Notes under the pieces: model-generated
Told to the model about the DNA's origin: nothing
The model's database searches: none
The model's input: the letters and a program-made list of their open reading frames with translations, nothing else
In this document: in pieces, positions 1 through 64,000 of the stretch
How the letters are laid out: every line of letters begins with the position of its first letter
Numbering within the stretch: position 1 is the first letter of the stretch
Translations under genes and position numbers: made by a program
Assembly: GCA_029940475.1 (NCBI GenBank)
Contig: JAPYUT010000015.1
Coordinates: forward strand, 1 to 64,000
Source of the DNA: Verrucomicrobiales bacterium
GTDB lineage: Bacteria > Verrucomicrobiota > Verrucomicrobiia > Verrucomicrobiales > DEV007
Direction of reading: 5' to 3'
DNA length: 64,000 nucleotides

Positions 1-51
1 GGATGGCTGCCGGCGGGATGGCTGCCGGCGGGATGGCTGCCGGCGGGATGG
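1..51. repeat. 15-bp tandem repeat at the left edge (coding)
   Basis: Three perfect copies of GGATGGCTGCCGGCG plus a partial fourth. On the minus strand they encode IPPAA repeats at the C-terminus of the GspM-like protein. The array is cut by the window edge, so its full length is unknown. The unit is a multiple of three, so copy-number change would keep frame. Confidence 0.9.
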
Positions 52-655
52 TTGCTAAGCGGTTGCCGGCAGACGCATTGTTTGCATACCAACGCGCGAC
101 GGTAAGTGTGCACCTGAGAATGCTCGGGTCCTTCTTGTCACTTGTATAGGTAATCTCAGGAATCGCGTAGAATTTTGCTGCTGATTGCCCCGGGGACTGC
201 CCCCATCCGGCGAGTGTCACCAGGGAAACAAAGCGGGTTACCTGCGCATCGCTGCCGGAAAGTTTTACCCCAAGCGGAACCTGTGTATATCTGGATGCAG
301 GATCAATGAACGGTGGATCCGGCCTGATCTGATCAATTGTGGCCCCTGAGTAAATCGCGCACTGCTTCAAGTGATTCTCAATCTCCGTTGCCGCCGCCTC
401 CTCGTTGACAAAAGTCGGCTCTATCAGTTGCAGCCTGGCCCTGGTGGCAAGCCATTCAGGCTTCACGTCCGCAAGTGCCAGAAGGCCAAGTTCAAGATTG
501 GAATTACCGATTTCAGTTTCTAACTCGGATTTTTCATCCTCTGCCACCTGCCGGCGCTCAGCAAACGTTCCCACCACCAGGAAATTGGCAACGCAAAAGA
601 TTGCTGCTGTAAAAACAATCAACAGGCGTTTTTCACTTGTCTTAAGGTTGGCCAT
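1..655 (-). CDS. GspM/PilO-like type II secretion inner-membrane protein, partial
   Basis: Partial gene; the ATG is at 655 and the 3' end lies beyond the window (218 codons visible). It follows the gspL-like gene by 8 bp and is the last visible gene of the gspE-M operon. Residues about 9-28 form one membrane segment (hydrophobic run after the Lys/Arg-rich start), followed by a charged, probably coiled-coil stretch (about 32-55) and a small soluble domain, the layout of GspM/PilO proteins that scaffold the inner-membrane platform. Sequence identity to GspM is weak, so the call rests mainly on position and topology. The C-terminal end is odd: from about residue 203 it becomes a pentapeptide repeat Ile-Pro-Pro-Ala-Ala encoded by perfect 15-bp repeats that continue off the edge. 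Confidence 0.7.
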   Translation of the reverse strand, partial: MANLKTSEKRLLIVFTAAIFCVANFLVVGTFAERRQVAEDEKSELETEIGNSNLELGLLALADVKPEWLATRARLQLIEPTFVNEEAAATEIENHLKQCAIYSGATIDQIRPDPPFIDPASRYTQVPLGVKLSGSDAQVTRFVSLVTLAGWGQSPGQSAAKFYAIPEITYTSDKKDPSILRCTLTVARWYANNASAGNRLATIPPAAIPPAAIPPAAI

Positions 656-663
656 GAAAATTT

Positions 664-1971
664 CTATGCGTCGTCGATAACAAACCTGTAACTCCCCTGG
701 AGCCTGAAGGTCGCGGTCCCATCCTTCAGCCGCGTGTTGACAGTGGGTCGTTGCAGCCAATCCCACTTATAATCGCTCATCACCGAAGCACCCATTAATT
801 TTGCCCCGAATTTTCGGCCGGCATTAGGATCCCTGCACTCTCCTATAATAGTGATGGTATTGCCCCTCACCCCGAAACTGGTAAAACGCACGTCTTTGGC
901 GGGAAGTTGCAAGGTGCAGCGGTGCAAAAGCTCCGAAGGATGGGTTTGGCCATTGATGACCGGTTCAATTTCCCGCCATTTCTTCTGAAAGGGGGGAATC
1001 CAACCAACCTCTTCGTTTAATTGAGCGTGCTGCTTGCTCAAGGAATCCCTCTCCTCCATCACCTTGAAATAGTTGAAGAAATACACCCCTAGAAAGACCA
1101 TGTAACAAGCAGCCAGAGCAAGTATAACGTTGCGAATCATCCTCGCACGCTGCTTTTGCTCACGCTGAATGGCCACCTCGCCGGGCAGCAGTGCTGAAGT
1201 GACCGCCGGGAGCACCGGGTCAGGACGCAGTGCTATGGTGGCATCAAGGTCAAGTTCCTTTGCCAGCTGCGCTACAACGGATTCATCGGCATCCTCAAGC
1301 CAGACGTGAATTCCTGAAATTTGGGAAAGGATCCCCTCCCCCATTTCCTCATTACTGACCGGCCCTGCTCCTTCAAGACCAAGGAGCACACAGCGGATCT
1401 CCTGCACCGCCGCGGAATCAAACTCGCTGCTGTTTAACCCCTGAAAATAGACAGGTGTACCACCGCGGGTCAGGGCTGCCACAAGGCGGCCCAGTTCTCT
1501 CCAGATCACGATATGATTGCCGGGCAGGTTGAAAAACCTGGCACTGACATCAAACTCCCTGGCGCCTGCCTTTGGTAACGGTTGCTTGTAATCCGCGTTG
1601 AGCACAGTGGCGAGAATGAGGTTGCGCTTGGCTGCCCCCTCTTCCCCTGCATCAACAGTGGAGACCTTCCGGTAATCGAGCATCACGCCACTGCCCGATT
1701 CGGTTTTAAGTCCTGATTTCTCAAGCTGCATCTCCACCAGGCTGCCAAGCATTTCCGGGGAATCCGTTGCCGTCCAGATTGGCACGGCAAATACAGAGTT
1801 CACCGGGAAGGCATAATAAGTCGCGCTCTGGAAAGGCTCGCACTCGTCCGCCTGCCCGCCTTCACAGGGGCGGGTGTCGATAAGCACAAGCTTGCCTGAT
1901 TCCCGGGACCAAAGCTCCCAGCCATCCTCGCCGGGAAAACAAATCGTGATATCGCTGTCGTTCTTTGCCAT
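664..1971 (-). CDS. GspL/PilN-like type II secretion assembly protein
   Basis: 435 residues. The ATG directly abuts the stop codon of the gspK-like gene (TAAATG), so translation is probably coupled. The first ~275 residues form a soluble cytoplasmic-type domain that I take to be a divergent actin-like GspL/PilM-type domain; I see no clear nucleotide-binding motif. A single membrane helix lies at about 279-300, followed by a charged, probably coiled-coil stretch and a periplasmic ferredoxin-like-sized domain to the end. That architecture (cytoplasmic domain, one TM, periplasmic domain) is GspL's, the protein that recruits the GspE ATPase to the membrane. Its place between gspK and the gspM-like gene supports the call; primary-sequence support is modest. 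Confidence 0.75.
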   Translation of the reverse strand: MAKNDSDITICFPGEDGWELWSRESGKLVLIDTRPCEGGQADECEPFQSATYYAFPVNSVFAVPIWTATDSPEMLGSLVEMQLEKSGLKTESGSGVMLDYRKVSTVDAGEEGAAKRNLILATVLNADYKQPLPKAGAREFDVSARFFNLPGNHIVIWRELGRLVAALTRGGTPVYFQGLNSSEFDSAAVQEIRCVLLGLEGAGPVSNEEMGEGILSQISGIHVWLEDADESVVAQLAKELDLDATIALRPDPVLPAVTSALLPGEVAIQREQKQRARMIRNVILALAACYMVFLGVYFFNYFKVMEERDSLSKQHAQLNEEVGWIPPFQKKWREIEPVINGQTHPSELLHRCTLQLPAKDVRFTSFGVRGNTITIIGECRDPNAGRKFGAKLMGASVMSDYKWDWLQRPTVNTRLKDGTATFRLQGSYRFVIDDA

Positions 1972-2976
1972 TTATTGAATAGGTATCTCCTCCCGTGACA
2001 ATAAAGCAGGCCTGCTGCTGCGATTGCGCAGGACGACGACCAGCTTCCGCTTGAAATCACCAAAATACCCCGTGCTCTCGATGCGCACGGTATTGCCACG
2101 GGTGGTAAAACGCCGGCTGATGATATCACGGCGATCAGGGGGTGACTGGATCTGGTCGAGCACCATATTGATGTCATTGAAGGGCAAGTCATCCTCCGTG
2201 TCCTTGATTTCATCCACACCGTCCCTCTGGATGATAAAGTCCTCGACCCACTCGATATCCGTTTCCGCGGCCAGTGCAATGATTTCCGGCGAGGCCTCGT
2301 TGACATCCACCGGACCCTCGCTGCGCACGGTAAAGTAATCACGCCAGTTCGGCTTGTATGCCGCCACCAGGTCCATCCCGCGGACAAACTTCATCTCCTC
2401 GATCTCATAAAATGCGCGGTTAAAGGGATAGTTGCCATCCCCAATGCCATTGTCCTCATACCAATCTGCCTCCGCCCCTTCAGGTGCAGCGCTGGTGATA
2501 TCGTCCGCGTCCACCCAGTCCACCAGTGCACTCACCACCTCCTGCGCCTCGCTTAACTCCATCCCCCAGAAGTTGAAGATTCCCTCCAGCAGGGCCCGGT
2601 CGCCGCGAAGCAGGGCCTGATTGGGATTGAGCCAGCCGGATTCATTGCGGATCCTCACGGTAAATCCCTCGTTGTCGGCAAAGTCGAAGTAGTTCATCAA
2701 GCCGGGATCATTCACCGGGTTCTGCTGCAGGATCGGGTCATACTCCTTGATGTTGCTGTTGGCGGCAATGGCGATCCCGGTCTCGGCAAGTTGCAGGGCG
2801 CGAAACGAGGCCTTCTCATCGCTGACAACCTCCATATCGGCATGCACCACAAAAAGGGTGGAGAAAACCGCAAGGCCAAGCGCTGCCATCAGCCAGAATA
2901 CGGCGATGAGCACGGAGGCACTAAGCTTACCGCGATTCCCGCGAAGAACCCGAGCCTGGGGCATTATGTTGTTCAT
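1972..2976 (-). CDS. gspK: GspK-like minor pseudopilin
   Basis: About 334 residues from the ATG at 2976, which has a GGAA just upstream; the frame is open further upstream to a TTG at 3105, but that extension puts 43 non-signal-like residues before the pilin-type helix. Residues about 18-42 are the hydrophobic N-terminal helix following a Gly-Lys, as in type 3 prepilin signals of GspK, which lack the usual Glu+5. The rest resembles the GspK family: a long globular insert and a helix-hairpin-helix-like segment containing VDVNEAS, typical of GspK (SPVNLNTAS-type). GspK caps the pseudopilus tip with GspI and GspJ. It sits between gspJ and gspL, but unlike its neighbours it is separated from gspJ by about 410 bp. 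Confidence 0.85.
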   Translation of the reverse strand: MNNIMPQARVLRGNRGKLSASVLIAVFWLMAALGLAVFSTLFVVHADMEVVSDEKASFRALQLAETGIAIAANSNIKEYDPILQQNPVNDPGLMNYFDFADNEGFTVRIRNESGWLNPNQALLRGDRALLEGIFNFWGMELSEAQEVVSALVDWVDADDITSAAPEGAEADWYEDNGIGDGNYPFNRAFYEIEEMKFVRGMDLVAAYKPNWRDYFTVRSEGPVDVNEASPEIIALAAETDIEWVEDFIIQRDGVDEIKDTEDDLPFNDINMVLDQIQSPPDRRDIISRRFTTRGNTVRIESTGYFGDFKRKLVVVLRNRSSRPALLSREEIPIQ

Positions 2977-3388
2977 GTTTCCATGCTGATGCGCGAACAC
3001 ACCGGCACGGCATAATGAATTCCACGCCGCCGAATGCAACACCATTCCGTGCTCAGTGGCGCGATTTCCATCAGGGAAAACAAGATACTGTAAATAACTC
3101 TTCAAAGCTAAGGGTTTGGATATTATCGCAGAGGCTACATTATGCCCGGATTATGAACCGCACTGCTGTTCTTAAGAAAATAGGGTTCATGTTCGCTCAT
3201 AACGGGGAAAAAATGCGGCGGCGGAAAAAATGTCTCTTGTCTCACTAAACTCCGCAAAAAAATGGATATTGGGAAAATTAAACTCAAGGATACTGGATTT
3301 CGGGGCGGGAAGGATAAACTATCTTGGTAAGGTTTACAATCTGCAAAGAAAGTGGCAACGCCCACTGCCCGGAAGATCAATGAATTCT
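2977..3388. other. Non-coding spacer inside the secretion operon
   Basis: About 410 bp between gspJ and gspK in an operon whose other gene junctions are overlapping or under 100 bp. It is A-rich on the plus strand between about 3170 and 3350. The only minus-strand frame (to 3135, TTG start overlapping the gspJ stop) encodes 85 residues without recognisable features. I found no clear terminator or promoter; an internal promoter for gspK-L-M or a decayed gene are possibilities. Confidence 0.4.
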
Positions 3389-4369
3389 TCAAGGACGACC
3401 TCCTCCTCCCGGAATAGGTCCTCCACGACCTCCCGACGATCCTCCCGAAGGTCGACCACCCGACGATCCTCCCGAAGGTCGACCACCACGCCCTCCTGAA
3501 GGCCTCCCTGCCCCGGGACTGCGCCCCGCCCCGCCAGAACCCGGGGGAAGTTGCACACCGCGCCCATCACCGCGCCCATCACCGCGCCCATCACCGCGCC
3601 CACCACCGGGTCCACCACCGGGTCTTGCTCCGGAACTGCGATTGCCACCGGACTGGATACCACGCACCACGGTTTCCGGATTGACCACCACGGGAATCCA
3701 AAAAACAGATCGCAACGGTTCCGATCCATCATGAAATTCAACGTTCATCTCCACCAGCGACGGTCGTTCGTTGGGTCGCACCCAGTCCTCCTCCCAGGCC
3801 TCCTCATTACTGCCATTGTCGCCACCACGCTGGTTGGCATCGGCCGTGCGCTGGTTGTAAAATCGCCACCAGATACTCTTCAGGCCGTCCATCAAAACAA
3901 TGCCAAGCGCGTCGTCCTCGGAAATTTCATTTCCCTCGGCATGGATTTGCGCCTCCTCGGCATTCAGGTAGCGGATACGGATCTGGCTGCCTCCCCTGGC
4001 ATCCCTGTCGGAAATGATCAAGACACGCTTGGAGCCGGCCGCCACACCTGCCCAGGAAAATGCCAGCGGGTAATCCTCAAGCACAATCTCGGACCTTCCC
4101 CCGGTTTCATCCGGCGGCTCCATGCTGATCTTGGCATTGCCGGGAATGTCCTCAATGTTACGCCGCAGGACACCCAGCATGCTGTGCAGGTGCATTTCCT
4201 TCTGCTGACGCTCGGTAACCGCATTGGAGAGATCAAGGCAACCCACCGCGGTCTTGAAGATGCCGTAAAGTACAATCGAGGCAATCATGATCCCCAGGAT
4301 CACCTCAAGTAAAGTGAAGCCGCCGCGTGCGGCAACTGCCTTAGCGGATATTCTGGTAGAGTGGTTCAT
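3389..4369 (-). CDS. gspJ: GspJ-like minor pseudopilin with long Gly/Arg-rich tail
   Basis: 326 residues, ATG at 4369, overlapping the end of gspI by 29 bp. A prepilin peptidase site is visible: Gly17|Phe18 followed by TLLE with Glu at mature position 5, and a hydrophobic helix to about residue 45. Residues up to about 240 fit a GspJ-type minor pseudopilin, a component of the pseudopilus tip. GspJ is usually about 200 residues; here roughly 85 extra C-terminal residues are almost only Gly, Arg, Pro, Ser and Asp, encoded by two sets of in-frame tandem repeats (12 bp and 27 bp). The tail is likely disordered. It could be a real lineage-specific extension or a repeat expansion; nothing indicates a frameshift. 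Confidence 0.85.
   Translation of the reverse strand: MNHSTRISAKAVAARGGFTLLEVILGIMIASIVLYGIFKTAVGCLDLSNAVTERQQKEMHLHSMLGVLRRNIEDIPGNAKISMEPPDETGGRSEIVLEDYPLAFSWAGVAAGSKRVLIISDRDARGGSQIRIRYLNAEEAQIHAEGNEISEDDALGIVLMDGLKSIWWRFYNQRTADANQRGGDNGSNEEAWEEDWVRPNERPSLVEMNVEFHDGSEPLRSVFWIPVVVNPETVVRGIQSGGNRSSGARPGGGPGGGRGDGRGDGRGDGRGVQLPPGSGGAGRSPGAGRPSGGRGGRPSGGSSGGRPSGGSSGGRGGPIPGGGGRP
3434..3487. repeat. Two perfect 27-bp tandem copies in the gspJ tail
   Basis: 3434-3460 and 3461-3487 are identical and in frame. They encode consecutive Gly/Ser/Arg/Pro nonapeptides (GGRPSGGSS-like) at the C-terminus of the GspJ-like protein. Confidence 0.9.
3559..3606. repeat. 12-bp tandem repeats in the gspJ tail
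   Basis: Three perfect CGCGCCCATCAC units (3559-3594) followed by a one-base variant (3595-3606) and a more divergent unit. On the minus strand they encode Gly-Asp-Gly-Arg repeats. Units are multiples of three, so copy number may vary without breaking the gene. Confidence 0.9.
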
Positions 4370-4763
4370 AACGAATCAGTTCAGCAACGTTCTCCATCGT
4401 CCTGCCGGAGGCATCCTCCCACTCCGCAATAATGGCAATGCGCCACATGTTCTGCAGTGCTTGCCCGTCCATGTTCTCAATCTCCATTTCCTCAATAAGC
4501 TTGGAGTAATAAACGCCCTTCTCATCCTGCCCCAGCCCCTCCTCGGACTCCTCAAAGCGAACCGCCTTGCTGGCCTCGGTCAGCAGCGTCTCAAGCGTGC
4601 GCTGAATGCGCATCGATTCACCTGAACTACTCGCGGTAAAGGCAACCTGCTGGATGGCAACAGTGAAGCCGACCGCCACTATCGCAAACAGCGCAAGGGC
4701 AAGGATCGATTCCAGCAGGATGAAGCCGGTCGGTTTGCATTTTTCTCTCGTTGCCGTCCGCAT
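4341..4763 (-). CDS. gspI: GspI-like minor pseudopilin
   Basis: 140 residues from the ATG at 4763; a GTG one codon upstream (4766) overlaps the gspH stop codon and could also be used. The type 3 signal is clear: short basic leader, Gly13|Phe14, then ILLE with Glu at mature +5, and a hydrophobic helix rich in Ala/Leu/Val. The length fits GspI (about 120-140 residues), the pseudopilus-tip nucleating subunit. The 3' end overlaps gspJ by 29 bp, the tight packing typical of minor-pseudopilin operons. Confidence 0.88.
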   Translation of the reverse strand: MRTATREKCKPTGFILLESILALALFAIVAVGFTVAIQQVAFTASSSGESMRIQRTLETLLTEASKAVRFEESEEGLGQDEKGVYYSKLIEEMEIENMDGQALQNMWRIAIIAEWEDASGRTMENVAELIRYEPLYQNIR

Positions 4764-4765
4764 CA

Positions 4766-5326
4766 CTAAAAATCCCGGTCAGGCTTACCGCCAATGACCA
4801 GGGACTGATCCTGCACCTTGGCAGTCAGTGGGTTAAACTCCATCTCGATGAAACCCTTCTGGTGGATCAACTTGATGTGAATAGGTTCACAAATGCCGCT
4901 GGGCTCGAACACCCATGTGTCTGCCTCCGGCTTGCGGAAATACTTCTCTCCCCAGCGGCGCACCTCAAGGCGCATCAAGTCATCCAGCTGATAGGAACCG
5001 AGCATGCCTGCACTATCCTCATCCTTATCCCCGGAAAACCGGTCAAAGTCCTCCTCCAGGTTGGTGACTCCGCCACCTTCACGCAAGGCAAATGAATCCG
5101 GCGTGAGCTCAATGGCAAAGGACCTGCGGTTGTTAATCGCCATCTGCAGCCCCCGGCGGGCGTATTTCTTGAGCTCACTCGCCGGCTTGGTGATCTGCTT
5201 TCTCGCGCTTTCCGTGGTCAGCGACAACACGCCAACCCCGATAATCAACACGATCAGTACAAAGGAAACGACAATCTCGATAAGCGTGAAGCCCGCAGGC
5301 GAACGCTTCTGTGACATCGTGCGCAT
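4766..5326 (-). CDS. gspH: GspH-like minor pseudopilin
   Basis: 186 residues. Prepilin-type leader with Gly12|Phe13 followed by TLIE (Glu at mature +5) and a hydrophobic helix to about residue 38. The C-terminal domain is beta-rich in character and has the size expected for GspH, the pseudopilin linking the tip complex to the main GspG filament. A second ATG three codons in (5317) is an equally possible start. Its stop abuts gspI. Confidence 0.85.
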   Translation of the reverse strand: MRTMSQKRSPAGFTLIEIVVSFVLIVLIIGVGVLSLTTESARKQITKPASELKKYARRGLQMAINNRRSFAIELTPDSFALREGGGVTNLEEDFDRFSGDKDEDSAGMLGSYQLDDLMRLEVRRWGEKYFRKPEADTWVFEPSGICEPIHIKLIHQKGFIEMEFNPLTAKVQDQSLVIGGKPDRDF

Positions 5327-5376
5327 TGTCTTGTTTGCAAGGCTTTGGAAATCATTCCGGGCAATCCCGGCTGGGC

Positions 5377-5820
5377 TTACCTCTTCTTAGTCCAGTTACC
5401 CATGTCATCCTCGGTACCCTCCTGCCCATCGGGACCCCTCGAGAAGATGTCCGGCTTGCCCGTCTTGCTGTATTTTCCCGGGAAACGGTAACCATACTCA
5501 TTGCCCCAGGGATCATAGAGGGGTTCATCAAGGGCCGGAGACCAGTTGCGGACATTGCCGGGATCATCGACCAGCGCCTGCAGACCCTGGTTGGTATTTG
5601 GAAAAGCACCGGCATCACCCTCATATTTCCTGAGGGCCATCATGATCACCTGGATGTCACCTTTAACCCGCGTCTCCCTGCCCTTATCGGTAACGCCGGC
5701 CAGTTTCCAGATTCCAACACCCATCAGCATCGCGATGATCGCCAGCACAAGCATGATCTCAATCAGGGTGAAGCCCGCACCAGCTGCACGGTAACGATAA
5801 ATTCCAGTTTCGGTTTTCAT
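5377..5820 (-). CDS. gspG: Major pseudopilin GspG
   Basis: 147 residues, ATG at 5820. Prepilin cleavage site Gly16|Phe17-TLIE with Glu at mature +5, hydrophobic helix to about residue 41, then the conserved GspG core: KGDIQVIMMALRKYEGDAG, NTNQGLQALV, an LYDPWGNEY segment and a C-terminal DIFSRGPDGQEGTEDD loop with the acidic calcium-site residues of GspG. This is the main subunit of the type II secretion pseudopilus. Length is normal for the family. It lies 50 bp upstream of gspH and 95 bp downstream of gspF. Confidence 0.95.
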   Translation of the reverse strand: MKTETGIYRYRAAGAGFTLIEIMLVLAIIAMLMGVGIWKLAGVTDKGRETRVKGDIQVIMMALRKYEGDAGAFPNTNQGLQALVDDPGNVRNWSPALDEPLYDPWGNEYGYRFPGKYSKTGKPDIFSRGPDGQEGTEDDMGNWTKKR

Positions 5821-5915
5821 GATTTCTTCGGTTCTTGCTTTAATTTAGTATTGATTTAGACAGCTATTCCAAACAATTGTTCATCGGTATTGGATGCATC
5901 TGCATGTGGTACAGC

Positions 5916-7169
5916 TTAGCCGGTATTCAGTCCTGCGATTGTATCAAAGATCACGGTGATCATCATGTATGCCATGATTCCCACCAACAACGCCATTATC
6001 ACCACGATGACAGGCTGGATCAGGGCACTGATCTTCTCGATATCCTTGCCAAGTTCCTTGTCATAACGCTGCGCCGCCCGTTCCAGGCTCTCACCGATCT
6101 GCCCGGTCTGCTCACCGACGGCAACCATGTCAAGGAGCAGCGGAGGGAAAAAACCCACCCGCTTCATTGTGCGCGACAGGGAACCGCCCTCGCCGACATA
6201 TTCAATGATCTTGCCGACCTTCTGCTTGAGAAAGAGATTGGGGGTGGCATCACGGCTCAACTCAAGGGCACGCAGCAATGTCAGGCCGTTGCCCACCAGG
6301 TTGGCAAGGGTCTCAAGAAACTGCACGAAGAAGCGCGCCTTTATGACCTTGCCGAAGAGTGGCAGATTGAGCTTGGTCTCATCCCACCACTCACGGTTTC
6401 CCTCTGCCTTGATATAGGCTCGAAAGCCAACCACCCCACCAATGATTACCGTTAATATAAGTATCCCCCCCCAGCCCTTGAGGAAATCACTCATGTCGAG
6501 CATGAACTCCCCGATAGGCGGCATGTCCCCCTGGGTCGACTTCAGCAACAGGGTCAACTTGGGAATCAGGAAAGTGACGAACAATACCACGACCCCAACA
6601 CCGGAGGCAACCAGGAAGGACGGGTAGATAAGGGCCATCTTTACCCTGCTCTGTAATTCCTGTATCGTGCTCAGGTAGTTGGCCTGGCGCTTGAGGATGG
6701 TGCTCAGGGCACCGCTCACCTCACCGGCGTGGGCAAGGTTACAGTAGAGGTCGCCAAAATTCGATGATGCCTTGCGCAGTGCCGCCGAGAAGGATGTGCC
6801 GTCACGAACCTCCTGGCGGAGAATCCTGGCGACGCTTTTAAGAGAACCAAGTTCCTCCCTGCTTTCCATTACCCTCAATGCCGGCTCCAGCTGCAGGCCG
6901 GCACTCAGAAGCTCGGAAAGTTCCTCGGTAAAAAGAACAATCTGCGCCTTCTTCAATCGCACCGGGCCGGAGTGCTCCTCGGCTGCCGGCTTGTCCTTCG
7001 TTGCCTGCTTCTCTTCAGCGCTACCGGTATGGGCTTTAAGGTCGAGCAACACGGGCTGCAGACCGCTCCGGTCCAGGCGCATGAAAGCTTCGGAGCGATC
7101 ACCCGCCTCCAGCTCGCCATTGGCAGCACTGCCATCCGCCCTCAGGGCCTTGTAGAGAAATGTCGGCAA
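5916..7169 (-). CDS. gspF: Type II secretion inner-membrane platform protein GspF
   Basis: 417 residues. No ATG or GTG exists between the upstream in-frame stop and the conserved MPTFLYKAL start, so the TTG at 7169 is the likely start codon. A low-complexity charged stretch (about 40-75) precedes two T2SSF repeats (about 85-215 and 290-410). Membrane segments are visible at about 190-216, 244-263 and 386-411. GspF is the polytopic core that couples the GspE ATPase to pseudopilus assembly. It begins 37 bp after gspE, with which it is certainly cotranscribed. Confidence 0.94.
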   Translation of the reverse strand: MPTFLYKALRADGSAANGELEAGDRSEAFMRLDRSGLQPVLLDLKAHTGSAEEKQATKDKPAAEEHSGPVRLKKAQIVLFTEELSELLSAGLQLEPALRVMESREELGSLKSVARILRQEVRDGTSFSAALRKASSNFGDLYCNLAHAGEVSGALSTILKRQANYLSTIQELQSRVKMALIYPSFLVASGVGVVVLFVTFLIPKLTLLLKSTQGDMPPIGEFMLDMSDFLKGWGGILILTVIIGGVVGFRAYIKAEGNREWWDETKLNLPLFGKVIKARFFVQFLETLANLVGNGLTLLRALELSRDATPNLFLKQKVGKIIEYVGEGGSLSRTMKRVGFFPPLLLDMVAVGEQTGQIGESLERAAQRYDKELGKDIEKISALIQPVIVVIMALLVGIMAYMMITVIFDTIAGLNTG

Positions 7170-7205
7170 AACAGATTTTTGGTAATGGTTTAGGAACTGC
7201 TGTTG

Positions 7206-9053
7206 CTAGCTGGAAAGCACATGCTTCTTGCCTCCGACATTCAACTCGACAGTTGTTGCCGCCAACACCTCCTCGACAGTGGTGTCGCCGCTGAGAACTT
7301 TCTGCCAGCCGTATTCCCGCAGCGTGATAAAGCCCTCTGAAATTGCCGTCTCCTTGATTTGTGCCGAGGAGGCACGGTTGACGATGAGATCCTCAATGGC
7401 GGGTGTTACAAGGCAAACCTCATAAATTGCCAGGCGCCCGAGATAACCGCTATGCCGGCAGCGCTCACAGCCGGCTTCGGATGCCGCGCTGATCTGGTTC
7501 CCCTCGCCCCCCTGCGGGAAGCCGATGCTGTCAAGGTAGCCGGCCGGGTAATCACCCTGCACCTTGCATGAAGGGCAAAGTCGACGCACCAGGCGCTGGG
7601 CCAGGAAAGCACGCACCGAGGCGGAGACAAGAAACGGTTCAACGCCCATGTCCGTAAGCCGCGAAATACCGCCAATGGCGTCATTGGTATGCAGTGTGCT
7701 GAATACCAGGTGGCCGGTGAGTGATGCGCGCACCGCAATCTCCGCGGTCTCCAGGTCGCGCATCTCACCAATCATGACAATATTCGGGTCACCGCGCAGG
7801 ATGCTGCGCAACCCCCGGCCAAAGGTAAGGTCAATCTCCGGCTTGACGGCAATCTGCATCACCCCGTCCAGCTTGTTCTCCACCGGGTCCTCAATGGTGA
7901 CGATGCGGGTTTCCGGCTTGTTCAGCTCGGAAAGGAAAGTGTAGAGGGTCGTCGACTTACCTGAACCGGTAGGCCCGGTAATCAGGACAATACCATTGGA
8001 CATCTTCAGCAGTTCCTCAACACGGTCACGGGTATGGTCGATCATCCCGAGGCGATCAATGTTGAACCTCTCCTGGTTAAGCAGCCGCAAACTGACACTC
8101 TCGCCCTCAACGGTGGGTATGGTCGCCACCCGGACGTCAATCTGCTGGTCATCAAGGGAGAGGTTAATCCGTCCGTCCTGTGGCAGCCTGCGCTCAGCGA
8201 TGTCCAGCTTGGACATGATTTTCAGGCGGGCAATCACCGAGCTTTGCAGGGCCCGTATATTTTCCGGGACCGCAATCTCATGCAGCAAGCCGTCAATCCT
8301 GTAGCGAATACGCAGGTCATCATGCAGCGGCTCAACATGAATGTCGGTGGCACGCTGCTCAAGGGCCTCGCGGATGATCTGGTTGACAAACTTGACGACG
8401 GAGGCCTCCTCGTCATCATCGTCAAGCACATTTGCCTCATCACGGTCAACGTCGAGTGCCTCCATGTCGAGGTCACGCCCGGCAAGAATCTGCTCGAAGG
8501 TATCGGCACCCACGCCGTAAAGTTCCTGGATTCCCTGCAGGATTCTCGTGCGCGATGCCATCGACCACTCGATGGGACAATTGATCATCTGGCTGGCTGC
8601 CTGACGGGCAAGAAAATTAAACGGATCGTAGGTGGCTATCCGTAGGCGGATTTTCCCCTTCGGGGGTGCGGGCGGAGCATCCCCGTTGTCATGCTCTTTT
8701 CCTCCACCCGTCTGCCCGGGCAACCCGTTGCCGGCATCATCGGGATCCTCCTCCTCGATCAACTCCGAGCCGTCGCCGAAGGACAGCGGCAAAAGCCTGT
8801 GCTTAAGGGCAAGCTGGGCGGAACAAACCTCGCGCAACTTGCGCTTGTTGATCGGCTGGAGGGTGTCTTCCCAGGTGATGTTAAGCTCCTCAGCAAGGCC
8901 CTGCAGGAATTCCTCCTCGTTGAAGAGATCGCGATTGAGCAATTCCTCAATGATGGAACGATGACCCAGCGCAGCCTCAGTGATTGCTTGCTCAACACCA
9001 TCAATCTCCGGCGCACCGTTGCGTTCCGCTATTTTTAAAAAAATCTCTTTCAT
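7206..9053 (-). CDS. gspE: Type II secretion ATPase GspE
   Basis: 615 residues. N-terminal MshEN/T2SSE_N region (about 1-190) is interrupted by an acidic/Gly-rich insert at about 100-135 that is unlike its surroundings. The ATPase core has Walker A GPTGSGKST near residue 358, an Asp box (TIEDPVE), Walker B-like GDPNIVMIGEMRD and His box (STLHTND). A four-cysteine zinc module is present (CPSC, then CERC). These are the hallmarks of secretion ATPases of the GspE/PilB family; the gspE-to-gspM gene order favours type II secretion over pili. First gene of the operon; its promoter should lie in 9054-9406. Confidence 0.96.
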   Translation of the reverse strand: MKEIFLKIAERNGAPEIDGVEQAITEAALGHRSIIEELLNRDLFNEEEFLQGLAEELNITWEDTLQPINKRKLREVCSAQLALKHRLLPLSFGDGSELIEEEDPDDAGNGLPGQTGGGKEHDNGDAPPAPPKGKIRLRIATYDPFNFLARQAASQMINCPIEWSMASRTRILQGIQELYGVGADTFEQILAGRDLDMEALDVDRDEANVLDDDDEEASVVKFVNQIIREALEQRATDIHVEPLHDDLRIRYRIDGLLHEIAVPENIRALQSSVIARLKIMSKLDIAERRLPQDGRINLSLDDQQIDVRVATIPTVEGESVSLRLLNQERFNIDRLGMIDHTRDRVEELLKMSNGIVLITGPTGSGKSTTLYTFLSELNKPETRIVTIEDPVENKLDGVMQIAVKPEIDLTFGRGLRSILRGDPNIVMIGEMRDLETAEIAVRASLTGHLVFSTLHTNDAIGGISRLTDMGVEPFLVSASVRAFLAQRLVRRLCPSCKVQGDYPAGYLDSIGFPQGGEGNQISAASEAGCERCRHSGYLGRLAIYEVCLVTPAIEDLIVNRASSAQIKETAISEGFITLREYGWQKVLSGDTTVEEVLAATTVELNVGGKKHVLSS

Positions 9054-9406
9054 CTTTGGCTATGCGCGCAGCATTACCGCTCAAGTTAATATCCGCTCAG
9101 GAAATAGGTATTTATAAAGTTTTTCGGGAAATTGCCCACTGACATTCCCGATCGCTAAAAAAAAACGCAAAAAAGGGTGGGGAAGATTGCACAATCAGGG
9201 GGAATTAGCACCTCGAATTTGAAGGTTCGGGAATTTTACATGACCAGCCTGCGTGTTGCCCTTTAGGCAAAGGAACTGCAAACCCGGGGGCGTAATGTTC
9301 CGGTAATCTTTACGGCGGCAACTGCCCAAAGGATTTAAAAAGGCGCAACAAGCTGTCGCTAAACGAACAACGCCCCATGACTCCATCAAACCCCGCGCGC
9401 CATCGC
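9054..9406. other. Intergenic region between suf operon and gspE
   Basis: 353 bp between the sufD stop and the gspE start, both on the minus strand. It must contain the gspE promoter and probably the suf terminator, but I see no convincing sigma-70 boxes or GC-rich hairpin with a T-tract. It has A-tracts around 9156-9175. A 64-codon minus-strand frame at 9195-9389 has no recognisable features. Confidence 0.4.
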
Positions 9407-10705
9407 TCAGGAAAGGATGCGGCGGAAGCGCCGATCAATCTTCTCCAGGACCACCTTCTCAAGCGCATCGTGGCCGATGCCGTCAACCGCCCCCTTGACG
9501 AAGCCGAAGGTCATGAGTTGGCGCGCGGCTGACTCCGGGATGCCCCGGGCACGAAGATAAAAAAGCTCATCGTCGGTAATCGGCCCGGCGGTTGACCCGT
9601 GACTGCACTTCACCTGGTCGGCATTGATCTCAAGGCCCGGCATTGAGTTCGCCTCGCATTGATCGCTCATCAGGAGGTTGCGGCAGGTCTGGTAGGCATC
9701 GGTGTGCTGCGCGCCCTCCTCAACCATGATCAACCCGGCAAAGATCGTCCGCGCCTCATCATAAAGGGCATTCTTGTAGAGCAGGTTGCTGGTGGTGTGC
9801 GTCTTCTCATGCAGTTGCAGGGTGCGCATGTCCATCTCCTGGCTGTCCTCGGGAATGCAGACAGCAAGCATATCAGTGCCGGCCCCTTCCCCGCTGAGCC
9901 GTGCAATCGACTCGGAGCGCGACCACTTGCAGCCAAGGTTGAGGACAAAGGCACGTATATTGGCCCCGTCAGCCGCAAGGCTGGAGCTGACATGCAGTGA
10001 ATGCGCCTGCTCACTCAGGTTCTGGGTGCGCACGTGGGTGAGCCTTGAATTCTCCCCGGCCACCAGGTCGGTGACACCGCCGCAAAAACCGGGCTGCCGG
10101 CCAGCGGAAGCAATGTATTCCGCAATCGCCGCACTGGAGCCCGGACCCGACACAATAAGGCTATGCGGAAAGATCGCGGCATTCTCGCCTGAGAGCCAGT
10201 GGAACACCTCCACCGACCGTGATAACGAAACATCCTTGGGAATATACAGAAAAATCCCGTCACGCAGTCGCGCCCGGTGCAGGGCCGCAAACTTTACCGA
10301 GCCGAGACGGGCAGGCTCCTGCATGAAGGACAACCTGACCAGGTCAGTGTCCTCCACCAGCGCCTGCGAGAGCGGCTTGAATATCACCCCCTTCTGCGCA
10401 AACTCCGCATCGAGCAGAGGATCGGCAATCAGGCGGTCATTGGCAAAGATGATACGCCCGGCGTTCTCCTCGAGGGCCACCGAGCGGGTGATCAGGTCCG
10501 CCCCCTCAGCCTCATCAACCTCGGCGGCATCCACAATATCATCAAAGGCAAGCTTCTTGAGGTCGGCAAAGCGCCATGCCTCATGTTTGCGCTTCGGCCA
10601 CGGGACTTCTTCATAATCCTTCCATGCCGCCGTCCTGGCTTCGGTATACCAGTGCGGAAGATGCCCGTCGACCCCTTCAGGAGCATCAAAAAACGACCTC
10701 TTCAC
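9407..10705 (-). CDS. sufD: Fe-S cluster assembly protein SufD
   Basis: Scaffold/assembly subunit of the SufBC2D complex, which builds [Fe-S] clusters in the cytoplasm. I chose the GTG at 10705 because GAGGGA lies six bases upstream; a GTG at 10735 without a ribosome site would add 10 residues. The protein shows the SUF-FeS_sp family C-terminal beta-helix region with conserved HTDAYQTCRNLLMSD, KCSHGSTAGP and FYLRARGI segments (the last three are shared by SufB and SufD). About 432 residues, normal for SufD. Third gene of sufC-sufB-sufD, 45 bp after sufB. No sufS, sufE or sufU follows in the window. Confidence 0.95.
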   Translation of the reverse strand: MKRSFFDAPEGVDGHLPHWYTEARTAAWKDYEEVPWPKRKHEAWRFADLKKLAFDDIVDAAEVDEAEGADLITRSVALEENAGRIIFANDRLIADPLLDAEFAQKGVIFKPLSQALVEDTDLVRLSFMQEPARLGSVKFAALHRARLRDGIFLYIPKDVSLSRSVEVFHWLSGENAAIFPHSLIVSGPGSSAAIAEYIASAGRQPGFCGGVTDLVAGENSRLTHVRTQNLSEQAHSLHVSSSLAADGANIRAFVLNLGCKWSRSESIARLSGEGAGTDMLAVCIPEDSQEMDMRTLQLHEKTHTTSNLLYKNALYDEARTIFAGLIMVEEGAQHTDAYQTCRNLLMSDQCEANSMPGLEINADQVKCSHGSTAGPITDDELFYLRARGIPESAARQLMTFGFVKGAVDGIGHDALEKVVLEKIDRRFRRILS

Positions 10706-10750
10706 AGATTTTCCCTCTAATAATCCCTCAGTCACTTGTGAAAAATTGAT

Positions 10751-12169
10751 TTATCCAACCGATCCCTCCATCTCAAGGTCGATGAGGCGCTTGAGCTCAA
10801 CTGAATATTCCATGGGAAACTCACGCACCAGGTCATTGACAAAGCCATTAACGCTGAGGCTGATCGCCTCGGCCTGGCTGAGTCCGCGCTGCTGCATGTA
10901 GAAAATCTGCTCCTCACTGACCTGGCTGACACTGGCCTCATGCTGTGTGGCATGCTGGTTGCCGCGCACCGTGATCGCCGGGTAGGTATCGGTCCGACTG
11001 GCGGCATTGATCAAGAGGGCATCACATTCCGTATTGTTTTTGCAGCCCTTGAGGTGCTTGGGAATATGCACCTGCCCGCGGTAGGTAGAGCGCCCCTTGC
11101 CAACACTGATAGACTTGGAAACCACATTCGATGTCGTCTCATCCGCCGCATGGATCATCTTTGCCCCGGTATCCTGGTGCTGGCCATCATTGGCAAGGGC
11201 AATGGAGATCACCTCGCCGCGTGCCTTGCGCCCCTTCATGATGACACCCGGGTATTTCATGGTCAGGCGACTGCCGATGTTGCAGTCGATCCAGCGGATT
11301 TCCGCGTTCTCGTGGGCAAGGCCCCGCTTGGTCACCAGGTTGAACACATTCGCACTCCAGTTCTGCACGGTAATGTACTGGATCTTGGCATCCTTCATTG
11401 CCACCAGCTCAACCACCGCGCTGTGCAGTGTCGTGGTCTCAAACTTTGGCGCAGTGCAGCCCTCCATGTAGGTGAGCTCAGCCCCCTCATCGACAATGAT
11501 AAGCGTGCGCTCGAACTGGCCAAACTGCTCGGCATTGATCCGGAAGTATGCCTGCAGGGGATGTTTCACTTTCACCCCCGGCGGCACGTAGATAAAGCTG
11601 CCGCCGCTGAAGACCGCGCTGTTAAGTGCTGAAAACTTGTTGTCACCACTCGGGATCACCTTGCCGAACCACTTGCGGAAAATCTCCGGGTGCTTGGCCA
11701 GTCCCTCTGAGCTGTTGACAAAGATCACGCCCTGGTCGGACACCGCCGCCTTGATGTTGGAATAGGCCGCCTCGCTGTCGAACTGTGCCTCAACACCGGC
11801 AAGAAACTTGCGCTCCTGCTCAGGAATTCCCAGGCGCTCAAAGGTTTCCTTCATCTCATCGGGGACATCCTCCCAGCTGCGCTTTGGCGCATCCCCGCCT
11901 GAAAGATAGTAACGGATCTCATCAAAATTAATCGCCTTCAGGTCCTCGCTTGCCCAGTGAGTGGGCATCGGCTTGTCCTCGAAAATCCTGAACGCCCGCT
12001 TGCGAAAGTCCGTGATCCACCGGTCCTCACCCTTGACCCCGGCAATGTAGTCGATGGTCTCCTCCGTCAGGCCCCGGCCCGCATCGTGCTTGTATTCCAC
12101 ATCATAGTGAAAATCACCCTTGTCGCGATCGATGTCGATGCTCGCAGCGGCATCTGTATCAGTATTCAT
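10751..12169 (-). CDS. sufB: Fe-S cluster assembly scaffold SufB
   Basis: 472 residues, the usual SufB length. Strongly conserved segments are visible: PTHWASEDL near the N-terminus, [44 protein letters not shown] and [13 protein letters not shown]. SufB is the scaffold on which the SufBC2D complex assembles Fe-S clusters. It lies 13 bp downstream of sufC and 45 bp upstream of sufD. The call is secure from sequence alone. Confidence 0.98.
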
Positions 12170-12182
12170 TTTTAAAAATGTA

Positions 12183-12941
12183 TCAGGTGGTTGCCAGTTG
12201 TTCTTCCTTCACCCAGTCATAGCCCTTCTCCTCAAGCTCAAGTGCCAGGCCCTTGTCCCCGCTACGGATAATTCTGCCTCCCGAAAGCACATGCACATGA
12301 TCAGGAACAATGTAATCGAGCAGGCGCTGATAATGGGTAATGACAAGAAATCCGCGCTCCGGGGAGCGCATCGCGTTGACTCCTTCGGCAACCACCTTCA
12401 AAGCATCGATGTCCAGGCCGCTGTCAGTCTCATCGAGAACGGCGTATTTGGGCTCAAGCATCGTCATTTGCAGGATCTCGTTGCGCTTTTTCTCGCCACC
12501 CGAGAAACCCTCATTGACTGAGCGGCCGGTAAATTTACGATCAATCCCGAGCTCATCCATCCTGTCATACATCTGCTTGTAGAAGGCAACAGCGTCGATC
12601 TCCTCCCCCTCAGGCAGGCGGGCCTGCAATGCTGCGCGCAGGAAATTGGCGTTACTTACCCCGGGAATCTCTGCCGGGTACTGGAAGGCCAGGAAAAGGC
12701 CGGCGCGCGCGCGCGCATCAACATTCATTTCGAGCAGGTTTTTGCCATCCAGCAACACCTCACCCGAGCTCACCTGGTAATCCTCATGACCGGCCATCAC
12801 CTTGGCCAGCGTGCTCTTGCCCGAGCCGTTTGGCCCCATGATGGCATGCACCTCCCCCTTGGGAACAGTGAGGGTCAAACCCCTGAGTATTTCATTGCCG
12901 TCTACACTGGCATGCAGGTCCTTGATCTCGATACTGCTCAT
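12183..12941 (-). CDS. sufC: Fe-S cluster assembly ATPase SufC
   Basis: 252 residues, ABC-type ATPase of the SufBC2D complex. Walker [10 protein letters not shown] at about 37-45, signature motif [11 protein letters not shown] near 147, Walker B with [11 protein letters not shown] near 170, and the H-loop ITHYQRLL, all characteristic of SufC rather than of transporters (no membrane partner; SufB/SufD next to it). It starts 39 bp downstream of the Fur-family regulator and is likely cotranscribed with it and with sufB/sufD. Confidence 0.97.
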
Positions 12942-12980
12942 GATGAGTTAAATAAAATTTTCCTGAAGATTGTTAAGTTT

Positions 12981-13403
12981 CTATGCAGAGCGGCTCGACT
13001 CTATTTTCTGCTTGCGTACGCATTGCGGACAATACCCGCGCACAGCGACCTCAAAACGTTCCACCACGGCTCCCCGGGGCAGCTTAACCGCCTTGGAGGC
13101 CTGAACTCCCTCCTTGAGTTGAACATCAAGGACAGTACCGCATTTCTCACAGTGGAAATGCCCGTGTGGTGCAAGGTTACCGCAATAGCGGGACGGCTCA
13201 CGATCAACGTTCACCTGTATGATGAAACCCGCCCCGGACAGGGTATCAAGGCAGTTGTATACCGTTGCCAGGGAAATCGCCGGCATCCGCTCCTTGACGC
13301 GCATGAATACATCCGTTGCCGTCGGGTGATCCGGATGTTCCATCAACACCTCATACACTTCACGGCGCTGCGGCGTCATGCGGTGACCATCACCGAGTTT
13401 CAT
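12981..13403 (-). CDS. Fur-family metal/peroxide-responsive regulator
   Basis: 140 residues from the ATG at 13403, chosen because GGAAAG lies just upstream and the length then matches Fur proteins; the frame is open to 13469. It has a winged-helix DNA-binding domain (RMTPQRREVYEVL, SLATVYNCLDTL) and a C-terminal dimerisation domain with the structural zinc cysteines CEKC and CPQC and a GHFHCEKCG loop. Family members repress iron, zinc, manganese or peroxide regulons; which one cannot be told from sequence alone. Placement as the first gene before sufC-B-D suggests it controls Fe-S assembly in response to iron or peroxide, a role taken by IscR or SufR in other phyla. A palindromic A/T-rich site precedes it. 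Confidence 0.93.
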   Translation of the reverse strand: MKLGDGHRMTPQRREVYEVLMEHPDHPTATDVFMRVKERMPAISLATVYNCLDTLSGAGFIIQVNVDREPSRYCGNLAPHGHFHCEKCGTVLDVQLKEGVQASKAVKLPRGAVVERFEVAVRGYCPQCVRKQKIESSRSA

Positions 13404-13454
13404 TGAAGCTTTCCATCCATTGCTTGCAGCCATGTAAGCAACATATAGCCGGGC

Positions 13455-13477
13455 GATAATCCTTATCAATAATTATT
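13455..13477. promoter_or_regulatory. Candidate Fur/PerR-type operator
   Basis: GATAATCCTTATC at 13455-13467 is a near-perfect inverted repeat (GATAA/TTATC) followed by the palindrome AATAATTATT at 13468-13477. This resembles the GATAAT-rich inverted repeats bound by Fur and PerR. It lies 50-75 bp upstream of the Fur-family gene start and 70-90 bp upstream of proC on the other strand. It may serve autoregulation of the fur-suf operon. No binding evidence beyond the motif. Confidence 0.55.
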
Positions 13478-13545
13478 CTAAATAAAATTAAGGGATACTT
13501 TTCACGCCATTCGACTTGTTTCCTGAGATCGCTATACTTGCCACC

Positions 13546-14346
13546 ATGAAACTTGGAATCATCGGATGCGGCAAAATGGGATCCGCCCTGCTCAAGGGTG
13601 CAGTGCAGTCAAAGGCTGTCAATCCGGCGGAAGTTTTTCTGCATGATGCCTATATGTCACTTGCCGAGCAACTGGCCGGTGACATCGGCGCGACAGCCCT
13701 TGATTCAAATGCTGCGGTAATCGTGCAATCGGAAGTGGTTCTGCTCTGCGTCAAGCCGCAGGATATGCTCGATATGCTGCGCGCATTGCCCACACTCTCC
13801 ACCTCCCCGCTGTTCATATCCATTGCCGCCGGCCTCAAACTCGCCGCACTTGAGGAAGTCCTGGGAGTAGACGCCCGGATCATCCGCGTGATGCCAAATA
13901 CCCCTGCCCTTGTCGGCAAGGGAGCCTCGGCATTCTCCAGAGGATCCTGTGCAAATGATGCAGATGCCGGTTTTGTCCATGCCATCCTGAAGGCAGTGGG
14001 GATAGTCACCGAGGTGTCCGAAAAGCAACTCGACGCGGTAACCGGGCTCAGTGGCAGTGGCCCGGCATACATCTACACGGTAATAGAAGCACTCGCTGAG
14101 GGTGGAGTCCTGATGGGCTTACCGAAGGACGAGGCATTGATGCTCGCCACCCAGACGGTGGCGGGAGCCGCGGAAATGGTCATCCATACCGGCGAAGATC
14201 CCGCCGCGCTCAGGGATCAGGTCGCCAGTCCCGGCGGAACAACCGTTGCCGGGCTGGCAGCACTCGAAGCCGGGGCTTTACGCGCAACCCTGATAGATGC
14301 CGTGCGCAGCGCCACGCAGCGTTCCACCGAGCTCGGCGTATCGTGA
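13546..14346 (+). CDS. proC: Pyrroline-5-carboxylate reductase
   Basis: 266 residues from the ATG at 13546 (MKLGIIGCGKMG); the frame extends ten codons upstream but the Rossmann start fits the inner ATG. Catalyses the last step of proline synthesis, NAD(P)H-dependent reduction of pyrroline-5-carboxylate. The N-terminal GCGKMG nucleotide-binding motif, VKPQDM, RVMPNTPALVGKGASAF and the C-terminal signature AVTGLSGSGPAYIY with LRDQVASPGGTTVAGLAALE are all diagnostic. It is divergent from the Fur-family gene and overlaps the following nucleotidyltransferase gene by four bases (GTGA). Confidence 0.97.
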   Translation: MKLGIIGCGKMGSALLKGAVQSKAVNPAEVFLHDAYMSLAEQLAGDIGATALDSNAAVIVQSEVVLLCVKPQDMLDMLRALPTLSTSPLFISIAAGLKLAALEEVLGVDARIIRVMPNTPALVGKGASAFSRGSCANDADAGFVHAILKAVGIVTEVSEKQLDAVTGLSGSGPAYIYTVIEALAEGGVLMGLPKDEALMLATQTVAGAAEMVIHTGEDPAALRDQVASPGGTTVAGLAALEAGALRATLIDAVRSATQRSTELGVS

Positions 14347-15086
14347 ATGTCCTGATCCTCGCCGCAGGCTACGGGATACGCCTGCACCCGATTACCCGGA
14401 CCCTCAGCAAGGCCCTGATTGAGATCGGTGGCAAACCGATGATTGAGCATGTGGTTGAGAAATTTGCCCGCTTTGGGGAAATCACCATCGTCACCAACCG
14501 GAAATTTGCCGATGACTTCGACCACTGGCGTAAGGGATTCGTGCGGCGCCACCCGGAAATTCACATCAGGTTGCTTGATAACGGTTCAACCTCCGTCGAG
14601 AACCGCCTGGGGGCCAACGGCGATATTGCCTTCTCCATTGCAGAGGCCGGGCTAGGCGGTAAAGAACTCCTGATCGTTGGCTCAGACAACCTGTTCACAG
14701 AACCACAGGATGCCTTCGTGCATTTCGCCGCTGATAAACCTGCAACAATTGCCACCTGCAATCTTGGTTCAAGGGAAGAGGTAAAGCGCTTTGCCGCCGT
14801 TATGGCAGAAGTCAATGGCCGGATTATCTCCTTCGAGGAAAAGCCCGACAATCCCCCTTCCACCCTGGCGGGCACAATGCTCTACCACCTGGCGGCAACA
14901 ACCGTCCCCCTGGCGCGCGAATATCTCGACTCCGGCGGTAACGCTGACAACGCAGGATACTTCTTCGCCTGGCTCGGCAACCGCATCGAGACTTTCGCCT
15001 GTCCGCTCAAGGGCGAATGGATTGATGTCGGCTCACATGACTCGCTTAAACGCGCACTGGAACTGACGGCGGCAAAACACTCCTGA
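14343..15086 (+). CDS. Sugar-phosphate nucleotidyltransferase
   Basis: 247 residues, GTG start overlapping the proC stop. N-terminal LILAAGYGIRLHPIT is the NTP-binding signature of nucleotidyl transferases that activate sugar phosphates (thymidylyl-, uridylyl-, mannosyl- or MurNAc-1-P types); SKALIEIGGKPMIEH and VGSDNLF (metal/nucleotide site) follow, and ISFEEKPDNP near 160 is the typical sugar-binding loop. At this length it lacks the left-handed beta-helix domain of acetyltransferase fusions. The exact sugar is not determinable. Coupling to proC by translation overlap is probably incidental to function. Confidence 0.85.
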   Translation: MNVLILAAGYGIRLHPITRTLSKALIEIGGKPMIEHVVEKFARFGEITIVTNRKFADDFDHWRKGFVRRHPEIHIRLLDNGSTSVENRLGANGDIAFSIAEAGLGGKELLIVGSDNLFTEPQDAFVHFAADKPATIATCNLGSREEVKRFAAVMAEVNGRIISFEEKPDNPPSTLAGTMLYHLAATTVPLAREYLDSGGNADNAGYFFAWLGNRIETFACPLKGEWIDVGSHDSLKRALELTAAKHS

Positions 15087-15191
15087 ATACCTCCGGGTTA
15101 CTAAACCCCAACCTGCTCCGTAAACACGCTTCCCCCGCATGCCTTGCCGGCAACGCTGTTGCTCTACAGTCGCAAATCAGTTCTCAAGTAT

Positions 15192-15884
15192 TCAATCTCC
15201 CCACAGAAATTTAATCCCCATGAGAATAACGACGACAAGGATCATTGCTGTAAACACTGTCATTACAAATTTCTTCCCCGCGGTCCTTTCCCGCACCGCA
15301 GGATTACTTTGCGTGCCTTTCTCCGATGCAACCACCTGTTGGTTACACTGCTGCTGAAATTCACCTGTTGACTCCCCGGCACTGCCACTTTCCCCTGCCT
15401 TCCCGGTATCGGGATGTAAATCATCCAGCGTCCTGCTGAACTGCTCGCGCAAATTATCAGAATTGGTCTTATCTTTAGTTAATCGCAATTTCTTATCCTG
15501 CTCCCCCGTTCCACCTGCCGGTGTTGATAATACCTTTGTCGCGCGGGCTGAAATCGCACCCGGACTCTTCCCTTCCACCAATCCCTCATCCTTTGATTGC
15601 GTCGCGGTTTTTTCTGTCCATGACGGTGAATTTTTACGGAGATGCCGCGGTAAAAATAAACCGTGGCTCTCGGACTTCTTGATTGCCTCGAGATCAACGC
15701 TGGTAGTCTCTTTTATCTCAGGGGTGGAGATCAACTCAATATGCGGTTCACCTTCAGAGGGAATTGACGCGCGCAAGGTAGAGCCACAGAGAGGATGAAC
15801 AAAATCCTTCCCTGAAAACCGGAAAATCACCTGCACCGGGCGGCCACACATGGGACAGTTAAACCAGTTTTCTTTCCGTGCCAT
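15192..15884 (-). CDS. Tail-anchored zinc-ribbon protein of unknown function
   Basis: 230 residues. N-terminal CPMC (10-13) and HPLC (30-33) form a short zinc-ribbon-like knuckle. Residues about 60-200 are low-complexity, rich in Ser, Thr, Lys, Glu and Gln, and probably disordered. A single hydrophobic helix at about 208-226 ends the protein, with the soluble part predicted to be cytoplasmic. I do not recognise the family; similar zinc-ribbon plus C-terminal TM proteins occur in planctomycetes and verrucomicrobia without known role. It stands alone, convergent with the nucleotidyltransferase gene. Confidence 0.7.
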   Translation of the reverse strand: MARKENWFNCPMCGRPVQVIFRFSGKDFVHPLCGSTLRASIPSEGEPHIELISTPEIKETTSVDLEAIKKSESHGLFLPRHLRKNSPSWTEKTATQSKDEGLVEGKSPGAISARATKVLSTPAGGTGEQDKKLRLTKDKTNSDNLREQFSRTLDDLHPDTGKAGESGSAGESTGEFQQQCNQQVVASEKGTQSNPAVRERTAGKKFVMTVFTAMILVVVILMGIKFLWGD

Positions 15885-15958
15885 TCAATGCCTGGGAATA
15901 CGTTTTACTTTCTCAATAACATATCAACAAACCGCCAGCTCACTGGCACCTCTTTGGA

Positions 15959-16876
15959 TTACCCCTCGGTAATCAGGGGTAATCTCTGTTTTTCCTGCGC
16001 TCCGCGCAAGTCGTAAAGTTCAACCGCATTACCACCAAGGAAAGCCTGTTTTTCCTGCTCATTAAGGGACTCATCAAAAAGTACAAAATCAAGACTTTGA
16101 CGGTAAGTGAAGTCAACCATCGTGCGCGGCCAGTCCGAACCCCACATCAACTTCCCGATACCGACTTCATTGACTGCCTCCCTGATCATCCTCCGGGCAC
16201 CGGAAAACGGGTAACCTTCCGATCGATACAGCCAAATAATCCCCCCACATTCAAGCAATACGTTCTCATGCCGGCAAAGGTGTAATTGCCCGGGCCAGCC
16301 ATCGCGATTGGGCATTCCGAAATGCCCAATCGCCACCTTTAACTGCGGATAATTGGCAATCATCCTCTCAAACTCCAATACCTGCTCCTGCCCTTCGGAA
16401 AAATCGACTGCCAGCACCAGGCCCTCCGCCTCCATGCGCTCCCAGATCGCAAACAGACGCTGATCATCAAGTGCCACCTTCCCGAGCAAGTGCCCCGCGC
16501 ACAACTTCAGTCCGCGAAAGCCCTGATCAAACAACGCGAAAGCTTCCCCTGCAACCGTGTCTGTACGGAAGAAGTCCGCCAGTGCATGGACAAAGAAACG
16601 CCCCGGATAACGCGCGCATGCCTCAAGCAGGTAATCGTTCTGCGGACCATCAAGGTATTCCTGGACAACCACGCCTGCCGCCACACCCGCCGCATCAAAC
16701 TCGCCGATCACCAACTCCGCACGGGCGGCACAGTCAGTCATGTGCGCAGGCATGCCCAGCATTTCATCATCGCCAATGCGAATCCTCCCGCCCTCAAGTG
16801 CCACTACGGTTTTTTCTCCAGCAACTCGTCCATCAACCCGTTCCCAAATATGCATGTGGGCATCGATAATAATCAT
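15959..16876 (-). CDS. Amidohydrolase-family TIM-barrel hydrolase
   Basis: 305 residues from the ATG at 16876 (MIIIDAHMHIWE), which has AGGA about nine bases upstream; a longer reading to 16906 lacks support. The N-terminal HxH motif (His7, His9), a metal/catalytic-type His in VAIGHFGMPN, and the late MWGSDWPRT motif (catalytic Asp) match the amidohydrolase_2 family (2-pyrone-4,6-dicarboxylate lactonase and fuconolactonase-like enzymes). Substrate unknown; lactone hydrolysis in sugar or aromatic catabolism would fit the family. It is divergently oriented to the PSCyt1 gene. Confidence 0.85.
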   Translation of the reverse strand: MIIIDAHMHIWERVDGRVAGEKTVVALEGGRIRIGDDEMLGMPAHMTDCAARAELVIGEFDAAGVAAGVVVQEYLDGPQNDYLLEACARYPGRFFVHALADFFRTDTVAGEAFALFDQGFRGLKLCAGHLLGKVALDDQRLFAIWERMEAEGLVLAVDFSEGQEQVLEFERMIANYPQLKVAIGHFGMPNRDGWPGQLHLCRHENVLLECGGIIWLYRSEGYPFSGARRMIREAVNEVGIGKLMWGSDWPRTMVDFTYRQSLDFVLFDESLNEQEKQAFLGGNAVELYDLRGAQEKQRLPLITEG

Positions 16877-17147
16877 TGCTTGAATCCTAGCCCGGGCCCG
16901 CGACAACCGCCAGTCCGCAGTCTGCGATGCTACTCAACAGCGTAAAGCACAGATCCCGGGAATTCCCCTCAGCATAATTGCTTAATTTTTTGATACCCAC
17001 GTAAAAAAAATCTGAAAATCCATTTTCCATGTGGATAATATCCAAAGGCTCAAAATTTAATGACTATGCTCAATTCGTGATTTCCCACTCAAACCAGTGG
17101 CTTTAAAATAACGGTCAAGTAAACTTCGCCACCAACTGCACCTTAAG

Positions 17148-19316
17148 ATGAGAATAATCGCCGCCCTTTTGATCCTCACCACCAGTTGCGCGACACTGGC
17201 GGCGGCAGTGGATTTTATTACCGAGGTGCAACCCCTGATCACTGCCCACTGTATTAAATGCCACGGAGGAGTACGCGCAAAATCAGGGTTAAGTTTTGTG
17301 CGTAAAGACAGTGTCTTTACCCCCGCCAAGTCCGGCCTGCATCCGATTGTCGCAGGTAAACCTGATGCCTCGGAGCTCCTTGCCCGCATAACCAGCCATG
17401 ATGAGGACGAGCGCATGCCGCCCGAGGAGCCTCTCACTGCGCAACAAATAAAAACCCTGCGCACATGGATCGCGGAAGGTGCCAGGTGGCCAGTGCACTG
17501 GGCTTTCCTGCCCCCCGGGAAAACTGACGGCGAAACGATTGATTCACTGGTTAAATATACCCTGGGCAAGGCCGCTCTCACCGCCTCGCCACAAGCGCCA
17601 CGCCACACCCTTATACGAAGGCTCTACCTGGATCTGCTGGGGCTTCCCCCCTCATCGGCAGAGGTGGAAAGATTTATAACCGATCCAGACCCGGATGCCT
17701 ATCAGCACCTGGTCGACAGAACACTCGATTTTCCGGGCTTCGGTGAACGCTGGGCGCGACACTGGCTCGACGCCGCACGCTACGCGGATTCCGACGGCTA
17801 CGAGAAAGACAAAGCACGACCCAATGCCTGGCGCTGGCGCAAGTGGGTGATTGACGCCATCAACGATGACATGCCTTTCGATCAATTCACCATTGAGCAA
17901 CTTGCCGGGGACCTGCTTGCCAATGCGAGCCCGTCCCAAAAACTCGCTACAGCCTTCCACCGCCAGACTCTTTTTAACCGCGAGGGAGGTGTCGATGCCG
18001 AGGAGGATCGGACAAAGCGCACCATCGACCGCACTGCCACCACCGCCTCAACATGGCTCGGCTTGAGCATTGAATGTGCCCAGTGTCATGACCACCCCTA
18101 CGACCCGGTCAGCCAGCGGGAGTTCTACCGATTCTACGCCTTCTTTAACAATGCCGGGGAGACCGAGGCCAAGGTGCCAAAAAACAAACCTCATCTCACC
18201 ACCGCTGACAAGGGGAAGCCGGGAAATATGATGACGGTCCGTGTAATGGGCGCAAAGGATCGCAAGACCTTTATTTTTCACCGCGGCGACTTCCTGCAAC
18301 CGGAAAAGGACTCCGGGGAAATCACTCCGGGCACCCCGGAAGTCCTTCCGAAGATGACCAGAGCGGTTAACAGGAAAGCAAACCGGCTCGACCTTGCAAG
18401 ATGGATTGTTGATCCCGCCAACCCGCTCGCCGCGCGGGTTGCCGGCAACGACATATGGTCAAGGCTTTTCGGCAAAGGCCTGGTTGAGAACAAGGCCGAC
18501 TTCGGCACGCGCAGTGCCCCGCCGCTTCAGTTGAAACTCCTCGACCACCTCGCAGGAGAGTTACTGAAAGCAGGATGGAGCAGGAAACAACTCATCCGCT
18601 CCATCCTGCTTTCACAAACCTACCGGCAGAGCTCCAACCACAGGCCAAAGGCAACTATCATCGATCCCGGTAATGCCCTTCTGTATCGCCAGGACCGCTT
18701 CCGCGTGGAAGGTGAAATCATGCGTGACATTTTCCTGAGCGCCTCCGGTTTGCTGCAACATCATATAGGCAGCCCCAGCGTGTTCCCGCCAATTCCCCCG
18801 GACGTCGCGGCACAAAGCTACGCCGGCAGCTTTAAATGGAAAACCAGCACCGGCGACGACCGCTATCGCCGGGGGATGTACACCTTCTTCAAGCGCACTG
18901 CCGCCGACCCGAACCTGATTGCCTTCGACTGCCCTGATGCAAACGTCACGGTGGCCCGGCGCAACCGTTCCAACACCCCGATCATGGCACTTGCCACCCT
19001 CGGCAATGAGGTCTTCCACGAAGCCGCGCAGGCAATGGCAAAAAAAATCCTGAGCAACAGCACGCTGCCGAACGAGACTGCGCGGATTGACTACTGCTTC
19101 CTGCTGTGCACCGCACGCAAGGCCGACCCTCAGGAAAGGACCGCCATTGCAGTTCTTCTTGAAAAAAGCCGCGCCTACTATGCGGCAAACCCCCCGGAGG
19201 CCGGCAAACTCGCTGGAAACCACCGCTTGAAGCAAATACCTGCAGCAGACAACGCCGCCTGGATCGCGACGACCCGCATCATCCTAAACCTTGATGAGAC
19301 CATCACCCGCGAATGA
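17148..19316 (+). CDS. PSCyt1-DUF1549-DUF1553 secreted cytochrome-like protein
   Basis: 722 residues with a signal peptide (about 1-20). A planctomycete-type cytochrome domain (PSCyt1) has the haem-attachment motif CIKCH at 35-39 and a likely distal Met90 in RMPP. The DUF1549 region (about 150-350) contains its own C-x2-C-H (CAQCHDHPYDP), followed by DUF1553 (about 400-680). Such proteins are abundant in Planctomycetota and Verrucomicrobiota, often beside sulfatases or DUF1501 proteins, and are thought to act in periplasmic catabolism; the reaction is unknown. It is shorter than many relatives, which exceed 900 residues. It overlaps the DUF1501 gene by four bases (ATGA), a fixed pair in these phyla. 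Confidence 0.93.
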   Translation: MRIIAALLILTTSCATLAAAVDFITEVQPLITAHCIKCHGGVRAKSGLSFVRKDSVFTPAKSGLHPIVAGKPDASELLARITSHDEDERMPPEEPLTAQQIKTLRTWIAEGARWPVHWAFLPPGKTDGETIDSLVKYTLGKAALTASPQAPRHTLIRRLYLDLLGLPPSSAEVERFITDPDPDAYQHLVDRTLDFPGFGERWARHWLDAARYADSDGYEKDKARPNAWRWRKWVIDAINDDMPFDQFTIEQLAGDLLANASPSQKLATAFHRQTLFNREGGVDAEEDRTKRTIDRTATTASTWLGLSIECAQCHDHPYDPVSQREFYRFYAFFNNAGETEAKVPKNKPHLTTADKGKPGNMMTVRVMGAKDRKTFIFHRGDFLQPEKDSGEITPGTPEVLPKMTRAVNRKANRLDLARWIVDPANPLAARVAGNDIWSRLFGKGLVENKADFGTRSAPPLQLKLLDHLAGELLKAGWSRKQLIRSILLSQTYRQSSNHRPKATIIDPGNALLYRQDRFRVEGEIMRDIFLSASGLLQHHIGSPSVFPPIPPDVAAQSYAGSFKWKTSTGDDRYRRGMYTFFKRTAADPNLIAFDCPDANVTVARRNRSNTPIMALATLGNEVFHEAAQAMAKKILSNSTLPNETARIDYCFLLCTARKADPQERTAIAVLLEKSRAYYAANPPEAGKLAGNHRLKQIPAADNAAWIATTRIILNLDETITRE

Positions 19317-20788
19317 GTCCTGTAGAAGAATACCTCGCCCACACGCGGCGTGACTTCCTTACCACCTCGGCCTGCGGCCTCGGCAGCATCGCCCTTTCCC
19401 ACCTGCTGACAGGCGAATCGAATGCCGCGGCAAGGGTTTCCCCCCTTGATCCAAAACGCCCGCACTTTGCTCCAAAAGCAAAGAACTGCATCTTTATCTT
19501 CATGGCAGGTGCCCCCTCCCAGCTTGACCTGTTCGACCCGAAACCAAAACTCAACGAGTTGCACGGCAAGAAAATGGATGCCGAACTGCTCAAGGGAAAA
19601 CGCTTCGCATTCATCAAGAAGGAATCCGCGGTATTGATGGGCTCTTCCCGCAAGTTCACCCGGCATGGCAAATCAGGAATGTGGTTCTCCGACCTGGTTC
19701 CCGGCATGGCAGGCTGCGCTGATGATATCTGCATGGTGCGCTCAATGCACACCGACCAGTTCAACCACCACCCCGGCCAGTTGCAAATGCAGTGCGGGGA
19801 GGGACGCTTCGGGCTGCCTTCAACAGGCGCGTGGGTCACCTACGGCCTTGGCACTGAAAACCAGAACCTCCCCGGCTATGTCGTGCTTACCGCAGGGCGC
19901 GGTTCCAGCGGCGGGGCAACACTCTGGCAGAGCGGCTTCCTGCCTTCCACCTACGCCGGTGTCCGCTTCCGCAACGGCAGTGACCCGGTGCTCAACCTCA
20001 AAAATCCCGATGGGCTGCCACCCCAGCTGCAGCGTGCCGGCCTGGATGCGCTGAAGGAACTCAACAACCGGCGACTGGCCAGCATCGGAGATCCCGAGAT
20101 TGCCAGCCGCATCGCCAGCTACGAGCTTGCTTTCCGCATGCAATCCGCTGCACCCGAGCTGAGCGACCTTTCCGGTGAAAGCCCGCGCACCCTCGAAACA
20201 TACGGTACACAACGACCAACCCCAAAAGGCGGCGGCCGGGGGCGCGGTAACGGCAACGCCTATGCGGAATTTTCCCGCAACTGTTTGCTGGCCCGCCGGA
20301 TGGTCGAGCGCGGGGTGCGCTTCGTGAACATCATCCACGCCTCATGGGATCATCATTCCAATCTCGATGAAGAGCTCTCATTCAATGCCGGCATGTCCGA
20401 CCAGCCGGTCGCCGCCCTGATCAAGGATCTCAAGGAACGAGGCCTGCTGGAGGAAACACTCGTTGTTTGGGCCGGCGAATTCGGCCGCACGCCACTGGGT
20501 GAAAACCGCAACGGTCGTAAGGCCAACACCGGCCGCGATCACCACCCGAACGCGTTCTCAATCCTGATGGCAGGTGGCGGGGTAAAAGGCGGGCTAAGCT
20601 ACGGCACAACCGACGAGATCGGCTGGAATCCTGCCGAAAACCCGGTCCACGTCAATGATTTCCAGGCCACCCTGTTGGCACTTTTCGGTCTTGATCACCA
20701 ACGACTTACCTATCCACACGCAGGCAGTGAACGCCGACTCACCAGCATTACGCGACAATCAAAGGTGATCCGCGAATGGTTTACCTGA
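19313..20788 (+). CDS. Tat-exported DUF1501 protein
   Basis: 491 residues. Twin-arginine leader (TRRDFL at 11-16) followed by a hydrophobic stretch, so export in folded form is expected. The DUF1501 family is related to alkaline phosphatase/sulfatase folds; segments FMAGAPSQLDLFDPK, HTDQFNHHPGQLQMQCG and VVWAGEFGRTP are typical. Activity is unproven. Translationally coupled to the preceding PSCyt1/DUF1549/DUF1553 gene. A Gly/Arg-rich loop (about residues 302-312) interrupts the central part. Confidence 0.93.
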   Translation: MSPVEEYLAHTRRDFLTTSACGLGSIALSHLLTGESNAAARVSPLDPKRPHFAPKAKNCIFIFMAGAPSQLDLFDPKPKLNELHGKKMDAELLKGKRFAFIKKESAVLMGSSRKFTRHGKSGMWFSDLVPGMAGCADDICMVRSMHTDQFNHHPGQLQMQCGEGRFGLPSTGAWVTYGLGTENQNLPGYVVLTAGRGSSGGATLWQSGFLPSTYAGVRFRNGSDPVLNLKNPDGLPPQLQRAGLDALKELNNRRLASIGDPEIASRIASYELAFRMQSAAPELSDLSGESPRTLETYGTQRPTPKGGGRGRGNGNAYAEFSRNCLLARRMVERGVRFVNIIHASWDHHSNLDEELSFNAGMSDQPVAALIKDLKERGLLEETLVVWAGEFGRTPLGENRNGRKANTGRDHHPNAFSILMAGGGVKGGLSYGTTDEIGWNPAENPVHVNDFQATLLALFGLDHQRLTYPHAGSERRLTSITRQSKVIREWFT

Positions 20789-20796
20789 CAAACAGG

Positions 20797-21678
20797 CTAA
20801 TTCTTGGAGGTCTTGAAAATCCTCTTGAGGAATTCCGCGTTGCTGAAAGGCGCTTTCTCCCCGCCGGATACCTGCAGGTTACATTCAATTTCCATTTCCC
20901 CGCACTTCTTCTTGAGCAGGCGACCGAAGCCGGCGTGGTGGATGCCGTCGCCCTTGATGACGGGCACGGGAGCGGGCTTGCCGTAACTGATCCAGACGGG
21001 GGGATCGTCCTTGCTGACGTGGGTAATGGGGGAACATTCAATCGCGAGAGCCTTGAATTTCTCCCAGTTCTTCATCAGGTGCTCGTGGCTGGTGGCTCCC
21101 ACGGTCTTCCAGATCATCGGGTGCTTGATGGCAGCCAAGCCGATGACCTTCCTCAACAGGAAGGGATCCAGTGTGGTCTGCCCCCCCATGGCAACGGCTC
21201 CGCACACACGCGAGGAATGCCGGAGCACGGGATCCTTGCTTTCCGGATCGGCCAAGTCCGCATGGTAGGCGAGCCATAAACTGGAGGCTGCCCCGGCGGA
21301 ACCGCCGGTTACCGCGATGCGGGTCGGGTCAATGTTCCATTCCCCGGCCTTGGACCGGAGGAACTGGATAGCCCGGGCGGCATCATGAACGGCGGCCGGC
21401 AAAAGTTCCATGCCCGCCAGTCGATAATCAATCGAGCAATAGCTGTATCCCTGCTTGAGCAGGTTTGGCTGGATGGTCTCGTTCTTCTTGCCTCCAAGCC
21501 AGCCCCCGCCATGGATGTGCACAAGAAGGGGGGTGGGCTCCTTGGCATCGATTTTCCAGAAGTTGAGCTTCAGGCGTTCATGGGGCCCATAGGAAACACC
21601 CTTGTGGGTAGGTTCAACATTTGCCGCCGGGAGAGAGGATGTGCCCGCGACAAGCAATATGATCAATTTTGCCTTCAT
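20797..21678 (-). CDS. Secreted alpha/beta-hydrolase esterase (BD-FAE-like)
   Basis: 293 residues from the ATG at 21678, which starts a classical signal peptide (about 1-19); 11 upstream codons in frame are not signal-like. Oxyanion motif HGGGW at 56-60, nucleophile elbow GGSAG near 127, and a C-terminal His in DGIHHAGFG give a complete catalytic triad pattern of the hormone-sensitive-lipase/feruloyl-esterase-like branch. Likely removes acyl groups from carbohydrates or other esters outside the cytoplasm. Convergent with the DUF1501 gene, eight bases apart. A perfect 24-bp dyad lies 30 bp upstream of its start. Confidence 0.85.
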   Translation of the reverse strand: MKAKLIILLVAGTSSLPAANVEPTHKGVSYGPHERLKLNFWKIDAKEPTPLLVHIHGGGWLGGKKNETIQPNLLKQGYSYCSIDYRLAGMELLPAAVHDAARAIQFLRSKAGEWNIDPTRIAVTGGSAGAASSLWLAYHADLADPESKDPVLRHSSRVCGAVAMGGQTTLDPFLLRKVIGLAAIKHPMIWKTVGATSHEHLMKNWEKFKALAIECSPITHVSKDDPPVWISYGKPAPVPVIKGDGIHHAGFGRLLKKKCGEMEIECNLQVSGGEKAPFSNAEFLKRIFKTSKN

Positions 21679-22132
21679 TATATGGTCTGGTGTTTTTGTA
21701 TTTGTTCGCACGTGAGGATTTCCTCACGTGCAGGAAACATGCCATGGCCATCATTTAAACAAATGGTCTCAATATATTCATGCCGCGCATATTAGGTTCA
21801 CTCTCCAATGACAAAAACCCTAAATATACAAAAAAGAAACCCCTTCCCGCTCCTTCCCCCCTTGCATCCGCAATTCCTTGATCCATTCAATTCCGGACTG
21901 CAGAGCTGCCGCCTGAAAAACAGCAACAGCAGGAGGTGTCAGTTGCCAAGATGGTCGGAACCTACCTGCCACGAATCATTATTAAATGAATCCAATCCAT
22001 GCAATTTTACTTCTTCTTTGGCCGATTTACCGGGAATCTGTGCTTATTTCCGGTAAAAAGCGCCTTCTCCTAGAAAACAAACTTGATCTGCGTCGCTAAT
22101 CAAAGAAACTAGGATTAACTGCAAATTCCACC
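21679..22132. other. Divergent intergenic region
   Basis: 454 bp between the esterase and the SHD1-like gene, transcribed away from each other, so both promoters are expected here. Apart from the dyad at 21708-21731 I see no recognisable gene or element. An 82-codon plus-strand frame at 21808-22056 has no signal peptide, motif or good ribosome site and is not called. Confidence 0.4.
21708..21731. promoter_or_regulatory. Perfect inverted repeat upstream of the esterase
   Basis: GCACGTGAGGA (21708-21718), two bases, TCCTCACGTGC (21721-21731). The 11-bp arms are perfect. It lies 30 bp upstream of the esterase ATG. It fits a repressor operator or a 5' UTR hairpin; no T-tract follows on either strand, so it is not a terminator. 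Confidence 0.6.
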
Positions 22133-22708
22133 ATGAAATACATCTTACCGATTATTTTGGCCACCGTTTTCGCGACTGTGGCCGGTGCTGCAGAAATGCG
22201 CACATTTACCAGTTCTCAAGGCTCGAAGACACTGAAGGCAAAGATGCTGGATTACTCGGCCACCAAGGGCACTGCAAGAATCCTCCGCTCAGATGGCAAG
22301 ACCATGACCATCCCGGTCAAGGCCCTCAGCGAAACTGACCAAGCCTATATAAAGGATTGGTACCAGTCATCAATGGCCGGGCGCCGTTTGGCCATTCGTG
22401 TCAGTGACGAGGAAATCAAGACCGGTGAGAGCAAAGCCAATAACGGCAGGGTTACCGCTTACGACTCGCGTTTCAAGCTCAATGTCCGCAACAACGGGGA
22501 CAGCGCATTTGAGGACATTGAGATCAAGTATTGCATCTTTTACACAATCGACGGAGTTGACGGCGCCAAGAACAAGGAACTTGTGAGTAATGGACAGGCT
22601 AATATCAGCAGCATTGCCCCGCGCACTGATCAGGATATTGCAACAGGCACCGTCAAGCTGACCAAGGTCAGGCCACTACCGGCATCGCAGTGCGTTGGCG
22701 GGACATGA
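22133..22708 (+). CDS. SHD1-like secreted protein, probably truncated by an in-frame stop
   Basis: 191 residues to the TGA at 22706-22708. Signal peptide (about 1-19) followed by an SHD1-like beta-barrel segment (RTFTSSQGSKTLKAKMLDY ... RILRSDGKTMTIPVKALSETDQAYI), a small domain common in secreted proteins of Planctomycetota and Verrucomicrobiota. A second domain follows from about residue 80. After the stop the same frame stays open for 43 codons and encodes a plausible family C-terminus, and a different frame just before the stop also reads naturally. I infer two nearby compensating indels or a point mutation, either in the genome or in the assembly. Confidence 0.75.
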   Translation: MKYILPIILATVFATVAGAAEMRTFTSSQGSKTLKAKMLDYSATKGTARILRSDGKTMTIPVKALSETDQAYIKDWYQSSMAGRRLAIRVSDEEIKTGESKANNGRVTAYDSRFKLNVRNNGDSAFEDIEIKYCIFYTIDGVDGAKNKELVSNGQANISSIAPRTDQDIATGTVKLTKVRPLPASQCVGGT

Positions 22709-22840
22709 AGCAAGTCCGCCAAACGCGCGAGTTCGCGCAATGACAGGGTTCGCGGCATGATTGCCAGGTTTTACAGGAACGGTGAGGAGTTCAAGGAAGT
22801 GGTCTACCCGAGCGGTTTCCGCGGCCAGTGGCAGGGTTGA
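22709..22840 (+). pseudogene. Orphaned C-terminal coding remnant of the SHD1-like gene
   Basis: Same reading frame as the preceding gene, continuing from its TGA to a TGA at 22838-22840. It encodes RVRGMIARFYRNGEEF and a Gly-rich end, which resembles the usual C-terminal strand pattern (a short hydrophobic strand, 'Y.nGe.v.E', Pro-Ser) of such proteins. No start codon with ribosome site exists here, so it is probably not expressed separately. Confidence 0.55.
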
Positions 22841-22994
22841 GCGCCGGTAAATGACCGGGTTGCCCTGGCACGCGACAAATTCACAACGCAAAAAAACACG
22901 ATAATAAAAACGTAGAACGGCTTTCGCTGTTCTTAACATTGCAACATTTTCTCAGCCGCCAAGCAAGGCAACCATCACCACCATCACCACCATC

Positions 22995-23933
22995 ATGAAA
23001 ACACCACAGATTCTCCTCATTGTTCTCGCATTTGCCCTCGGCCTCGGCGTGATGGCAGTTGGTCAATACCTCAAGAGAGATGGGGAAAATGACAAACAGT
23101 CTGATCAGGCCAAGAATACACCAGCTAAAACTAGCCCTGCGGTTAACTCGGGCTCACCTTCAGTAAATATCCAAAAGCCGAAAGAGCCAATAAGCGCAAT
23201 CGCGGATCCGGCAACCGACACCGGGGATAAGCCGGATGATGAAATCAATCCTGAAGACGCAATCGCTGAAATCTTCAACAGCCCCCAGGCACGCAGCCTG
23301 ATGAAGCAGTTCGCCGGCGCCATGACCAAGGGTGCCGACCGCTGGATTGATGGAGCAGTCAATGATTACAAGGACAAGCTGAATCTCACCGATGCCCAGA
23401 CGGATTCCATCAAGGCCAGGATGGCCGGGTTGATGGAGGAGAGCAGCAAGAAATTCCAGGGTGACCTCGATGACGATAGCCGCTCATTGCAGGAGATCAT
23501 GGAATCCCAGGGTGACTTCTGGAGAAACAACGAGGAAGAAATCGAGACGATCCTAAAGGAGGAATTGGACACGGACCAGTTTGCACAGTTTGAGCGCCAA
23601 CAACTTGAAGAGGATACCGAGGGAGTGCAAAGGAGGGCTAACTGGGAGCTGGGCCAACTGGACCAGGCCCTTGAACTTAGTGAAGCCCAGGAAGACCAGG
23701 TATTTGGAATTCTCGTCCGCCAATCCGACGACTATGACGAAGCGATGGCCATTGAGGGCATTGAAACAGACCTGCCCGCGGCAGCCCTCGCTGATGATGT
23801 GACCAAGGAGGACGCGATCCGTTCAGTATTGTCACCTGGACAAACTGAAACCTACAACGCCAAGGTTGAAGACGGCGGATTCGGCCGCGGTGGGCGTGGT
23901 CGCTGGGGCCGGGGATTCGGCCGCCCCCGCTAG
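22995..23933 (+). CDS. Membrane-anchored acidic protein with LTxxQ-like motifs
   Basis: 312 residues. N-terminal hydrophobic segment (about 5-26; signal anchor or uncleaved signal), a Pro/Ser/Lys linker, then a strongly acidic, helical region. Two segments, LNLTDAQTDSIKARM (about 130) and LELSEAQEDQVFGIL (about 226), resemble the LTxxQ motif of Spy/CpxP-type periplasmic proteins. The C-terminus is Gly/Arg-rich (GRGGRGRWGRGFGRPR). Function not known; a periplasmic chaperone or stress sensor is a guess. The 24 bases before the ATG are a repeat of ACCATCACC, which leaves no normal ribosome site. Confidence 0.75.
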   Translation: MKTPQILLIVLAFALGLGVMAVGQYLKRDGENDKQSDQAKNTPAKTSPAVNSGSPSVNIQKPKEPISAIADPATDTGDKPDDEINPEDAIAEIFNSPQARSLMKQFAGAMTKGADRWIDGAVNDYKDKLNLTDAQTDSIKARMAGLMEESSKKFQGDLDDDSRSLQEIMESQGDFWRNNEEEIETILKEELDTDQFAQFERQQLEEDTEGVQRRANWELGQLDQALELSEAQEDQVFGILVRQSDDYDEAMAIEGIETDLPAAALADDVTKEDAIRSVLSPGQTETYNAKVEDGGFGRGGRGRWGRGFGRPR

Positions 23934-24159
23934 CCGTTCATCCCAGTTGCCGCCCGGCAGGTATTCTGTAAAGCCGTCCATTGCTTTATTGGGCGGTATC
24001 CTGTACGAGCCAGCCCTAGGATGGCCGGCAACGGTCATTCCCGCGCAATACGCAGCGCCGCGCTGTAGATAAAAACAGCAGCAATGGCGCTAAGGGACAG
24101 GAGGTGATAGTGTCAAGCCGGACTGCTTCCGCACAGAACACCCCACCCCCCTCACATCA

Positions 24160-27100
24160 ATGCCCCCACTGCCGAACCCCAGTGCACCCGCGCTGCTGGT
24201 CCTTGCTTTGCTCAACGCCACTGCAACTGCCGGCCTCGTCGCTCACTGGCCCCTTGATGACGGAGCGCAGGAGGTAATCGGAGGGCACCACGGCCAGGTC
24301 AGCGGAAACGTGGTATTCGGGGCGGGGGGCGCAGCGGCGCACACTGGCTCTGCAGCCGAGTTCAACGGCTCATCTGCAAGCATCACCGTGCCCTATTCAC
24401 AGGCGTTAAACCCCGATAGTTTCACGCTCGCCTTATGGGCGAATGCAGACAGCACGGCGGGCTTCGCGTCGGCAATCACAAGTCGTGATGACGATGGTAC
24501 CTCGGTCAACGGCTATATCATCTACAACGACAGTTCCGGGCGCTGGAATTTCTGGACCGGCGGCGGCGGGCCGTCGGGATCCTGGCCGCAATTGCCAGGG
24601 CCCGCCGTGGAGATCGGTTCCTGGGCGCACCTTGCCCTCAGCTACGATGCCGGTTCGCAGACGCTGCGCTCCTATGTCAACGGCAGGCTGGTCAGCTCCG
24701 TGTCCGGTCCCGGCCTCTACAGCCCGAACGGCCCGCAGAGGGAGAACCTGCACATCGGCTCCGGTGCGGATGACGGCGGCGCCTATCACTTTGACGGCCT
24801 GATCGATGACCTGGCACTCTGGGATGAGGCACTTTCCACCGCGCAGGTCCAGGACGTGATGAATAACGGTGTGCCCGGCGCGCCCCCGGTAATCACCTCC
24901 TTCCGGGCAAGCCCGCCATTCATTGATTCCGGAGAAAGCGCAACACTCAGCTGGGATGTCACCAATGCCGGGGGACTCTATATTACGCCAGGCATCGGTG
25001 CGGTCGCCAACCCGAACGGCAGCATTACGGTATCCCCGACTGAAACCATCACCTACACGCTCTACGCCACAGCCGGGGACAACGCACAGGCAAGTGCGCA
25101 AATCACTGTCGGTGTCGGTATCGAGCTGCTGCAACCGGTGCTCAACGAGTTCCTCGCCGATAATTACAGCGGCCTGCCGGACAGCACCGGGGAGCGCGAG
25201 GACTGGATCGAGATCCACAACCCGAATCCCTTCACCATCGAGTTGGCCAGCTGGTCGCTGAGCGATGATCCTCAACAACCGGAGAAATGGACATTCCCGG
25301 CACCGACAACCCTGGATGCCAAAGGATACCTGGTGGTTTTCGCCTCCGGGAAGAACCTGCCACTGCACTTGAATTTCAAGCTCGACAACGACGGTGAATA
25401 CCTCGCGCTGGTGACACCCGGAGGGGAAATTTCAAGCGGGTTCATCCCGCAATACCCCCCGCAGTTTGACGATGTCTCCTTCGGCATCCCTGCCGGTGGC
25501 GTTACCCCCTCGCCGATGTTGCCCACTCCGGGGCGGGCAAACGGATCGGCCCTGCTGGAGATTGCCCCGGCAATCAGCGTAATCAACGAGAACCCGCCCG
25601 CACCCGCCGCCAATCAACCACTGCGGATTGACACCACCATTACCCCACGCGCCGGCACCGTGGTCGGCGTCACCCTGAGTTACCGGGTCGGCTACGGCAC
25701 ACAACAGGATATTCCCATGAACCCCGGCGATAACAACTACTCGGCGACAATTCCCGCCTCGGCCTACGCTGCCGGCGACATGGTGCGCTGGTTTATCACC
25801 GCAAAGACCACCGGCGGGCAAACCTCGCGACAACCGCCCTTCCCCGACCCGTCGCAATCAGCGGAATACTTCGGCACGGTAGTTGCCTCTCCCGACATTG
25901 GCACGCAACTGCCGGTGATGCACTGGTTCACTGCCAACCAGCCCGGTGCCGACACACGCGCGGGAGCACGTGCCAGCCTGTATTTCAGGGGTCGCTTCTA
26001 CGACAATATTTTCTGCCGCATCCGCGGCCAGAGCACCGCCAACTGGCCAAAGCACAAATACAAGTTCGACTTCCACCGTGGAGATCACTTCCTCTGGAAA
26101 GAAGGCGCTCCCAAGGTCGAGGAATTCAACGCCAACTCCCACTACCGGGACGGCTACATCCGAGAGAACGCAATCTTCGCCTTCCTCAACCAGGCCGGCA
26201 CGCCGGCACCGGAGACAATGTATCTGTGGATCCGGCGCAACGACTCCGAAATGGGCCTGTTCTCCTTCGTCGAGCAGATTGATGAGGATTTTCTCGATCG
26301 CCACGGCTTCGACGCCAGCGGCCCGATGTACAAGGCGATCAACGTCCCGGCCACGCTCTCACCAACGGTAAACAGCTCCCTCTACCGCAAGGTGCTGCAA
26401 CGCGATGCCTCCTACAGCGACCTCTTCGAGTTCACCGCCAAGATCAACATCTCCAACCCCGGCCGCTTTGCCTACATCACCGATGAGGTCAACCTGCCCA
26501 ATTACATCAATGTCATGGCCGCCATGGCAGTGCCCTTTAACCATGACCAGTTGACCAAGAACTATTACCTCTACCGTGATCCCGGGCGCGGCGAATGGTT
26601 CCGTTTTCCCTGGGACGGCGACCAGGGGCTGCCAAGCGGCAGGACAATTACCCACGAAAACTGGGCCAACCCACTCTACGGCGACGCACAGCACACCCAG
26701 GAGTTACTCAACGGCAACCCGAACCCCGTCTGGCAAAACCACATGCACGCCGCCATCCTCGACAACCCGGTCACTCGCGAGATGTATATGCGCCGGTTGC
26801 GCAACCTCGCTGATGATTACCTGGCAATTACCGGGGCAGGCGAAAGCACCGTGATCGTCTCTGGGGCAGTTGGTGTAACCGGCGCATCCTACCACGTCCC
26901 GTCAGATGGTTCCATCGATGCCAGCTGGTTCACACCGGACTTTGATGCCGCCGCCAAGGGTTGGTCAAGCGGCAGCCTTGGCATCGGCTACGAGAACAAC
27001 CCGGGTGACTACGCAGGCTTGATCACAACGCGCGTAAATCCCGGTGAGGAGGCAGACGGGGCTACCTCCATCTACACGCGTATTGAATTCAATGTCGGTA

Positions 27101-28725
27101 ATCCCGCTGAGTTCACCAGCCTGCTGCTGCAGATGAAATACGACGACGGTTTTGTTGCCTACCTCAACGGCATCGAGGTTGCCCGCGCAAATGTCAGTGG
27201 CAATGCGGTTTTTAATTCCACCGCATCAAGTCACTCCGACTCACTCGCCGTGAACTTCGAGGATTTCCCCCTGCCGGCAATCATGCTCACCGCAGGCAGG
27301 AACGTCCTCGCCGTTCACGCGGTAAACCAGGGTGCAGGCAGCAGTGACATGCTCATTATCCCGCAGCTTGTCAACCGGCCCGGGGCCACAGGTAACTACT
27401 TTGAAAACCTGGTCAACGGCTTTGCCGGGCAAATCTCAGCTGCCGCCAAACTTGACCGGGAGCTGTGGTCGGCCCAGGGGATCACCAGCCTGGAGGGAAC
27501 CCTCGCCAACGTCATCAACATCTCCCTGCCGGCCCGTCGCAATGCCCTGTTCACCACCTACGGCCCGCCCGGTCTCGGGCTGGTGCCTGAATCACAAGCT
27601 GCCGACCCGGTGGTTCATTTCGGTGAAATTGAGTTCAACCCCGCCTCCGGTAACCAGGACCAGGAGTTCATCGAACTGGTCAACCCGAACGCCTTCGCCG
27701 TCGACCTCAGCGGTTGGCGCATGGAGGGCGGTATCAGCTTCACCTTCCCGCCCGGGGCGGTGATCCCTGCGCTCGGTACCGATACCGAGCGCGGCAAGGT
27801 TTTCCTCAGCCCCGATGTCGCCGCGTTCCGGAACCGGGTTACCTCACCACGGGCAGGTGAATCGCGCATCGTTCTCGGTAACTACTCCGGTCACCTCTCC
27901 AACCTCGGTGAAATCCTCACCCTGCTCGATGAAGCCGGGCGACAGGTTGCACAGGTCGAGACTCCGCCCATGCCGAGCGATGCACAGCGTTACCTGGTCG
28001 TCTCCGAGATCATGTATCACCCTGCCGGCGCCGGGATGGAGGAATTTGTCGAGTTGATGAACATCAGTGACTCAATTACGCTCGATCTCGCCGGGATCAG
28101 CTTCACCTCCGGGATCAGTTTCTCCTTCGCAGCGGGCACCATGCTGGCACCCGGTGCACGGCTGATTCTCACCGGTTCAGATTTCCTTGGAGGGAGTGCC
28201 CTGAGTAACGGCGGCGAGACCATCAAGATTGATGATGCCACCGGCAGCACCGTGCAGGAATTCGCCTACGACGACAAGGCTCCCTGGCCGGAGGAGGCGG
28301 ACGGCACGGGTCACAGCCTGGTGCTGATCGACCCGGCATCGAATCCCGACCACGGTGAACCGGCGAACTGGCGCTCCTCCGCGCTGCCCGGAGGCTCTCC
28401 CGGCAGCAGCGACTCGACCAGCTTTCCGGGAGGCGGCACGAGCGCACTGCTTGCCTACGCGCAGTGGGGTGAGGCTACACCAAGGGCAGCGCAAATCAGC
28501 ATCGATGAAAACGGCAACACGCTGTTTACCTTCTCACGCAATATCGCCGCCGATGACATCGAGCTTCTCGTTGAGATTTCAGACGAGCTCAAGCAATGGA
28601 CCCTCCGGCAAGACCCGGGAAGTTCAGAGAACCTCGGGGATGGCACCGCAAGGATGACAGTGACCCTGCCGGTGGTGGGAATATCCGATACCCGGTTTGT
28701 CAGGTTGCGCGCCTCACTGCGGTGA
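24160..28725 (+). CDS. Giant secreted LamG/lamin-tail/CotH protein
   Basis: 1521 residues with a signal-like N-terminus (about 1-24). Domains in order: LamG/concanavalin-like (about 25-235); an Ig-like linker (about 240-320); lamin-tail domain (about 325-445); CotH kinase-like domain (about 580-890) with the acidic motif FPWDGDQG near 817 in the place of the metal-binding Asp motif of CotH; a jelly-roll carbohydrate-binding-like domain (about 900-1070); two further lamin-tail domains (about 1150-1266, 1275-1413); and a C-terminal beta domain. CotH proteins are secreted protein kinases in spore-formers; in Verrucomicrobiota such fusions are common but uncharacterised. Probably an extracellular or surface protein. 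Followed by a hairpin and the 608-residue LamG gene. Confidence 0.88.
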   Translation: MPPLPNPSAPALLVLALLNATATAGLVAHWPLDDGAQEVIGGHHGQVSGNVVFGAGGAAAHTGSAAEFNGSSASITVPYSQALNPDSFTLALWANADSTAGFASAITSRDDDGTSVNGYIIYNDSSGRWNFWTGGGGPSGSWPQLPGPAVEIGSWAHLALSYDAGSQTLRSYVNGRLVSSVSGPGLYSPNGPQRENLHIGSGADDGGAYHFDGLIDDLALWDEALSTAQVQDVMNNGVPGAPPVITSFRASPPFIDSGESATLSWDVTNAGGLYITPGIGAVANPNGSITVSPTETITYTLYATAGDNAQASAQITVGVGIELLQPVLNEFLADNYSGLPDSTGEREDWIEIHNPNPFTIELASWSLSDDPQQPEKWTFPAPTTLDAKGYLVVFASGKNLPLHLNFKLDNDGEYLALVTPGGEISSGFIPQYPPQFDDVSFGIPAGGVTPSPMLPTPGRANGSALLEIAPAISVINENPPAPAANQPLRIDTTITPRAGTVVGVTLSYRVGYGTQQDIPMNPGDNNYSATIPASAYAAGDMVRWFITAKTTGGQTSRQPPFPDPSQSAEYFGTVVASPDIGTQLPVMHWFTANQPGADTRAGARASLYFRGRFYDNIFCRIRGQSTANWPKHKYKFDFHRGDHFLWKEGAPKVEEFNANSHYRDGYIRENAIFAFLNQAGTPAPETMYLWIRRNDSEMGLFSFVEQIDEDFLDRHGFDASGPMYKAINVPATLSPTVNSSLYRKVLQRDASYSDLFEFTAKINISNPGRFAYITDEVNLPNYINVMAAMAVPFNHDQLTKNYYLYRDPGRGEWFRFPWDGDQGLPSGRTITHENWANPLYGDAQHTQELLNGNPNPVWQNHMHAAILDNPVTREMYMRRLRNLADDYLAITGAGESTVIVSGAVGVTGASYHVPSDGSIDASWFTPDFDAAAKGWSSGSLGIGYENNPGDYAGLITTRVNPGEEADGATSIYTRIEFNVGNPAEFTSLLLQMKYDDGFVAYLNGIEVARANVSGNAVFNSTASSHSDSLAVNFEDFPLPAIMLTAGRNVLAVHAVNQGAGSSDMLIIPQLVNRPGATGNYFENLVNGFAGQISAAAKLDRELWSAQGITSLEGTLANVINISLPARRNALFTTYGPPGLGLVPESQAADPVVHFGEIEFNPASGNQDQEFIELVNPNAFAVDLSGWRMEGGISFTFPPGAVIPALGTDTERGKVFLSPDVAAFRNRVTSPRAGESRIVLGNYSGHLSNLGEILTLLDEAGRQVAQVETPPMPSDAQRYLVVSEIMYHPAGAGMEEFVELMNISDSITLDLAGISFTSGISFSFAAGTMLAPGARLILTGSDFLGGSALSNGGETIKIDDATGSTVQEFAYDDKAPWPEEADGTGHSLVLIDPASNPDHGEPANWRSSALPGGSPGSSDSTSFPGGGTSALLAYAQWGEATPRAAQISIDENGNTLFTFSRNIAADDIELLVEISDELKQWTLRQDPGSSENLGDGTARMTVTLPVVGISDTRFVRLRASLR

Positions 28726-28775
28726 CATGAAATCTTCACTTTTTTGTTGAGCTCCCCTTCGATAAAAGAATATCC

Positions 28776-28810
28776 TTTCGTGAAACCGTCATTTTTTCGG
28801 GTTCGCGAAA
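28776..28810. other. Stem-loop between two secreted-protein genes
   Basis: Arms 28776-28788 and 28798-28810 can form a 13-bp stem with one mismatch and one wobble and a T-rich nine-base loop. It lies 50 bp after the LamG/CotH gene stop and about 20 bp before the next ATG. The downstream arm is followed by A, not T, so it is not a standard terminator; a 5' UTR structure of the next gene is possible. Confidence 0.5.
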
Positions 28811-28831
28811 AAAAACTAAAATAGAGTGCAT

Positions 28832-30658
28832 ATGAAAATGAAAACAACACTATGCGCAGCAGCACTGCTCGCACTAGCCAGCCCGGCATTCGCTGCGCTC
28901 ACCTACAGCTACAGTATTGCACCCGGCTTCAGCGGTGGCACTTACTACCTTGATGACATCGCAGGCACTACCCTTGGCCAGCCTAACACACCCTTTGCCA
29001 GTGGCGACCTGACCGATGGCGTCCTCGCTCCCAATAGTCCCCCGACACAAAACACTGGTATTGTAGCATGGGACCCAACTCCCCTCGCTGCAACCATCAC
29101 GATTGACCTCGGCATTCTCACCGACGTCTCTGCTATAGACATCACCACATTTGCATGGAGTCCCTACGCCCTCGGCGCACCTATAGGTGTCACCATCGAC
29201 TACAGCGCAACGACTACTTTTGAAGGGCCGGGCACATACCATGCCTTTACAGACGGTGGCGATGGTTCTGTCAGCCATGCTGGAGAGGTTACAACATCTG
29301 CCAGTGGCGTACGGTTCATCCAACTGGCATTCGACGGTACCACCACCACAGGTGGTAAGTGGGGCCTCACCGAGATCGGTGTTTCCTTAGGCACCGACCC
29401 CAAGCTGATCGCCGGGACGGGACTCGATTTCGGCAGGTTGCCGGCCAACAGTGATCCCGTAGATGCCTCGCTGGCATTGCAAAATGACGGGGCAGCCAAT
29501 TCCCTGGACATCTCCGGGGTGACCGTGACCGGTGCCAATGCAGCGAACTTCTCGATCACCGCCCACCCTGCCACGCTTGCCCCCGGCGGGGGAACAGGAA
29601 ACATTGACGTCAGTTTTAATCCCAATGGCAGCAACGGCAACTTCACCGCGCAGCTTGAGATCAACAGCAATGACCCGCTAAACCCGACATTAACCGTGCC
29701 GCTGCTCGCATATGTTGATTTCTCCGGTCCACTGGTCGCCTGGTGGCCGCTGGACAACGATTCAACCGATGCCTCGGGCCACGGCTTTGACGGCCTTGAC
29801 CAGGGGGTCATCACCTACAGCCAGCCCGGCGCCACCGCTGCCAGCGCCACCGCCGCCCTGTTTGCCGGGGGCGGGCACATCGACATCCCTTGGGATATGG
29901 CCCTCAACACGAGGGATTTCAGCGTAACACTGTGGGCAAACGCCGACGCCGCGGGCGGCGGCCACCGCTCGCCGGTCACCAACCGCGACGATGTCGCCCC
30001 CGGTGGAACCTACCGCCACGGCTGGATTATCTATAAAAATCCTGGCGGGCTATGGCAGTTCTGGAACGGCGGCGGCAGGATGGCAGACGGCGCGTGGAAC
30101 GCTGCCTCCGCCGGGTCGGTCGATTTTGGCAACTGGCACCACATCGCCATCACCTATGACAGCTTTACCAACACCAAGACCTTCTATGTCGACGGCTCGC
30201 TTATGAGCACCTCCAACCCTGCTGCCTTCAGCCCCAACAACAGCAACATCGCCGACGGATTCACCCACGAGGATGAGGACCTGCACATTGGCGGCGGCGG
30301 CGACGCGGGTACCCAGTACCGCTGGATGGGCCTGATCGACGACGTCGGACTGTTCCGCACCGCACTGAGCGGCGAGCAGATCGCCTCCATCATGGCCAAC
30401 GGCGTCGGCAGCCTCATAAGCAGCACACGCTTCGAGATTATCTCCGTTGTGCGCAACTCGGACACTGAGGTCGAGATCACCTGGAATTCCAAACCGGGAA
30501 TCACCTATGCAATCGACCGCTCCCTAGGGCGGGGCACCTTTAACTGGGGGGAAGTGGATGACGGTACAATTGGCGCCGGCGAGACTGCCACCTACACCGA
30601 CAGCAGCATACCTGCCGGCTCAAAGGATGTCTTTTACCGGGTACGTGTCGTTGAGTGA
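28832..30658 (+). CDS. Secreted LamG-domain protein with ASPM/HYDIN-type Ig domain
   Basis: 608 residues from the ATG at 28832, which precedes a clear signal peptide (cleavage near PAFA-ALT); an upstream GTG at 28826 is less likely. Domains: an N-terminal discoidin-like beta domain (about 20-185), an Ig-like domain of the choice-of-anchor/ASPM-SPD2-HYDIN type (about 190-295, ending in SNDPLNPTLTVPL), a LamG/concanavalin-like domain (about 300-527) and a short C-terminal beta domain. No enzymatic motif. Likely a secreted binding or surface protein; the LamG resembles that of the preceding giant gene, which suggests shared ancestry. Confidence 0.85.
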   Translation: MKMKTTLCAAALLALASPAFAALTYSYSIAPGFSGGTYYLDDIAGTTLGQPNTPFASGDLTDGVLAPNSPPTQNTGIVAWDPTPLAATITIDLGILTDVSAIDITTFAWSPYALGAPIGVTIDYSATTTFEGPGTYHAFTDGGDGSVSHAGEVTTSASGVRFIQLAFDGTTTTGGKWGLTEIGVSLGTDPKLIAGTGLDFGRLPANSDPVDASLALQNDGAANSLDISGVTVTGANAANFSITAHPATLAPGGGTGNIDVSFNPNGSNGNFTAQLEINSNDPLNPTLTVPLLAYVDFSGPLVAWWPLDNDSTDASGHGFDGLDQGVITYSQPGATAASATAALFAGGGHIDIPWDMALNTRDFSVTLWANADAAGGGHRSPVTNRDDVAPGGTYRHGWIIYKNPGGLWQFWNGGGRMADGAWNAASAGSVDFGNWHHIAITYDSFTNTKTFYVDGSLMSTSNPAAFSPNNSNIADGFTHEDEDLHIGGGGDAGTQYRWMGLIDDVGLFRTALSGEQIASIMANGVGSLISSTRFEIISVVRNSDTEVEITWNSKPGITYAIDRSLGRGTFNWGEVDDGTIGAGETATYTDSSIPAGSKDVFYRVRVVE

Positions 30659-30726
30659 AAGCCCACACTTGCCAACCGCCTCCTTAATCCCACCCCTGTG
30701 CCGTTGCAGCACCCACCCGGGCGCAG

Positions 30727-31791
30727 ATGAAAAGCCATCGCGTCAAGGATCCCCGCGGCCAAGTGACTAATCCCGTCGAGATTCTAGCGCAATTTGCCAC
30801 CGGTGCACCTCCGCCGGTGCAGCTCTCGCCACTCGGCTCCGGTCACATCAATGACACATACCTCGCCGGGACGGATGCCGGATGCTTCATCCTGCAGCGC
30901 ATCAACGGTGCCATTTTCCCCGATGCCGCTACATTGATGGACAACTTCTCCCGGGTCACCACGCACCTGCGCTCAAAGGGCGTCACCACGCTGGAGTTGA
31001 TCCCCACCCTTGACGGCGTGAGCTTTCACCGGGATACCGGGGGCGATGCCTGGCGCCTTGTCCGCCACCTTGAAAACACGCGCAGCGCCACCGGCCCGCC
31101 GACACCGCAACAGGCGCATTGCGCCGCCGAAGCCTACGGTGTATTTGCCCGTCATCTTTGCGATCTTCCGCAGCCGCGCCTGCACGAAATCATCCCCGGC
31201 TTTCATGACACCCCGCGCCGCCTGCTCGATTTTTTGGCCGCGCTCGAGGCTGATCCGGAAAACCGCGCAGACGGCGCGCGCGATGAAATCGACGCCGTGC
31301 TTGGAAACCGGGACTGGTGCCCCGTCATCGCCGAGGCAATGGCTGAGGGATCAGTACCTGAGCGCATCGCCCACAACGATGCCAAGCTCGATAATGTCCT
31401 GTTCGACACCGGGACCGGCAAGGTCGCCTGCGTGATCGACCTCGACACGGTCATGCCCGGCAGTATCCTGCACGACTTCGGTGACCTGGTGCGTAGTGCC
31501 GCCGCGACTGCCGCGGAGGATGAAACCGACCTCAACCGTGTTGCTGTGGATCAAAGAATCATTGATTGCCTCACCGAGGGCTTCCTGCGCGGCTGTGGCG
31601 AAATACTGACTGCCCGCGAGCGCGAGCTCCTGCCTCTTGCCGGCAAGTTTGTTACCCATGAGCAGGCCATGCGCTTCCTCACCGATTACCTGCGCGGAGA
31701 TCCCTACTATAAGATCACCCACACCGGGCACAACCTTGAGCGTGCACGCAACCAACTTCACCTGTTGGAATTGCTGGCGGATGCAGGTTAA
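30727..31791 (+). CDS. N-acetylhexosamine 1-kinase-like phosphotransferase
   Basis: 354 residues, aminoglycoside-phosphotransferase (APH) fold. The catalytic loop HNDAKLDNVLFD (about 216-227) and the metal-binding VIDLDTVMPG (about 236-245) are nearly those of NahK, which phosphorylates GlcNAc/GalNAc at C1; the N-terminal GSGHINDTYL and C-terminal DYLRGDPYYK segments also match that subfamily. Likely cytoplasmic, feeding hexosamines into nucleotide-sugar or glycolytic pathways. The gene ends on the stop of the small membrane protein encoded on the other strand (four-base overlap), next to a sodium:solute symporter that could import the sugar. Confidence 0.88.
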   Translation: MKSHRVKDPRGQVTNPVEILAQFATGAPPPVQLSPLGSGHINDTYLAGTDAGCFILQRINGAIFPDAATLMDNFSRVTTHLRSKGVTTLELIPTLDGVSFHRDTGGDAWRLVRHLENTRSATGPPTPQQAHCAAEAYGVFARHLCDLPQPRLHEIIPGFHDTPRRLLDFLAALEADPENRADGARDEIDAVLGNRDWCPVIAEAMAEGSVPERIAHNDAKLDNVLFDTGTGKVACVIDLDTVMPGSILHDFGDLVRSAAATAAEDETDLNRVAVDQRIIDCLTEGFLRGCGEILTARERELLPLAGKFVTHEQAMRFLTDYLRGDPYYKITHTGHNLERARNQLHLLELLADAG

Positions 31792-31964
31792 GGATTCCGC
31801 TCATCATCATCCTGCGCAGGATTATTCTCCCCATCGCCGGAAAGTGACCGGAACATCTGCCTGATGTCACGCAAACCGCCAATCGAGACATACACCACCA
31901 TCACGGTGTAGGACACCAGGGTCACGAGCAACAGGGCTCCCCAGAAAAAGATCCATCCATTCAT
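31788..31964 (-). CDS. 58-residue membrane protein accompanying the symporter
   Basis: Small gene, ATG at 31964, nine bases downstream of the symporter stop and ending inside the last codons of the kinase gene on the other strand. The product begins MNGWIFFWGALLLVTLVSY, one hydrophobic helix spanning about residues 4-30, followed by an acidic, Asp/Glu/Asn-rich cytoplasmic-type tail. No family is recognised. Tight downstream coupling to the symporter suggests a small accessory subunit, as small TM proteins accompany some SSS transporters (inference). Frame, spacing and composition support a real gene. Confidence 0.7.
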   Translation of the reverse strand: MNGWIFFWGALLLVTLVSYTVMVVYVSIGGLRDIRQMFRSLSGDGENNPAQDDDERNP

Positions 31965-31973
31965 TGTCTTTTT

Positions 31974-33512
31974 TCAGCGTTGTTGGCTTTCGCTATTCCC
32001 GTGGCCCTTGGAGCCAAGCAGTGACACGATCACCATCGCCAATAGGGCAAGTGCGGCCAGTGACAATCCGATGTGTTCACTGCCAATACCATTGTCTTTA
32101 AGAAAATCCTTAATATGCAGCAATTCCTGCACCGGCTTCAGGCCGACCACCGCCAACAGGCCGATGCTTAAGGCGGTAAAAGCACCGGCGGCAGTGGCTC
32201 CCCTCCAGTAAATCCCAAGCAGAAGGATGGCGAAGGCCCCGGTGAAATAAATGGATCCGGAGACCGCCATGTAGTCCCACAGGTCCTGGCCAAGCTCATA
32301 CCATAAGCCCCATATCACCAGGAACCCGGCAATCACGAAGAGCAGCACACGGGTCAGCAGCAATCTTGCCTGCTGCGACATCCGGCTGCCGGTGGCCGGA
32401 TTGACAACATCCTCAGTAATTACCGAGGACCAGCACAAGAGGTAAGTGTCATGGGTCGACATAAAGGCCGCGATCATGCCCGCAGCCACCAACCCGATGA
32501 CACCCATCGGCAGCAACTGGCCGAGAAAAACCGGCATTGCGCGCATCGTCACCTTCGAGTCCCCTGACACCGCGCCCTGTGCATCAAAGAATGTATCATC
32601 CCCACTCTGGAAAAAATAAACCAGCGCACAAATTCCGATGAACTGCGGGATCATGAAACGGATCATGAAGCCCAGTGACGACCAGAGATACATGCGCTTG
32701 ACCACCGCGACACTTTCCGCGGCACAGGCGCGCATCACCGCCGTCTGCCAAACCGCGCAGGAAATCACCCCCATAAAAAACATCCATCCCACGTAGGAGC
32801 CGCCAACACCATCTGCAGCAAAGGGATTAAAACCGCCGTCGCCGTGGATTTGCCCGACCCCGGCGACAAGGTTCGACCAGCCGACCTTTGCCACCGCCAG
32901 GACACAGGCCACGAGCAAGCCGAGCGAGAGCACCACGAACTGCACGTAGTCGGTGATCACCACCGAGACCATCCCGCCCAGCGCGGTGTAGATCAGCACC
33001 AGCAGGATCATCGCCGTCATCACCCACTTCACCGCCTCCCACTCAATGCCGGTAATGCCGGCAACAAACTCCCCGCCGGCACGCAGGAAAAGCCCCATGT
33101 TCAGGATGCCCGCCGCCGCCAGGACAAGCCCGCCAAAGATGCGCAGCCTGCGACTGCCAAAACGCTTCTGGTAAAACTCGGGAATCGTCATCACCTCCAT
33201 GCGCCGCAGCGGCACCACGATGAATCCGGTAATTCCCACCACCAGTGTTGCGACTCCCGCCATCAGGCCGATGTGAAAGGCGGCAAAGCCGGTGGTGAAA
33301 CCCTTCTGGGCAGCAAACATCGCCGTCACCAGGCCGAGCTCGGAGCCGATCATGGTCGCGATCCCCAGCCGCGTGCGCAGCGAGCGCCCGGCGACCAGGA
33401 AATCCCCCATGCCCCTGATATAGCGGTTGGCCCACAGCCCGACAGCCACCGTGCCCAGCAGGTAGGCACCGACAATGCTCCAGTCGAGGACAGTAAAATT
33501 CGTTTCAACCAT
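31974..33512 (-). CDS. Sodium:solute symporter (SSS family)
   Basis: About 512 residues from the ATG at 33512; an upstream TTG at 33530 is a weaker start. Many hydrophobic helices (about 13) fit the SSS/LeuT fold. Family marks include GRSLRTRLGIATMIGSELG in the first helices, RRMEVMTIPEFYQKRFGS, YTALGGMVSVVITDYVQ and AAGMIAAFMSTHDTYLL. These transporters use a Na+ gradient to import sugars, amino acids or sialic acids; substrate not determinable, but the neighbouring hexosamine kinase makes an amino sugar plausible. A perfect 17-bp dyad overlaps the region just upstream of the start. Confidence 0.93.
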   Translation of the reverse strand: MVETNFTVLDWSIVGAYLLGTVAVGLWANRYIRGMGDFLVAGRSLRTRLGIATMIGSELGLVTAMFAAQKGFTTGFAAFHIGLMAGVATLVVGITGFIVVPLRRMEVMTIPEFYQKRFGSRRLRIFGGLVLAAAGILNMGLFLRAGGEFVAGITGIEWEAVKWVMTAMILLVLIYTALGGMVSVVITDYVQFVVLSLGLLVACVLAVAKVGWSNLVAGVGQIHGDGGFNPFAADGVGGSYVGWMFFMGVISCAVWQTAVMRACAAESVAVVKRMYLWSSLGFMIRFMIPQFIGICALVYFFQSGDDTFFDAQGAVSGDSKVTMRAMPVFLGQLLPMGVIGLVAAGMIAAFMSTHDTYLLCWSSVITEDVVNPATGSRMSQQARLLLTRVLLFVIAGFLVIWGLWYELGQDLWDYMAVSGSIYFTGAFAILLLGIYWRGATAAGAFTALSIGLLAVVGLKPVQELLHIKDFLKDNGIGSEHIGLSLAALALLAMVIVSLLGSKGHGNSESQQR

Positions 33513-33519
33513 GACGCGA

Positions 33520-33536
33520 CCCGTATTCAATACGGG
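33520..33536. promoter_or_regulatory. Perfect dyad just upstream of the symporter start
   Basis: CCCGTATT (33520-33527), one base, AATACGGG (33529-33536). It ends eight bases before the symporter ATG, a position where a bound repressor or a hairpin would block initiation. Operator for a LacI/GntR-type sugar regulator is a reasonable guess; no regulator gene is adjacent. Confidence 0.55.
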
Positions 33537-33596
33537 AACCGTTTCAGACAGTCAATCGCACGCTTGCTGATGAGCAGGGACAAGTTTGAGCCGCCA

Positions 33597-36500
33597 CTAG
33601 CCTCCGCTCATTACTACCACACGCACGAACCACTGCCTGCTGTTCTCCTGCAGGGGCGGGTCAAACCCGTAAATTCGCTCAAGGGTACCGTCAGCAAGAT
33701 GGTTTTCACTGACCGGGTTGGCAACTGCGGGGAACCACGATTTGAGGTCCCCGGAGACCTCAAGGGAAATGTCAGCCGCATCAGCCGCCAGGTTGCGATG
33801 AATACGCAATTGCAATCCCCCGGTGGCGGAGACAAGCAATTGCGGCGGCGAGGCCAGCGCATAGGAGATCAATTCCCCGCCGTCAAAAGGCAATGCGTCG
33901 CTTGCCCCGGGGTTACCTCCGGCTGAAGTGCTGGCGCGCCAGTTGGCAGCCAGGCTATGGTCAGGTGCCCTCTCCGGGGAAATCAGCACCAGGCTCGGGC
34001 CGCTGCCGTCGGGACTTTCCGGCCAGGGCAGATTGTCATCGTAATCGAAGGCCAGGAAAACACTGCCGGAAGAATCGGCAAGGGCGACGCGTTCACCACC
34101 GTTATCAAGTGCGCCACTATAACTGCCGGCAACCCGCACCGCCGGGTGGGCAGTCGCGAAGGCCACCGGGTCGGCAACCGCCACCGCCCGCTCACCGGGC
34201 CCAAGAATGAAGCCAAGAGGAAAGCTAAACTCTATCCCGTCAGTGAAGTTGACGCCGGTGAGGTCGAGACTCTCGCCGGCAGAAATATTCATCACCTCAA
34301 TGAACTCTCCCGCGGCATCAGAACCCGCCGGGTGATACATGATCTCGCTGATCACCAGCCTGGCGGCATCCGGCGCCGCGCCGACAATGAATGTCGCCTC
34401 GTTGAGCGCCGACCACCCGGAGCCGTCGAAGGCGCGCATCCGGACACGGGCCGTGGTATCCAGCCTCACCGCGTCGCCGCCTGCCAGGGATTGCCCCCGT
34501 ATCTCGGGAACGATCAGAAAGTCGGAGCTGCCGACACCCAGGTTCAGACCGTGGATCGCCAGCACGTTACCCGTGGATGAGAGCAGGTTCCTGTGGGAGG
34601 TGATGTCGATGTCCTCGAAAACCAGTGCCTGTTGGTCACTATGGAAACCAATGGCCTGGGAATCCCAGGCCGGGATGTCCGGTGCGTTGCGCGCCGCAAT
34701 GCGCGCACCGTTGAGGTAGGCAACGAAGCCGTCATCATACTTCATGCGCAAGCTCAGGCTCTGGAAATCCGTGACATTGGCGCCGCCAAACGGGATGCGC
34801 AGGTAAACACCCGGGTGGACGTTGCGCATTGCGTCCATGAGATCGAGTGAGATCTCATCCTCGAAGTCAACCCCCACATCATAACCAACACCGGTGATTC
34901 CGCTGAGCCATGCAGAATCGTCAAAATCCGGCGCACTCCAGGAGGACCCCTCCGATCCGTCCCGGGGAACCAGCACCCGCACAACGGCACCGGTCTGCAG
35001 CAGCGAAACGGTGGCAAGACCCGTCGAGACACTCGAGGCGGCCGGGCTGACCGCGCCACCGTAAAGCCGCGGGTCGGAGCCATCAGTGGTATAATAAACG
35101 GTGGCATCAGCGGAGAAGCGCAGTGCAAATCCCGGCGGGACGTGCCCACCGTGCCGGTTGAACTCCGGCGCATCAAGATCGGGGTAGAGGTTGTGGGCAC
35201 GCATCTGGCTGAAGACCACCGCCTGGCGATTGGGAAAGTAGGTGTTCACCATCGCCCGGTCCTGAACGTCCCAGTGATCCTGCACGGTGCGCAGAGCAGA
35301 GCCCCTGGCATCGCCCCAGCGTGCCGACTCGGCAAACAGTGCCGGGCGCACCAAAGCCGCCAGCTTTTGCCAGCGGGCAATGTTGTTGTCCACCGTCAAC
35401 GCCCCGCCATGGTGGTAGTGCATGTAGACACGGTCGGCAAAGCGCATGCGGTATTCGGCATTGGCGCGTATTGCTATCTCGATCTCACCCGGCGACTCGG
35501 TCCACCAGTTGTGGCCGGCAGAAGTCTGCACCTTGTTGCCGCTGTTCGGGTTGGCACCACCCAGGGCAATGTCATTGTCCCAGGTAAAGAACTTGAAGCC
35601 CCCGCTGCGCCCCTCTACCCGGTCACGGCTGACGTAGTAGTTTCCCGGCCAGTCAGCCTGGGCATGATACTGGCCGTTGATGACGTAGTCGATGAGGTTG
35701 TCGACGTCGAGCAGGACAGGGAAAGCCGGGTTCGGCGTGCCGTCCGCGTTGTTGCCCTGCACCCGCTGGTAGGCGGCATCGCCGCCGAGCCCGGAGCGCG
35801 CCGCGGTGAGCAGGTCGTCCCAAGCGTCAATCGACCCGGCAATTGAGCGGTCCGGGCAGCAGAACTTCACCACGTCATACTCGGAGGCCTCACCGCCAAT
35901 GTAATGCGCGGCAAAAACATCATCAGGCCGCTCACTGGGATTGTAGAGCCCCCAGTAGATGCCGTTCAGGTAAACGTGCGCGAAGGTTCCGCGCGATGCC
36001 GGCTGACCCATCGCAAACTGCGTACGCTTGGCCCACTCGTCCCCGATATAGGTCGCCTTGCCGAAACCAAAATACTCGGTCACCCAGGCATCACGGATGT
36101 TGCCGCGCAAGGCAAAGGTGTTGAACTCGTCCGGTCCCTCCGGGCCCAGCAGGGGGTATTTCATCCTGCCCTCACCGTATTGCTTCTTGAAAAGCAGGCG
36201 CATGTTGAGCTTCGGCGTGGTGTTCAGGTTGCGCGAGGTGTAGCCCATGATGCGCAGGCCGGCATTGCCCTGGTAACGTCCGCTGCCGTCCCCGCCGATG
36301 ATCTCGACGGAAACCGGGCGCTCCCACTGCCGTCCGCGTCCCGAGGGGTTGGGATAAATACCGGTGGCCGCGTCGAACAGGTTGTTACGGTCGGTGACAA
36401 TCGAGATGGTTGGAATTGCCCGCAGTGACTCGACGATTGCCGCACGTGCCTGCGTGGGGGTGAACGCCCCGTTGCCTGCAGCACGGGCGTAGTCCGCGCT

Positions 36501-38384
36501 GTTGGTATCAAGGGCGTAGTCGGCAGCTACCCCCGCCCAACTGCCCGGGTAGCCCGGCGGGCTGGCACCCTGCACTGCGACATGATCAAGGAAAAGGTAG
36601 CTCTGGGTATCGACGTTGGTTGAGCCGAACCCTTCCCTGAACGCCACGGCACGCAGCACCGTGGTGGTGCCGATTGTCAACGGCAGCGTGTAGAGTGTGC
36701 CGTGGGTCTCGGTCGGCAGCGAGCCGTCGGTGGTATAGCGGATGGCGGTACCCTCGGTAGTCGTCGTGATTGCAAGCTCGAAGGGGGTTTCAAAAAAACC
36801 GCGATCAACGCTGAACTGCGTGTCGGCAACAAAGCCCAGGATGCCGTCCGGGTCATTCGGCAAACCGGGTGTCGGCCGGCTGAAATAACGTGAGGAATCG
36901 ACATTGTTGCTGATTCCCAGCAAGGTCGGGGAAATCAGGAAATCATCGCTGTCGGCGGCAATGTTAAGGCCGTGAATAGCCAGCACGTTACCCGCGGGCA
37001 GGAGTGTTCCCGGCGGCAGGAAAGCCGGCAAAGTAATGGTGTCGTTGCCGGGCACGGTCGCCACCGAGTCATGGGCAAGTAGCGCCGGGGCATTGCGGCG
37101 GGCAATCTCGACCCCGTTTACACAGGCGACAAAGCCGTCATCAAAGCCGATCTCCAGCTGCAGGAAGTCGATATCATCAGGATCGGCAGCATCAAAAGGC
37201 ACACGCAGCAAAATGCCGGGGCTGGAATCAAACATCACCTCCTCGACATCGGTAATGATATCATTCGAGGCATGGGGACTGTATTTAAAGCTACCCGCCG
37301 CATAACGGTTGGCGGGACCGCCATCAGGGGATCCGGGGAAGCTGCCCGCGGCACCGTAGCGGCCGCCACCGACGAATTGCAGCAGCCCGCCACCGGGGTC
37401 AATGTCAAGCCCGTCTAATGCCCCCACGCCATAATTACCGTTGGGTTCACCCACGCCATAGCCATAAGCGACCATGGTGTAGTTTCCCGGCTCGAGTACC
37501 AACGCAGTGGCAAGTTCCTTGAACCGGCTGCCACCCTCCAGTGTCCCGGGATCACCCGCCGTGAATACTTGCTGTGTGAACAACACCCCGCTGTTGAGGT
37601 TGCGCATCCAGATCTGGGCGACAATAGTGCGTGATAAGCCATTGGTTCCGGAGTCAAAAACCCCCAGGTCGGTAACGCGGATTGCCTCCAGGACATCAAA
37701 GTCCATGCCGAGCGACCCGCCGTAGTTCTGGTTTCCCGAGATACCGCTCTCAATCATGTAGGCAGTGTGGAATCCCGAGCCGCCGCCAAGCACCGGTCCC
37801 GGGGTGGTCTTGTAGCCGATGGCGGCGCTGCCGGGTCTCCAGCCCGAATCATCAAAGCCAACCTGCTTCCAGTCTTCAGCCAGTGAAACATCCGCAACCC
37901 GGTGACGGGCCGGGGAATCCGGTGCCACCAGCTGCCGCTGCCCTGTGACCAGTCCATAGCCGACATCCTCGTGCTGGCCGGGCACATCCGTATATTCAAA
38001 GGCGATGCCACCATCCGCGCGCAGCAGGGCAAGCGGTTCACCGGCGGCGTCAAGCTTGAAGGTGGTGTGCAGGTTGCCGGCGGCATCGGTATAATTCTCC
38101 ACCTCTTGCCCGGATGCGAACACCACCAGGTAGCCACCCGCCGGGATAATGGTCCGCTCCGGGAAAAGCCAGGTGTTGCCTTCATCACGAAGTGCCCACC
38201 CGGACAGGTCGGCATCATCCGGATCGGGGTTATGGATCTCGATCCAGTCGGAAAAAGCACCGTCACCATCCAGCAGGGTGGCATCATTGGATGCCATGAA
38301 TTCCGAGATTACCGGCTCAGCGAGAGCGGTCACGGCGAACGCCGGGGCAGCGATACAGGCGGCAAAGAAATGAATAAACTTCAT
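33597..38384 (-). CDS. Giant secreted lamin-tail/CotH protein
   Basis: About 1595 residues from the ATG at 38384, which starts a signal peptide (about 1-22); an upstream start at 38429 is not signal-like. Domains: lamin-tail (about 20-140), a beta module with GNQNYGGSLGMDFDV and RYAAGSFKYS (about 217-366), a jelly-roll domain (about 368-494), a chitobiase-C-terminal-like domain (about 518-598), a CotH domain (about 655-960) with FFTWDNDIALGG near 931 as its acidic metal motif, further chitobiase-C-like and jelly-roll domains, a second lamin-tail (about 1345-1475) and a C-terminal beta domain. Same architecture as the 1692-residue giant at 47729-52807. Extracellular; exact role unknown. Confidence 0.88.
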   Translation of the reverse strand: MKFIHFFAACIAAPAFAVTALAEPVISEFMASNDATLLDGDGAFSDWIEIHNPDPDDADLSGWALRDEGNTWLFPERTIIPAGGYLVVFASGQEVENYTDAAGNLHTTFKLDAAGEPLALLRADGGIAFEYTDVPGQHEDVGYGLVTGQRQLVAPDSPARHRVADVSLAEDWKQVGFDDSGWRPGSAAIGYKTTPGPVLGGGSGFHTAYMIESGISGNQNYGGSLGMDFDVLEAIRVTDLGVFDSGTNGLSRTIVAQIWMRNLNSGVLFTQQVFTAGDPGTLEGGSRFKELATALVLEPGNYTMVAYGYGVGEPNGNYGVGALDGLDIDPGGGLLQFVGGGRYGAAGSFPGSPDGGPANRYAAGSFKYSPHASNDIITDVEEVMFDSSPGILLRVPFDAADPDDIDFLQLEIGFDDGFVACVNGVEIARRNAPALLAHDSVATVPGNDTITLPAFLPPGTLLPAGNVLAIHGLNIAADSDDFLISPTLLGISNNVDSSRYFSRPTPGLPNDPDGILGFVADTQFSVDRGFFETPFELAITTTTEGTAIRYTTDGSLPTETHGTLYTLPLTIGTTTVLRAVAFREGFGSTNVDTQSYLFLDHVAVQGASPPGYPGSWAGVAADYALDTNSADYARAAGNGAFTPTQARAAIVESLRAIPTISIVTDRNNLFDAATGIYPNPSGRGRQWERPVSVEIIGGDGSGRYQGNAGLRIMGYTSRNLNTTPKLNMRLLFKKQYGEGRMKYPLLGPEGPDEFNTFALRGNIRDAWVTEYFGFGKATYIGDEWAKRTQFAMGQPASRGTFAHVYLNGIYWGLYNPSERPDDVFAAHYIGGEASEYDVVKFCCPDRSIAGSIDAWDDLLTAARSGLGGDAAYQRVQGNNADGTPNPAFPVLLDVDNLIDYVINGQYHAQADWPGNYYVSRDRVEGRSGGFKFFTWDNDIALGGANPNSGNKVQTSAGHNWWTESPGEIEIAIRANAEYRMRFADRVYMHYHHGGALTVDNNIARWQKLAALVRPALFAESARWGDARGSALRTVQDHWDVQDRAMVNTYFPNRQAVVFSQMRAHNLYPDLDAPEFNRHGGHVPPGFALRFSADATVYYTTDGSDPRLYGGAVSPAASSVSTGLATVSLLQTGAVVRVLVPRDGSEGSSWSAPDFDDSAWLSGITGVGYDVGVDFEDEISLDLMDAMRNVHPGVYLRIPFGGANVTDFQSLSLRMKYDDGFVAYLNGARIAARNAPDIPAWDSQAIGFHSDQQALVFEDIDITSHRNLLSSTGNVLAIHGLNLGVGSSDFLIVPEIRGQSLAGGDAVRLDTTARVRMRAFDGSGWSALNEATFIVGAAPDAARLVISEIMYHPAGSDAAGEFIEVMNISAGESLDLTGVNFTDGIEFSFPLGFILGPGERAVAVADPVAFATAHPAVRVAGSYSGALDNGGERVALADSSGSVFLAFDYDDNLPWPESPDGSGPSLVLISPERAPDHSLAANWRASTSAGGNPGASDALPFDGGELISYALASPPQLLVSATGGLQLRIHRNLAADAADISLEVSGDLKSWFPAVANPVSENHLADGTLERIYGFDPPLQENSRQWFVRVVVMSGG

Positions 38385-38390
38385 GTCAGG

Positions 38391-38437
38391 GGTATGCTCA
38401 AGCATACCGGTTAATCCGGCACACCTCAAGCATACCC
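38391..38437. promoter_or_regulatory. Palindrome and direct repeats upstream of the CotH gene
   Basis: GGTATGCTCAAGCATACC (38391-38408) is a perfect dyad, seven bases before the CotH ATG. CTCAAGCATACC occurs at 38397-38408 and again at 38425-38436, and ACCGGTTA follows near both copies. Multiple operator sites or a degenerate duplication. No T-tract, so not a terminator for hppA. Confidence 0.5.
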
Positions 38438-38493
38438 GATATCACCGGTTATCCGCAGCCGACAAGACCAGGATCAAAATACCCTTACCGGGA

Positions 38494-40671
38494 TTACTTG
38501 TCGTCCTCAATAACCTTTACCTGGACAGCCTTTTCCTCAGCGCCCTTGTCCATGTCCGTCTCATTGCCCTCCTTGGGTGAACTGTGGAAAAAGATCGGGA
38601 TGGCAAGGATCGCAACAATATTGGTAACCTTGATCATCGGGTTGATCGCCGGTCCCGCGGTATCCTTGTAGGGGTCACCGACCGTGTCGCCGGTAATCGA
38701 AGCGGCGTGCGCCTCGGAGCCCTTGCCACCGAAGGCACCCTCTTCAATCATCTTCTTGGCGTTGTCCCAGGCACCTCCCGCCGCGGTCATCGACAGGCCG
38801 ACAAACAGCCCGGTGACAATGGTGCCGACCAGCACCCCGCCGAGTGCCTGGTAGCCAAGCGCGGGAATCGAGGCGACCACGATGACGGTCACCACCGGCA
38901 ACAGCGCCGGGATTATCATTTCGCGCAATGCCGAGCGCGTCACGATATCAACACAGCGCGCATACTCCGGCTCATCCTTGCCCTCCATGATACCCGGCCG
39001 CTCGCTGATCTGGCGTCGCACCTCGGTGACAACCGCACCTGCTGCGCGACCCACCGCATCCATGCTCAGCGCACTGAAGATGAACGGCAAAAGTCCACCA
39101 ATGAACATGCCGATGATCACCACGGGTTCCTTGAGGGAAAATTCAACCACATGGCCAAGTGCTGCCTCCAGTTCCAGGAAATAGGACCCGAAGAGCACCA
39201 GCGCGGCCACTCCCGCCGATGCGATGGCATAGCCCTTGGTCACCGCCTTCATGGTGTTGCCCACCGCGTCAAGGGCATCAGTGCGCTCGCGCACCACTGC
39301 CGGCAATTCCGCCATCACCGCGATGCCGCCGGCATTGTCGGTAATCGGCCCGAAGGCATCCAGCGAGACAATAATGCCGGCCAATGCCAGCATTGCCATT
39401 ACCGCGATGGCAATGCCGTAAAGGTCCCCGAGGGAATAACTGGTCCAGATTGCCGCACAGATCAGTGCCACCGGCAGGCCGGTGGCCATGTTGCCAACCC
39501 CGAGCCCGGCGATGATATTGGTCGCGTGACCGGTCTGGGAGGCCCTGGCAATCTTCTTCACCGGCCGGTATTTGGTGGCCGTATAGTAGTTTGTGATCAG
39601 TACCACGGCAAAGGTCATGACAATACCCACCAGCGCACAGCCGAACAGGTCGGTGGCACTGGCGATCTTTTGTTCCCCGATCTCAAGACCTTCAGGGAAA
39701 AGCATGGATGTCACCGGCCAGTAGGCCAGTGCCGACAATATTGAAGCCACAAACACACCCTCCATCAGCAGGCGCGCCGCGGAGCCCTTGCGAACATTGA
39801 CCCACAGGATGCCAAGCACTGAGCCGATGACGGCAATGCCGCCGATCAGGAAGGGAAAGATCAGTGCCGCCTGATCCGCACCCGCCTGCAGGGTAGCCAG
39901 CAGCAAAGCCCCGATCAGGCTCACCGCGTAGGTCTCGAAAACATCCGCCGCCATGCCCGCGCAGTCACCGACGTTGTCGCCGACGTTGTCGGCAATGGTG
40001 GCCGGGTTGCGCGGGTCATCCTCATCAAGGCCCTGCTCAATCTTACCGACCAGGTCAGCTCCCACGTCCGCCGCCTTGGTGTAGATACCGCCGCCGAGGC
40101 GCGCAAAGACACTGATCAAACTTGCACCCAGTGCCAAGCCGATCAGGCTGTCAACCACCGCCTTCGAGTCGGAGCCCTCACTCCCACCTGTCATCACCAG
40201 GTAAAAAATACCCACCGAGAGCAGTGCCATCCCAACTACAAGCAAGCCGGTTACAGCACCCCCGTTGAAGGCAATATTGAGTGCCTTGTGCTCACTCTCG
40301 GTTGCCGCCTGGGTGGTCCTGACATTCGCCATGACGGCAACACGCATGCCGATATAGCCCGCCACCAGTGAACAGGCGGCACCAATCAGGAAACCCACCG
40401 GCATCATTGAATGCACTTTTCCCGACTGCGCCAAGAGGAACAACAGCACGGCAATCCCTGCCGATATGATACTGATGGTCACCACCTGGCGCCGCAGGTA
40501 TGCCTTGGCTCCATCCTGGATTGCCCCGGCAACCTTCTTCATCAGGTCACTTCCCGCGGGTTGGGATACCACCATGCGGATAAGGATGATCGCAACAACC
40601 AAGCCTACCACGGCAAGCGCCAGCGAAAGAATGACACCTTTATCAATGAGGATATTAGCCAGTAAACACAT
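38494..40671 (-). CDS. hppA: Membrane-bound H+-translocating pyrophosphatase, K+-independent type
   Basis: 725 residues with about 16 membrane helices. The substrate-binding signature [17 protein letters not shown] (near 190) and the acidic [18 protein letters not shown] (near 224) are diagnostic for M-PPase. [16 protein letters not shown] near 473 has Lys where K+-dependent enzymes have Ala, so I assign the K+-independent, proton-pumping class. It hydrolyses pyrophosphate from biosynthesis to pump protons across the cytoplasmic membrane. The nearby PPi-dependent phosphofructokinase uses the same metabolite. Confidence 0.97.
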
Positions 40672-40941
40672 GAGTCCGAATGCTGAAAAAACAATTTTAA
40701 ATGAAAACCAGAGGTGATCACCGCGGCCAATGCCCGGACATGCAACCTCTGGAAGTGTTGTTCTAATAGCGCATCAGCGGAAGAATTCAAATCTGCAGAG
40801 GCTTTACTTTTAAATACTGCCGGAGAGTGCTGATCCGCGAATATGCACCCACAGATTCTCATAATTGAAAACTTCATCTTGCCGCCATCCTTTAGTTAAG
40901 GTATATTTAAGATTAGTTTACCTGAACTTGTTATCGTAATT

Positions 40942-41550
40942 TTGCCGGCAAGCACCGTTATTCGTGCCCCCCTGAGCGCGTTTCTTTTATCCGTTTTCGC
41001 ACTCGCCGCCGGCGAAGCGAAAACGGTGGTCGTGCTTGACCCCGGCCACGGTGGCAGGGACAACGGCGCACGCTGGTATGGCGTGTCGGAAAAGACACTC
41101 AACCTTGATGTCGCGAAAAGAGTCGAAGTATTGTTGAAAAAACGCGGTATCCCCGTTGTCATGACCCGCCGAACCGACACCTACGTGTCACTTGATTACC
41201 GTGCGAGAATTGCCAACCGCTACGCGGGCGCAGTTTTCGTGAGCATCCACTTCAACGCCCATACCAACCGCTCAATCAAGGGCATTGAGACCTTCTACGT
41301 CAGTTCCAAGGGCAAGCAGCTCGCCCAGAGCATGCAGAACCGGCTTGCCAAGCGAATCAATACCAATGACCGCGGCAGCAAGAAACACCATTATGCGGTA
41401 TTGACCAGGACCCGCGGTGTTGCCGCCCTCGTCGAGTGCGGCTTCATCAGCAACCATTGGGAAAACAGGCGCTGCGCCACATCATGGTTCCGTGATATCC
41501 TTGCCCAGGAAATAGCAAGTGGCATTGCCGCCTACTGCAACACCTTGTAA
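40942..41550 (+). CDS. N-acetylmuramoyl-L-alanine amidase (amidase_3)
   Basis: 202 residues; no ATG or GTG exists between the upstream in-frame TAA and the conserved region, so TTG at 40942 is the likely start, giving a signal peptide (about 1-24). Zinc ligands His36 (DPGHGG), Glu50 and His103 (SIHFNAH), and catalytic Glu165 (VECGFISN) are all present. It cleaves the amide bond between MurNAc and the stem peptide, as in cell separation. No SPOR, AMIN or LysM domain is attached. Upstream is hppA, divergent, with about 270 bp between them. Confidence 0.92.
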   Translation: MPASTVIRAPLSAFLLSVFALAAGEAKTVVVLDPGHGGRDNGARWYGVSEKTLNLDVAKRVEVLLKKRGIPVVMTRRTDTYVSLDYRARIANRYAGAVFVSIHFNAHTNRSIKGIETFYVSSKGKQLAQSMQNRLAKRINTNDRGSKKHHYAVLTRTRGVAALVECGFISNHWENRRCATSWFRDILAQEIASGIAAYCNTL

Positions 41551-41631
41551 GCTTACAATTACTGCCGTGCTTGCGGATGCGGACTCCTCATCCGCTTGAC
41601 AAAGGCCGCCAATCAACGAGATCCTTTTGCC

Positions 41632-42426
41632 ATGAGTAACCCGGTCGAAAAACACCTTTACGTGATCATGTGGCCCAATTATGCCCTGGTCGGCTCAAAC
41701 CTCCCGCCTAAGGAATTCGGCAAGCACTATACCCTCGGCAGTTCGCGATATTTCCACGGCCAGGTGGTGTTCGCGGAAATTGACCCTGATTACCGTCACG
41801 ATTTCCTCAGGATTGACAACTACATCGATCAAATCGTTCCCACCGAGGCTGACCGCCCGAAGCGCACCAAGTTCATCGCCACCTACCGGGTGCTTGAACA
41901 TGTCGAGCTCTCCGCATTTAAGGATCTCTACATCACCTCGACCATTGGCAAGGTGCTGCCGCTTGCAAGCAAGCCATACGACAAGGAACATGAGGCAGGC
42001 TACCTGCGCACCTTCCAGGAGCTTGCGCCAATGCGCGCCATTGTGCTCTCATGGATGACTCCCCCGGAATTCGGTGAATACATTACCGACCCGCAACGGC
42101 CGAAGTCGGCACCCAAGGTATTGTTCAACCAGATCGACTTCGATATTGATGATTTCCTGACAAGCCTCGAGGCGGATCCCTTCCACAAGTCCCCCATACC
42201 CAACGTGCATCCGCACAAGCTGCGCGAACAGATCCTCGAGGTGCGCGGCAACCCGAACAAGAGCGTCAAGGGCATCAGCCTTGATGCCGCCTTTGGCCAG
42301 ATGGCATTCACCCAGTTGCGGACAGGTTTCTGGATTGCCCACCACAGGGAACTGTTATTTTACCCGATTCCCGGCATCGACGAGCTCAAGGATGAGTATT
42401 ACGAGTGGTATAAATCACTCGACTAG
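41632..42426 (+). CDS. Conserved-looking hypothetical protein
   Basis: 264 residues from the ATG at 41632 (a TTG 12 codons upstream is less likely). I do not recognise a family. The protein is soluble, without signal peptide or membrane helix, with alternating charged and aromatic residues and segments such as HLYVIMWPNYALVGSNL, RFDxxF-like strands and a C-terminal HHRELLFYPIPG. Codon use and an unbroken frame support it as real. It may be cotranscribed with the amidase (81 bp gap). A short GC-rich dyad, GCGGATG/CATCCGC (41573-41579 / 41589-41595), lies in that gap. Confidence 0.65.
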   Translation: MSNPVEKHLYVIMWPNYALVGSNLPPKEFGKHYTLGSSRYFHGQVVFAEIDPDYRHDFLRIDNYIDQIVPTEADRPKRTKFIATYRVLEHVELSAFKDLYITSTIGKVLPLASKPYDKEHEAGYLRTFQELAPMRAIVLSWMTPPEFGEYITDPQRPKSAPKVLFNQIDFDIDDFLTSLEADPFHKSPIPNVHPHKLREQILEVRGNPNKSVKGISLDAAFGQMAFTQLRTGFWIAHHRELLFYPIPGIDELKDEYYEWYKSLD

Positions 42427-42486
42427 GACAATAAGCATCCTGCCCATTTCCCGAGACCGCACCCGGGTAATCCTGTGCGGGAGCCG

Positions 42487-43707
42487 CTAGTGAGCGGTAA
42501 GCGGTGCACCCTTGGGCTGGCCGATAGCAAGCAGCAGCTCATCAAACCAGGGTTCATTGATGTCAAAGGGCTTGCCCCCGGCAATTCTCGGGAAGTCAAT
42601 AATCGACATCTCACCGTCCTGGTCCATGTCGAGGGCGGCAACCCCGCTCTTGCCGGACATGGCAGCATCCGCAGCCGCAGCCGCGCTGCGTTTGATCAGC
42701 TCGAGATCACGCTCGTTGGGACGCGCAGAGCGCGCGAAGTAGCCGCTCTTCTGTACCAGCACCTTGTCCGCTGAAAGGCTTGCCTTCAACTTTTCGGCAA
42801 ACCACTGGCCGGGCTTGAGGTCATCAAGACGTACGTGACCGAAGGCATCACGCTTGAGATCCTCCCCGCCCGCCTCCTTCTCGCGCACGATGGCATCTGT
42901 TCCCGCTCCTTCACTGAGGAAAAGGTTCACGCAGTCATGTTGATCCATGATCGCGTTGAGTCGTGCGATCTCGCCGTCAAGGTCGAGTTCCATCTCCGGG
43001 ATCCAGACCGCATGCACGTCCCAGCGCTCACGGCTGACATTGAGTTCAGGCAACCAGCGATAATGATCAAGGCGGCTGCGGTAGTCCCGTGCCGCCGCCG
43101 CAGTGAGCCAGCCACAGTGGCGGCCCATCACCTCGTGAATGATCAACTGGCGGGTGCTGGTGGTATTCTCATTGGCAACATTTTCAAAGAACAGGGCGCT
43201 CTGCTCGGCCGCTGTCCAGGCCCCGAGCGTCTGGCTGATCGGGAACACGTCGTTATCAATAGTCTTCGGCAAACCGACAACGGTGAGCCCGTAGCCGTTA
43301 TCTTCAAGATACTTTGCCAGATCAGCCGCGGTCGTGTTGGTGTCATCCCCGCCTATGGTATGCAGAATATCAATATCATCGGCTTTCAGTTGCTCGGCAG
43401 CAACCTGCAGGGGTTGCTGCCCCTCCTGCACCAGGCCGCGTTTGGAGCAGTCCTCAATATTGGTTAATTTTACCCGGCTGTTGCCGATAGCACTGCCGCC
43501 ATATTCAAAGAGCACCTCATAATTCTTCTTCACCTCATCGGAAAAGGGAATCGACTTGCCAAGCAGAAGACCCTGATAGCCATTAAGATAAGCGCTCAAG
43601 ACGGCATCAGGAGCAAGCTCATTGTAGCACTCAATGAGTGCGCCGATTGATGCTGAAAGGCAGGGAGCGATTCCGCCGGAGGTAAGAAATGCGATCTTCT
43701 TGGGCAT
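42487..43707 (-). CDS. pfp: Pyrophosphate-dependent 6-phosphofructokinase
   Basis: 406 residues. PPi-type signature: GGDDTNT near 119 (Asp in place of the Gly of ATP-dependent enzymes, which blocks ATP binding), PKTIDND near 150 with the catalytic Asp, and MGRHCGW. It interconverts fructose-6-phosphate and fructose-1,6-bisphosphate with PPi as phosphoryl donor, reversibly. Divergent from the class II aldolase, whose substrate is its product, and within 2 kb of the PPi-driven proton pump hppA. Length is that of the short PPi-PFK class. Confidence 0.95.
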   Translation of the reverse strand: MPKKIAFLTSGGIAPCLSASIGALIECYNELAPDAVLSAYLNGYQGLLLGKSIPFSDEVKKNYEVLFEYGGSAIGNSRVKLTNIEDCSKRGLVQEGQQPLQVAAEQLKADDIDILHTIGGDDTNTTAADLAKYLEDNGYGLTVVGLPKTIDNDVFPISQTLGAWTAAEQSALFFENVANENTTSTRQLIIHEVMGRHCGWLTAAAARDYRSRLDHYRWLPELNVSRERWDVHAVWIPEMELDLDGEIARLNAIMDQHDCVNLFLSEGAGTDAIVREKEAGGEDLKRDAFGHVRLDDLKPGQWFAEKLKASLSADKVLVQKSGYFARSARPNERDLELIKRSAAAAADAAMSGKSGVAALDMDQDGEMSIIDFPRIAGGKPFDINEPWFDELLLAIGQPKGAPLTAH

Positions 43708-43848
43708 GATTTCAGGATTTTTACGGATTTAATACAAAGTAAAACTAAGTGGAAAGCGGGCAGGTTAGCCACCTTTTCCTGCGGTGCAAGCACATGCCTA
43801 TTCCCCTTCTTGACGCGCTACCTGCCTCCCTCTAGATTCGGCGCCGCT

Positions 43849-44883
43849 ATGCCTATCGCCACCCCGAAACAATTCGCCAACATGCTCGACGCCGCCCAGC
43901 AGGGCGATTATGCCTATCCCGCCATCAACTGCTCAAGTATTCCAACACTGAATGCAGCACTGAAGGGATTCGCCGACAACCGCTCGGACGGTATTATCCA
44001 GTTCTCCACCGGCGCAGGGCAATTTGCCTCCGGGCTCAACCATGGTGATGCCACGAAAGGCACCATCATCCTCGCCGAGGCTGCCCATGCACTGGCCGAA
44101 CAATACGATGTTCTCATCGCCCTGAATACCGACCACTGCCAGCCGGAAAAAGCAGCGGAGTTCCTCAGTCCGCTGATTGACGCCACCACAGCGCGCCGTG
44201 CCAAGGGCGAAAATAACCTTTTCCAGAACCACATGCTCGATGCGTCGATCCTGCCGCTCGCCGAGAACATGGCCATCTCGAAAACCTACCTGGAAAAATG
44301 TGCCGAGGTTGAGATCATCCTTGAGGTCGAGGCCGGCGTGGTCGGTGGGGAAGAGGACGGCGCCGCCGGTTCCGAAGACACGCCTGACGAGGATCTTTAC
44401 ACCACGCCCGAGGACATGGTTGCCGTGCACGAGGCGCTGGCCGGGATTGGTCGCTTTACCTTCGCTGCCACCTTCGGCAACGTGCACGGTCACTACAAGC
44501 CGGGCGCCGTTAAGCTCCAGCCGGAAATATTAAAGGAAGGCCAGGCAGCCGTACAGTCAAAATACGGGGATGATGCCGGCTTTGACCTGGTGTTCCACGG
44601 CGGCTCGGGCAGTGAACTCTCGGAAATCCGTGAGACCCTGGGCTACGGGGTTGTAAAGATGAACGTCGATACCGACACCCAGTATGCCTTTACCCGCCCG
44701 GTTGCCTCGCACATGTGCGAGAATATCGAGGGCGTATTAAAAATTGACGGTGAAATCGGCAACAAGAAAGTTTACGACCCACGCTCCTACCTGAAGAAGG
44801 GTGAAAAGGCGATGGCGCAACGGGTTGGACAGGCCTGTGATGACCTGCTCTCCGTCGACAAGACAATCATCAGGGACGCATAG
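43849..44883 (+). CDS. fba: Class II fructose-bisphosphate aldolase
   Basis: 344 residues from the ATG at 43849. Zinc ligands His96 (NTDHCQ), His213 (NVHGHY) and His250 (FHGGSGS), with the Lys/Asp phosphate-binding residues of class II (metal-dependent) aldolases; the GGEEDGAAGSEDTPD insertion near 165 marks the FbaA-type subclass. Cleaves fructose-1,6-bisphosphate to DHAP and glyceraldehyde-3-phosphate. Divergent from pfp and followed by a ROK kinase after 11 bp, so probably one glycolytic operon. Confidence 0.96.
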   Translation: MPIATPKQFANMLDAAQQGDYAYPAINCSSIPTLNAALKGFADNRSDGIIQFSTGAGQFASGLNHGDATKGTIILAEAAHALAEQYDVLIALNTDHCQPEKAAEFLSPLIDATTARRAKGENNLFQNHMLDASILPLAENMAISKTYLEKCAEVEIILEVEAGVVGGEEDGAAGSEDTPDEDLYTTPEDMVAVHEALAGIGRFTFAATFGNVHGHYKPGAVKLQPEILKEGQAAVQSKYGDDAGFDLVFHGGSGSELSEIRETLGYGVVKMNVDTDTQYAFTRPVASHMCENIEGVLKIDGEIGNKKVYDPRSYLKKGEKAMAQRVGQACDDLLSVDKTIIRDA

Positions 44884-44894
44884 GATGAATTGTT

Positions 44895-45908
44895 ATGGCT
44901 GAGGCGGCCTACTTTGCCGGACTGGATATCGGCGGTACCACGGTAAAGGCGGCACTGCTTGATGCCACCGGGGGACAGGTCGGTGACATGGTGGAAGTGC
45001 GCTCACACGGCAGTGAGGGATACCAGGCAACCTTCAAGCAGTTGCGGGCAGCCCTCGACCAGCTCTGCGACAACAACTCCATCAGCTTTGAGGCCATTGC
45101 AGCTGCCGGGATTGATGTTCCCGCACCCTCCTCCGGGGGAGTGATCTGGGGCCAGGCAAACCTCAACGAGGACTGGGTGGGAACAAACATCCGAGACGAA
45201 TTTTCCGGCGAAATACACCGCCCCTGCTACATGACCAACGACGGCAACGCTGCCGCTTACGGTGAATGGCTGCTGCGCCCGGGTCACGACGGCCCGTTGC
45301 TCTTCGTTGCCCCTGGCACGGGTCTGGGTGGCGGATTTGTCCTCGCTGGAGGTAAACTCTACGAGGGCTCCAACGGGCTGGCCATGGAGTTGGGTGCAAT
45401 TTCAGTTCCTTTCCGTGAGGATGACGGCAGCCTGCCAGAGTGTGCCGGCAAGGGGCCGGGTTCACTGGAGGCCTGGGTGTCCCTTGTGGCTTTACGCCGC
45501 AGGCTGGACATCGAGCTGGCCAAGCCGGAGAACTCCGGTCATCCCCTTGCAAAGGTGGATATTGCAATCGAGGAAAAAGCCTTCCAGCTGCGTGACTATT
45601 GCGAGCAGGAGGATCCGCTGGCACGATCAATCTTTCGCCACCAGGCCCACATTCTCGGCTGGGCAATGGGCGACCAGGCCAGTGAGCTTGATCCCGGATT
45701 AATCGTGATCGGCGGCGGACTGGCCGAGACCGGTTTCCGGGATTGGTACCTTGACCATGTGCGCGCTGGATTCGAGGAGCGGGCGCCGTCCTTTTACGTG
45801 CGCTCTCCTATCCCGCCACACGGAGCCACCACCCGTTTTGACTGGGCGGCAGGCGGTGACTTCGCCGCCGCCATCGGCGTTGCGCACAAGGCAATGGAAC
45901 TCGTCTAG
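44895..45908 (+). CDS. ROK-family sugar kinase (probable glucokinase)
   Basis: 337 residues, 11 bp after fba with AGGA in the leader. N-terminal phosphate loop GLDIGGTTVKAALLD (9-23), catalytic-type Asp in NDGNAAAYGEW and APGTGLGGGFVLAGG are ROK/hexokinase features. The usual ROK zinc motif C-x-C-G-x2-G-C-x-E is replaced by CAGKGPGSLE, with one cysteine, so this is a zinc-lacking variant. Context favours glucokinase; other hexose substrates are possible. Its last four bases overlap the end of the convergent lipoprotein gene. Confidence 0.88.
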   Translation: MAEAAYFAGLDIGGTTVKAALLDATGGQVGDMVEVRSHGSEGYQATFKQLRAALDQLCDNNSISFEAIAAAGIDVPAPSSGGVIWGQANLNEDWVGTNIRDEFSGEIHRPCYMTNDGNAAAYGEWLLRPGHDGPLLFVAPGTGLGGGFVLAGGKLYEGSNGLAMELGAISVPFREDDGSLPECAGKGPGSLEAWVSLVALRRRLDIELAKPENSGHPLAKVDIAIEEKAFQLRDYCEQEDPLARSIFRHQAHILGWAMGDQASELDPGLIVIGGGLAETGFRDWYLDHVRAGFEERAPSFYVRSPIPPHGATTRFDWAAGGDFAAAIGVAHKAMELV

Positions 45909-46144
45909 CGTTCCCCCTTCATGCGGTCAAACATCAGCTTGGCCTTCTTATTTTCATGACGCTGCCACTGCGCACGTTTTTGCCCCCATTTCTTTGAGCG
46001 CTCCTCAGCACGGACCTTGGAGAAAAAACCGGTCCGTTCCTCCGGGATTCCAAACTGCGGAGTCGAGGATTTACAGCCGGTAAGGATAAATCCGAGCGCA
46101 ACAAGAACCGGGAAAATATGTAATTTACTCACACTGTGACTCAT
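45905..46144 (-). CDS. Small lipoprotein
   Basis: 79 residues. A lipoprotein signal peptide ends in the lipobox FILTGC (Cys at about 24), so the protein is likely anchored to a membrane. The rest is basic (Lys/Arg-rich), with a short Gly-Phe segment and a helical C-terminal stretch. No family recognised. It overlaps the ROK-kinase stop on the opposite strand by four bases and is followed downstream by nothing else on its strand. Confidence 0.65.
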   Translation of the reverse strand: MSHSVSKLHIFPVLVALGFILTGCKSSTPQFGIPEERTGFFSKVRAEERSKKWGQKRAQWQRHENKKAKLMFDRMKGER

Positions 46145-46207
46145 AATCAGAAACCGGGACTCTGTCAGGCTTTTTCAGATGAACAGCGGGGCATGCTCAA
46201 CTGCAGG

Positions 46208-47527
46208 CTAAATCTCCCAGCCCTTGCGGTAATCACGCTTGATGAGTGGGGCTGCCTCGGGAGCGTTCGTGGCCTTCAGGTTCGGTCCATCCCAGTCGAT
46301 CTGCTTGCCGAGGCGAATCGCAAGGTTGCCAAGCAGGACGGTCTCGGTAAAAAGCCCTGAGTAATCAAACCCGGAGAGTGGCGCGGAACCAGTACCGCGA
46401 ATCGCATCAATCCACTCCTGGTCCTCGTTCTTCACGCGCGGGATCGTCTGCTCCGGGGCGCTCTTCCCGGCAAGGGCTTCCGGGGTGGTTTTCCACTTCG
46501 TGCTGTTGCGGTTAAAGAGGAACTTGCCTTTATCGCCAATGACGATCATGTCAAATTTCTTGGCGTTTTTCGAGTCCACTATAGTGCCCTCGAAAACCGA
46601 TTCCTCAGGCATGAATCCGCCGTCATACCATAGAAATGGCATCTTGTGGTTGTACTTCCCGGCCGGGAAAGTATAGGTAATGATCGACCTGTTTGGCCCG
46701 GACTCGGTAGTGTTGCCCTCCTGCTTGGCTTCAACGCCAACCGGATGTTTCAGCTCCAGTGCCCAGAACGGCATGTCCATGATATGACATCCCATGTCCC
46801 CGAGTGCACCGGTGCCGAAATCCCACCAGCCGCGCCATTTAAACGGGGCATACCCCGAGTTATAGTCACGCATGGGCGCAGGACCGATCCACTGCTCCCA
46901 ATCCATGCCCTTGGGTATATCCTGCTTTGGCAGGGGCTTGGTGACCCCTTGTGGCCAGATCGGGCGGTTGGTCCAGGTGTGCACCTCCTTTACCTTGCCG
47001 ACAATCCCGGCACGGATGAGCTCAACTGCACGGCGAATGGGCTCGCCGGCATGCGCCTGGTTGCCCATCTGGGTAATCACCTTGTGCTTGGCGGCTTCCC
47101 TGGCCAGCGTCCTCGCCTCCCAGATCGAGTGTGTCAGCGGCTTCTGCACGTAAACGTGCTTGCCTCTGCGGATAGCGTGCAGCGCAGCGTGAAAGTGCAT
47201 GTGGTCAGGAGTCGACACGGTGACTGCGTCAATCGTGTCGCCCATCTTCTCGAGCATCTTGCGAAAATCCTTGAAGCGTTTCGCCTTGGGAAATTTTTTG
47301 AAGGTTCCGGCAGCACGGCCGTCATCGACATCACAGAGGGCAACAATGTCAGCGCCGGCTCCACTGGCGCCGGCGATGTCGCTGGCACCCTTGCCGCCGG
47401 AACCGATCCCGGCAACGGCAACCCTCTCATTGGCACCGAACACACGGCTGGGTACAAACTGGAATGCAAACGTGCCGGCGGCACTGGCTTTAATAAACTT
47501 ACGACGGGTCAGGGATTTGCAGGACAT
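46208..47527 (-). CDS. Tat-exported Gfo/Idh/MocA-family oxidoreductase
   Basis: 439 residues with a twin-arginine leader (LTRRKFIKASAAG at about 6-18). Rossmann NAD(P)-binding motif VAVAGIGSGGKGASD (about 36-50), VSTPDHMHF, the EKP-like QKPLTHS catalytic stretch, and GTGALGDMGCHIMDMPF are family hallmarks. Such exported relatives are numerous in Planctomycetota and Verrucomicrobiota and may act in sugar oxidation or racemisation in the periplasm; substrate unknown. Divergent from the 47729 giant gene, with a 20-bp dyad between them. Confidence 0.9.
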   Translation of the reverse strand: MSCKSLTRRKFIKASAAGTFAFQFVPSRVFGANERVAVAGIGSGGKGASDIAGASGAGADIVALCDVDDGRAAGTFKKFPKAKRFKDFRKMLEKMGDTIDAVTVSTPDHMHFHAALHAIRRGKHVYVQKPLTHSIWEARTLAREAAKHKVITQMGNQAHAGEPIRRAVELIRAGIVGKVKEVHTWTNRPIWPQGVTKPLPKQDIPKGMDWEQWIGPAPMRDYNSGYAPFKWRGWWDFGTGALGDMGCHIMDMPFWALELKHPVGVEAKQEGNTTESGPNRSIITYTFPAGKYNHKMPFLWYDGGFMPEESVFEGTIVDSKNAKKFDMIVIGDKGKFLFNRNSTKWKTTPEALAGKSAPEQTIPRVKNEDQEWIDAIRGTGSAPLSGFDYSGLFTETVLLGNLAIRLGKQIDWDGPNLKATNAPEAAPLIKRDYRKGWEI

Positions 47528-47644
47528 TGGATCTGGTTAAAAAAATGCTTTTTAACGATGGTGGATTGCAGCAGGAATTCAATCACCAATAACACATAAG
47601 CTGAAAGATTTATTAGACATGCAGGGATGCCGGTAAAAGCAATG

Positions 47645-47664
47645 CCAGTATCAAGAGATACTGG
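47645..47664. promoter_or_regulatory. Perfect inverted repeat between divergent genes
   Basis: CCAGTATC (47645-47652), AAGA, GATACTGG (47657-47664), 8-bp arms with a four-base spacer. It sits about 120 bp upstream of the oxidoreductase start and about 65 bp upstream of the giant CotH gene start. An operator or transcript hairpin; A rather than T follows on the plus strand. Confidence 0.55.
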
Positions 47665-47728
47665 AAAAATGGTGAACTTAGACTAATCTTTGTGCACCTC
47701 ACTTCCTTTTAATGCCCTCACCCTCCTG

Positions 47729-50700
47729 ATGCCCTTCAACTGGCAACAATCCCTCACCACTACGTGCTCGGCTGTTCTGCTCTGCCTGCCCGAGGCATCC
47801 GCGAGCCTGCGCATCTCGGAATTCATGGCATCCAATGACGGGGCATTAACCGATGAGGACGGGGATTCCTCAGACTGGATTGAGATTGAGAACACCGGGA
47901 TTAACGCCACGTCCGCGGGTGGCTGGTTCCTGACTGACTCCCCGGAAAACCTCAACCGCTGGCAATTGCCGCCGGTTGAAATCCCCGCAGGCGGCTACCT
48001 TGTTGTCTTTGCCTCGGGCAAGGACCGGGCAGTCGCGACCAGCGAGCTGCACACCGACTTCCAGCTTGAAGCCAAGGGCGAATACCTGGCCCTGGTGCGC
48101 CCCGATGGGTTCAGCGTTGCCAGTGAAATCACCTACCCCGAACAGCACGCCGATGTCTCCTTCGGCACGGACAGGCAAACCACGGATTTCCCCTTCATCA
48201 CCCCGCACTCGCCCGCGCGTTTTCTTGTCCCGGCCAACGGTGCACTCGGCCGGGGATGGACAGCCCCCGGGTTTAATGATTCCGGCTGGCTTTCCCTTAA
48301 AGCCGGAATCGGCTACCAGATCGACACCGGGGGCGGCGGTGCCGGGCAGCCGCGGGCCTACTGGGATTTTAACGGCGATGCCCGGGACCGCTCCGGTAAC
48401 GGGATTGACGGGACACTCCTGGGACCCGGCTTCTCGGGCACCGTGCCACCCGGGGGAGGCTCCGCCTCAGTGGTCTTTGACGGCGGCGGCGACTATGTCA
48501 GCGCCCCTCTGGACGTCTCTGAAGAATCCTACACCTGCTCACTGTGGTTTCGCACGACAAATGCCAACGCCGGCTTGTTCTGTGTCGTCGACAGCAACCT
48601 TGGCAGCGGCGGACACGACCGGCACCTCTACTTAAGCGGCGGCAACATCGCCTCCCGGGTCTGGAACAATGAGACCATCCGCTCCTCGGATCTCTCCCTT
48701 GCCGACGGGCAGTGGCACCACCTGGCGCATGTCTACGGCGGGTTGACCGGCGGCCAGCGAATCTACATTGACGGCACCTTTGCCGTTGGCGGCGGCAAGG
48801 CACAGTCAGACTTCAACTGGCAAAGGCACGTCAACATCGGCTTCTCCAACGACGCGCAGCAGCAGTATCTCACCGGCAACATTGATGAAGTGGCACTCTG
48901 GAGCGAGGCCCTTGATGTCGCGCAGGTCGGCGCACTGGCAAACGGCATCTCCCCGATGGCCCTCGGCGGCTTTGATCCGGTGATCATCAGTGACGTGGAA
49001 AACCGGATGCGCAACATTAACGCCACCGCCTACCTGCGTGCCGCCTTCAACGCAGCTGAGCTCGATCAACTCGAAAAGCTCGAGCTGCGCATGCGCTACG
49101 ACGACGGCTTCATCGCTTACTTAAACGGCAGCGAGATCGCACGCCGTGAGGCGCCGGCAAACCCGCTCTGGAACAGCCAGGCGAGGACCAACCGCGCAAA
49201 CACTGATGTCCTCACCCCCGAGGTAATCAACATCAGCGCCCACCTGGGACTGCTCAACCCGGGTAGTAACACCTTGGCCGTGCACGCGCTCAACAACGGT
49301 GCCACCAGCAGCAACTTCCTGCTCCTTCCCGAGCTGGTCGGCGTGCGCATTGACGAGGAGGCGCAGCGTTATTTCATCTCCCCGACACCCGGCACGGCAA
49401 ACAGCGGGGGCGTGGTTGACTTTGTCGCCGATACCAAGTTCTCCCACGACCGCGGCTTCTATGACAACATGTTTGAGGTCACCGTCACCAGCACCACCCC
49501 CGGAGCATTTTTAGTCTACACCCTTGACGGCTCCAAACCCTCACCCGGAAACGGCATCACCGTTGCCGCAGCGGATGACACATCACCTCCCTCGGTAAAC
49601 ATACCCATCAGCTCGACATCAACCCTGCGCGCCGCCGCCTTCCGCTCCGGCTGGCAGCCAACCAATGTTGATACCCACAGCTACATCTTCATCGACGCCG
49701 TTGCCCGGCAACCCGCATGGCCATCGGATTTTCCAGGCGGTTGGTCCAATTCCGGGGCCGACTACGGCGTCGATAGTGACGTGGTCAACTCAACCCTGCC
49801 CGGCTACAGCTTTCGTGAGGCCCTGCTGTCCATACCCACCATGAGCATTACCAGCGCTCCCGGCGACATCTTTGGTGCCCAGCGCGGCATCTACTACCAC
49901 TCCACCGGGCGCGGGCGCCCCTGGGAGCGCGAGATTTCCCTCGAGATGTTCCACCCGGACGGCAGCACGGCTTTCCAGGAGGACTGCGGCGCACGCATGC
50001 ACGGCAACTCCAGCCGCAGCCACGGCTTCACCCTCAAGCACCCCTTCCGCATCCTCTTCCGCAATGAATACGGCGCCGGAAAACTGCGCCACAAGCTCTT
50101 TACCGACTCCAGCGTTGAGCGTTTCGACCAGATCCTGCTGCGCGGCGCCTCGACAGATTCCTGGCCGGTGGCCGACGGCGGGTCGCGCTGGCTCAACGAG
50201 CGCGGCACCTACATCCGCGACCAGTGGGTACGCAACGCGCAGATCGCCCTCGGCCAGCCATCAAGTCACGGCACCTACGTGCACCTGTTCGTCAACGGGC
50301 TCTACTGGGGCCTCTACAACCCCTCGGAACGGCCAACTTCATCCTTCACCGCGGAGCACATCGGCGGCGAGAAGGAGGATTGGGACATCTTCAAGGACTT
50401 CGCTGAGCTGCGCGAGGGAAACAGGACCGCCTGGGATCAGATGTTTGCCCAGGCCAACGCCGGATTGAGCAGCAATACTGCCTACCAGCGAATCCAGGGC
50501 AACAACCCTGACGGCACGCGCAACATGAGTTACCCAGTATTGGTCGATGTGGACAACCTGATTGACTACATGCTCGTGCATATCTACATCGGCGGCGAGG
50601 ACTGGCACCAGCACAACTGGTGGGCGGGTCGCCGCAGGGGTGCGGAGAGCACCGGCTTCAAGTGGTTCGCCTGGGACCAGGAAATCTCCAACGAGTCACT

Positions 50701-52807
50701 CACGCGCACGGTCTCACTGGCCGGGACGCGATTCGAGGACCCCTACTACGGGCGCCAGGGACCCGCCCACATTTACGGCAAGCTGCTCGACAACCAGGCA
50801 TTCCGCTGGCGCTTCCAGGACCGGGTGCACGAGCTGCTCTTCAACGACGGTCCGCTCACCGCTGAGAATGCCGCGAATATCTGGCTTGCACTGCAAAATG
50901 AAATCGACCAGGCAATCGTCGGCGAGAGTGCCCGCTGGGGCGACACCCGCGACGCCGTGCCACACAAGCGTGAGACCTCCTGGCTGCGGGAAATGGACTG
51001 GATGCAGAATATCTACTGGGAAGCCAACCACGCCCGCGTGCTGCGCGAGCGTTTCCAGCGCGTCGGGATCTACCCGAACATCGCCGCACCCACCTTCAGC
51101 CGTATTGGCGGCGTGGTGCCAAGCGCTGCCCAGCTGTTCTTCGACGCCGGTGAGTTCAATGTCTACTACACCACCGACGGCTCCGACCCGCGCGGGCCGG
51201 GCGGCGGCCACTCGCCATCGGCGAAAGCTTACAACGGCGGCTCACAGGATGCTGTCCTGCTGCCGAAGAACTCAATCTGGAAATACCTTGATGACGGCTC
51301 CGATCTGGGCAGCGCCTGGAGGGCGCCCGGATTTGATGACAGTAATTGGGCAAGTGGCGCCGGGCAGTTCGGCTACAACGAGGGCGACGAGGCCACGGTG
51401 GTCAGTTACGGTGGCGTCAGTTCCGACAAGCACATCACCACCTACTTCCGCACCACCCTCGAGATAGCCGGCGCCGGCGCGGTTTCCGACCTCTCGCTGG
51501 GTGTGCTGCGCGATGACGGTGCCACCCTCTACCTCAACGGCACAGAAATCGCCCGCAGCAACATGCCCGGTGGCGTGATCAGCCATGACACCACCGCGCT
51601 CTCCAACGTCCTCGGTGCCAACGAGGATAAATACCATGTCTTTGAAATCGACCCGGCACTGCTCGTCGACGGCACCAACGTGCTCGCCGTCGAGGTCCAC
51701 CAGGTTCATTCCCAGAGCAGCGACCTGAGCTTTGACGCCACCCTCAATGCCACCGTGCAAACCTCGGTGGAACCGGTGGAAATCACCACCTCCGGGACTA
51801 TTAATGCGCGCGCCTTCAGTGGTAGCGAGTGGTCGGGGATGAATTCCGGGCACTTCATTGTCGGGGCACTCCTGGCATCGCAGGCAAACCTTGTCATCAG
51901 CGAGATCCACTACCGCCCTGCTGCCCCGAGCACCGGGGAGGCGGCTGCCGGCTTCAGCTCGGCAGGGGATTTCGAGTTCATTGAGCTGGCCAACATCAGC
52001 CCAAGCCCGGTCGACCTTGCCGGGGCACGCTTTGAAAACGGCATTGACTTTGATTTCTCCGCTGAGGCTGACTTCACCGAGGTTGCCCCCGGCGGACATG
52101 TCCTGCTGGTCGCCAACCGCGCCGCCTTCGAGCAACGCTATGGTAACGGCCTGCCGGTCATCGGCCGGTTCGGCAATGCCACCTCGCTTGCCAACGACGG
52201 TGAGCGGCTGCGGCTGGTGTCCGCAGGCAACGAGACCATTCGTGACTTTGCATACGATGACAAGGCTCCCTGGCCCGCCGCCGCTGACGGCGGCGGCTTT
52301 TCACTCACCCTGCTCAACCCGGCGGCAAATCCCGACCACTCGCTGCCCGAAAGCTGGCGCGCCGGCCTTGATCCCGGCGGCAGCCCCGGGAAAACCAATG
52401 GCGGTATCGGCTTCGCTGCCTGGCAACAGGCATGGTTTGATCCCTCAAGCGGTGATTTCCCCCTGAGCTCCGCAGCCACCGCCGACCCGGACGGCGACGG
52501 GACACCAAACGCCATGGAGTTCCTGCTCGGCAACTCCCCGCTCAGCCCCGGACCCCAGGGCATTGATGTGGGTAGCGTTGGCGACGGGGATAATTTGCGC
52601 CTGACAGTCTCCTTTACCCGCCGGGCAGCGCTTGCAGGCACTGCGTGGCAGATTGAGCGGTGCACTGTTCCCGGCAGCTGGTCACCGGTGCAAACCTCGC
52701 TCATCCAGTCTGTTGCACAGGGTGGCCTCATCCGCGAGACACATCGCCTGATGGCACCGATGGATGCCACGCCGTGGCAAATGGTGAGGCTCCGTGTCAG
52801 CCTGTAA
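47729..52807 (+). CDS. Giant secreted lamin-tail/LamG/CotH protein
   Basis: About 1692 residues from the ATG at 47729, which precedes a signal peptide; an upstream TTG at 47690 is less likely. Domains: lamin-tail (about 25-147), LamG (about 204-410), jelly-roll (about 414-544), chitobiase-C-like (about 568-657), CotH (about 705-990) with FAWDQEISNE near 980 in the metal-motif position, a second chitobiase-C-like segment, a second jelly-roll (about 1178-1347), second lamin-tail (about 1388-1517) and a C-terminal beta domain with a DPDGDGTPNAMEF calcium-type loop. Its 3' end and downstream region are duplicated at 58179-58815 as a decayed copy. Extracellular; function inferred only as surface binding or modification. 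Confidence 0.88.
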   Translation: MPFNWQQSLTTTCSAVLLCLPEASASLRISEFMASNDGALTDEDGDSSDWIEIENTGINATSAGGWFLTDSPENLNRWQLPPVEIPAGGYLVVFASGKDRAVATSELHTDFQLEAKGEYLALVRPDGFSVASEITYPEQHADVSFGTDRQTTDFPFITPHSPARFLVPANGALGRGWTAPGFNDSGWLSLKAGIGYQIDTGGGGAGQPRAYWDFNGDARDRSGNGIDGTLLGPGFSGTVPPGGGSASVVFDGGGDYVSAPLDVSEESYTCSLWFRTTNANAGLFCVVDSNLGSGGHDRHLYLSGGNIASRVWNNETIRSSDLSLADGQWHHLAHVYGGLTGGQRIYIDGTFAVGGGKAQSDFNWQRHVNIGFSNDAQQQYLTGNIDEVALWSEALDVAQVGALANGISPMALGGFDPVIISDVENRMRNINATAYLRAAFNAAELDQLEKLELRMRYDDGFIAYLNGSEIARREAPANPLWNSQARTNRANTDVLTPEVINISAHLGLLNPGSNTLAVHALNNGATSSNFLLLPELVGVRIDEEAQRYFISPTPGTANSGGVVDFVADTKFSHDRGFYDNMFEVTVTSTTPGAFLVYTLDGSKPSPGNGITVAAADDTSPPSVNIPISSTSTLRAAAFRSGWQPTNVDTHSYIFIDAVARQPAWPSDFPGGWSNSGADYGVDSDVVNSTLPGYSFREALLSIPTMSITSAPGDIFGAQRGIYYHSTGRGRPWEREISLEMFHPDGSTAFQEDCGARMHGNSSRSHGFTLKHPFRILFRNEYGAGKLRHKLFTDSSVERFDQILLRGASTDSWPVADGGSRWLNERGTYIRDQWVRNAQIALGQPSSHGTYVHLFVNGLYWGLYNPSERPTSSFTAEHIGGEKEDWDIFKDFAELREGNRTAWDQMFAQANAGLSSNTAYQRIQGNNPDGTRNMSYPVLVDVDNLIDYMLVHIYIGGEDWHQHNWWAGRRRGAESTGFKWFAWDQEISNESLTRTVSLAGTRFEDPYYGRQGPAHIYGKLLDNQAFRWRFQDRVHELLFNDGPLTAENAANIWLALQNEIDQAIVGESARWGDTRDAVPHKRETSWLREMDWMQNIYWEANHARVLRERFQRVGIYPNIAAPTFSRIGGVVPSAAQLFFDAGEFNVYYTTDGSDPRGPGGGHSPSAKAYNGGSQDAVLLPKNSIWKYLDDGSDLGSAWRAPGFDDSNWASGAGQFGYNEGDEATVVSYGGVSSDKHITTYFRTTLEIAGAGAVSDLSLGVLRDDGATLYLNGTEIARSNMPGGVISHDTTALSNVLGANEDKYHVFEIDPALLVDGTNVLAVEVHQVHSQSSDLSFDATLNATVQTSVEPVEITTSGTINARAFSGSEWSGMNSGHFIVGALLASQANLVISEIHYRPAAPSTGEAAAGFSSAGDFEFIELANISPSPVDLAGARFENGIDFDFSAEADFTEVAPGGHVLLVANRAAFEQRYGNGLPVIGRFGNATSLANDGERLRLVSAGNETIRDFAYDDKAPWPAAADGGGFSLTLLNPAANPDHSLPESWRAGLDPGGSPGKTNGGIGFAAWQQAWFDPSSGDFPLSSAATADPDGDGTPNAMEFLLGNSPLSPGPQGIDVGSVGDGDNLRLTVSFTRRAALAGTAWQIERCTVPGSWSPVQTSLIQSVAQGGLIRETHRLMAPMDATPWQMVRLRVSL

Positions 52808-52831
52808 CTAACTGAAATTTAATTACTAACA

Positions 52832-52853
52832 TTTTTTTTGGGGGGGGGGGGGG
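52832..52853. repeat. T8-G14 homopolymer tract
   Basis: Eight T (52832-52839) directly followed by fourteen G (52840-52853), about 25 bp downstream of the giant gene's stop and about 190 bp upstream of the next giant gene. The homologous tract at 58657-58673 is T8-G9. Long G-runs are prone to slipped-strand length change, so this could tune expression of the downstream gene. Assembly or sequencing error in homopolymers is an alternative. Confidence 0.6.
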
Positions 52854-52946
52854 AGTTTAGGGTCGACTCACGCGGCGTATTGCCCAATAATCGTTGCTAA
52901 TAAAAGAAATGGGGGATTTTGGGTAATTAAAATAACGGGGCGCATT

Positions 52947-52972
52947 CCACGCTGAGCTTTTTTCTCACGTGG
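52947..52972. other. Conserved hairpin upstream of the first LamG/TSP3 giant gene
   Basis: CCACG and TGAG pair with CTCA and CGTGG around a T-rich loop. The homologous place at 58771-58798 keeps a hairpin although bases differ (CCACGT/ACGTGG), so the structure rather than the sequence is preserved. It lies about 70 bp before the ATG at 53042, inside the expected 5' UTR. Confidence 0.5.
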
Positions 52973-53041
52973 ATCTCAACCGCCTATTTTGTACTCATCA
53001 AACCTTACTTAATCAGTCCTGCAAAACCCTACGACAAAAAC

Positions 53042-56000
53042 ATGACCATCAAATCCACATTCCTAAGTATCTTGTTTACCATTCTGGCGATATTTACATT
53101 TGCTCCTACTCAAGTAGTGAACGCCGCATTTCCGGAACCCCTTCTCTTCTGGGATTTTGATGACATCTCCGACGCCGGAGTAGCCGTTGATGTAAGTCCA
53201 CATGGACAAAACGGTAGCATTATCGATGGCGCTGCATTCTCTGCCGATGGCGGGGGTCACTCAGGAGCAGCCGGCGACTATTCCATCAACCTTGGTGGCC
53301 ACAATGGCAGACAAACCGTCAAGTTGGTGACCAATCACTTCAACACCGCAACAGCCAATGACACGATTACCTTCTCCTTCTGGCAGAAGAGCACCGTAAA
53401 CCAAAGCACCTCGAGCTTCATGCTCTATTCCCCAAGCAATAACCGGGCAATGCATGGACACGTTCCCTGGGGTAATGGTCACATCTACTTTGACGGTCCC
53501 AACTGCTGTGGCGGTGACAGGCGGATTAATGGACCCGGGGGTATCGTCGCCAATGAATGGACCCACTTCGTGTTCCAGAAATTCGGACCAAATAAAGAGG
53601 TGTGGGTCAATGGCGTAAAGATGACCTGGAGCAGAGGTGGACAGGCTGCCCTGCCAAGTGATACCACGGAATTCACTGTCGGCAGTGAGCGGGGTGGAAA
53701 CAGTGTCAACGGTTTCATTGATGAATTTGTCGTGTTCGGCGAAACCCTGACCGCGGCGCAGATCGCCGAACTTGCAGCCGGTGCAAACCCCGTGCCTCTC
53801 GAAGACAATGATGAGGATGGCTTGTCCGATGCCTGGGAGATCGCAAACTTTAATAACCTGGACCAGGACGCCAGTGGCGACCCCGACAATGACGGGGTAA
53901 ACAACGGGGATGAATTCGCCATCAGGACTGACCCGAACGACGATGACACCGATGATGACGGGCTTACCGATGGCGCCGAGATCGCCGGCGGCACCAACCC
54001 GAAGAACTCCGACAGTGATGCTGACGGGCTTAACGACGGCGCCGAGATCGCCGCCGGCACAGATCCGCTCAAATTCGACAGTGATGGGGACAGTTTCTCA
54101 GACGGCACCGAGGTCACCGCGGGTACCGACCCGGTCGATGAAAATTCAACCCCAGGACTCATATCCATTGATTTGAGTTTCCCTCCCTTGTTGGGTGGAC
54201 CCGGTGGCACCCTATACGCACCAAACCTGGCTGAGCCGGGTCTGACCATGCAGCAGAATCACTACGCCGATGGAGTTGTCGCCAACAACCAAGCTGAGCG
54301 GAACTACAACCGGGTTGCCCTCACCGCAACTGACTGGCCGCCTATAAGGAGCGCTCAACAAACCCAGCCTTACTTCGACCACGGCGGCGGTGGCTTCAAT
54401 ACTCCATCAGGAGGTAATCGCGCATATATCGATGGCGGCGGAGACGACTTCTCTATCCGTATTAATGGCTATGTGCTCTTTAAAAATACCGGGCAATACA
54501 CAATCTACCTCCGGGCAGATGATACAAACTACTTCATTATTGACACTCCGGAGGGACGTAAGTCAGCCAATCATAACTGGATTGGCGGCGTGGATAAAAC
54601 CCTCATTTTCAATGTCTCCTCTCCCGGCTATTATCCCTTTGATAACGTGATGTGTGAAGACGGTGGCGGCGACTGGGGAGATGTCAGTATCACCGGCCCC
54701 GGTATCACCCAGCGCGCCGCTCTCGGCGACGTGGCCGCCGGAAGCCCGGCAATCTACACGATCCTGGGCACAGACAGTGATGAGGACGGGCTGCCGGATT
54801 GGTATGAAATAGACAACTTCGACGATATCACGACCACTGATGGAAGTGGTGACGCGGACAATGACGGATCAACCGATGCACAAGAGTATGCAGCCGGCAC
54901 TGGCCCGAATGACACCGACAGTGATGATGACGGGCTCAATGATGGCGACGAAGCCGTTGCCGGCAGCGACCCGCTTAATCCCGATAGTGATGGTGACGGG
55001 TTATCCGACGGTGTCGAAACAAACACAGGCACCTTTGTCGACGCTAATGACACGGGCACCGACCCGACTCTTGCAGACAGTGACGGGGACTACTTTCAGG
55101 ACAAGCTCGAGATTGATAACGGATCCGACCCGACCGATGACGATTCCCGGTTATTCGCACTCGGCAATCTTGATGTGCTAAGCGGGCTGCCCAGCGGCAC
55201 TTATCCAATGGGCTTTGGCAGCAGCATCGTTAACGCCTACATCCACAACGACGGGACAGACAGCTGGGTGCTGGTCGGTCGCGGCCGTGAAGGATGGAAC
55301 TGGAGCGCAGATGGCCAGGGCTCAGTCGGCGACGTTATCAGGAACCTTGGCACCCCCGGTGCCTTCGCTCCCGCCACATACAGCACGAACGCCATCAACG
55401 GGTTGCTCGCCGCCTCGGGCGTCACTAACCTGACTGAGATCGAGATTCGCCTCAAGCGCGCCAGCAACCCCCAAGGCTCTGCCTATGAGGAGGCCCGCTG
55501 GCGTCCGAATAATGCAGCTGATACCGCGTGGCGCTGGAACTTTGATACCGCGATGAACGTCCAGTATGAAGTGGTGGAAACCAACGGTGCGCCGGGCGGA
55601 CAGATCGGAGTTTCGGACCGCAACACCCGTGACGGTGAACTCGGCGGAAACGACAGTGACCGTATCTTCACTTGGGCCTGGGGTGGCCATAACAACTCTA
55701 AGGGCTTCAGCATGGGGCAAAATGTTACCACCGGCAGCCAAGCCTCCAACAACTTCCACTGGGATCATCCCAACAACGGGTTCAACCACTCCATCCCCTA
55801 CACCGAGGTCTATGTTCGCATCAAGAACCCTGGCGTGGTTGCCCTTGACGACACCGATGATGACGGCACGATGGATGCCCTTGAGGTGGCTCTTACCGGT
55901 AATCTGGACACCCTTACCGGGGATGTGGATGAGGACGGGCTTAGCGACTCGAATGAGTTTAGCTCCGGTACCAATCCTTATCTGGCTGACACTGACGGTG

Positions 56001-58030
56001 ACGGGCTCAACGACGGCGATGAGGTCAACACCCACAACACTAACCCACTGCTGGTAGACAGTGACGGCGACGGGCTCAACGACAGCGATGAGATCAACAC
56101 CCACAGCACTAACCCACTGCTGGCAGACAGTGACGGTGACGGTATTGCGGACGGTTTAGAGATTGGTGCCGGCGGCGACCCCAATGACCCAGATTCGAAA
56201 CCGGAAATCTTGAATGATCTCAACATTGTCAGCATGTTGCCTTCCGGCACTTATCCGGTCAAAATCGGCGAGCAGACAATTGGCGCTTACGTCAATAATG
56301 ACGGGACAGACAGCTGGTTGCTGGTCGGTCGCGGTCGTGAAGGATGGAACTGGAGCGCAGATGGCCAGGGCTCAGTCGGTGACGTTACCAGGAACCTTGG
56401 CACCCCCGGTGCCTTCGCTCCCGCCACATACAGCACGGCCGCCATCAACGGGTTGCTCGCCGCCTCGGGCGTCACTAACCTGACTGAGATCGAGATTCGC
56501 CTCAAGCGCGCCAGCAACCCCCAAGGCTCTGCCTATGAGGAGGCCCGCTGGCGTCCGAATAATGCAGCTGATACCGCGTGGCGCTGGAACTTTGATACCG
56601 CGATGAACGTCCAGTATGAAGTGGTGGAAACCAACGGTGCGCCGGGCGGACAGATCGGAGTTTCGGACCGCAACACCCGTGACGGTGAACTCGGCGGAAA
56701 CGACAGTGACCGTATCTTCACTTGGGCCTGGGGTGGCCATAACAACATCATGGGCTTCAGCATGGGGAATAGTATCACCACCGGCAGCCAAGACTCCAAC
56801 AACTTCCACTGGGATCACCCCAACAACGGGTTCAACCACTCCATCCCCTACACCGAGATCTATGTCCGCATCAAGAACCCTGGGACCCCGGTCACGCCGG
56901 ATACAGATGGAGATGGCATCAGCGATACCGTTGAACTGCTCGTTGCCGGCGATCTGGACACGTATGGCAGTGGTAACGCTGACCAAATAGTGACCCGGTT
57001 TGACAGTGACGGTGACTCGTTTAGTGACGCTATCGAGGTGGCACGCGGCTCCAACCCGAATGACAACACCAGCACCCCGTATGGCGACAGCCTCGGCCTG
57101 CTCGCTTACTTTGACTTTGACGATCCATCAGACCCGGCAGTTGCCGTGGACCTTGCCTTTGGCCAGGTCGCTGACGTCAATGCTGCGGTTTACTCGGCGG
57201 ACGGCGCAGGCCACTCAGGGACTGCCGGCGACTATTCCATGTCCTTTAACGGTAATCAGAGTGTAGTCCTTGGGAATATCGGTCATCCACGCACCACCAA
57301 AGCCGCTATCTTCAATGGCGCCGCCGCCAATGACACCATAACCTTGTCATTCTGGATGAAGACCAGCGCGGGACACAATAGCAATACATTCAACTTCTAT
57401 TCCCCCAGCGTTTCCCACACTCGTGCCTTGTGGGCACATGCCCCCCATGGTGGCCAGATCTACTTTGACACCGCGGGATGCTGCGCTGCTCCTGGACAGC
57501 GCATCAACGCCCCCGGCGGTATCGTCGTCGGTCAGTGGCAACACTTTGTCTTCCAGAAGAACGGTGAAACCAAGACAGTGTATAGGGACGGCGAGGTAGT
57601 GATGACTGGGGGCGGCGCGTGGCCTCTGCCCACCGACATCAGCGCCCTCTACATCGGGGCCGGTGCGGTGTATGGAGTCATCGACGAGTTTGCCGTCTTC
57701 AATGGCCCGTTGAGCCAGGATCAGATCACCAGGCTTGCCAATGGAGACTCGCCCATCGACCTGATCATCCCACCCGTGGACCTGGCGATCATCGGTGACC
57801 CCGTGTATACCGAAGGTGGTGGGGCCAACGGCGAAGATGTCCTGTCCATTACCTTCGCCAGCAATCCCAATGGATTCTACGCGCTCGACCGAATGACTAA
57901 CCAAGGCTGGGAAGAAATAGATGACGGTCTCGGGGTGGCTGAGGCCGGTAACAGCACCACTATTGATATTATCGTTACTGGAAGCAATACCTACCGTATC
58001 CGCGACATAATCCTGCAGGATACTCCCTGA
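53042..58030 (+). CDS. Giant secreted LamG/thrombospondin-type-3 mosaic protein
   Basis: 1662 residues with signal peptide (about 1-29). Domains: LamG (about 30-250); Asp-rich thrombospondin-type-3-like calcium repeats (about 255-365); PA14/GLEYA-like domain (about 400-545); TSP3 repeats (about 575-690); a fibrinogen-C-like module with [15 protein letters not shown] (about 705-930); TSP3 repeats (about 935-1040); a second, nearly identical module (about 1055-1280); TSP3 repeats; a second LamG (about 1355-1580); and a short C-terminal domain. The duplicated module carries 306 identical bases. Likely an extracellular, calcium-rigidified adhesin-like rod; no enzyme motif seen. Followed by a strong terminator. 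Confidence 0.87.
55250..55833. repeat. Internal duplicated module, copy 1
   Basis: 584 bp nearly identical to 56300-56883, offset exactly 1050 bp (350 codons). Within it 55391-55696 is identical base for base to 56441-56746, including third codon positions. It encodes the fibrinogen-C-like module. Recent duplication or gene conversion. Confidence 0.9.
56300..56883. repeat. Internal duplicated module, copy 2
   Basis: Second copy of the module at 55250-55833. A more diverged third copy lies in the neighbouring giant gene at about 62725-63330. Confidence 0.9.
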
Positions 58031-58086
58031 TATCCCTGGGTTATTTGCAGGACTTAAAACCCCGGTAAAGATCCTTGTTTGATCCA

Positions 58087-58125
58087 CCCGGCGGGAAGCA
58101 GAGTTGCTTCCCGCCGGGTTTTTTT
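58087..58125 (+). terminator. Rho-independent terminator
   Basis: A perfect 14-bp GC-rich stem (CCCGGCGGGAAGCA, loop GAGT, then its complement) followed by seven T. It ends the transcript of the LamG/TSP3 giant gene 57 bp after its stop codon and separates it from the decayed duplicate downstream. Confidence 0.92.
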
Positions 58126-58178
58126 AGTCTCCGGGCAAGTCCTTCACCCGGTCCGCAGAGTCAGCCCCTTCGCCGGCC

Positions 58179-58630
58179 TGCCGGTAATCGGGCAGTTGGC
58201 AATGCCACCTCGCTTGCCAGCGACAGTGAGCGGCCTGCGGCTGGTATCCGCCGGCGGCGAACCCATCCGTGACTTTGAATACAATGACAAGGCTCCCTAG
58301 CCCGCCGACCCGGACGGCGACGGCACACCAAATGCCATGGAGTTCCTGCTCGGCAACTCCCCGCTCAGCCCCGAACCCCAGGGTATTGAGGTGGGTAGCA
58401 TTGGCGACGGGGAAAATTTGCGCCTGACAGTCTCCTTTACCCGCCGGGCAGCGCTTGCAGGTGCTGCGTGGCAGATTGAGCAGTGCACTGTCCCCGGTAT
58501 CTGGTCACAGGCACAAACCTCGCTCATCCAGTCTGTTACACAAGGTGGCCTCATCCGCGAGACGCATCGTCTGGCGACACCGGAAAATGCCACATCGTGG
58601 CAAATGGTGAGGCTCCGTGTCAGCCTGTAA
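58179..58630 (+). pseudogene. Decayed duplicate of the CotH giant gene's 3' end
   Basis: Homologous to 52150-52807, the last ~220 codons of the 1692-residue giant. It has no 5' part, two compensating one-base indels near 58190-58230, an in-frame TGG-to-TAG change at 58298-58300, and a deletion of about 210 bp between short CCGCCG repeats. The last 97 codons (58337-58630) stay open, ending at the same stop as the parent. The homology continues past the stop into the intergenic region up to about 58815, so a genomic segment was copied. Confidence 0.85.
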
Positions 58631-58656
58631 CTCACTGGAATTAAATTGCTTACATC

Positions 58657-58673
58657 TTTTTTTTGGGGGGGGG
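58657..58673. repeat. T8-G9 homopolymer tract (second copy)
   Basis: Duplicated counterpart of the T8-G14 tract at 52832-52853, with five fewer G. It lies about 215 bp upstream of the last giant gene. Confidence 0.6.
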
Positions 58674-58770
58674 ATAGGCTTCAGGCTCGACTCACGCGGC
58701 GTATTGCCCAATAATCTCTGTTAATAAAAAAATTGGGCATATTTGGGTTATTTAGAACGGCTGTCTGATT

Positions 58771-58798
58771 CCACGTCCAGCTTCTTTGGTTCACGTGG
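58771..58798. other. Conserved hairpin upstream of the second giant gene
   Basis: CCACGT (58771-58776) pairs with ACGTGG (58793-58798). Counterpart of the hairpin at 52947-52972, with compensating base differences. It is followed by the palindrome CTCAAGCGCTTGAG at 58801-58814, which is degenerate in the first copy. Confidence 0.5.
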
Positions 58799-58889
58799 AT
58801 CTCAAGCGCTTGAGGTTTTCTTCCTTTACCAGTTCTAAATGTCATTCGCCCTGACAAAACCTCACACAAACTTCCACCGTCCTTTTACC

Positions 58890-61800
58890 ATGAAAAACAC
58901 ACTGCCTCTCCTCGCCTTCTTCACCATCCTGATCGGTTCAGCATTTGGCCAGTTGCCCACACGCAACCAGGTCCTCTGGCTTGACGCCTCGGATGCCGCC
59001 ACCATCACCGCTGACGCCAACGGCCTCGTCTCACACTGGGCCGATAAGAGCGGGTCAAATTCCAACGCAATTCAGCCTGAAGCTGCCCGCCAGCCACACA
59101 TCAACACCGCGGTGATCGGCGGCAAGGATGGCATGCGGCAGGATGCCACTACCGGCATGAGAATCGAAAACCTCAGCCTCGCACGCCCCTACTCCATCTT
59201 CATCGTTGACCAATATGCTGCCGACGCAGTCAACAAGGGACGCACCCTGCAGGCAATTGACAATACAGGCGGTGGCAACTGGCTGTTCGGCAAATGGGGC
59301 GGATACCACGCTCATCACGCCGGACAATGGGTCGGGATTTCAGGAGGTATCGGAGCCCCGAACGGGGAGGCAAAGATTGCCGAGGGAACCGGGACATGGC
59401 AGTCCAGCGACTGGTCACTTAACGGCTTTGGTCACGGCGGTAACCAGCACCCGGGTGCGCCCGGTGCCATGGCCTTCGGGATTGAGGGCCAGTATAATGC
59501 TGAAACCAGCCAGGCAGAAATTGGCGACATCATCGCCTACGACCGCCTGCTGGACAACGCCGAGCGCGAGCAGGTCATCGCCTACCTTGGCAACAAATAC
59601 TCCCTGCCGGTCGTAGCTCCTGAAGACGCGACCCGCGTCTCGGTCTTCAGTGGTGCTGATCCCGGCGAGGGACTTGACTTTCAGGGCAACTTCATTGCCG
59701 CTGTTGAGGCCGTCGGAGGTGGTGGGTTCACCATCGGCGACGCCACCTTCACCAGTGACGCTGGAATTATCGCCGCCCCGAACGCTGCCGCTAACTGGGG
59801 GCCCGGTGTCGCCAACATTGCAATCGACAGTGCCGATGACACCAATCTCATCCAGGTGATGAACGACATCCGCTGGGCACCCGGCGCGTCGGGCCTTACC
59901 GCCACCGTCCCGGGACTCACCAAAGGCAAGCACTACAAGGTGCAAATGCTCTTTGCCGACAACGGCGTGATCCGCCACTGGGGGGTGTGGGTTGAAGGCT
60001 CCCGCGTCGCGATCGACTTCAACGGCGCCGGCTACACCGGCGGCGGGGCTGACCACGGTGTTGCCCTGGTGCACCGCTTCGTGGCAGGAGATGATACCCT
60101 GAACATCCTCTTGCGCTCTGACGGCCTGGGCCACGGTGACATCAACCCGATCATCCAGGGCCTCACCGTTGAGGAGGAGGACATAACCACCTTGACCAAC
60201 ATTGTTGAAATTACCGGTGCCTCAACACTCGACTTCTCCGGCGAGATCACCCACGCCGTCAACATTGGCGGACCCGGCGGAGCAGTCGTTGGTGACGCGG
60301 TCTTCACCGCGGATAACGGTGTTGCCGGCGTTGAAGTCGTGGCCGAGAACGTGGCGAGCCCGTGGGGAGCTGCCCGTAACATCGGTGACTCAGCTGAAGA
60401 TAACGCGCTGGAGGGAGTCCTTAACAGCATCCGCTGGCAGTCCACGGATTATGCGGGCACATTCAGATCCAACACCCCGGGCAACGACGGTATCCACGTG
60501 CGCCTGGACGGGCTCACCGACGGCGAGGGCTACAAGCTGCAGTTGCTCTTCAGCGAGTTAGGTGTGAACCGCGGCTTTGACATCTCGGTCAACGGCAGCC
60601 TGGTCGTCGACGAGTTCCCCACCAACCAGGGTGAGAGCAAGAACTTCGCCGTGGTGCATTATTTTGTTGCCGATGGCACTGATGTGACTGTGCACTTAAG
60701 CGGTATCGCAGCCACATTCGCCGACAGGAACCCGATCCTAAACGGCGTCACCTGCGAGGAGATCGGAAGCTTTGACAGTGACGGTGACGGCCTGTTCGAC
60801 GGCTGGGAGGAACAACACTTCGGCGACCTGGCCCAGGATGCCAGTGGCGATCCTGATGGTGACGGTCTCACCAACGCCGAAGAGTTTACTGCCGAGACAG
60901 ATCCGACCAAGGCGGACAGCGATGAGGACGGACTCACTGATCCGCAAGAGCTCGCCGGGGGTACCGACCCGAACAATAGCGACAGTGACGGTGACGGGCT
61001 CATCGACGGCGATGAGCTCAACACCCACAGCACCAACCCGCTGCTGGCAGACAGTGACGGCGACTACTTCAAGGACAAGCTCGAGCTTGATAACGGGTCC
61101 AACCCGAACGAGGCCAACAGCATCCCGATCGCCGATGGGCTCGGGCTCCTCGCTTACTGGGACTTCGATGACCCCTCCGACCCGGTTTTTGCCACCGACG
61201 CCATCTTGGGCCAGACCGCCCAGTTGCACAACGGCGTAGCCTATAGCCCTGCAAGAGGAGGCCACTCGGGATCATCGGAAGACTATAGCGTGCACTTCAC
61301 AGGTGGCTGGCAATCTGTCCTCCTCAGCGATGCCGGTTATTTCAATTCCGCCGCCGCCACGGACAAGATGACCATCTCATTCTGGCAGAAAACCCAACTG
61401 TTCACAAATCCCTCTACATTCCACCTCCATTCCCCCAGCGTTTCCAGCGGTCGCGGCTTGTTTGCACATGTCCCCCATGGCGGCCAAATCTACTTTGACG
61501 GCCCGGGATGCTGCGCGGGAAACCAGCGCATCAACGCCCCCGGCGGCATTGCCATCAACCAGTGGCATCACTTTGTCTTCCAGAAGGACGGCCACATCAA
61601 GACAGTCTGGAAAGACGGTGTGCAAGTTGTGACTGGAAGCGGTCAGTTGGCACTGCCCACCGACCTCACCCAGCTTAACATCGGGTACCAAAACGTGTTT
61701 GCAGACATCGACGAGTTTGCCGTCTTCAATGGTCCCTTGACCCTGGCGCAGGTTGCTTTGCTCAGCAAGGGCGCCTCGCCCACTCACCTGATCGGTGGCG

Positions 61801-64000
61801 ACAGCGACAATGACGGGCTCAATGACAATTGGGAAAGAGACAACTTCGGCGACCTGGCCCAGGATGGCAATGGCGACGCCGACGATGACGGGCTGTCCAA
61901 TGCAGAGGAATACGCCCTGGTCACCAAGGTGAATAATCCAGACAGCGATGGCGATGGTCTCGATGACGGCGACGAAGTCGCCGCCGGGACTGATCCATTC
62001 AATCCTGACAGCGACGGCGACGGGCTTACTGATGGGTCTGAAGTCGCTACCCACAATACCAACCCGCTCAACTCCGACACGGACGGTGACGGGGCTGCGG
62101 ACAATGCAGAGGTTGGCGATGCGTTCCAGCGCAGTGACCCCAATGACGACGACTTGACACCGGTAGTATTGACTGATCTCAACATGCTCAGCGCATTGCC
62201 TACCGGCAATTATCCCTTGATTGCTGTCTCCGGGGCGCAAGCACTTACCGCCTACAGTGCTGCCGAGGGCACAGTCGGAAACCAGGCCTTTGGCGGCAGC
62301 CTTGGTATGGATTTCGATGTCACTTCCCCGATTACCGTCAATGAGCTTGGTGCCTTTGACAGTGGCGGCGATGGCCTGAATCTGGAAATCGGCGTTGCAC
62401 TGATGAGGCGCAGCGATGCGGCGGTTCTGGCAACACTTAACTTAATTGGCAGTGACGACAGGCTTGCAGGAGGACATCGCATGAAGGCACTGGATCAACC
62501 CCTTGTGCTGCCTCCCGGAGGCTACTCCATTGTTGCCTGGGGCTATGGTGGCGCTGAGCAAAACGGTAATGGTATCGCGGGTTTCTCCACCGATGGTGGT
62601 GGTGGTGCCATCCAGTTTGTTGGTGGTTCCCGCTGGGATGCTGCTGCCGGGGTGCTTCCCGCGAATGTGGATGGTGGTCCCGTCAATCGCTATGGGGCGG
62701 GCTCCTTTTCCTACTCAACATCCGACCAGATAATCAATGCTTCCGTCGAGAATGACGGCACAAACAGCTGGGTGGTGATCGGTCGCGGCCGGGAAGGCTG
62801 GGCCTGGGGCGCCGACGGACAGGGATCCCCTGCTGACGTGAACAAATACCTTGGCACTCCTGCCGCATTCCCGCCTGCAGCATACAGTGCGGCCCTCATC
62901 AACAAGTTGATCGCCGACTCGGGCGCCAACCTGACCGGTGTGGAAATCCGCCTCAAGCGCGCCGCGAACGCGGAGGGCTCAACCTATTCGGACGTGCGCT
63001 GGACCCCGACGGATGAAACAGCATTTCGATGGGACTTTGATACCGGTGCTGGAATGAACGTGGGTTATGCGATGGTATCCACCGGCGGCGTCGCCGGGGG
63101 ACAAGTACTCACCCGTGCCGGCGGCAATACCAGGGACTTTGCCTCTGACACTGGCAACGACGGTGACCGCGTGTTCACCTGGCAGTGGGACCAGCACGCT
63201 ACCAAGGGCTTCAGTTATGGCAACCTTGTCACCACCGGCTCAAACAATGACACCAACTTCATCTATGAAAGACATGTCGAGAACCACGGCATTCCCTATA
63301 CCGAGGTCTCCATCCGCCTGAAGGACCCGGCGGCCCCGGTCACGCCGGATACAGATGGCGATGGCATCAGCGATACCCTTGAACTGCTCGTTGCCGGCGA
63401 CCTGGACACGTATGGCAGTGGTAACGCTGGCCAAATAGTGACCCGACCGGGCAGAGACAGTGACGGCGACTGGTTTAGCGACGCTATCGAGGTGGCCCGC
63501 GGCTCCAACCCGAATGACGACACCAGCACCCCGTATGGCGACAGCCTCGGCCTGCTGGCTTACTTTAACTTTGACGACCCGTCAAACCCGGCAGTGACCG
63601 TGGATCTTGCCTTTAATCAAGTCGCCGACGTGGTCAATGGTGCGGTTTACTCGGCGGACAGCGCAGGCCACTCAGGGAATGCCGGTGACTATGCCATGGA
63701 CTTCGGGGGCGGAGGCTCTCAGGGTGTCCTCCTGGGCGATGCCGGTATCCTCAATTCCGCCACCGCCAACGACACCGTGACCGTATCATTCTGGATAAAG
63801 ACCAGCGCGGGCGGGCAAAACACCTCGGTGTTCAACCTCTATTCCCCCAGCGTGTCTCACGGTCGCGGCTTGTTTGCACATGCCCCCTGGAGTAACGGCC
63901 ACATCTACTTTGACGGCCCGGGATGCTGTGACGGGAGCAACCGCATCAACGCCCCCGGCGGCATCGTCGTTGACCAGTGGCATCACTTTGTTTTCCAGAA
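58890..64000 (+). CDS. Giant secreted LamG/malectin-like/TSP3 mosaic protein, partial
   Basis: At least 1703 residues, open to the right edge with no stop. Signal peptide about 1-20. Domains: concanavalin-like (about 25-235); two related malectin/galactose-binding-like repeats (about 247-430, 435-623); thrombospondin-type-3 calcium repeats (about 627-747); LamG (about 749-967); TSP3 (about 969-1092); a beta module with GNQAFGGSLGMDFDV and RYGAGSFSYS (about 1094-1277), also found in the CotH giant on the minus strand; a fibrinogen-C-like module (about 1278-1480); TSP3; and a second LamG running off the edge. Related cassettes are shared with the 53042 gene. Probably a surface or matrix protein. 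Confidence 0.86.
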   Translation, partial: MKNTLPLLAFFTILIGSAFGQLPTRNQVLWLDASDAATITADANGLVSHWADKSGSNSNAIQPEAARQPHINTAVIGGKDGMRQDATTGMRIENLSLARPYSIFIVDQYAADAVNKGRTLQAIDNTGGGNWLFGKWGGYHAHHAGQWVGISGGIGAPNGEAKIAEGTGTWQSSDWSLNGFGHGGNQHPGAPGAMAFGIEGQYNAETSQAEIGDIIAYDRLLDNAEREQVIAYLGNKYSLPVVAPEDATRVSVFSGADPGEGLDFQGNFIAAVEAVGGGGFTIGDATFTSDAGIIAAPNAAANWGPGVANIAIDSADDTNLIQVMNDIRWAPGASGLTATVPGLTKGKHYKVQMLFADNGVIRHWGVWVEGSRVAIDFNGAGYTGGGADHGVALVHRFVAGDDTLNILLRSDGLGHGDINPIIQGLTVEEEDITTLTNIVEITGASTLDFSGEITHAVNIGGPGGAVVGDAVFTADNGVAGVEVVAENVASPWGAARNIGDSAEDNALEGVLNSIRWQSTDYAGTFRSNTPGNDGIHVRLDGLTDGEGYKLQLLFSELGVNRGFDISVNGSLVVDEFPTNQGESKNFAVVHYFVADGTDVTVHLSGIAATFADRNPILNGVTCEEIGSFDSDGDGLFDGWEEQHFGDLAQDASGDPDGDGLTNAEEFTAETDPTKADSDEDGLTDPQELAGGTDPNNSDSDGDGLIDGDELNTHSTNPLLADSDGDYFKDKLELDNGSNPNEANSIPIADGLGLLAYWDFDDPSDPVFATDAILGQTAQLHNGVAYSPARGGHSGSSEDYSVHFTGGWQSVLLSDAGYFNSAAATDKMTISFWQKTQLFTNPSTFHLHSPSVSSGRGLFAHVPHGGQIYFDGPGCCAGNQRINAPGGIAINQWHHFVFQKDGHIKTVWKDGVQVVTGSGQLALPTDLTQLNIGYQNVFADIDEFAVFNGPLTLAQVALLSKGASPTHLIGGDSDNDGLNDNWERDNFGDLAQDGNGDADDDGLSNAEEYALVTKVNNPDSDGDGLDDGDEVAAGTDPFNPDSDGDGLTDGSEVATHNTNPLNSDTDGDGAADNAEVGDAFQRSDPNDDDLTPVVLTDLNMLSALPTGNYPLIAVSGAQALTAYSAAEGTVGNQAFGGSLGMDFDVTSPITVNELGAFDSGGDGLNLEIGVALMRRSDAAVLATLNLIGSDDRLAGGHRMKALDQPLVLPPGGYSIVAWGYGGAEQNGNGIAGFSTDGGGGAIQFVGGSRWDAAAGVLPANVDGGPVNRYGAGSFSYSTSDQIINASVENDGTNSWVVIGRGREGWAWGADGQGSPADVNKYLGTPAAFPPAAYSAALINKLIADSGANLTGVEIRLKRAANAEGSTYSDVRWTPTDETAFRWDFDTGAGMNVGYAMVSTGGVAGGQVLTRAGGNTRDFASDTGNDGDRVFTWQWDQHATKGFSYGNLVTTGSNNDTNFIYERHVENHGIPYTEVSIRLKDPAAPVTPDTDGDGISDTLELLVAGDLDTYGSGNAGQIVTRPGRDSDGDWFSDAIEVARGSNPNDDTSTPYGDSLGLLAYFNFDDPSNPAVTVDLAFNQVADVVNGAVYSADSAGHSGNAGDYAMDFGGGGSQGVLLGDAGILNSATANDTVTVSFWIKTSAGGQNTSVFNLYSPSVSHGRGLFAHAPWSNGHIYFDGPGCCDGSNRINAPGGIVVDQWHHFVFQ

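Follow-up and report, generated by a model that had tools for sequence, protein, structure and literature searches.

Bacteria of the PVC group carry many giant surface-protein genes, the origin of which is rarely traceable. The locus described here raises this question in a concrete form, since a CotH giant gene is followed on the same strand by two further giants (genes B and C), and between these lies a decayed piece of the CotH gene itself. How was this arrangement formed, and which of the two giants was added?

The sequence is one contig (G000:C83) of a 130-contig MAG from an uncultured verrucomicrobial bacterium (genome G000, ~3.97 Mb). The window, i.e., the whole stretch analysed, comprises its first 64,000 nucleotides (1-64,000), and the contig was followed past the window end to 66976, gene C running over the window edge. 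The CotH giant of the locus, with orthologs of 79% amino acid identity in the sister genome G002 (JAAESJ, "Verrucomicrobiaceae bacterium") and 74% in G003, is one of three CotH/LTD giants within 29 kb (24160-28725, 33597-38429, and 47690-52807), which are interleaved with central-metabolism genes encoding H+-PPase, PFK, class II aldolase, and ROK kinase.

Features of the CotH-B-C locus (positions of the contig)
Feature	Coordinates	Strand	Remarks
Left-flank Gfo/Idh gene	46208-47527
CotH giant	47690..52807	+	1705 aa; LTD, LamG, CHB_HEX_C, and CotH kinase domains (Pfam)
T1, intact CotH tail	52147..52807	+
I1, gene B leader	52808..53041	+	homologous to I2 up to ~52983
Gene B	53042..58030	+	1662 aa; single intact frame
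PA14 module of gene B	54158..54790	+	74% aa to a second giant family in G001 and G003
Step duplication in gene B	55234..56883	+	fibrinogen-like domain 55234-55833 repeated at 56284-56883
Copy of gene C 3' end and 3' flank	57953..58177	+	equals 64404-64627, 89%; includes end of converging gene
Intrinsic terminator of gene B	58086..58126	+	duplicate of the gene C terminator
Duplication junction	58174..58177		4-bp overlap CGGC, gene C 3' flank / CotH tail
T2, CotH-tail remnant	58174..58630	+	TAG, -1/+1 indels, 204-nt in-frame deletion
I2, gene C leader	58631..58889	+	homologous to I1 up to ~58809
Gene C	58890..64000 in the window (ends 64484 on the contig)	+	1864 aa
Right-flank gene	64576-66975 (beyond the window)		converging on gene C

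A head-to-tail duplication and its junction

The stretch from 52147 to ~52983 recurs at 58174 to ~58809 with 601 of 672 aligned bases identical (~89%), a count that was made on a gapped alignment and includes the weakly similar leader ends. The repeat, which an earlier note on this DNA had placed at 52150-52980 and 58179-58815, is hereby confirmed with slightly different bounds, and it contains the terminal 661 nt of CotH and ~180 nt of leader. On its left side, the duplicated unit starts with the 3' part of the CotH giant, from 52147 onward. A search of the whole ~3.97-Mb genome recovered the tail/leader repeat (E 3.4e-171 and 9.5e-42) and nothing else close.

The right edge is duplicated as well. 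Gene C is followed by a strong terminator and then by the 3' end of the converging gene, and the same order is found after gene B. Homology to the gene C flank stops at 58177, while homology to the CotH tail begins at 58174 on the same strand, i.e., in direct orientation. Since the flank match ends where the CotH-tail copy begins, a unit composed of CotH tail, leader, giant, and terminator has been duplicated head-to-tail, with copy one spanning 52147-58177 (gene B) and copy two 58174-64627 (gene C). Thus, a block of ~6 kb comprising the CotH tail and the whole next giant was copied. Both unit ends, namely the tail/leader and the gene C 3' flank, are present twice, in keeping with the earlier proposal of a copied unit to which the CotH tail belonged. 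In contrast, the idea that the second copy had lost its 5' part does not hold, as the missing stretch was never copied and the edge of the remnant is the duplication breakpoint itself. The 4-bp CGGC overlap may have guided the join, although it is only suggestive in this respect, since a few percent of joins would show such an overlap by chance alone.

The same junction bears on whether the locus could be an assembly chimera of strain variants. The source is a fragmented MAG with scaffold gaps nearby (an N run at ~65183-65282), which would favor an artifact of this kind; however, no N bases occur in 52000-59000, gene B is one intact frame of 1662 codons, and the copies are ~11% different on either side of the 4-bp junction. 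Assemblers join sequences on shared words of at least 20 bases, so a 4-bp junction between copies with ~11% divergence counts against a chimera, which we regard as highly improbable.

The CotH-tail remnant and the duplicated leaders

The piece of CotH gene left at the junction (T2) carries the internal lesions that had been reported for it. These are a nonsense codon (TGG to TAG at 58298-58300), two compensating indels (-1 near 58197 and +1 near 58234), and, between CCGCCG repeats, the loss of exactly 204 nt, so that the equivalent of ~52275-52478 is absent at ~58301. Since 204 nt correspond to 68 codons in frame and the indels cancel each other, most of the T2 frame is still open, the stop aside. 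When tail changes were polarised by the G002 and G003 outgroups, 12 were assigned to the intact CotH gene and 16 to T2. The latter are distributed 6/5/5 by codon position, showing no codon bias, as would an unconstrained sequence, and comparison with both G002 and G003 identifies the stop as derived. At several sites T2 retains the ancestral residue and the intact CotH gene has since been altered. Therefore, T2 is a duplicated pseudogene, with a disabling change derived in the copy and changes that show no codon-position bias. No sign of function was seen in T2. The possibility that it constitutes an independent gene or a regulated ORF was considered and rejected, T2 having neither a start nor a leader of its own, one stop, and no codon bias.

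The leaders of genes B and C (I1 and I2) share an identical block of 34 nt. A T8-G14 tract is located in I1 (52832-52853) and a T8-G9 tract in I2 (58657-58673); TTTTTTGGGGGGGGG is confined to these two leaders in the ~4-Mb genome, and the T/G tract is absent from the leaders of G002 and G003. These T8-Gn tracts are a possible candidate site for slippage or phase variation. Moreover, both leaders contain a TCCACG...CGTGGA hairpin (52945-52980 and 58768-58800) with different loops and a z of about -2.2 each, while promoter-like sites in the leaders occur at chance level. A role of the leader as a genome-wide regulatory repeat was rejected, because the genome contains just these two copies. Judging from their own leaders and terminators and their long intact frames, both B and C are probably expressed.

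Mosaic giants and the age of the duplication

Gene C is the giant that retains the ancestral neighborhood. Its N-terminal 628 aa are orthologous to the gene that follows CotH in G002, and alignment with this ortholog places its start at the ATG at 58890 instead of at 58839, as had been annotated earlier, with its end at 64484. In G002, 268 bp separate the CotH ortholog (79% aa) from the downstream C ortholog (61% over 1156 aa), which runs off the contig; neither gene B nor the remnant was found at this locus, and synteny is conserved on the opposite side of CotH (genes of 88-93% aa identity). In G003, the 3' end of a C-type gene points toward the right-flank ortholog, at a locus that contains an N gap. 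The single-copy state is, hence, pieced together from G002 on the left and G003 on the right, neither contig covering the whole locus. The earlier note had proposed a single CotH-giant arrangement in a sister genome as a test of recent duplication, and G002, with CotH directly followed by the C ortholog, displays it. CotH is also followed by C-type giants in G010 and G014, which belong to two other genera. The occurrence of a C-type gene after CotH in G002, G010, and G014 indicates that CotH and a C-type giant form an old module, to which gene B was added.

The C-type giants of G014 and G010 form tandem pairs of their own (L032:11306-14652 and L035:5943-11205), which look independent of the pair described here; their first members are mutually closest (59%), and this tandem pair is probably older. 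Furthermore, the left-flank Gfo/Idh gene and the right-flank gene have orthologs that are adjacent on contig C417 of G010, 13 bp apart and in the same orientation. The site of the entire CotH-B-C island (47527-64576) is apparently unoccupied there, the G010 counterpart of the island lying elsewhere.

Gene B consists of a signal-peptide-like N-terminus followed by LamG, TSP3, PA14, TSP3, two fibrinogen-like domains, TSP3, LamG, and a C-terminal domain, and it misses the first ~735 residues of gene C. The first 33 residues of its signal-peptide region, together with the preceding ~60 nt, have no match in the own genome. The PA14 module sits between TSP3 stretches and is absent from gene C and from the C ortholog of G002. 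The own-genome member of this second giant family (NFDG/PA14; L093:1-1906) is cut off by the edge of contig C46 immediately ahead of its PA14 region; the recurrence of this part in gene B may be the reason.

The fibrinogen-like domain (55160-55831 and 56216-56881 in gene B, 62694-63329 in gene C) is rare in relatives, being found in G000, G002, G003, and G021. It has no sequence match in Pfam or PDB, and its top Foldseek matches are all fibrinogen-like (FReD) lectins, with a best E of 6.8e-5 from a low-confidence model (pLDDT 50) and a TM of ~0.35-0.4. On domain content, B and C are most likely secreted multi-domain lectin-type adhesins or polysaccharide-binding surface proteins. The step duplication of this domain within gene B (1050 bp, 96% nt identity, dS 0.10) is later than the tandem duplication and agrees with the earlier impression of a locus that is still rearranging.

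Synonymous divergence (Nei-Gojobori) differs strongly along the unit. It amounts to 0.175 between the T1 and T2 tails, compared over 148 codons, and to 0.127 for the TSP3 linker that lies close to the 3' ends of B and C, in comparison with 0.89 between the CotH genes of G000 and G002. If these values are clock-like, the duplication would be roughly five times younger than the G000-G002 species split, which sustains the recent origin that had been suggested, although dS ranges from 0.13 to 0.42 even among segments expected to date from the duplication. Between B and C, dS rises to 0.39-0.42 in LamG2 and the C-terminus and to 1.06 in the fibrinogen-like domain, and it is saturated in LamG1; the contrast in synonymous differences between the tail (18/115) and the fibrinogen-like domain (77/135) is significant (p 1e-11). 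The ends of the unit are, thus, similar (dS 0.13-0.18; flank 89%), whereas its middle is not; a fresh duplication would be alike throughout, while an old one need not be.

Phylogenies point in the same direction. LamG1 of B groups with LamG of G002 and G003, and the fibrinogen-like domains of B group with that of G002, while AU tests reject the clades B_L1+C_L1 (p 0.0006) and B_F+C_F (p 0.024). LamG domains are homogenised within proteins, as seen in other genomes, so that LamG orthology is uncertain. Relative to G002, dS is 0.85 for the fibrinogen-like domain of B and 0.87 and 0.73 for the N-terminal part of C; these ortholog-like distances suggest that the ancestral gene was split between the copies, with its N-terminus in C and its middle in B. 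B and C are mosaics whose copy relation holds at their ends only. For the middle of B, both dS and the AU tests led to the rejection of a simple copy model, in which B equals C plus decay, and gene B cannot be regarded as a plain copy of C either when its PA14 module (74% match) is considered, which like the middle has a separate history. The earlier view of the second giant as the copy is, hence, half right: a tail-bearing unit was indeed copied, but the added and remodelled copy is B, the first giant after CotH, while C retains the ancestral N-terminus and neighbor.

Could the duplication instead predate the G000-G002 split, gene conversion having since homogenised the tails, leaders, linker, and flanks, and the sisters having lost B? 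B/C divergence in LamG1 and the fibrinogen-like domain is at least as large as that of the species split, and intragenic homogenisation of LamG is known from the other genomes studied here. However, conversion would tend to wipe out the stop, the indels, and the 204-nt deletion of T2; an independent loss of B and of the remnant would be needed in G002; and the G002 gene, with a C-like N-terminus and a B-like middle, cannot result from a simple deletion in a B-C order. We therefore consider an old duplication very unlikely. The main rival, itself unlikely but less so, is an unequal exchange between diverged strains, in which an illegitimate crossover between the B flank and the CotH tail of another chromosome stacked CotH-B and CotH-C alleles. 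One such step would account for a strong B/C difference with tail, linker, and flank ~89% alike, as well as for the near-equal numbers of tail changes on both lineages (12 and 16), and the 11% divergence of tail and flank would then represent strain divergence and not time since duplication. Nevertheless, no single-copy CotH-B genome was found, the gene after CotH in G002, G010, and G014 is of C type, and the uneven B/C divergence would still require extra recombination.

Origin of gene B in the light of known systems

The explanation that we favor, and consider fairly likely, is an illegitimate head-to-tail duplication of the CotH-tail/C module followed by remodelling of the upstream copy into B. 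The starting point would be a single-copy CotH gene followed by a giant LamG/TSP3 gene (C). The site just past gene C, i.e., the ancestral equivalent of 64627, would have been joined to the CotH 3' end (52147) through the 4-bp CGGC overlap, giving rise to the order CotH-tail-leader-giant'-terminator / tail'-leader'-giant. The duplicated leader and terminator would provide each giant with its own 5' region and end, while a promoterless CotH-tail fragment would be left at the join, drifting as a pseudogene. The upstream copy would then have become gene B by losing ~2.3 kb encoding the N-terminal domains and by acquiring a new signal-peptide region and the TSP3-PA14-TSP3 module of another giant family, with its fibrinogen-like domain being duplicated later. 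The LamG1/fibrinogen-like middle of B would have stayed sister-like, whereas C would have kept the ancestral N-terminus with a divergent middle, a combination which suggests that recombination with divergent copies or alleles acted on the pair. From the divergence pattern observed, we infer the order and direction of these events, as well as recombination in which divergent alleles or giants from other loci took part. A bolder, rather doubtful idea is that the CotH-linked locus may serve as a diversification site for giant lectin-like proteins, in which duplication would supply spare copies, modules would be swapped among alleles or other loci, and slippage at T8-Gn would tune expression in an on/off or graded manner.

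The mechanism is ordinary and already known. Spontaneous tandem duplication has been documented in E. coli and B. subtilis (PMC11111574), and the locus resembles illegitimate or microhomology-type tandem duplications in its multi-kb direct repeat, its junction in an unrelated gene, its overlap of a few bp, and the truncated fragment at the join. Unlike the selected amplifications of that work, however, both copies persist here and have diverged into different mosaic genes. T2, in turn, resembles duplicated (non-processed) pseudogenes in being partial and startless, with a nonsense codon, indels, and unbiased changes, but differs from the typical case in that its indels compensate, its deletion is in frame, and its frame is mostly open. 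Giant genes are abundant in Planctomycetes (PMC5177795); one example treated in that article has a lamin-tail domain, and earlier work, as cited there, assigns >90% of giant genes to surface proteins or PKS/NRPS. With ~5 kb or more, the giants of the CotH locus are like the PVC-group giant genes for surface proteins; whereas that literature offers counts and descriptions, the origin of one giant gene is here resolved to its junction. The case is unusually legible, and its interest lies in this resolution and in the domain shuffling that has accumulated. The junction, the sister arrangement, and a datable CotH-tail fossil make it possible to order and date the birth of a giant gene against a species split, and the copying of ends and the swapping of domains are shown to be separable, which makes the locus a concrete and testable example of modular protein diversification.

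Follow-up and report, generated by a model that had tools for sequence, protein, structure and literature searches.

Two copies of a compound homopolymer, a run of eight T followed by a long run of G, were found upstream of genes for secreted-type proteins in a 64,000-nt stretch of DNA from a Verrucomicrobiales bacterium (the window, i.e. the whole stretch that was analysed, which is part of the 66,976-bp contig C83). The T8G14 tract is real and probably slippage-prone. We consider the chances to be even that it is a homopolymer of the ordinary kind, prone to slippage, that stands beside a promoter, was copied in a duplication and possibly has a graded effect on expression. Length mutations may plausibly occur at the tract, but a dedicated ON/OFF switch is unproven.

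A run search placed tract 1 at 52832-52853 (T8 at 52832-52839, G14 at 52840-52853) and tract 2 at 58657-58673 (T8 at 58657-58664, G9 at 58665-58673), both on the + strand, in agreement with the sequence-only reading, which had described a G14 against a G9 after eight T. The two lengths are those of paralogous copies compared within one assembly. These are the only G-runs of nine or more in the window, and none of 100 dinucleotide shuffles of the window reached a T8G9 tract. The 3.97-Mb, 130-contig draft genome holds two T8G8 sites, both in the window; its seven other G-runs of at least nine are 9-10 nt long and none of them adjoins a long T-run, and the G14 is the longest G-run found. Mononucleotide tracts of about 8-9 or more slip often, and both the G14 and the G9 reach this length. 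The instability of the G14 in the present organism is assumed from other bacteria.

The duplicated leader and its genes

Tract 1 follows gene 1 (47690-52807, + strand), an ORF of 1705 aa for a protein with CotH, LamG and lamin-tail domains (Pfam CotH, Laminin_G_3, LTD), and precedes gene 2 (53042-58030, + strand; 1662 aa), which encodes a secreted-type LamG/TSP3-repeat protein (Pfam TSP3_bac, Laminin_G_3, PA14). Tract 2 precedes gene 3 (58890-63998, + strand), which extends beyond the end of the window and encodes another protein of this type; its start at 58890 was picked from the ortholog in genome G002 of the same genus, the start in the ORF list being 58839. Both gene 2 and gene 3 contain LamG domains and TSP3 repeats according to Pfam, and the proteins share 62% amino-acid identity across about 450 aa, with differing N-termini. 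Judged by eye, the N-termini resemble signal peptides, and the earlier description of the downstream products as repetitive secreted proteins is thereby borne out. Within gene 2 two 600-bp stretches (55234-55833 and 56284-56883) are 96% identical, which points to a recent internal duplication or conversion.

Self-comparison of the window showed that the leader was duplicated along with the 3' end of the CotH gene that precedes it, in a segment running from about 660 bp before the stop codon of gene 1 to a point about 60 bp short of the gene 2 start. The second copy of the CotH 3' end (58150-58631, + strand) is a dead remnant, interrupted by an in-frame stop and shortened by a deletion, and it retains 91% identity to gene 1 across the last 328 bp. 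The leader together with its promoter-like block occurs only twice in the genome, and a dispersed repeat family was rejected as its origin. In the sequence-only reading G-run length was the main difference between the leaders, and this proved wrong: outside a block of 31 nt the aligned copies are about 80% identical, with many gaps. Identity amounts to 78% from the CotH stop codon to the T8 and again to 78% from the G-run to the promoter-like block, rises to 97% in the 31-nt block itself (the borders of which were set after the alignment had been seen), and then takes values of 82%, 86% (a hairpin) and 77% (the rest). Since the tract is present in both copies, we infer from the sequences that it predates the duplication.

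In G002 the 3' end of the CotH gene is followed by a leader and then by the gene 3 ortholog (74% identity over 503 aa). Because the same order is seen there, CotH-leader-gene 3 is probably the older arrangement, and gene 2 with the extra leader would be the newcomer. The syntenic leader of G002 contains no long T or G run, and T6G8 is absent from the whole genomes of G001, G002 and G003, so that the tract was rejected as a conserved feature of the genus; from these comparisons it appears to be lineage-specific and recent. A 501-nt leader query matched two of 57 genomes, the bacterium's own and G002, and the latter match comprised the coding tail only.

Putative promoter and leader hairpins

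Directly downstream of each tract lies the promoter-like site TCGACT-N17-AATAAT, 9 nt past the G-run in copy 1 (52863-52891, + strand) and 13 nt past it in copy 2 (58687-58715, + strand). The promoter scan by itself was not significant (6 sites, against an expectation of 3.4 +/- 1.4). The site is, however, identical in both copies in the midst of leader DNA that is about 80% identical, and the G002 leader has at the matching place TCGACA-N17-AAAAAT with equal spacing, as read from the alignment by eye. Allowing up to three mismatches, the promoter-like block was found in one of four genomes of the genus, namely the bacterium's own. On this comparison of leaders the promoter of genes 2 and 3 likely lies at TCGACT-N17-AATAAT. 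With a transcription start placed about 7 nt after the -10 element, the G-run would occupy about -58 to -45.

In copy 1, 23 nt (14+9) separate the end of the T8 from TCGACT; in copy 2 the figure is 22 nt (9+13). Thus, the five additional G residues of copy 1 are offset by a shorter stretch after the G-run, leaving a net change of one base, and the near-constant distance could mean that the spacing is held fixed rather than varied.

Further downstream a hairpin is found in the presumed 5' UTR of gene 2 (52945-52975, + strand; -12.2 kcal/mol), with a counterpart in that of gene 3 (58770-58800, + strand; -11.5 kcal/mol). The outer stem CCACG/CGTGG is kept in the pair and the inner part is altered; the two are possibly an RNA element or an operator. 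Rfam matched no known RNA element in the window. The T8 was also considered as the U-tract of an intrinsic terminator of the CotH gene, an option that was rejected, as a scan of 52500-59000 gave no hairpin preceding the run at 52832 or 58657. A strong terminator-like hairpin was observed after gene 2 (58086-58125; the scan lists a site at 58086-58119), with 15 pairs and a T7 tail.

Polarity and placement of compound homopolymers

Compounds of a long A- or T-run and a long G-run are strongly polar, as is seen when each is set against its mirror pattern (e.g. G8T8) as a control. Among 387 genomes of the phylum, T8G8 was counted (by hand) at 120 sites in 64 genomes against a single G8T8, and A8G8 at 29 sites against three G8A8. 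In the set of 57 genomes T6G8 occurs 21 times and its mirror not at all, T6G6 118 times and its mirror seven times. The viral contigs of IMG/VR agree, with at least 120 stretches containing T8G8 and at least 120 containing A8G8; the mirrors G8T8 and G8A8 gave 15 and 19. At a run length of four no polarity was seen (in 1.1 Mb of viral loci, T4G4 55 and G4T4 60), and at a length of three the window contains 10 T3G3 and 38 G3T3, long target runs being masked in both counts. A T-run before a long G-run is not a general rule, as runs of G12 or more in the fetched loci of the relatives are mostly preceded by other bases.

These counts raise the possibility that T8G14 is one outcome of a mutational process that is general in bacterial DNA and strongly polar, so that long A/T runs have long G runs after them and almost never before them; we offer this tentatively and with less than even confidence. 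Our guess at the cause is that the nascent G-run, anchored by the weak A/T-run behind it, slips and that G-G pairing stabilises the slipped form. If such a process exists, compounds of an A/T-run and a G-run would be predictable slippage hotspots, some of them beside promoters, as here. The A/T-then-G polarity serves as a null model, under which the mere existence of compound tracts is no sign of switches. A search by titles and abstract openings found no published description of polarity of the T8G8 type; subscription coverage was partial, and this is not proof that none has been published. In Orsi et al. (PMC2831843) a word search on flanks and intergenic tracts gave no occurrence.

Some tracts of the T-run/G-run type come after terminator-like hairpins, and in the phylum set hairpins ahead of the T-run are somewhat more stable than those of shuffled sequence (-8.0 vs -6.0 kcal/mol), which suggests that some of the T-runs may be terminator tails.

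The placement of the tracts was determined on fetched loci, available for 30 of the 64 phylum genomes with T8G8, using crude calls of ORFs of 100 aa or longer. Tracts less than 150 nt from the end of a stretch, duplicates, and tracts with flanks of N or long runs were excluded, which left 41 of 41 in phylum and relatives (including both window tracts), 29 of 49 in a public T8G14 set and 97 of 108 in the viral set. Sixteen of the 41 clean tracts in phylum and relatives lie inside ORFs; of the other 25, which are intergenic, 5 have a right-hand gene (in the T-to-G direction) that reads away from the tract and 20 have one that reads toward it (p = 0.004). When the three sets are pooled, the figures are 45 away and 66 toward (p = 0.057). 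In 20 stretches, chiefly from long contigs, 13 tracts are located in ORFs. On these crude ORF calls T8G8 tracts as a class do not favour promoter positions, and the two window tracts, with a downstream gene that reads away from them, belong to the minority class. In the single-contig genome G265, three of the four T8G8 sites (L377, L379 and L380) have identical flanks, and therefore sit in a repeated element.

Explanations for the tract and known systems

The sequence-only reading took the tract for a possible slipped-strand switch on the promoter side. Its setting found support, in that a long tract stands shortly before a promoter-like site, one shared without change by both copies and recognisable in G002; the switch itself fared less well. 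As a true phase-variation switch, the G-run would by its length toggle genes 2 and 3 independently through slipped-strand mispairing, and yield a population mixed in its surface or secreted proteins. The promoter-side position, the two copies of unequal length, the repetitive, secreted products and the exceptional length of the G14 within the genome are all compatible with this role, but we regard it as unlikely, as the syntenic leader in the same genus lacks the tract, the promoter-like site is at nearly the same net distance in the two copies (a difference of 1 nt), and T8G8 tracts elsewhere show no preference for promoters. Moreover, the genome has no other such tract, and hence no set of such switches. 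Tracts of T8 and G are not rare in the phylum, and presence alone does not mark a switch. At the other extreme the tract may be an inert by-product, grown by slippage and carried along by the duplication with expression unaffected, as could be expected where tracts of this kind are frequent, polar and dispersed over the phylum and where the sister leader of G002 retains the promoter-like site without one. We consider this rather improbable, given that in both copies the tract lies at most about 60 nt from the likely transcription start and that a G-run of at least nine has been retained in both while the leaders diverged to about 80% identity. In addition, length changes of promoter-side homopolymers alter expression in other bacteria, as described for sabA (PMC11162790) and the Bordetella fim genes (PMC1891110). 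An artefact of poly-G sequencing or assembly is very improbable. It is true that 66 of 115 tracts in the public T8G14 set were less than 150 nt from where the fetched stretch ends, and many of these are in junk sequence; the two window tracts, however, have an internal position in a 67-kb contig and are flanked on either side by normal sequence, they recur in two diverged copies, and comparable tracts are found deep within multi-megabase contigs of other genomes. A number of phylum sites lie inside such contigs, so that the polarity is not an artefact alone.

According to the explanation that we favour, ordinary homopolymer mutation in the lineage would have given rise to the slippage-prone T-run/G-run, which would have adjoined the promoter of a gene for a secreted LamG/TSP3 protein and have passed into a second copy through the duplication of the CotH 3' end with its leader. 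A change in length at its position would be expected to shift and rotate the upstream DNA relative to RNA polymerase, and slippage may in this way lead to graded changes in the expression of genes 2 and 3. The wide occurrence of T8G8 in the phylum, in all kinds of positions, fits a mutational origin. If the length of the tract alters promoter output, the tract would act as a homopolymer rheostat on the promoter side of genes for giant secreted proteins, in a lineage that is uncultured.

Similar tracts can be found within the phylum, in Akkermansia, and in Chlamydia, which belongs to a phylum neighbouring the Verrucomicrobia, as well as in Helicobacter and Bordetella. In the Helicobacter pylori surface-protein gene sabA a T13-T18 tract lies close to the promoter, its variation among strains and effects on expression have been measured, and slippage changes the axial alignment of upstream elements, resulting in graded expression (PMC11162790). 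The window resembles sabA in having a mononucleotide tract upstream of a promoter-like site, as the sabA tract is upstream of the core promoter, and differs in that it has T8 with G9 or G14 and no UP element identified. Bordetella has a C-stretch at fim2, fim3 and fimX and a further tract upstream of bhuR (PMC1891110), i.e. G/C homopolymers that lie within a promoter or immediately before it, as here. The fim promoters differ in having a fim box and an activator, and length variants with expression data. Long mononucleotide tracts have likewise been proposed as slippage switches in Chlamydia, where they are of two kinds: a poly-A between the -35 and -10 elements of C. trachomatis lpxC, the length of which varies in reads (PMC4514472), and gene-internal, frameshifting poly-G tracts in the pmpG genes (PMC6740158). 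In Akkermansia, of the same phylum, tracts of more than 8 bp occur in 17 genes and phase variation by slippage was proposed; its two named examples lie inside capsule genes, whereas the window tracts are on the promoter side, and it is with such gene-internal tracts that the rheostat would contrast (PMC3048395).
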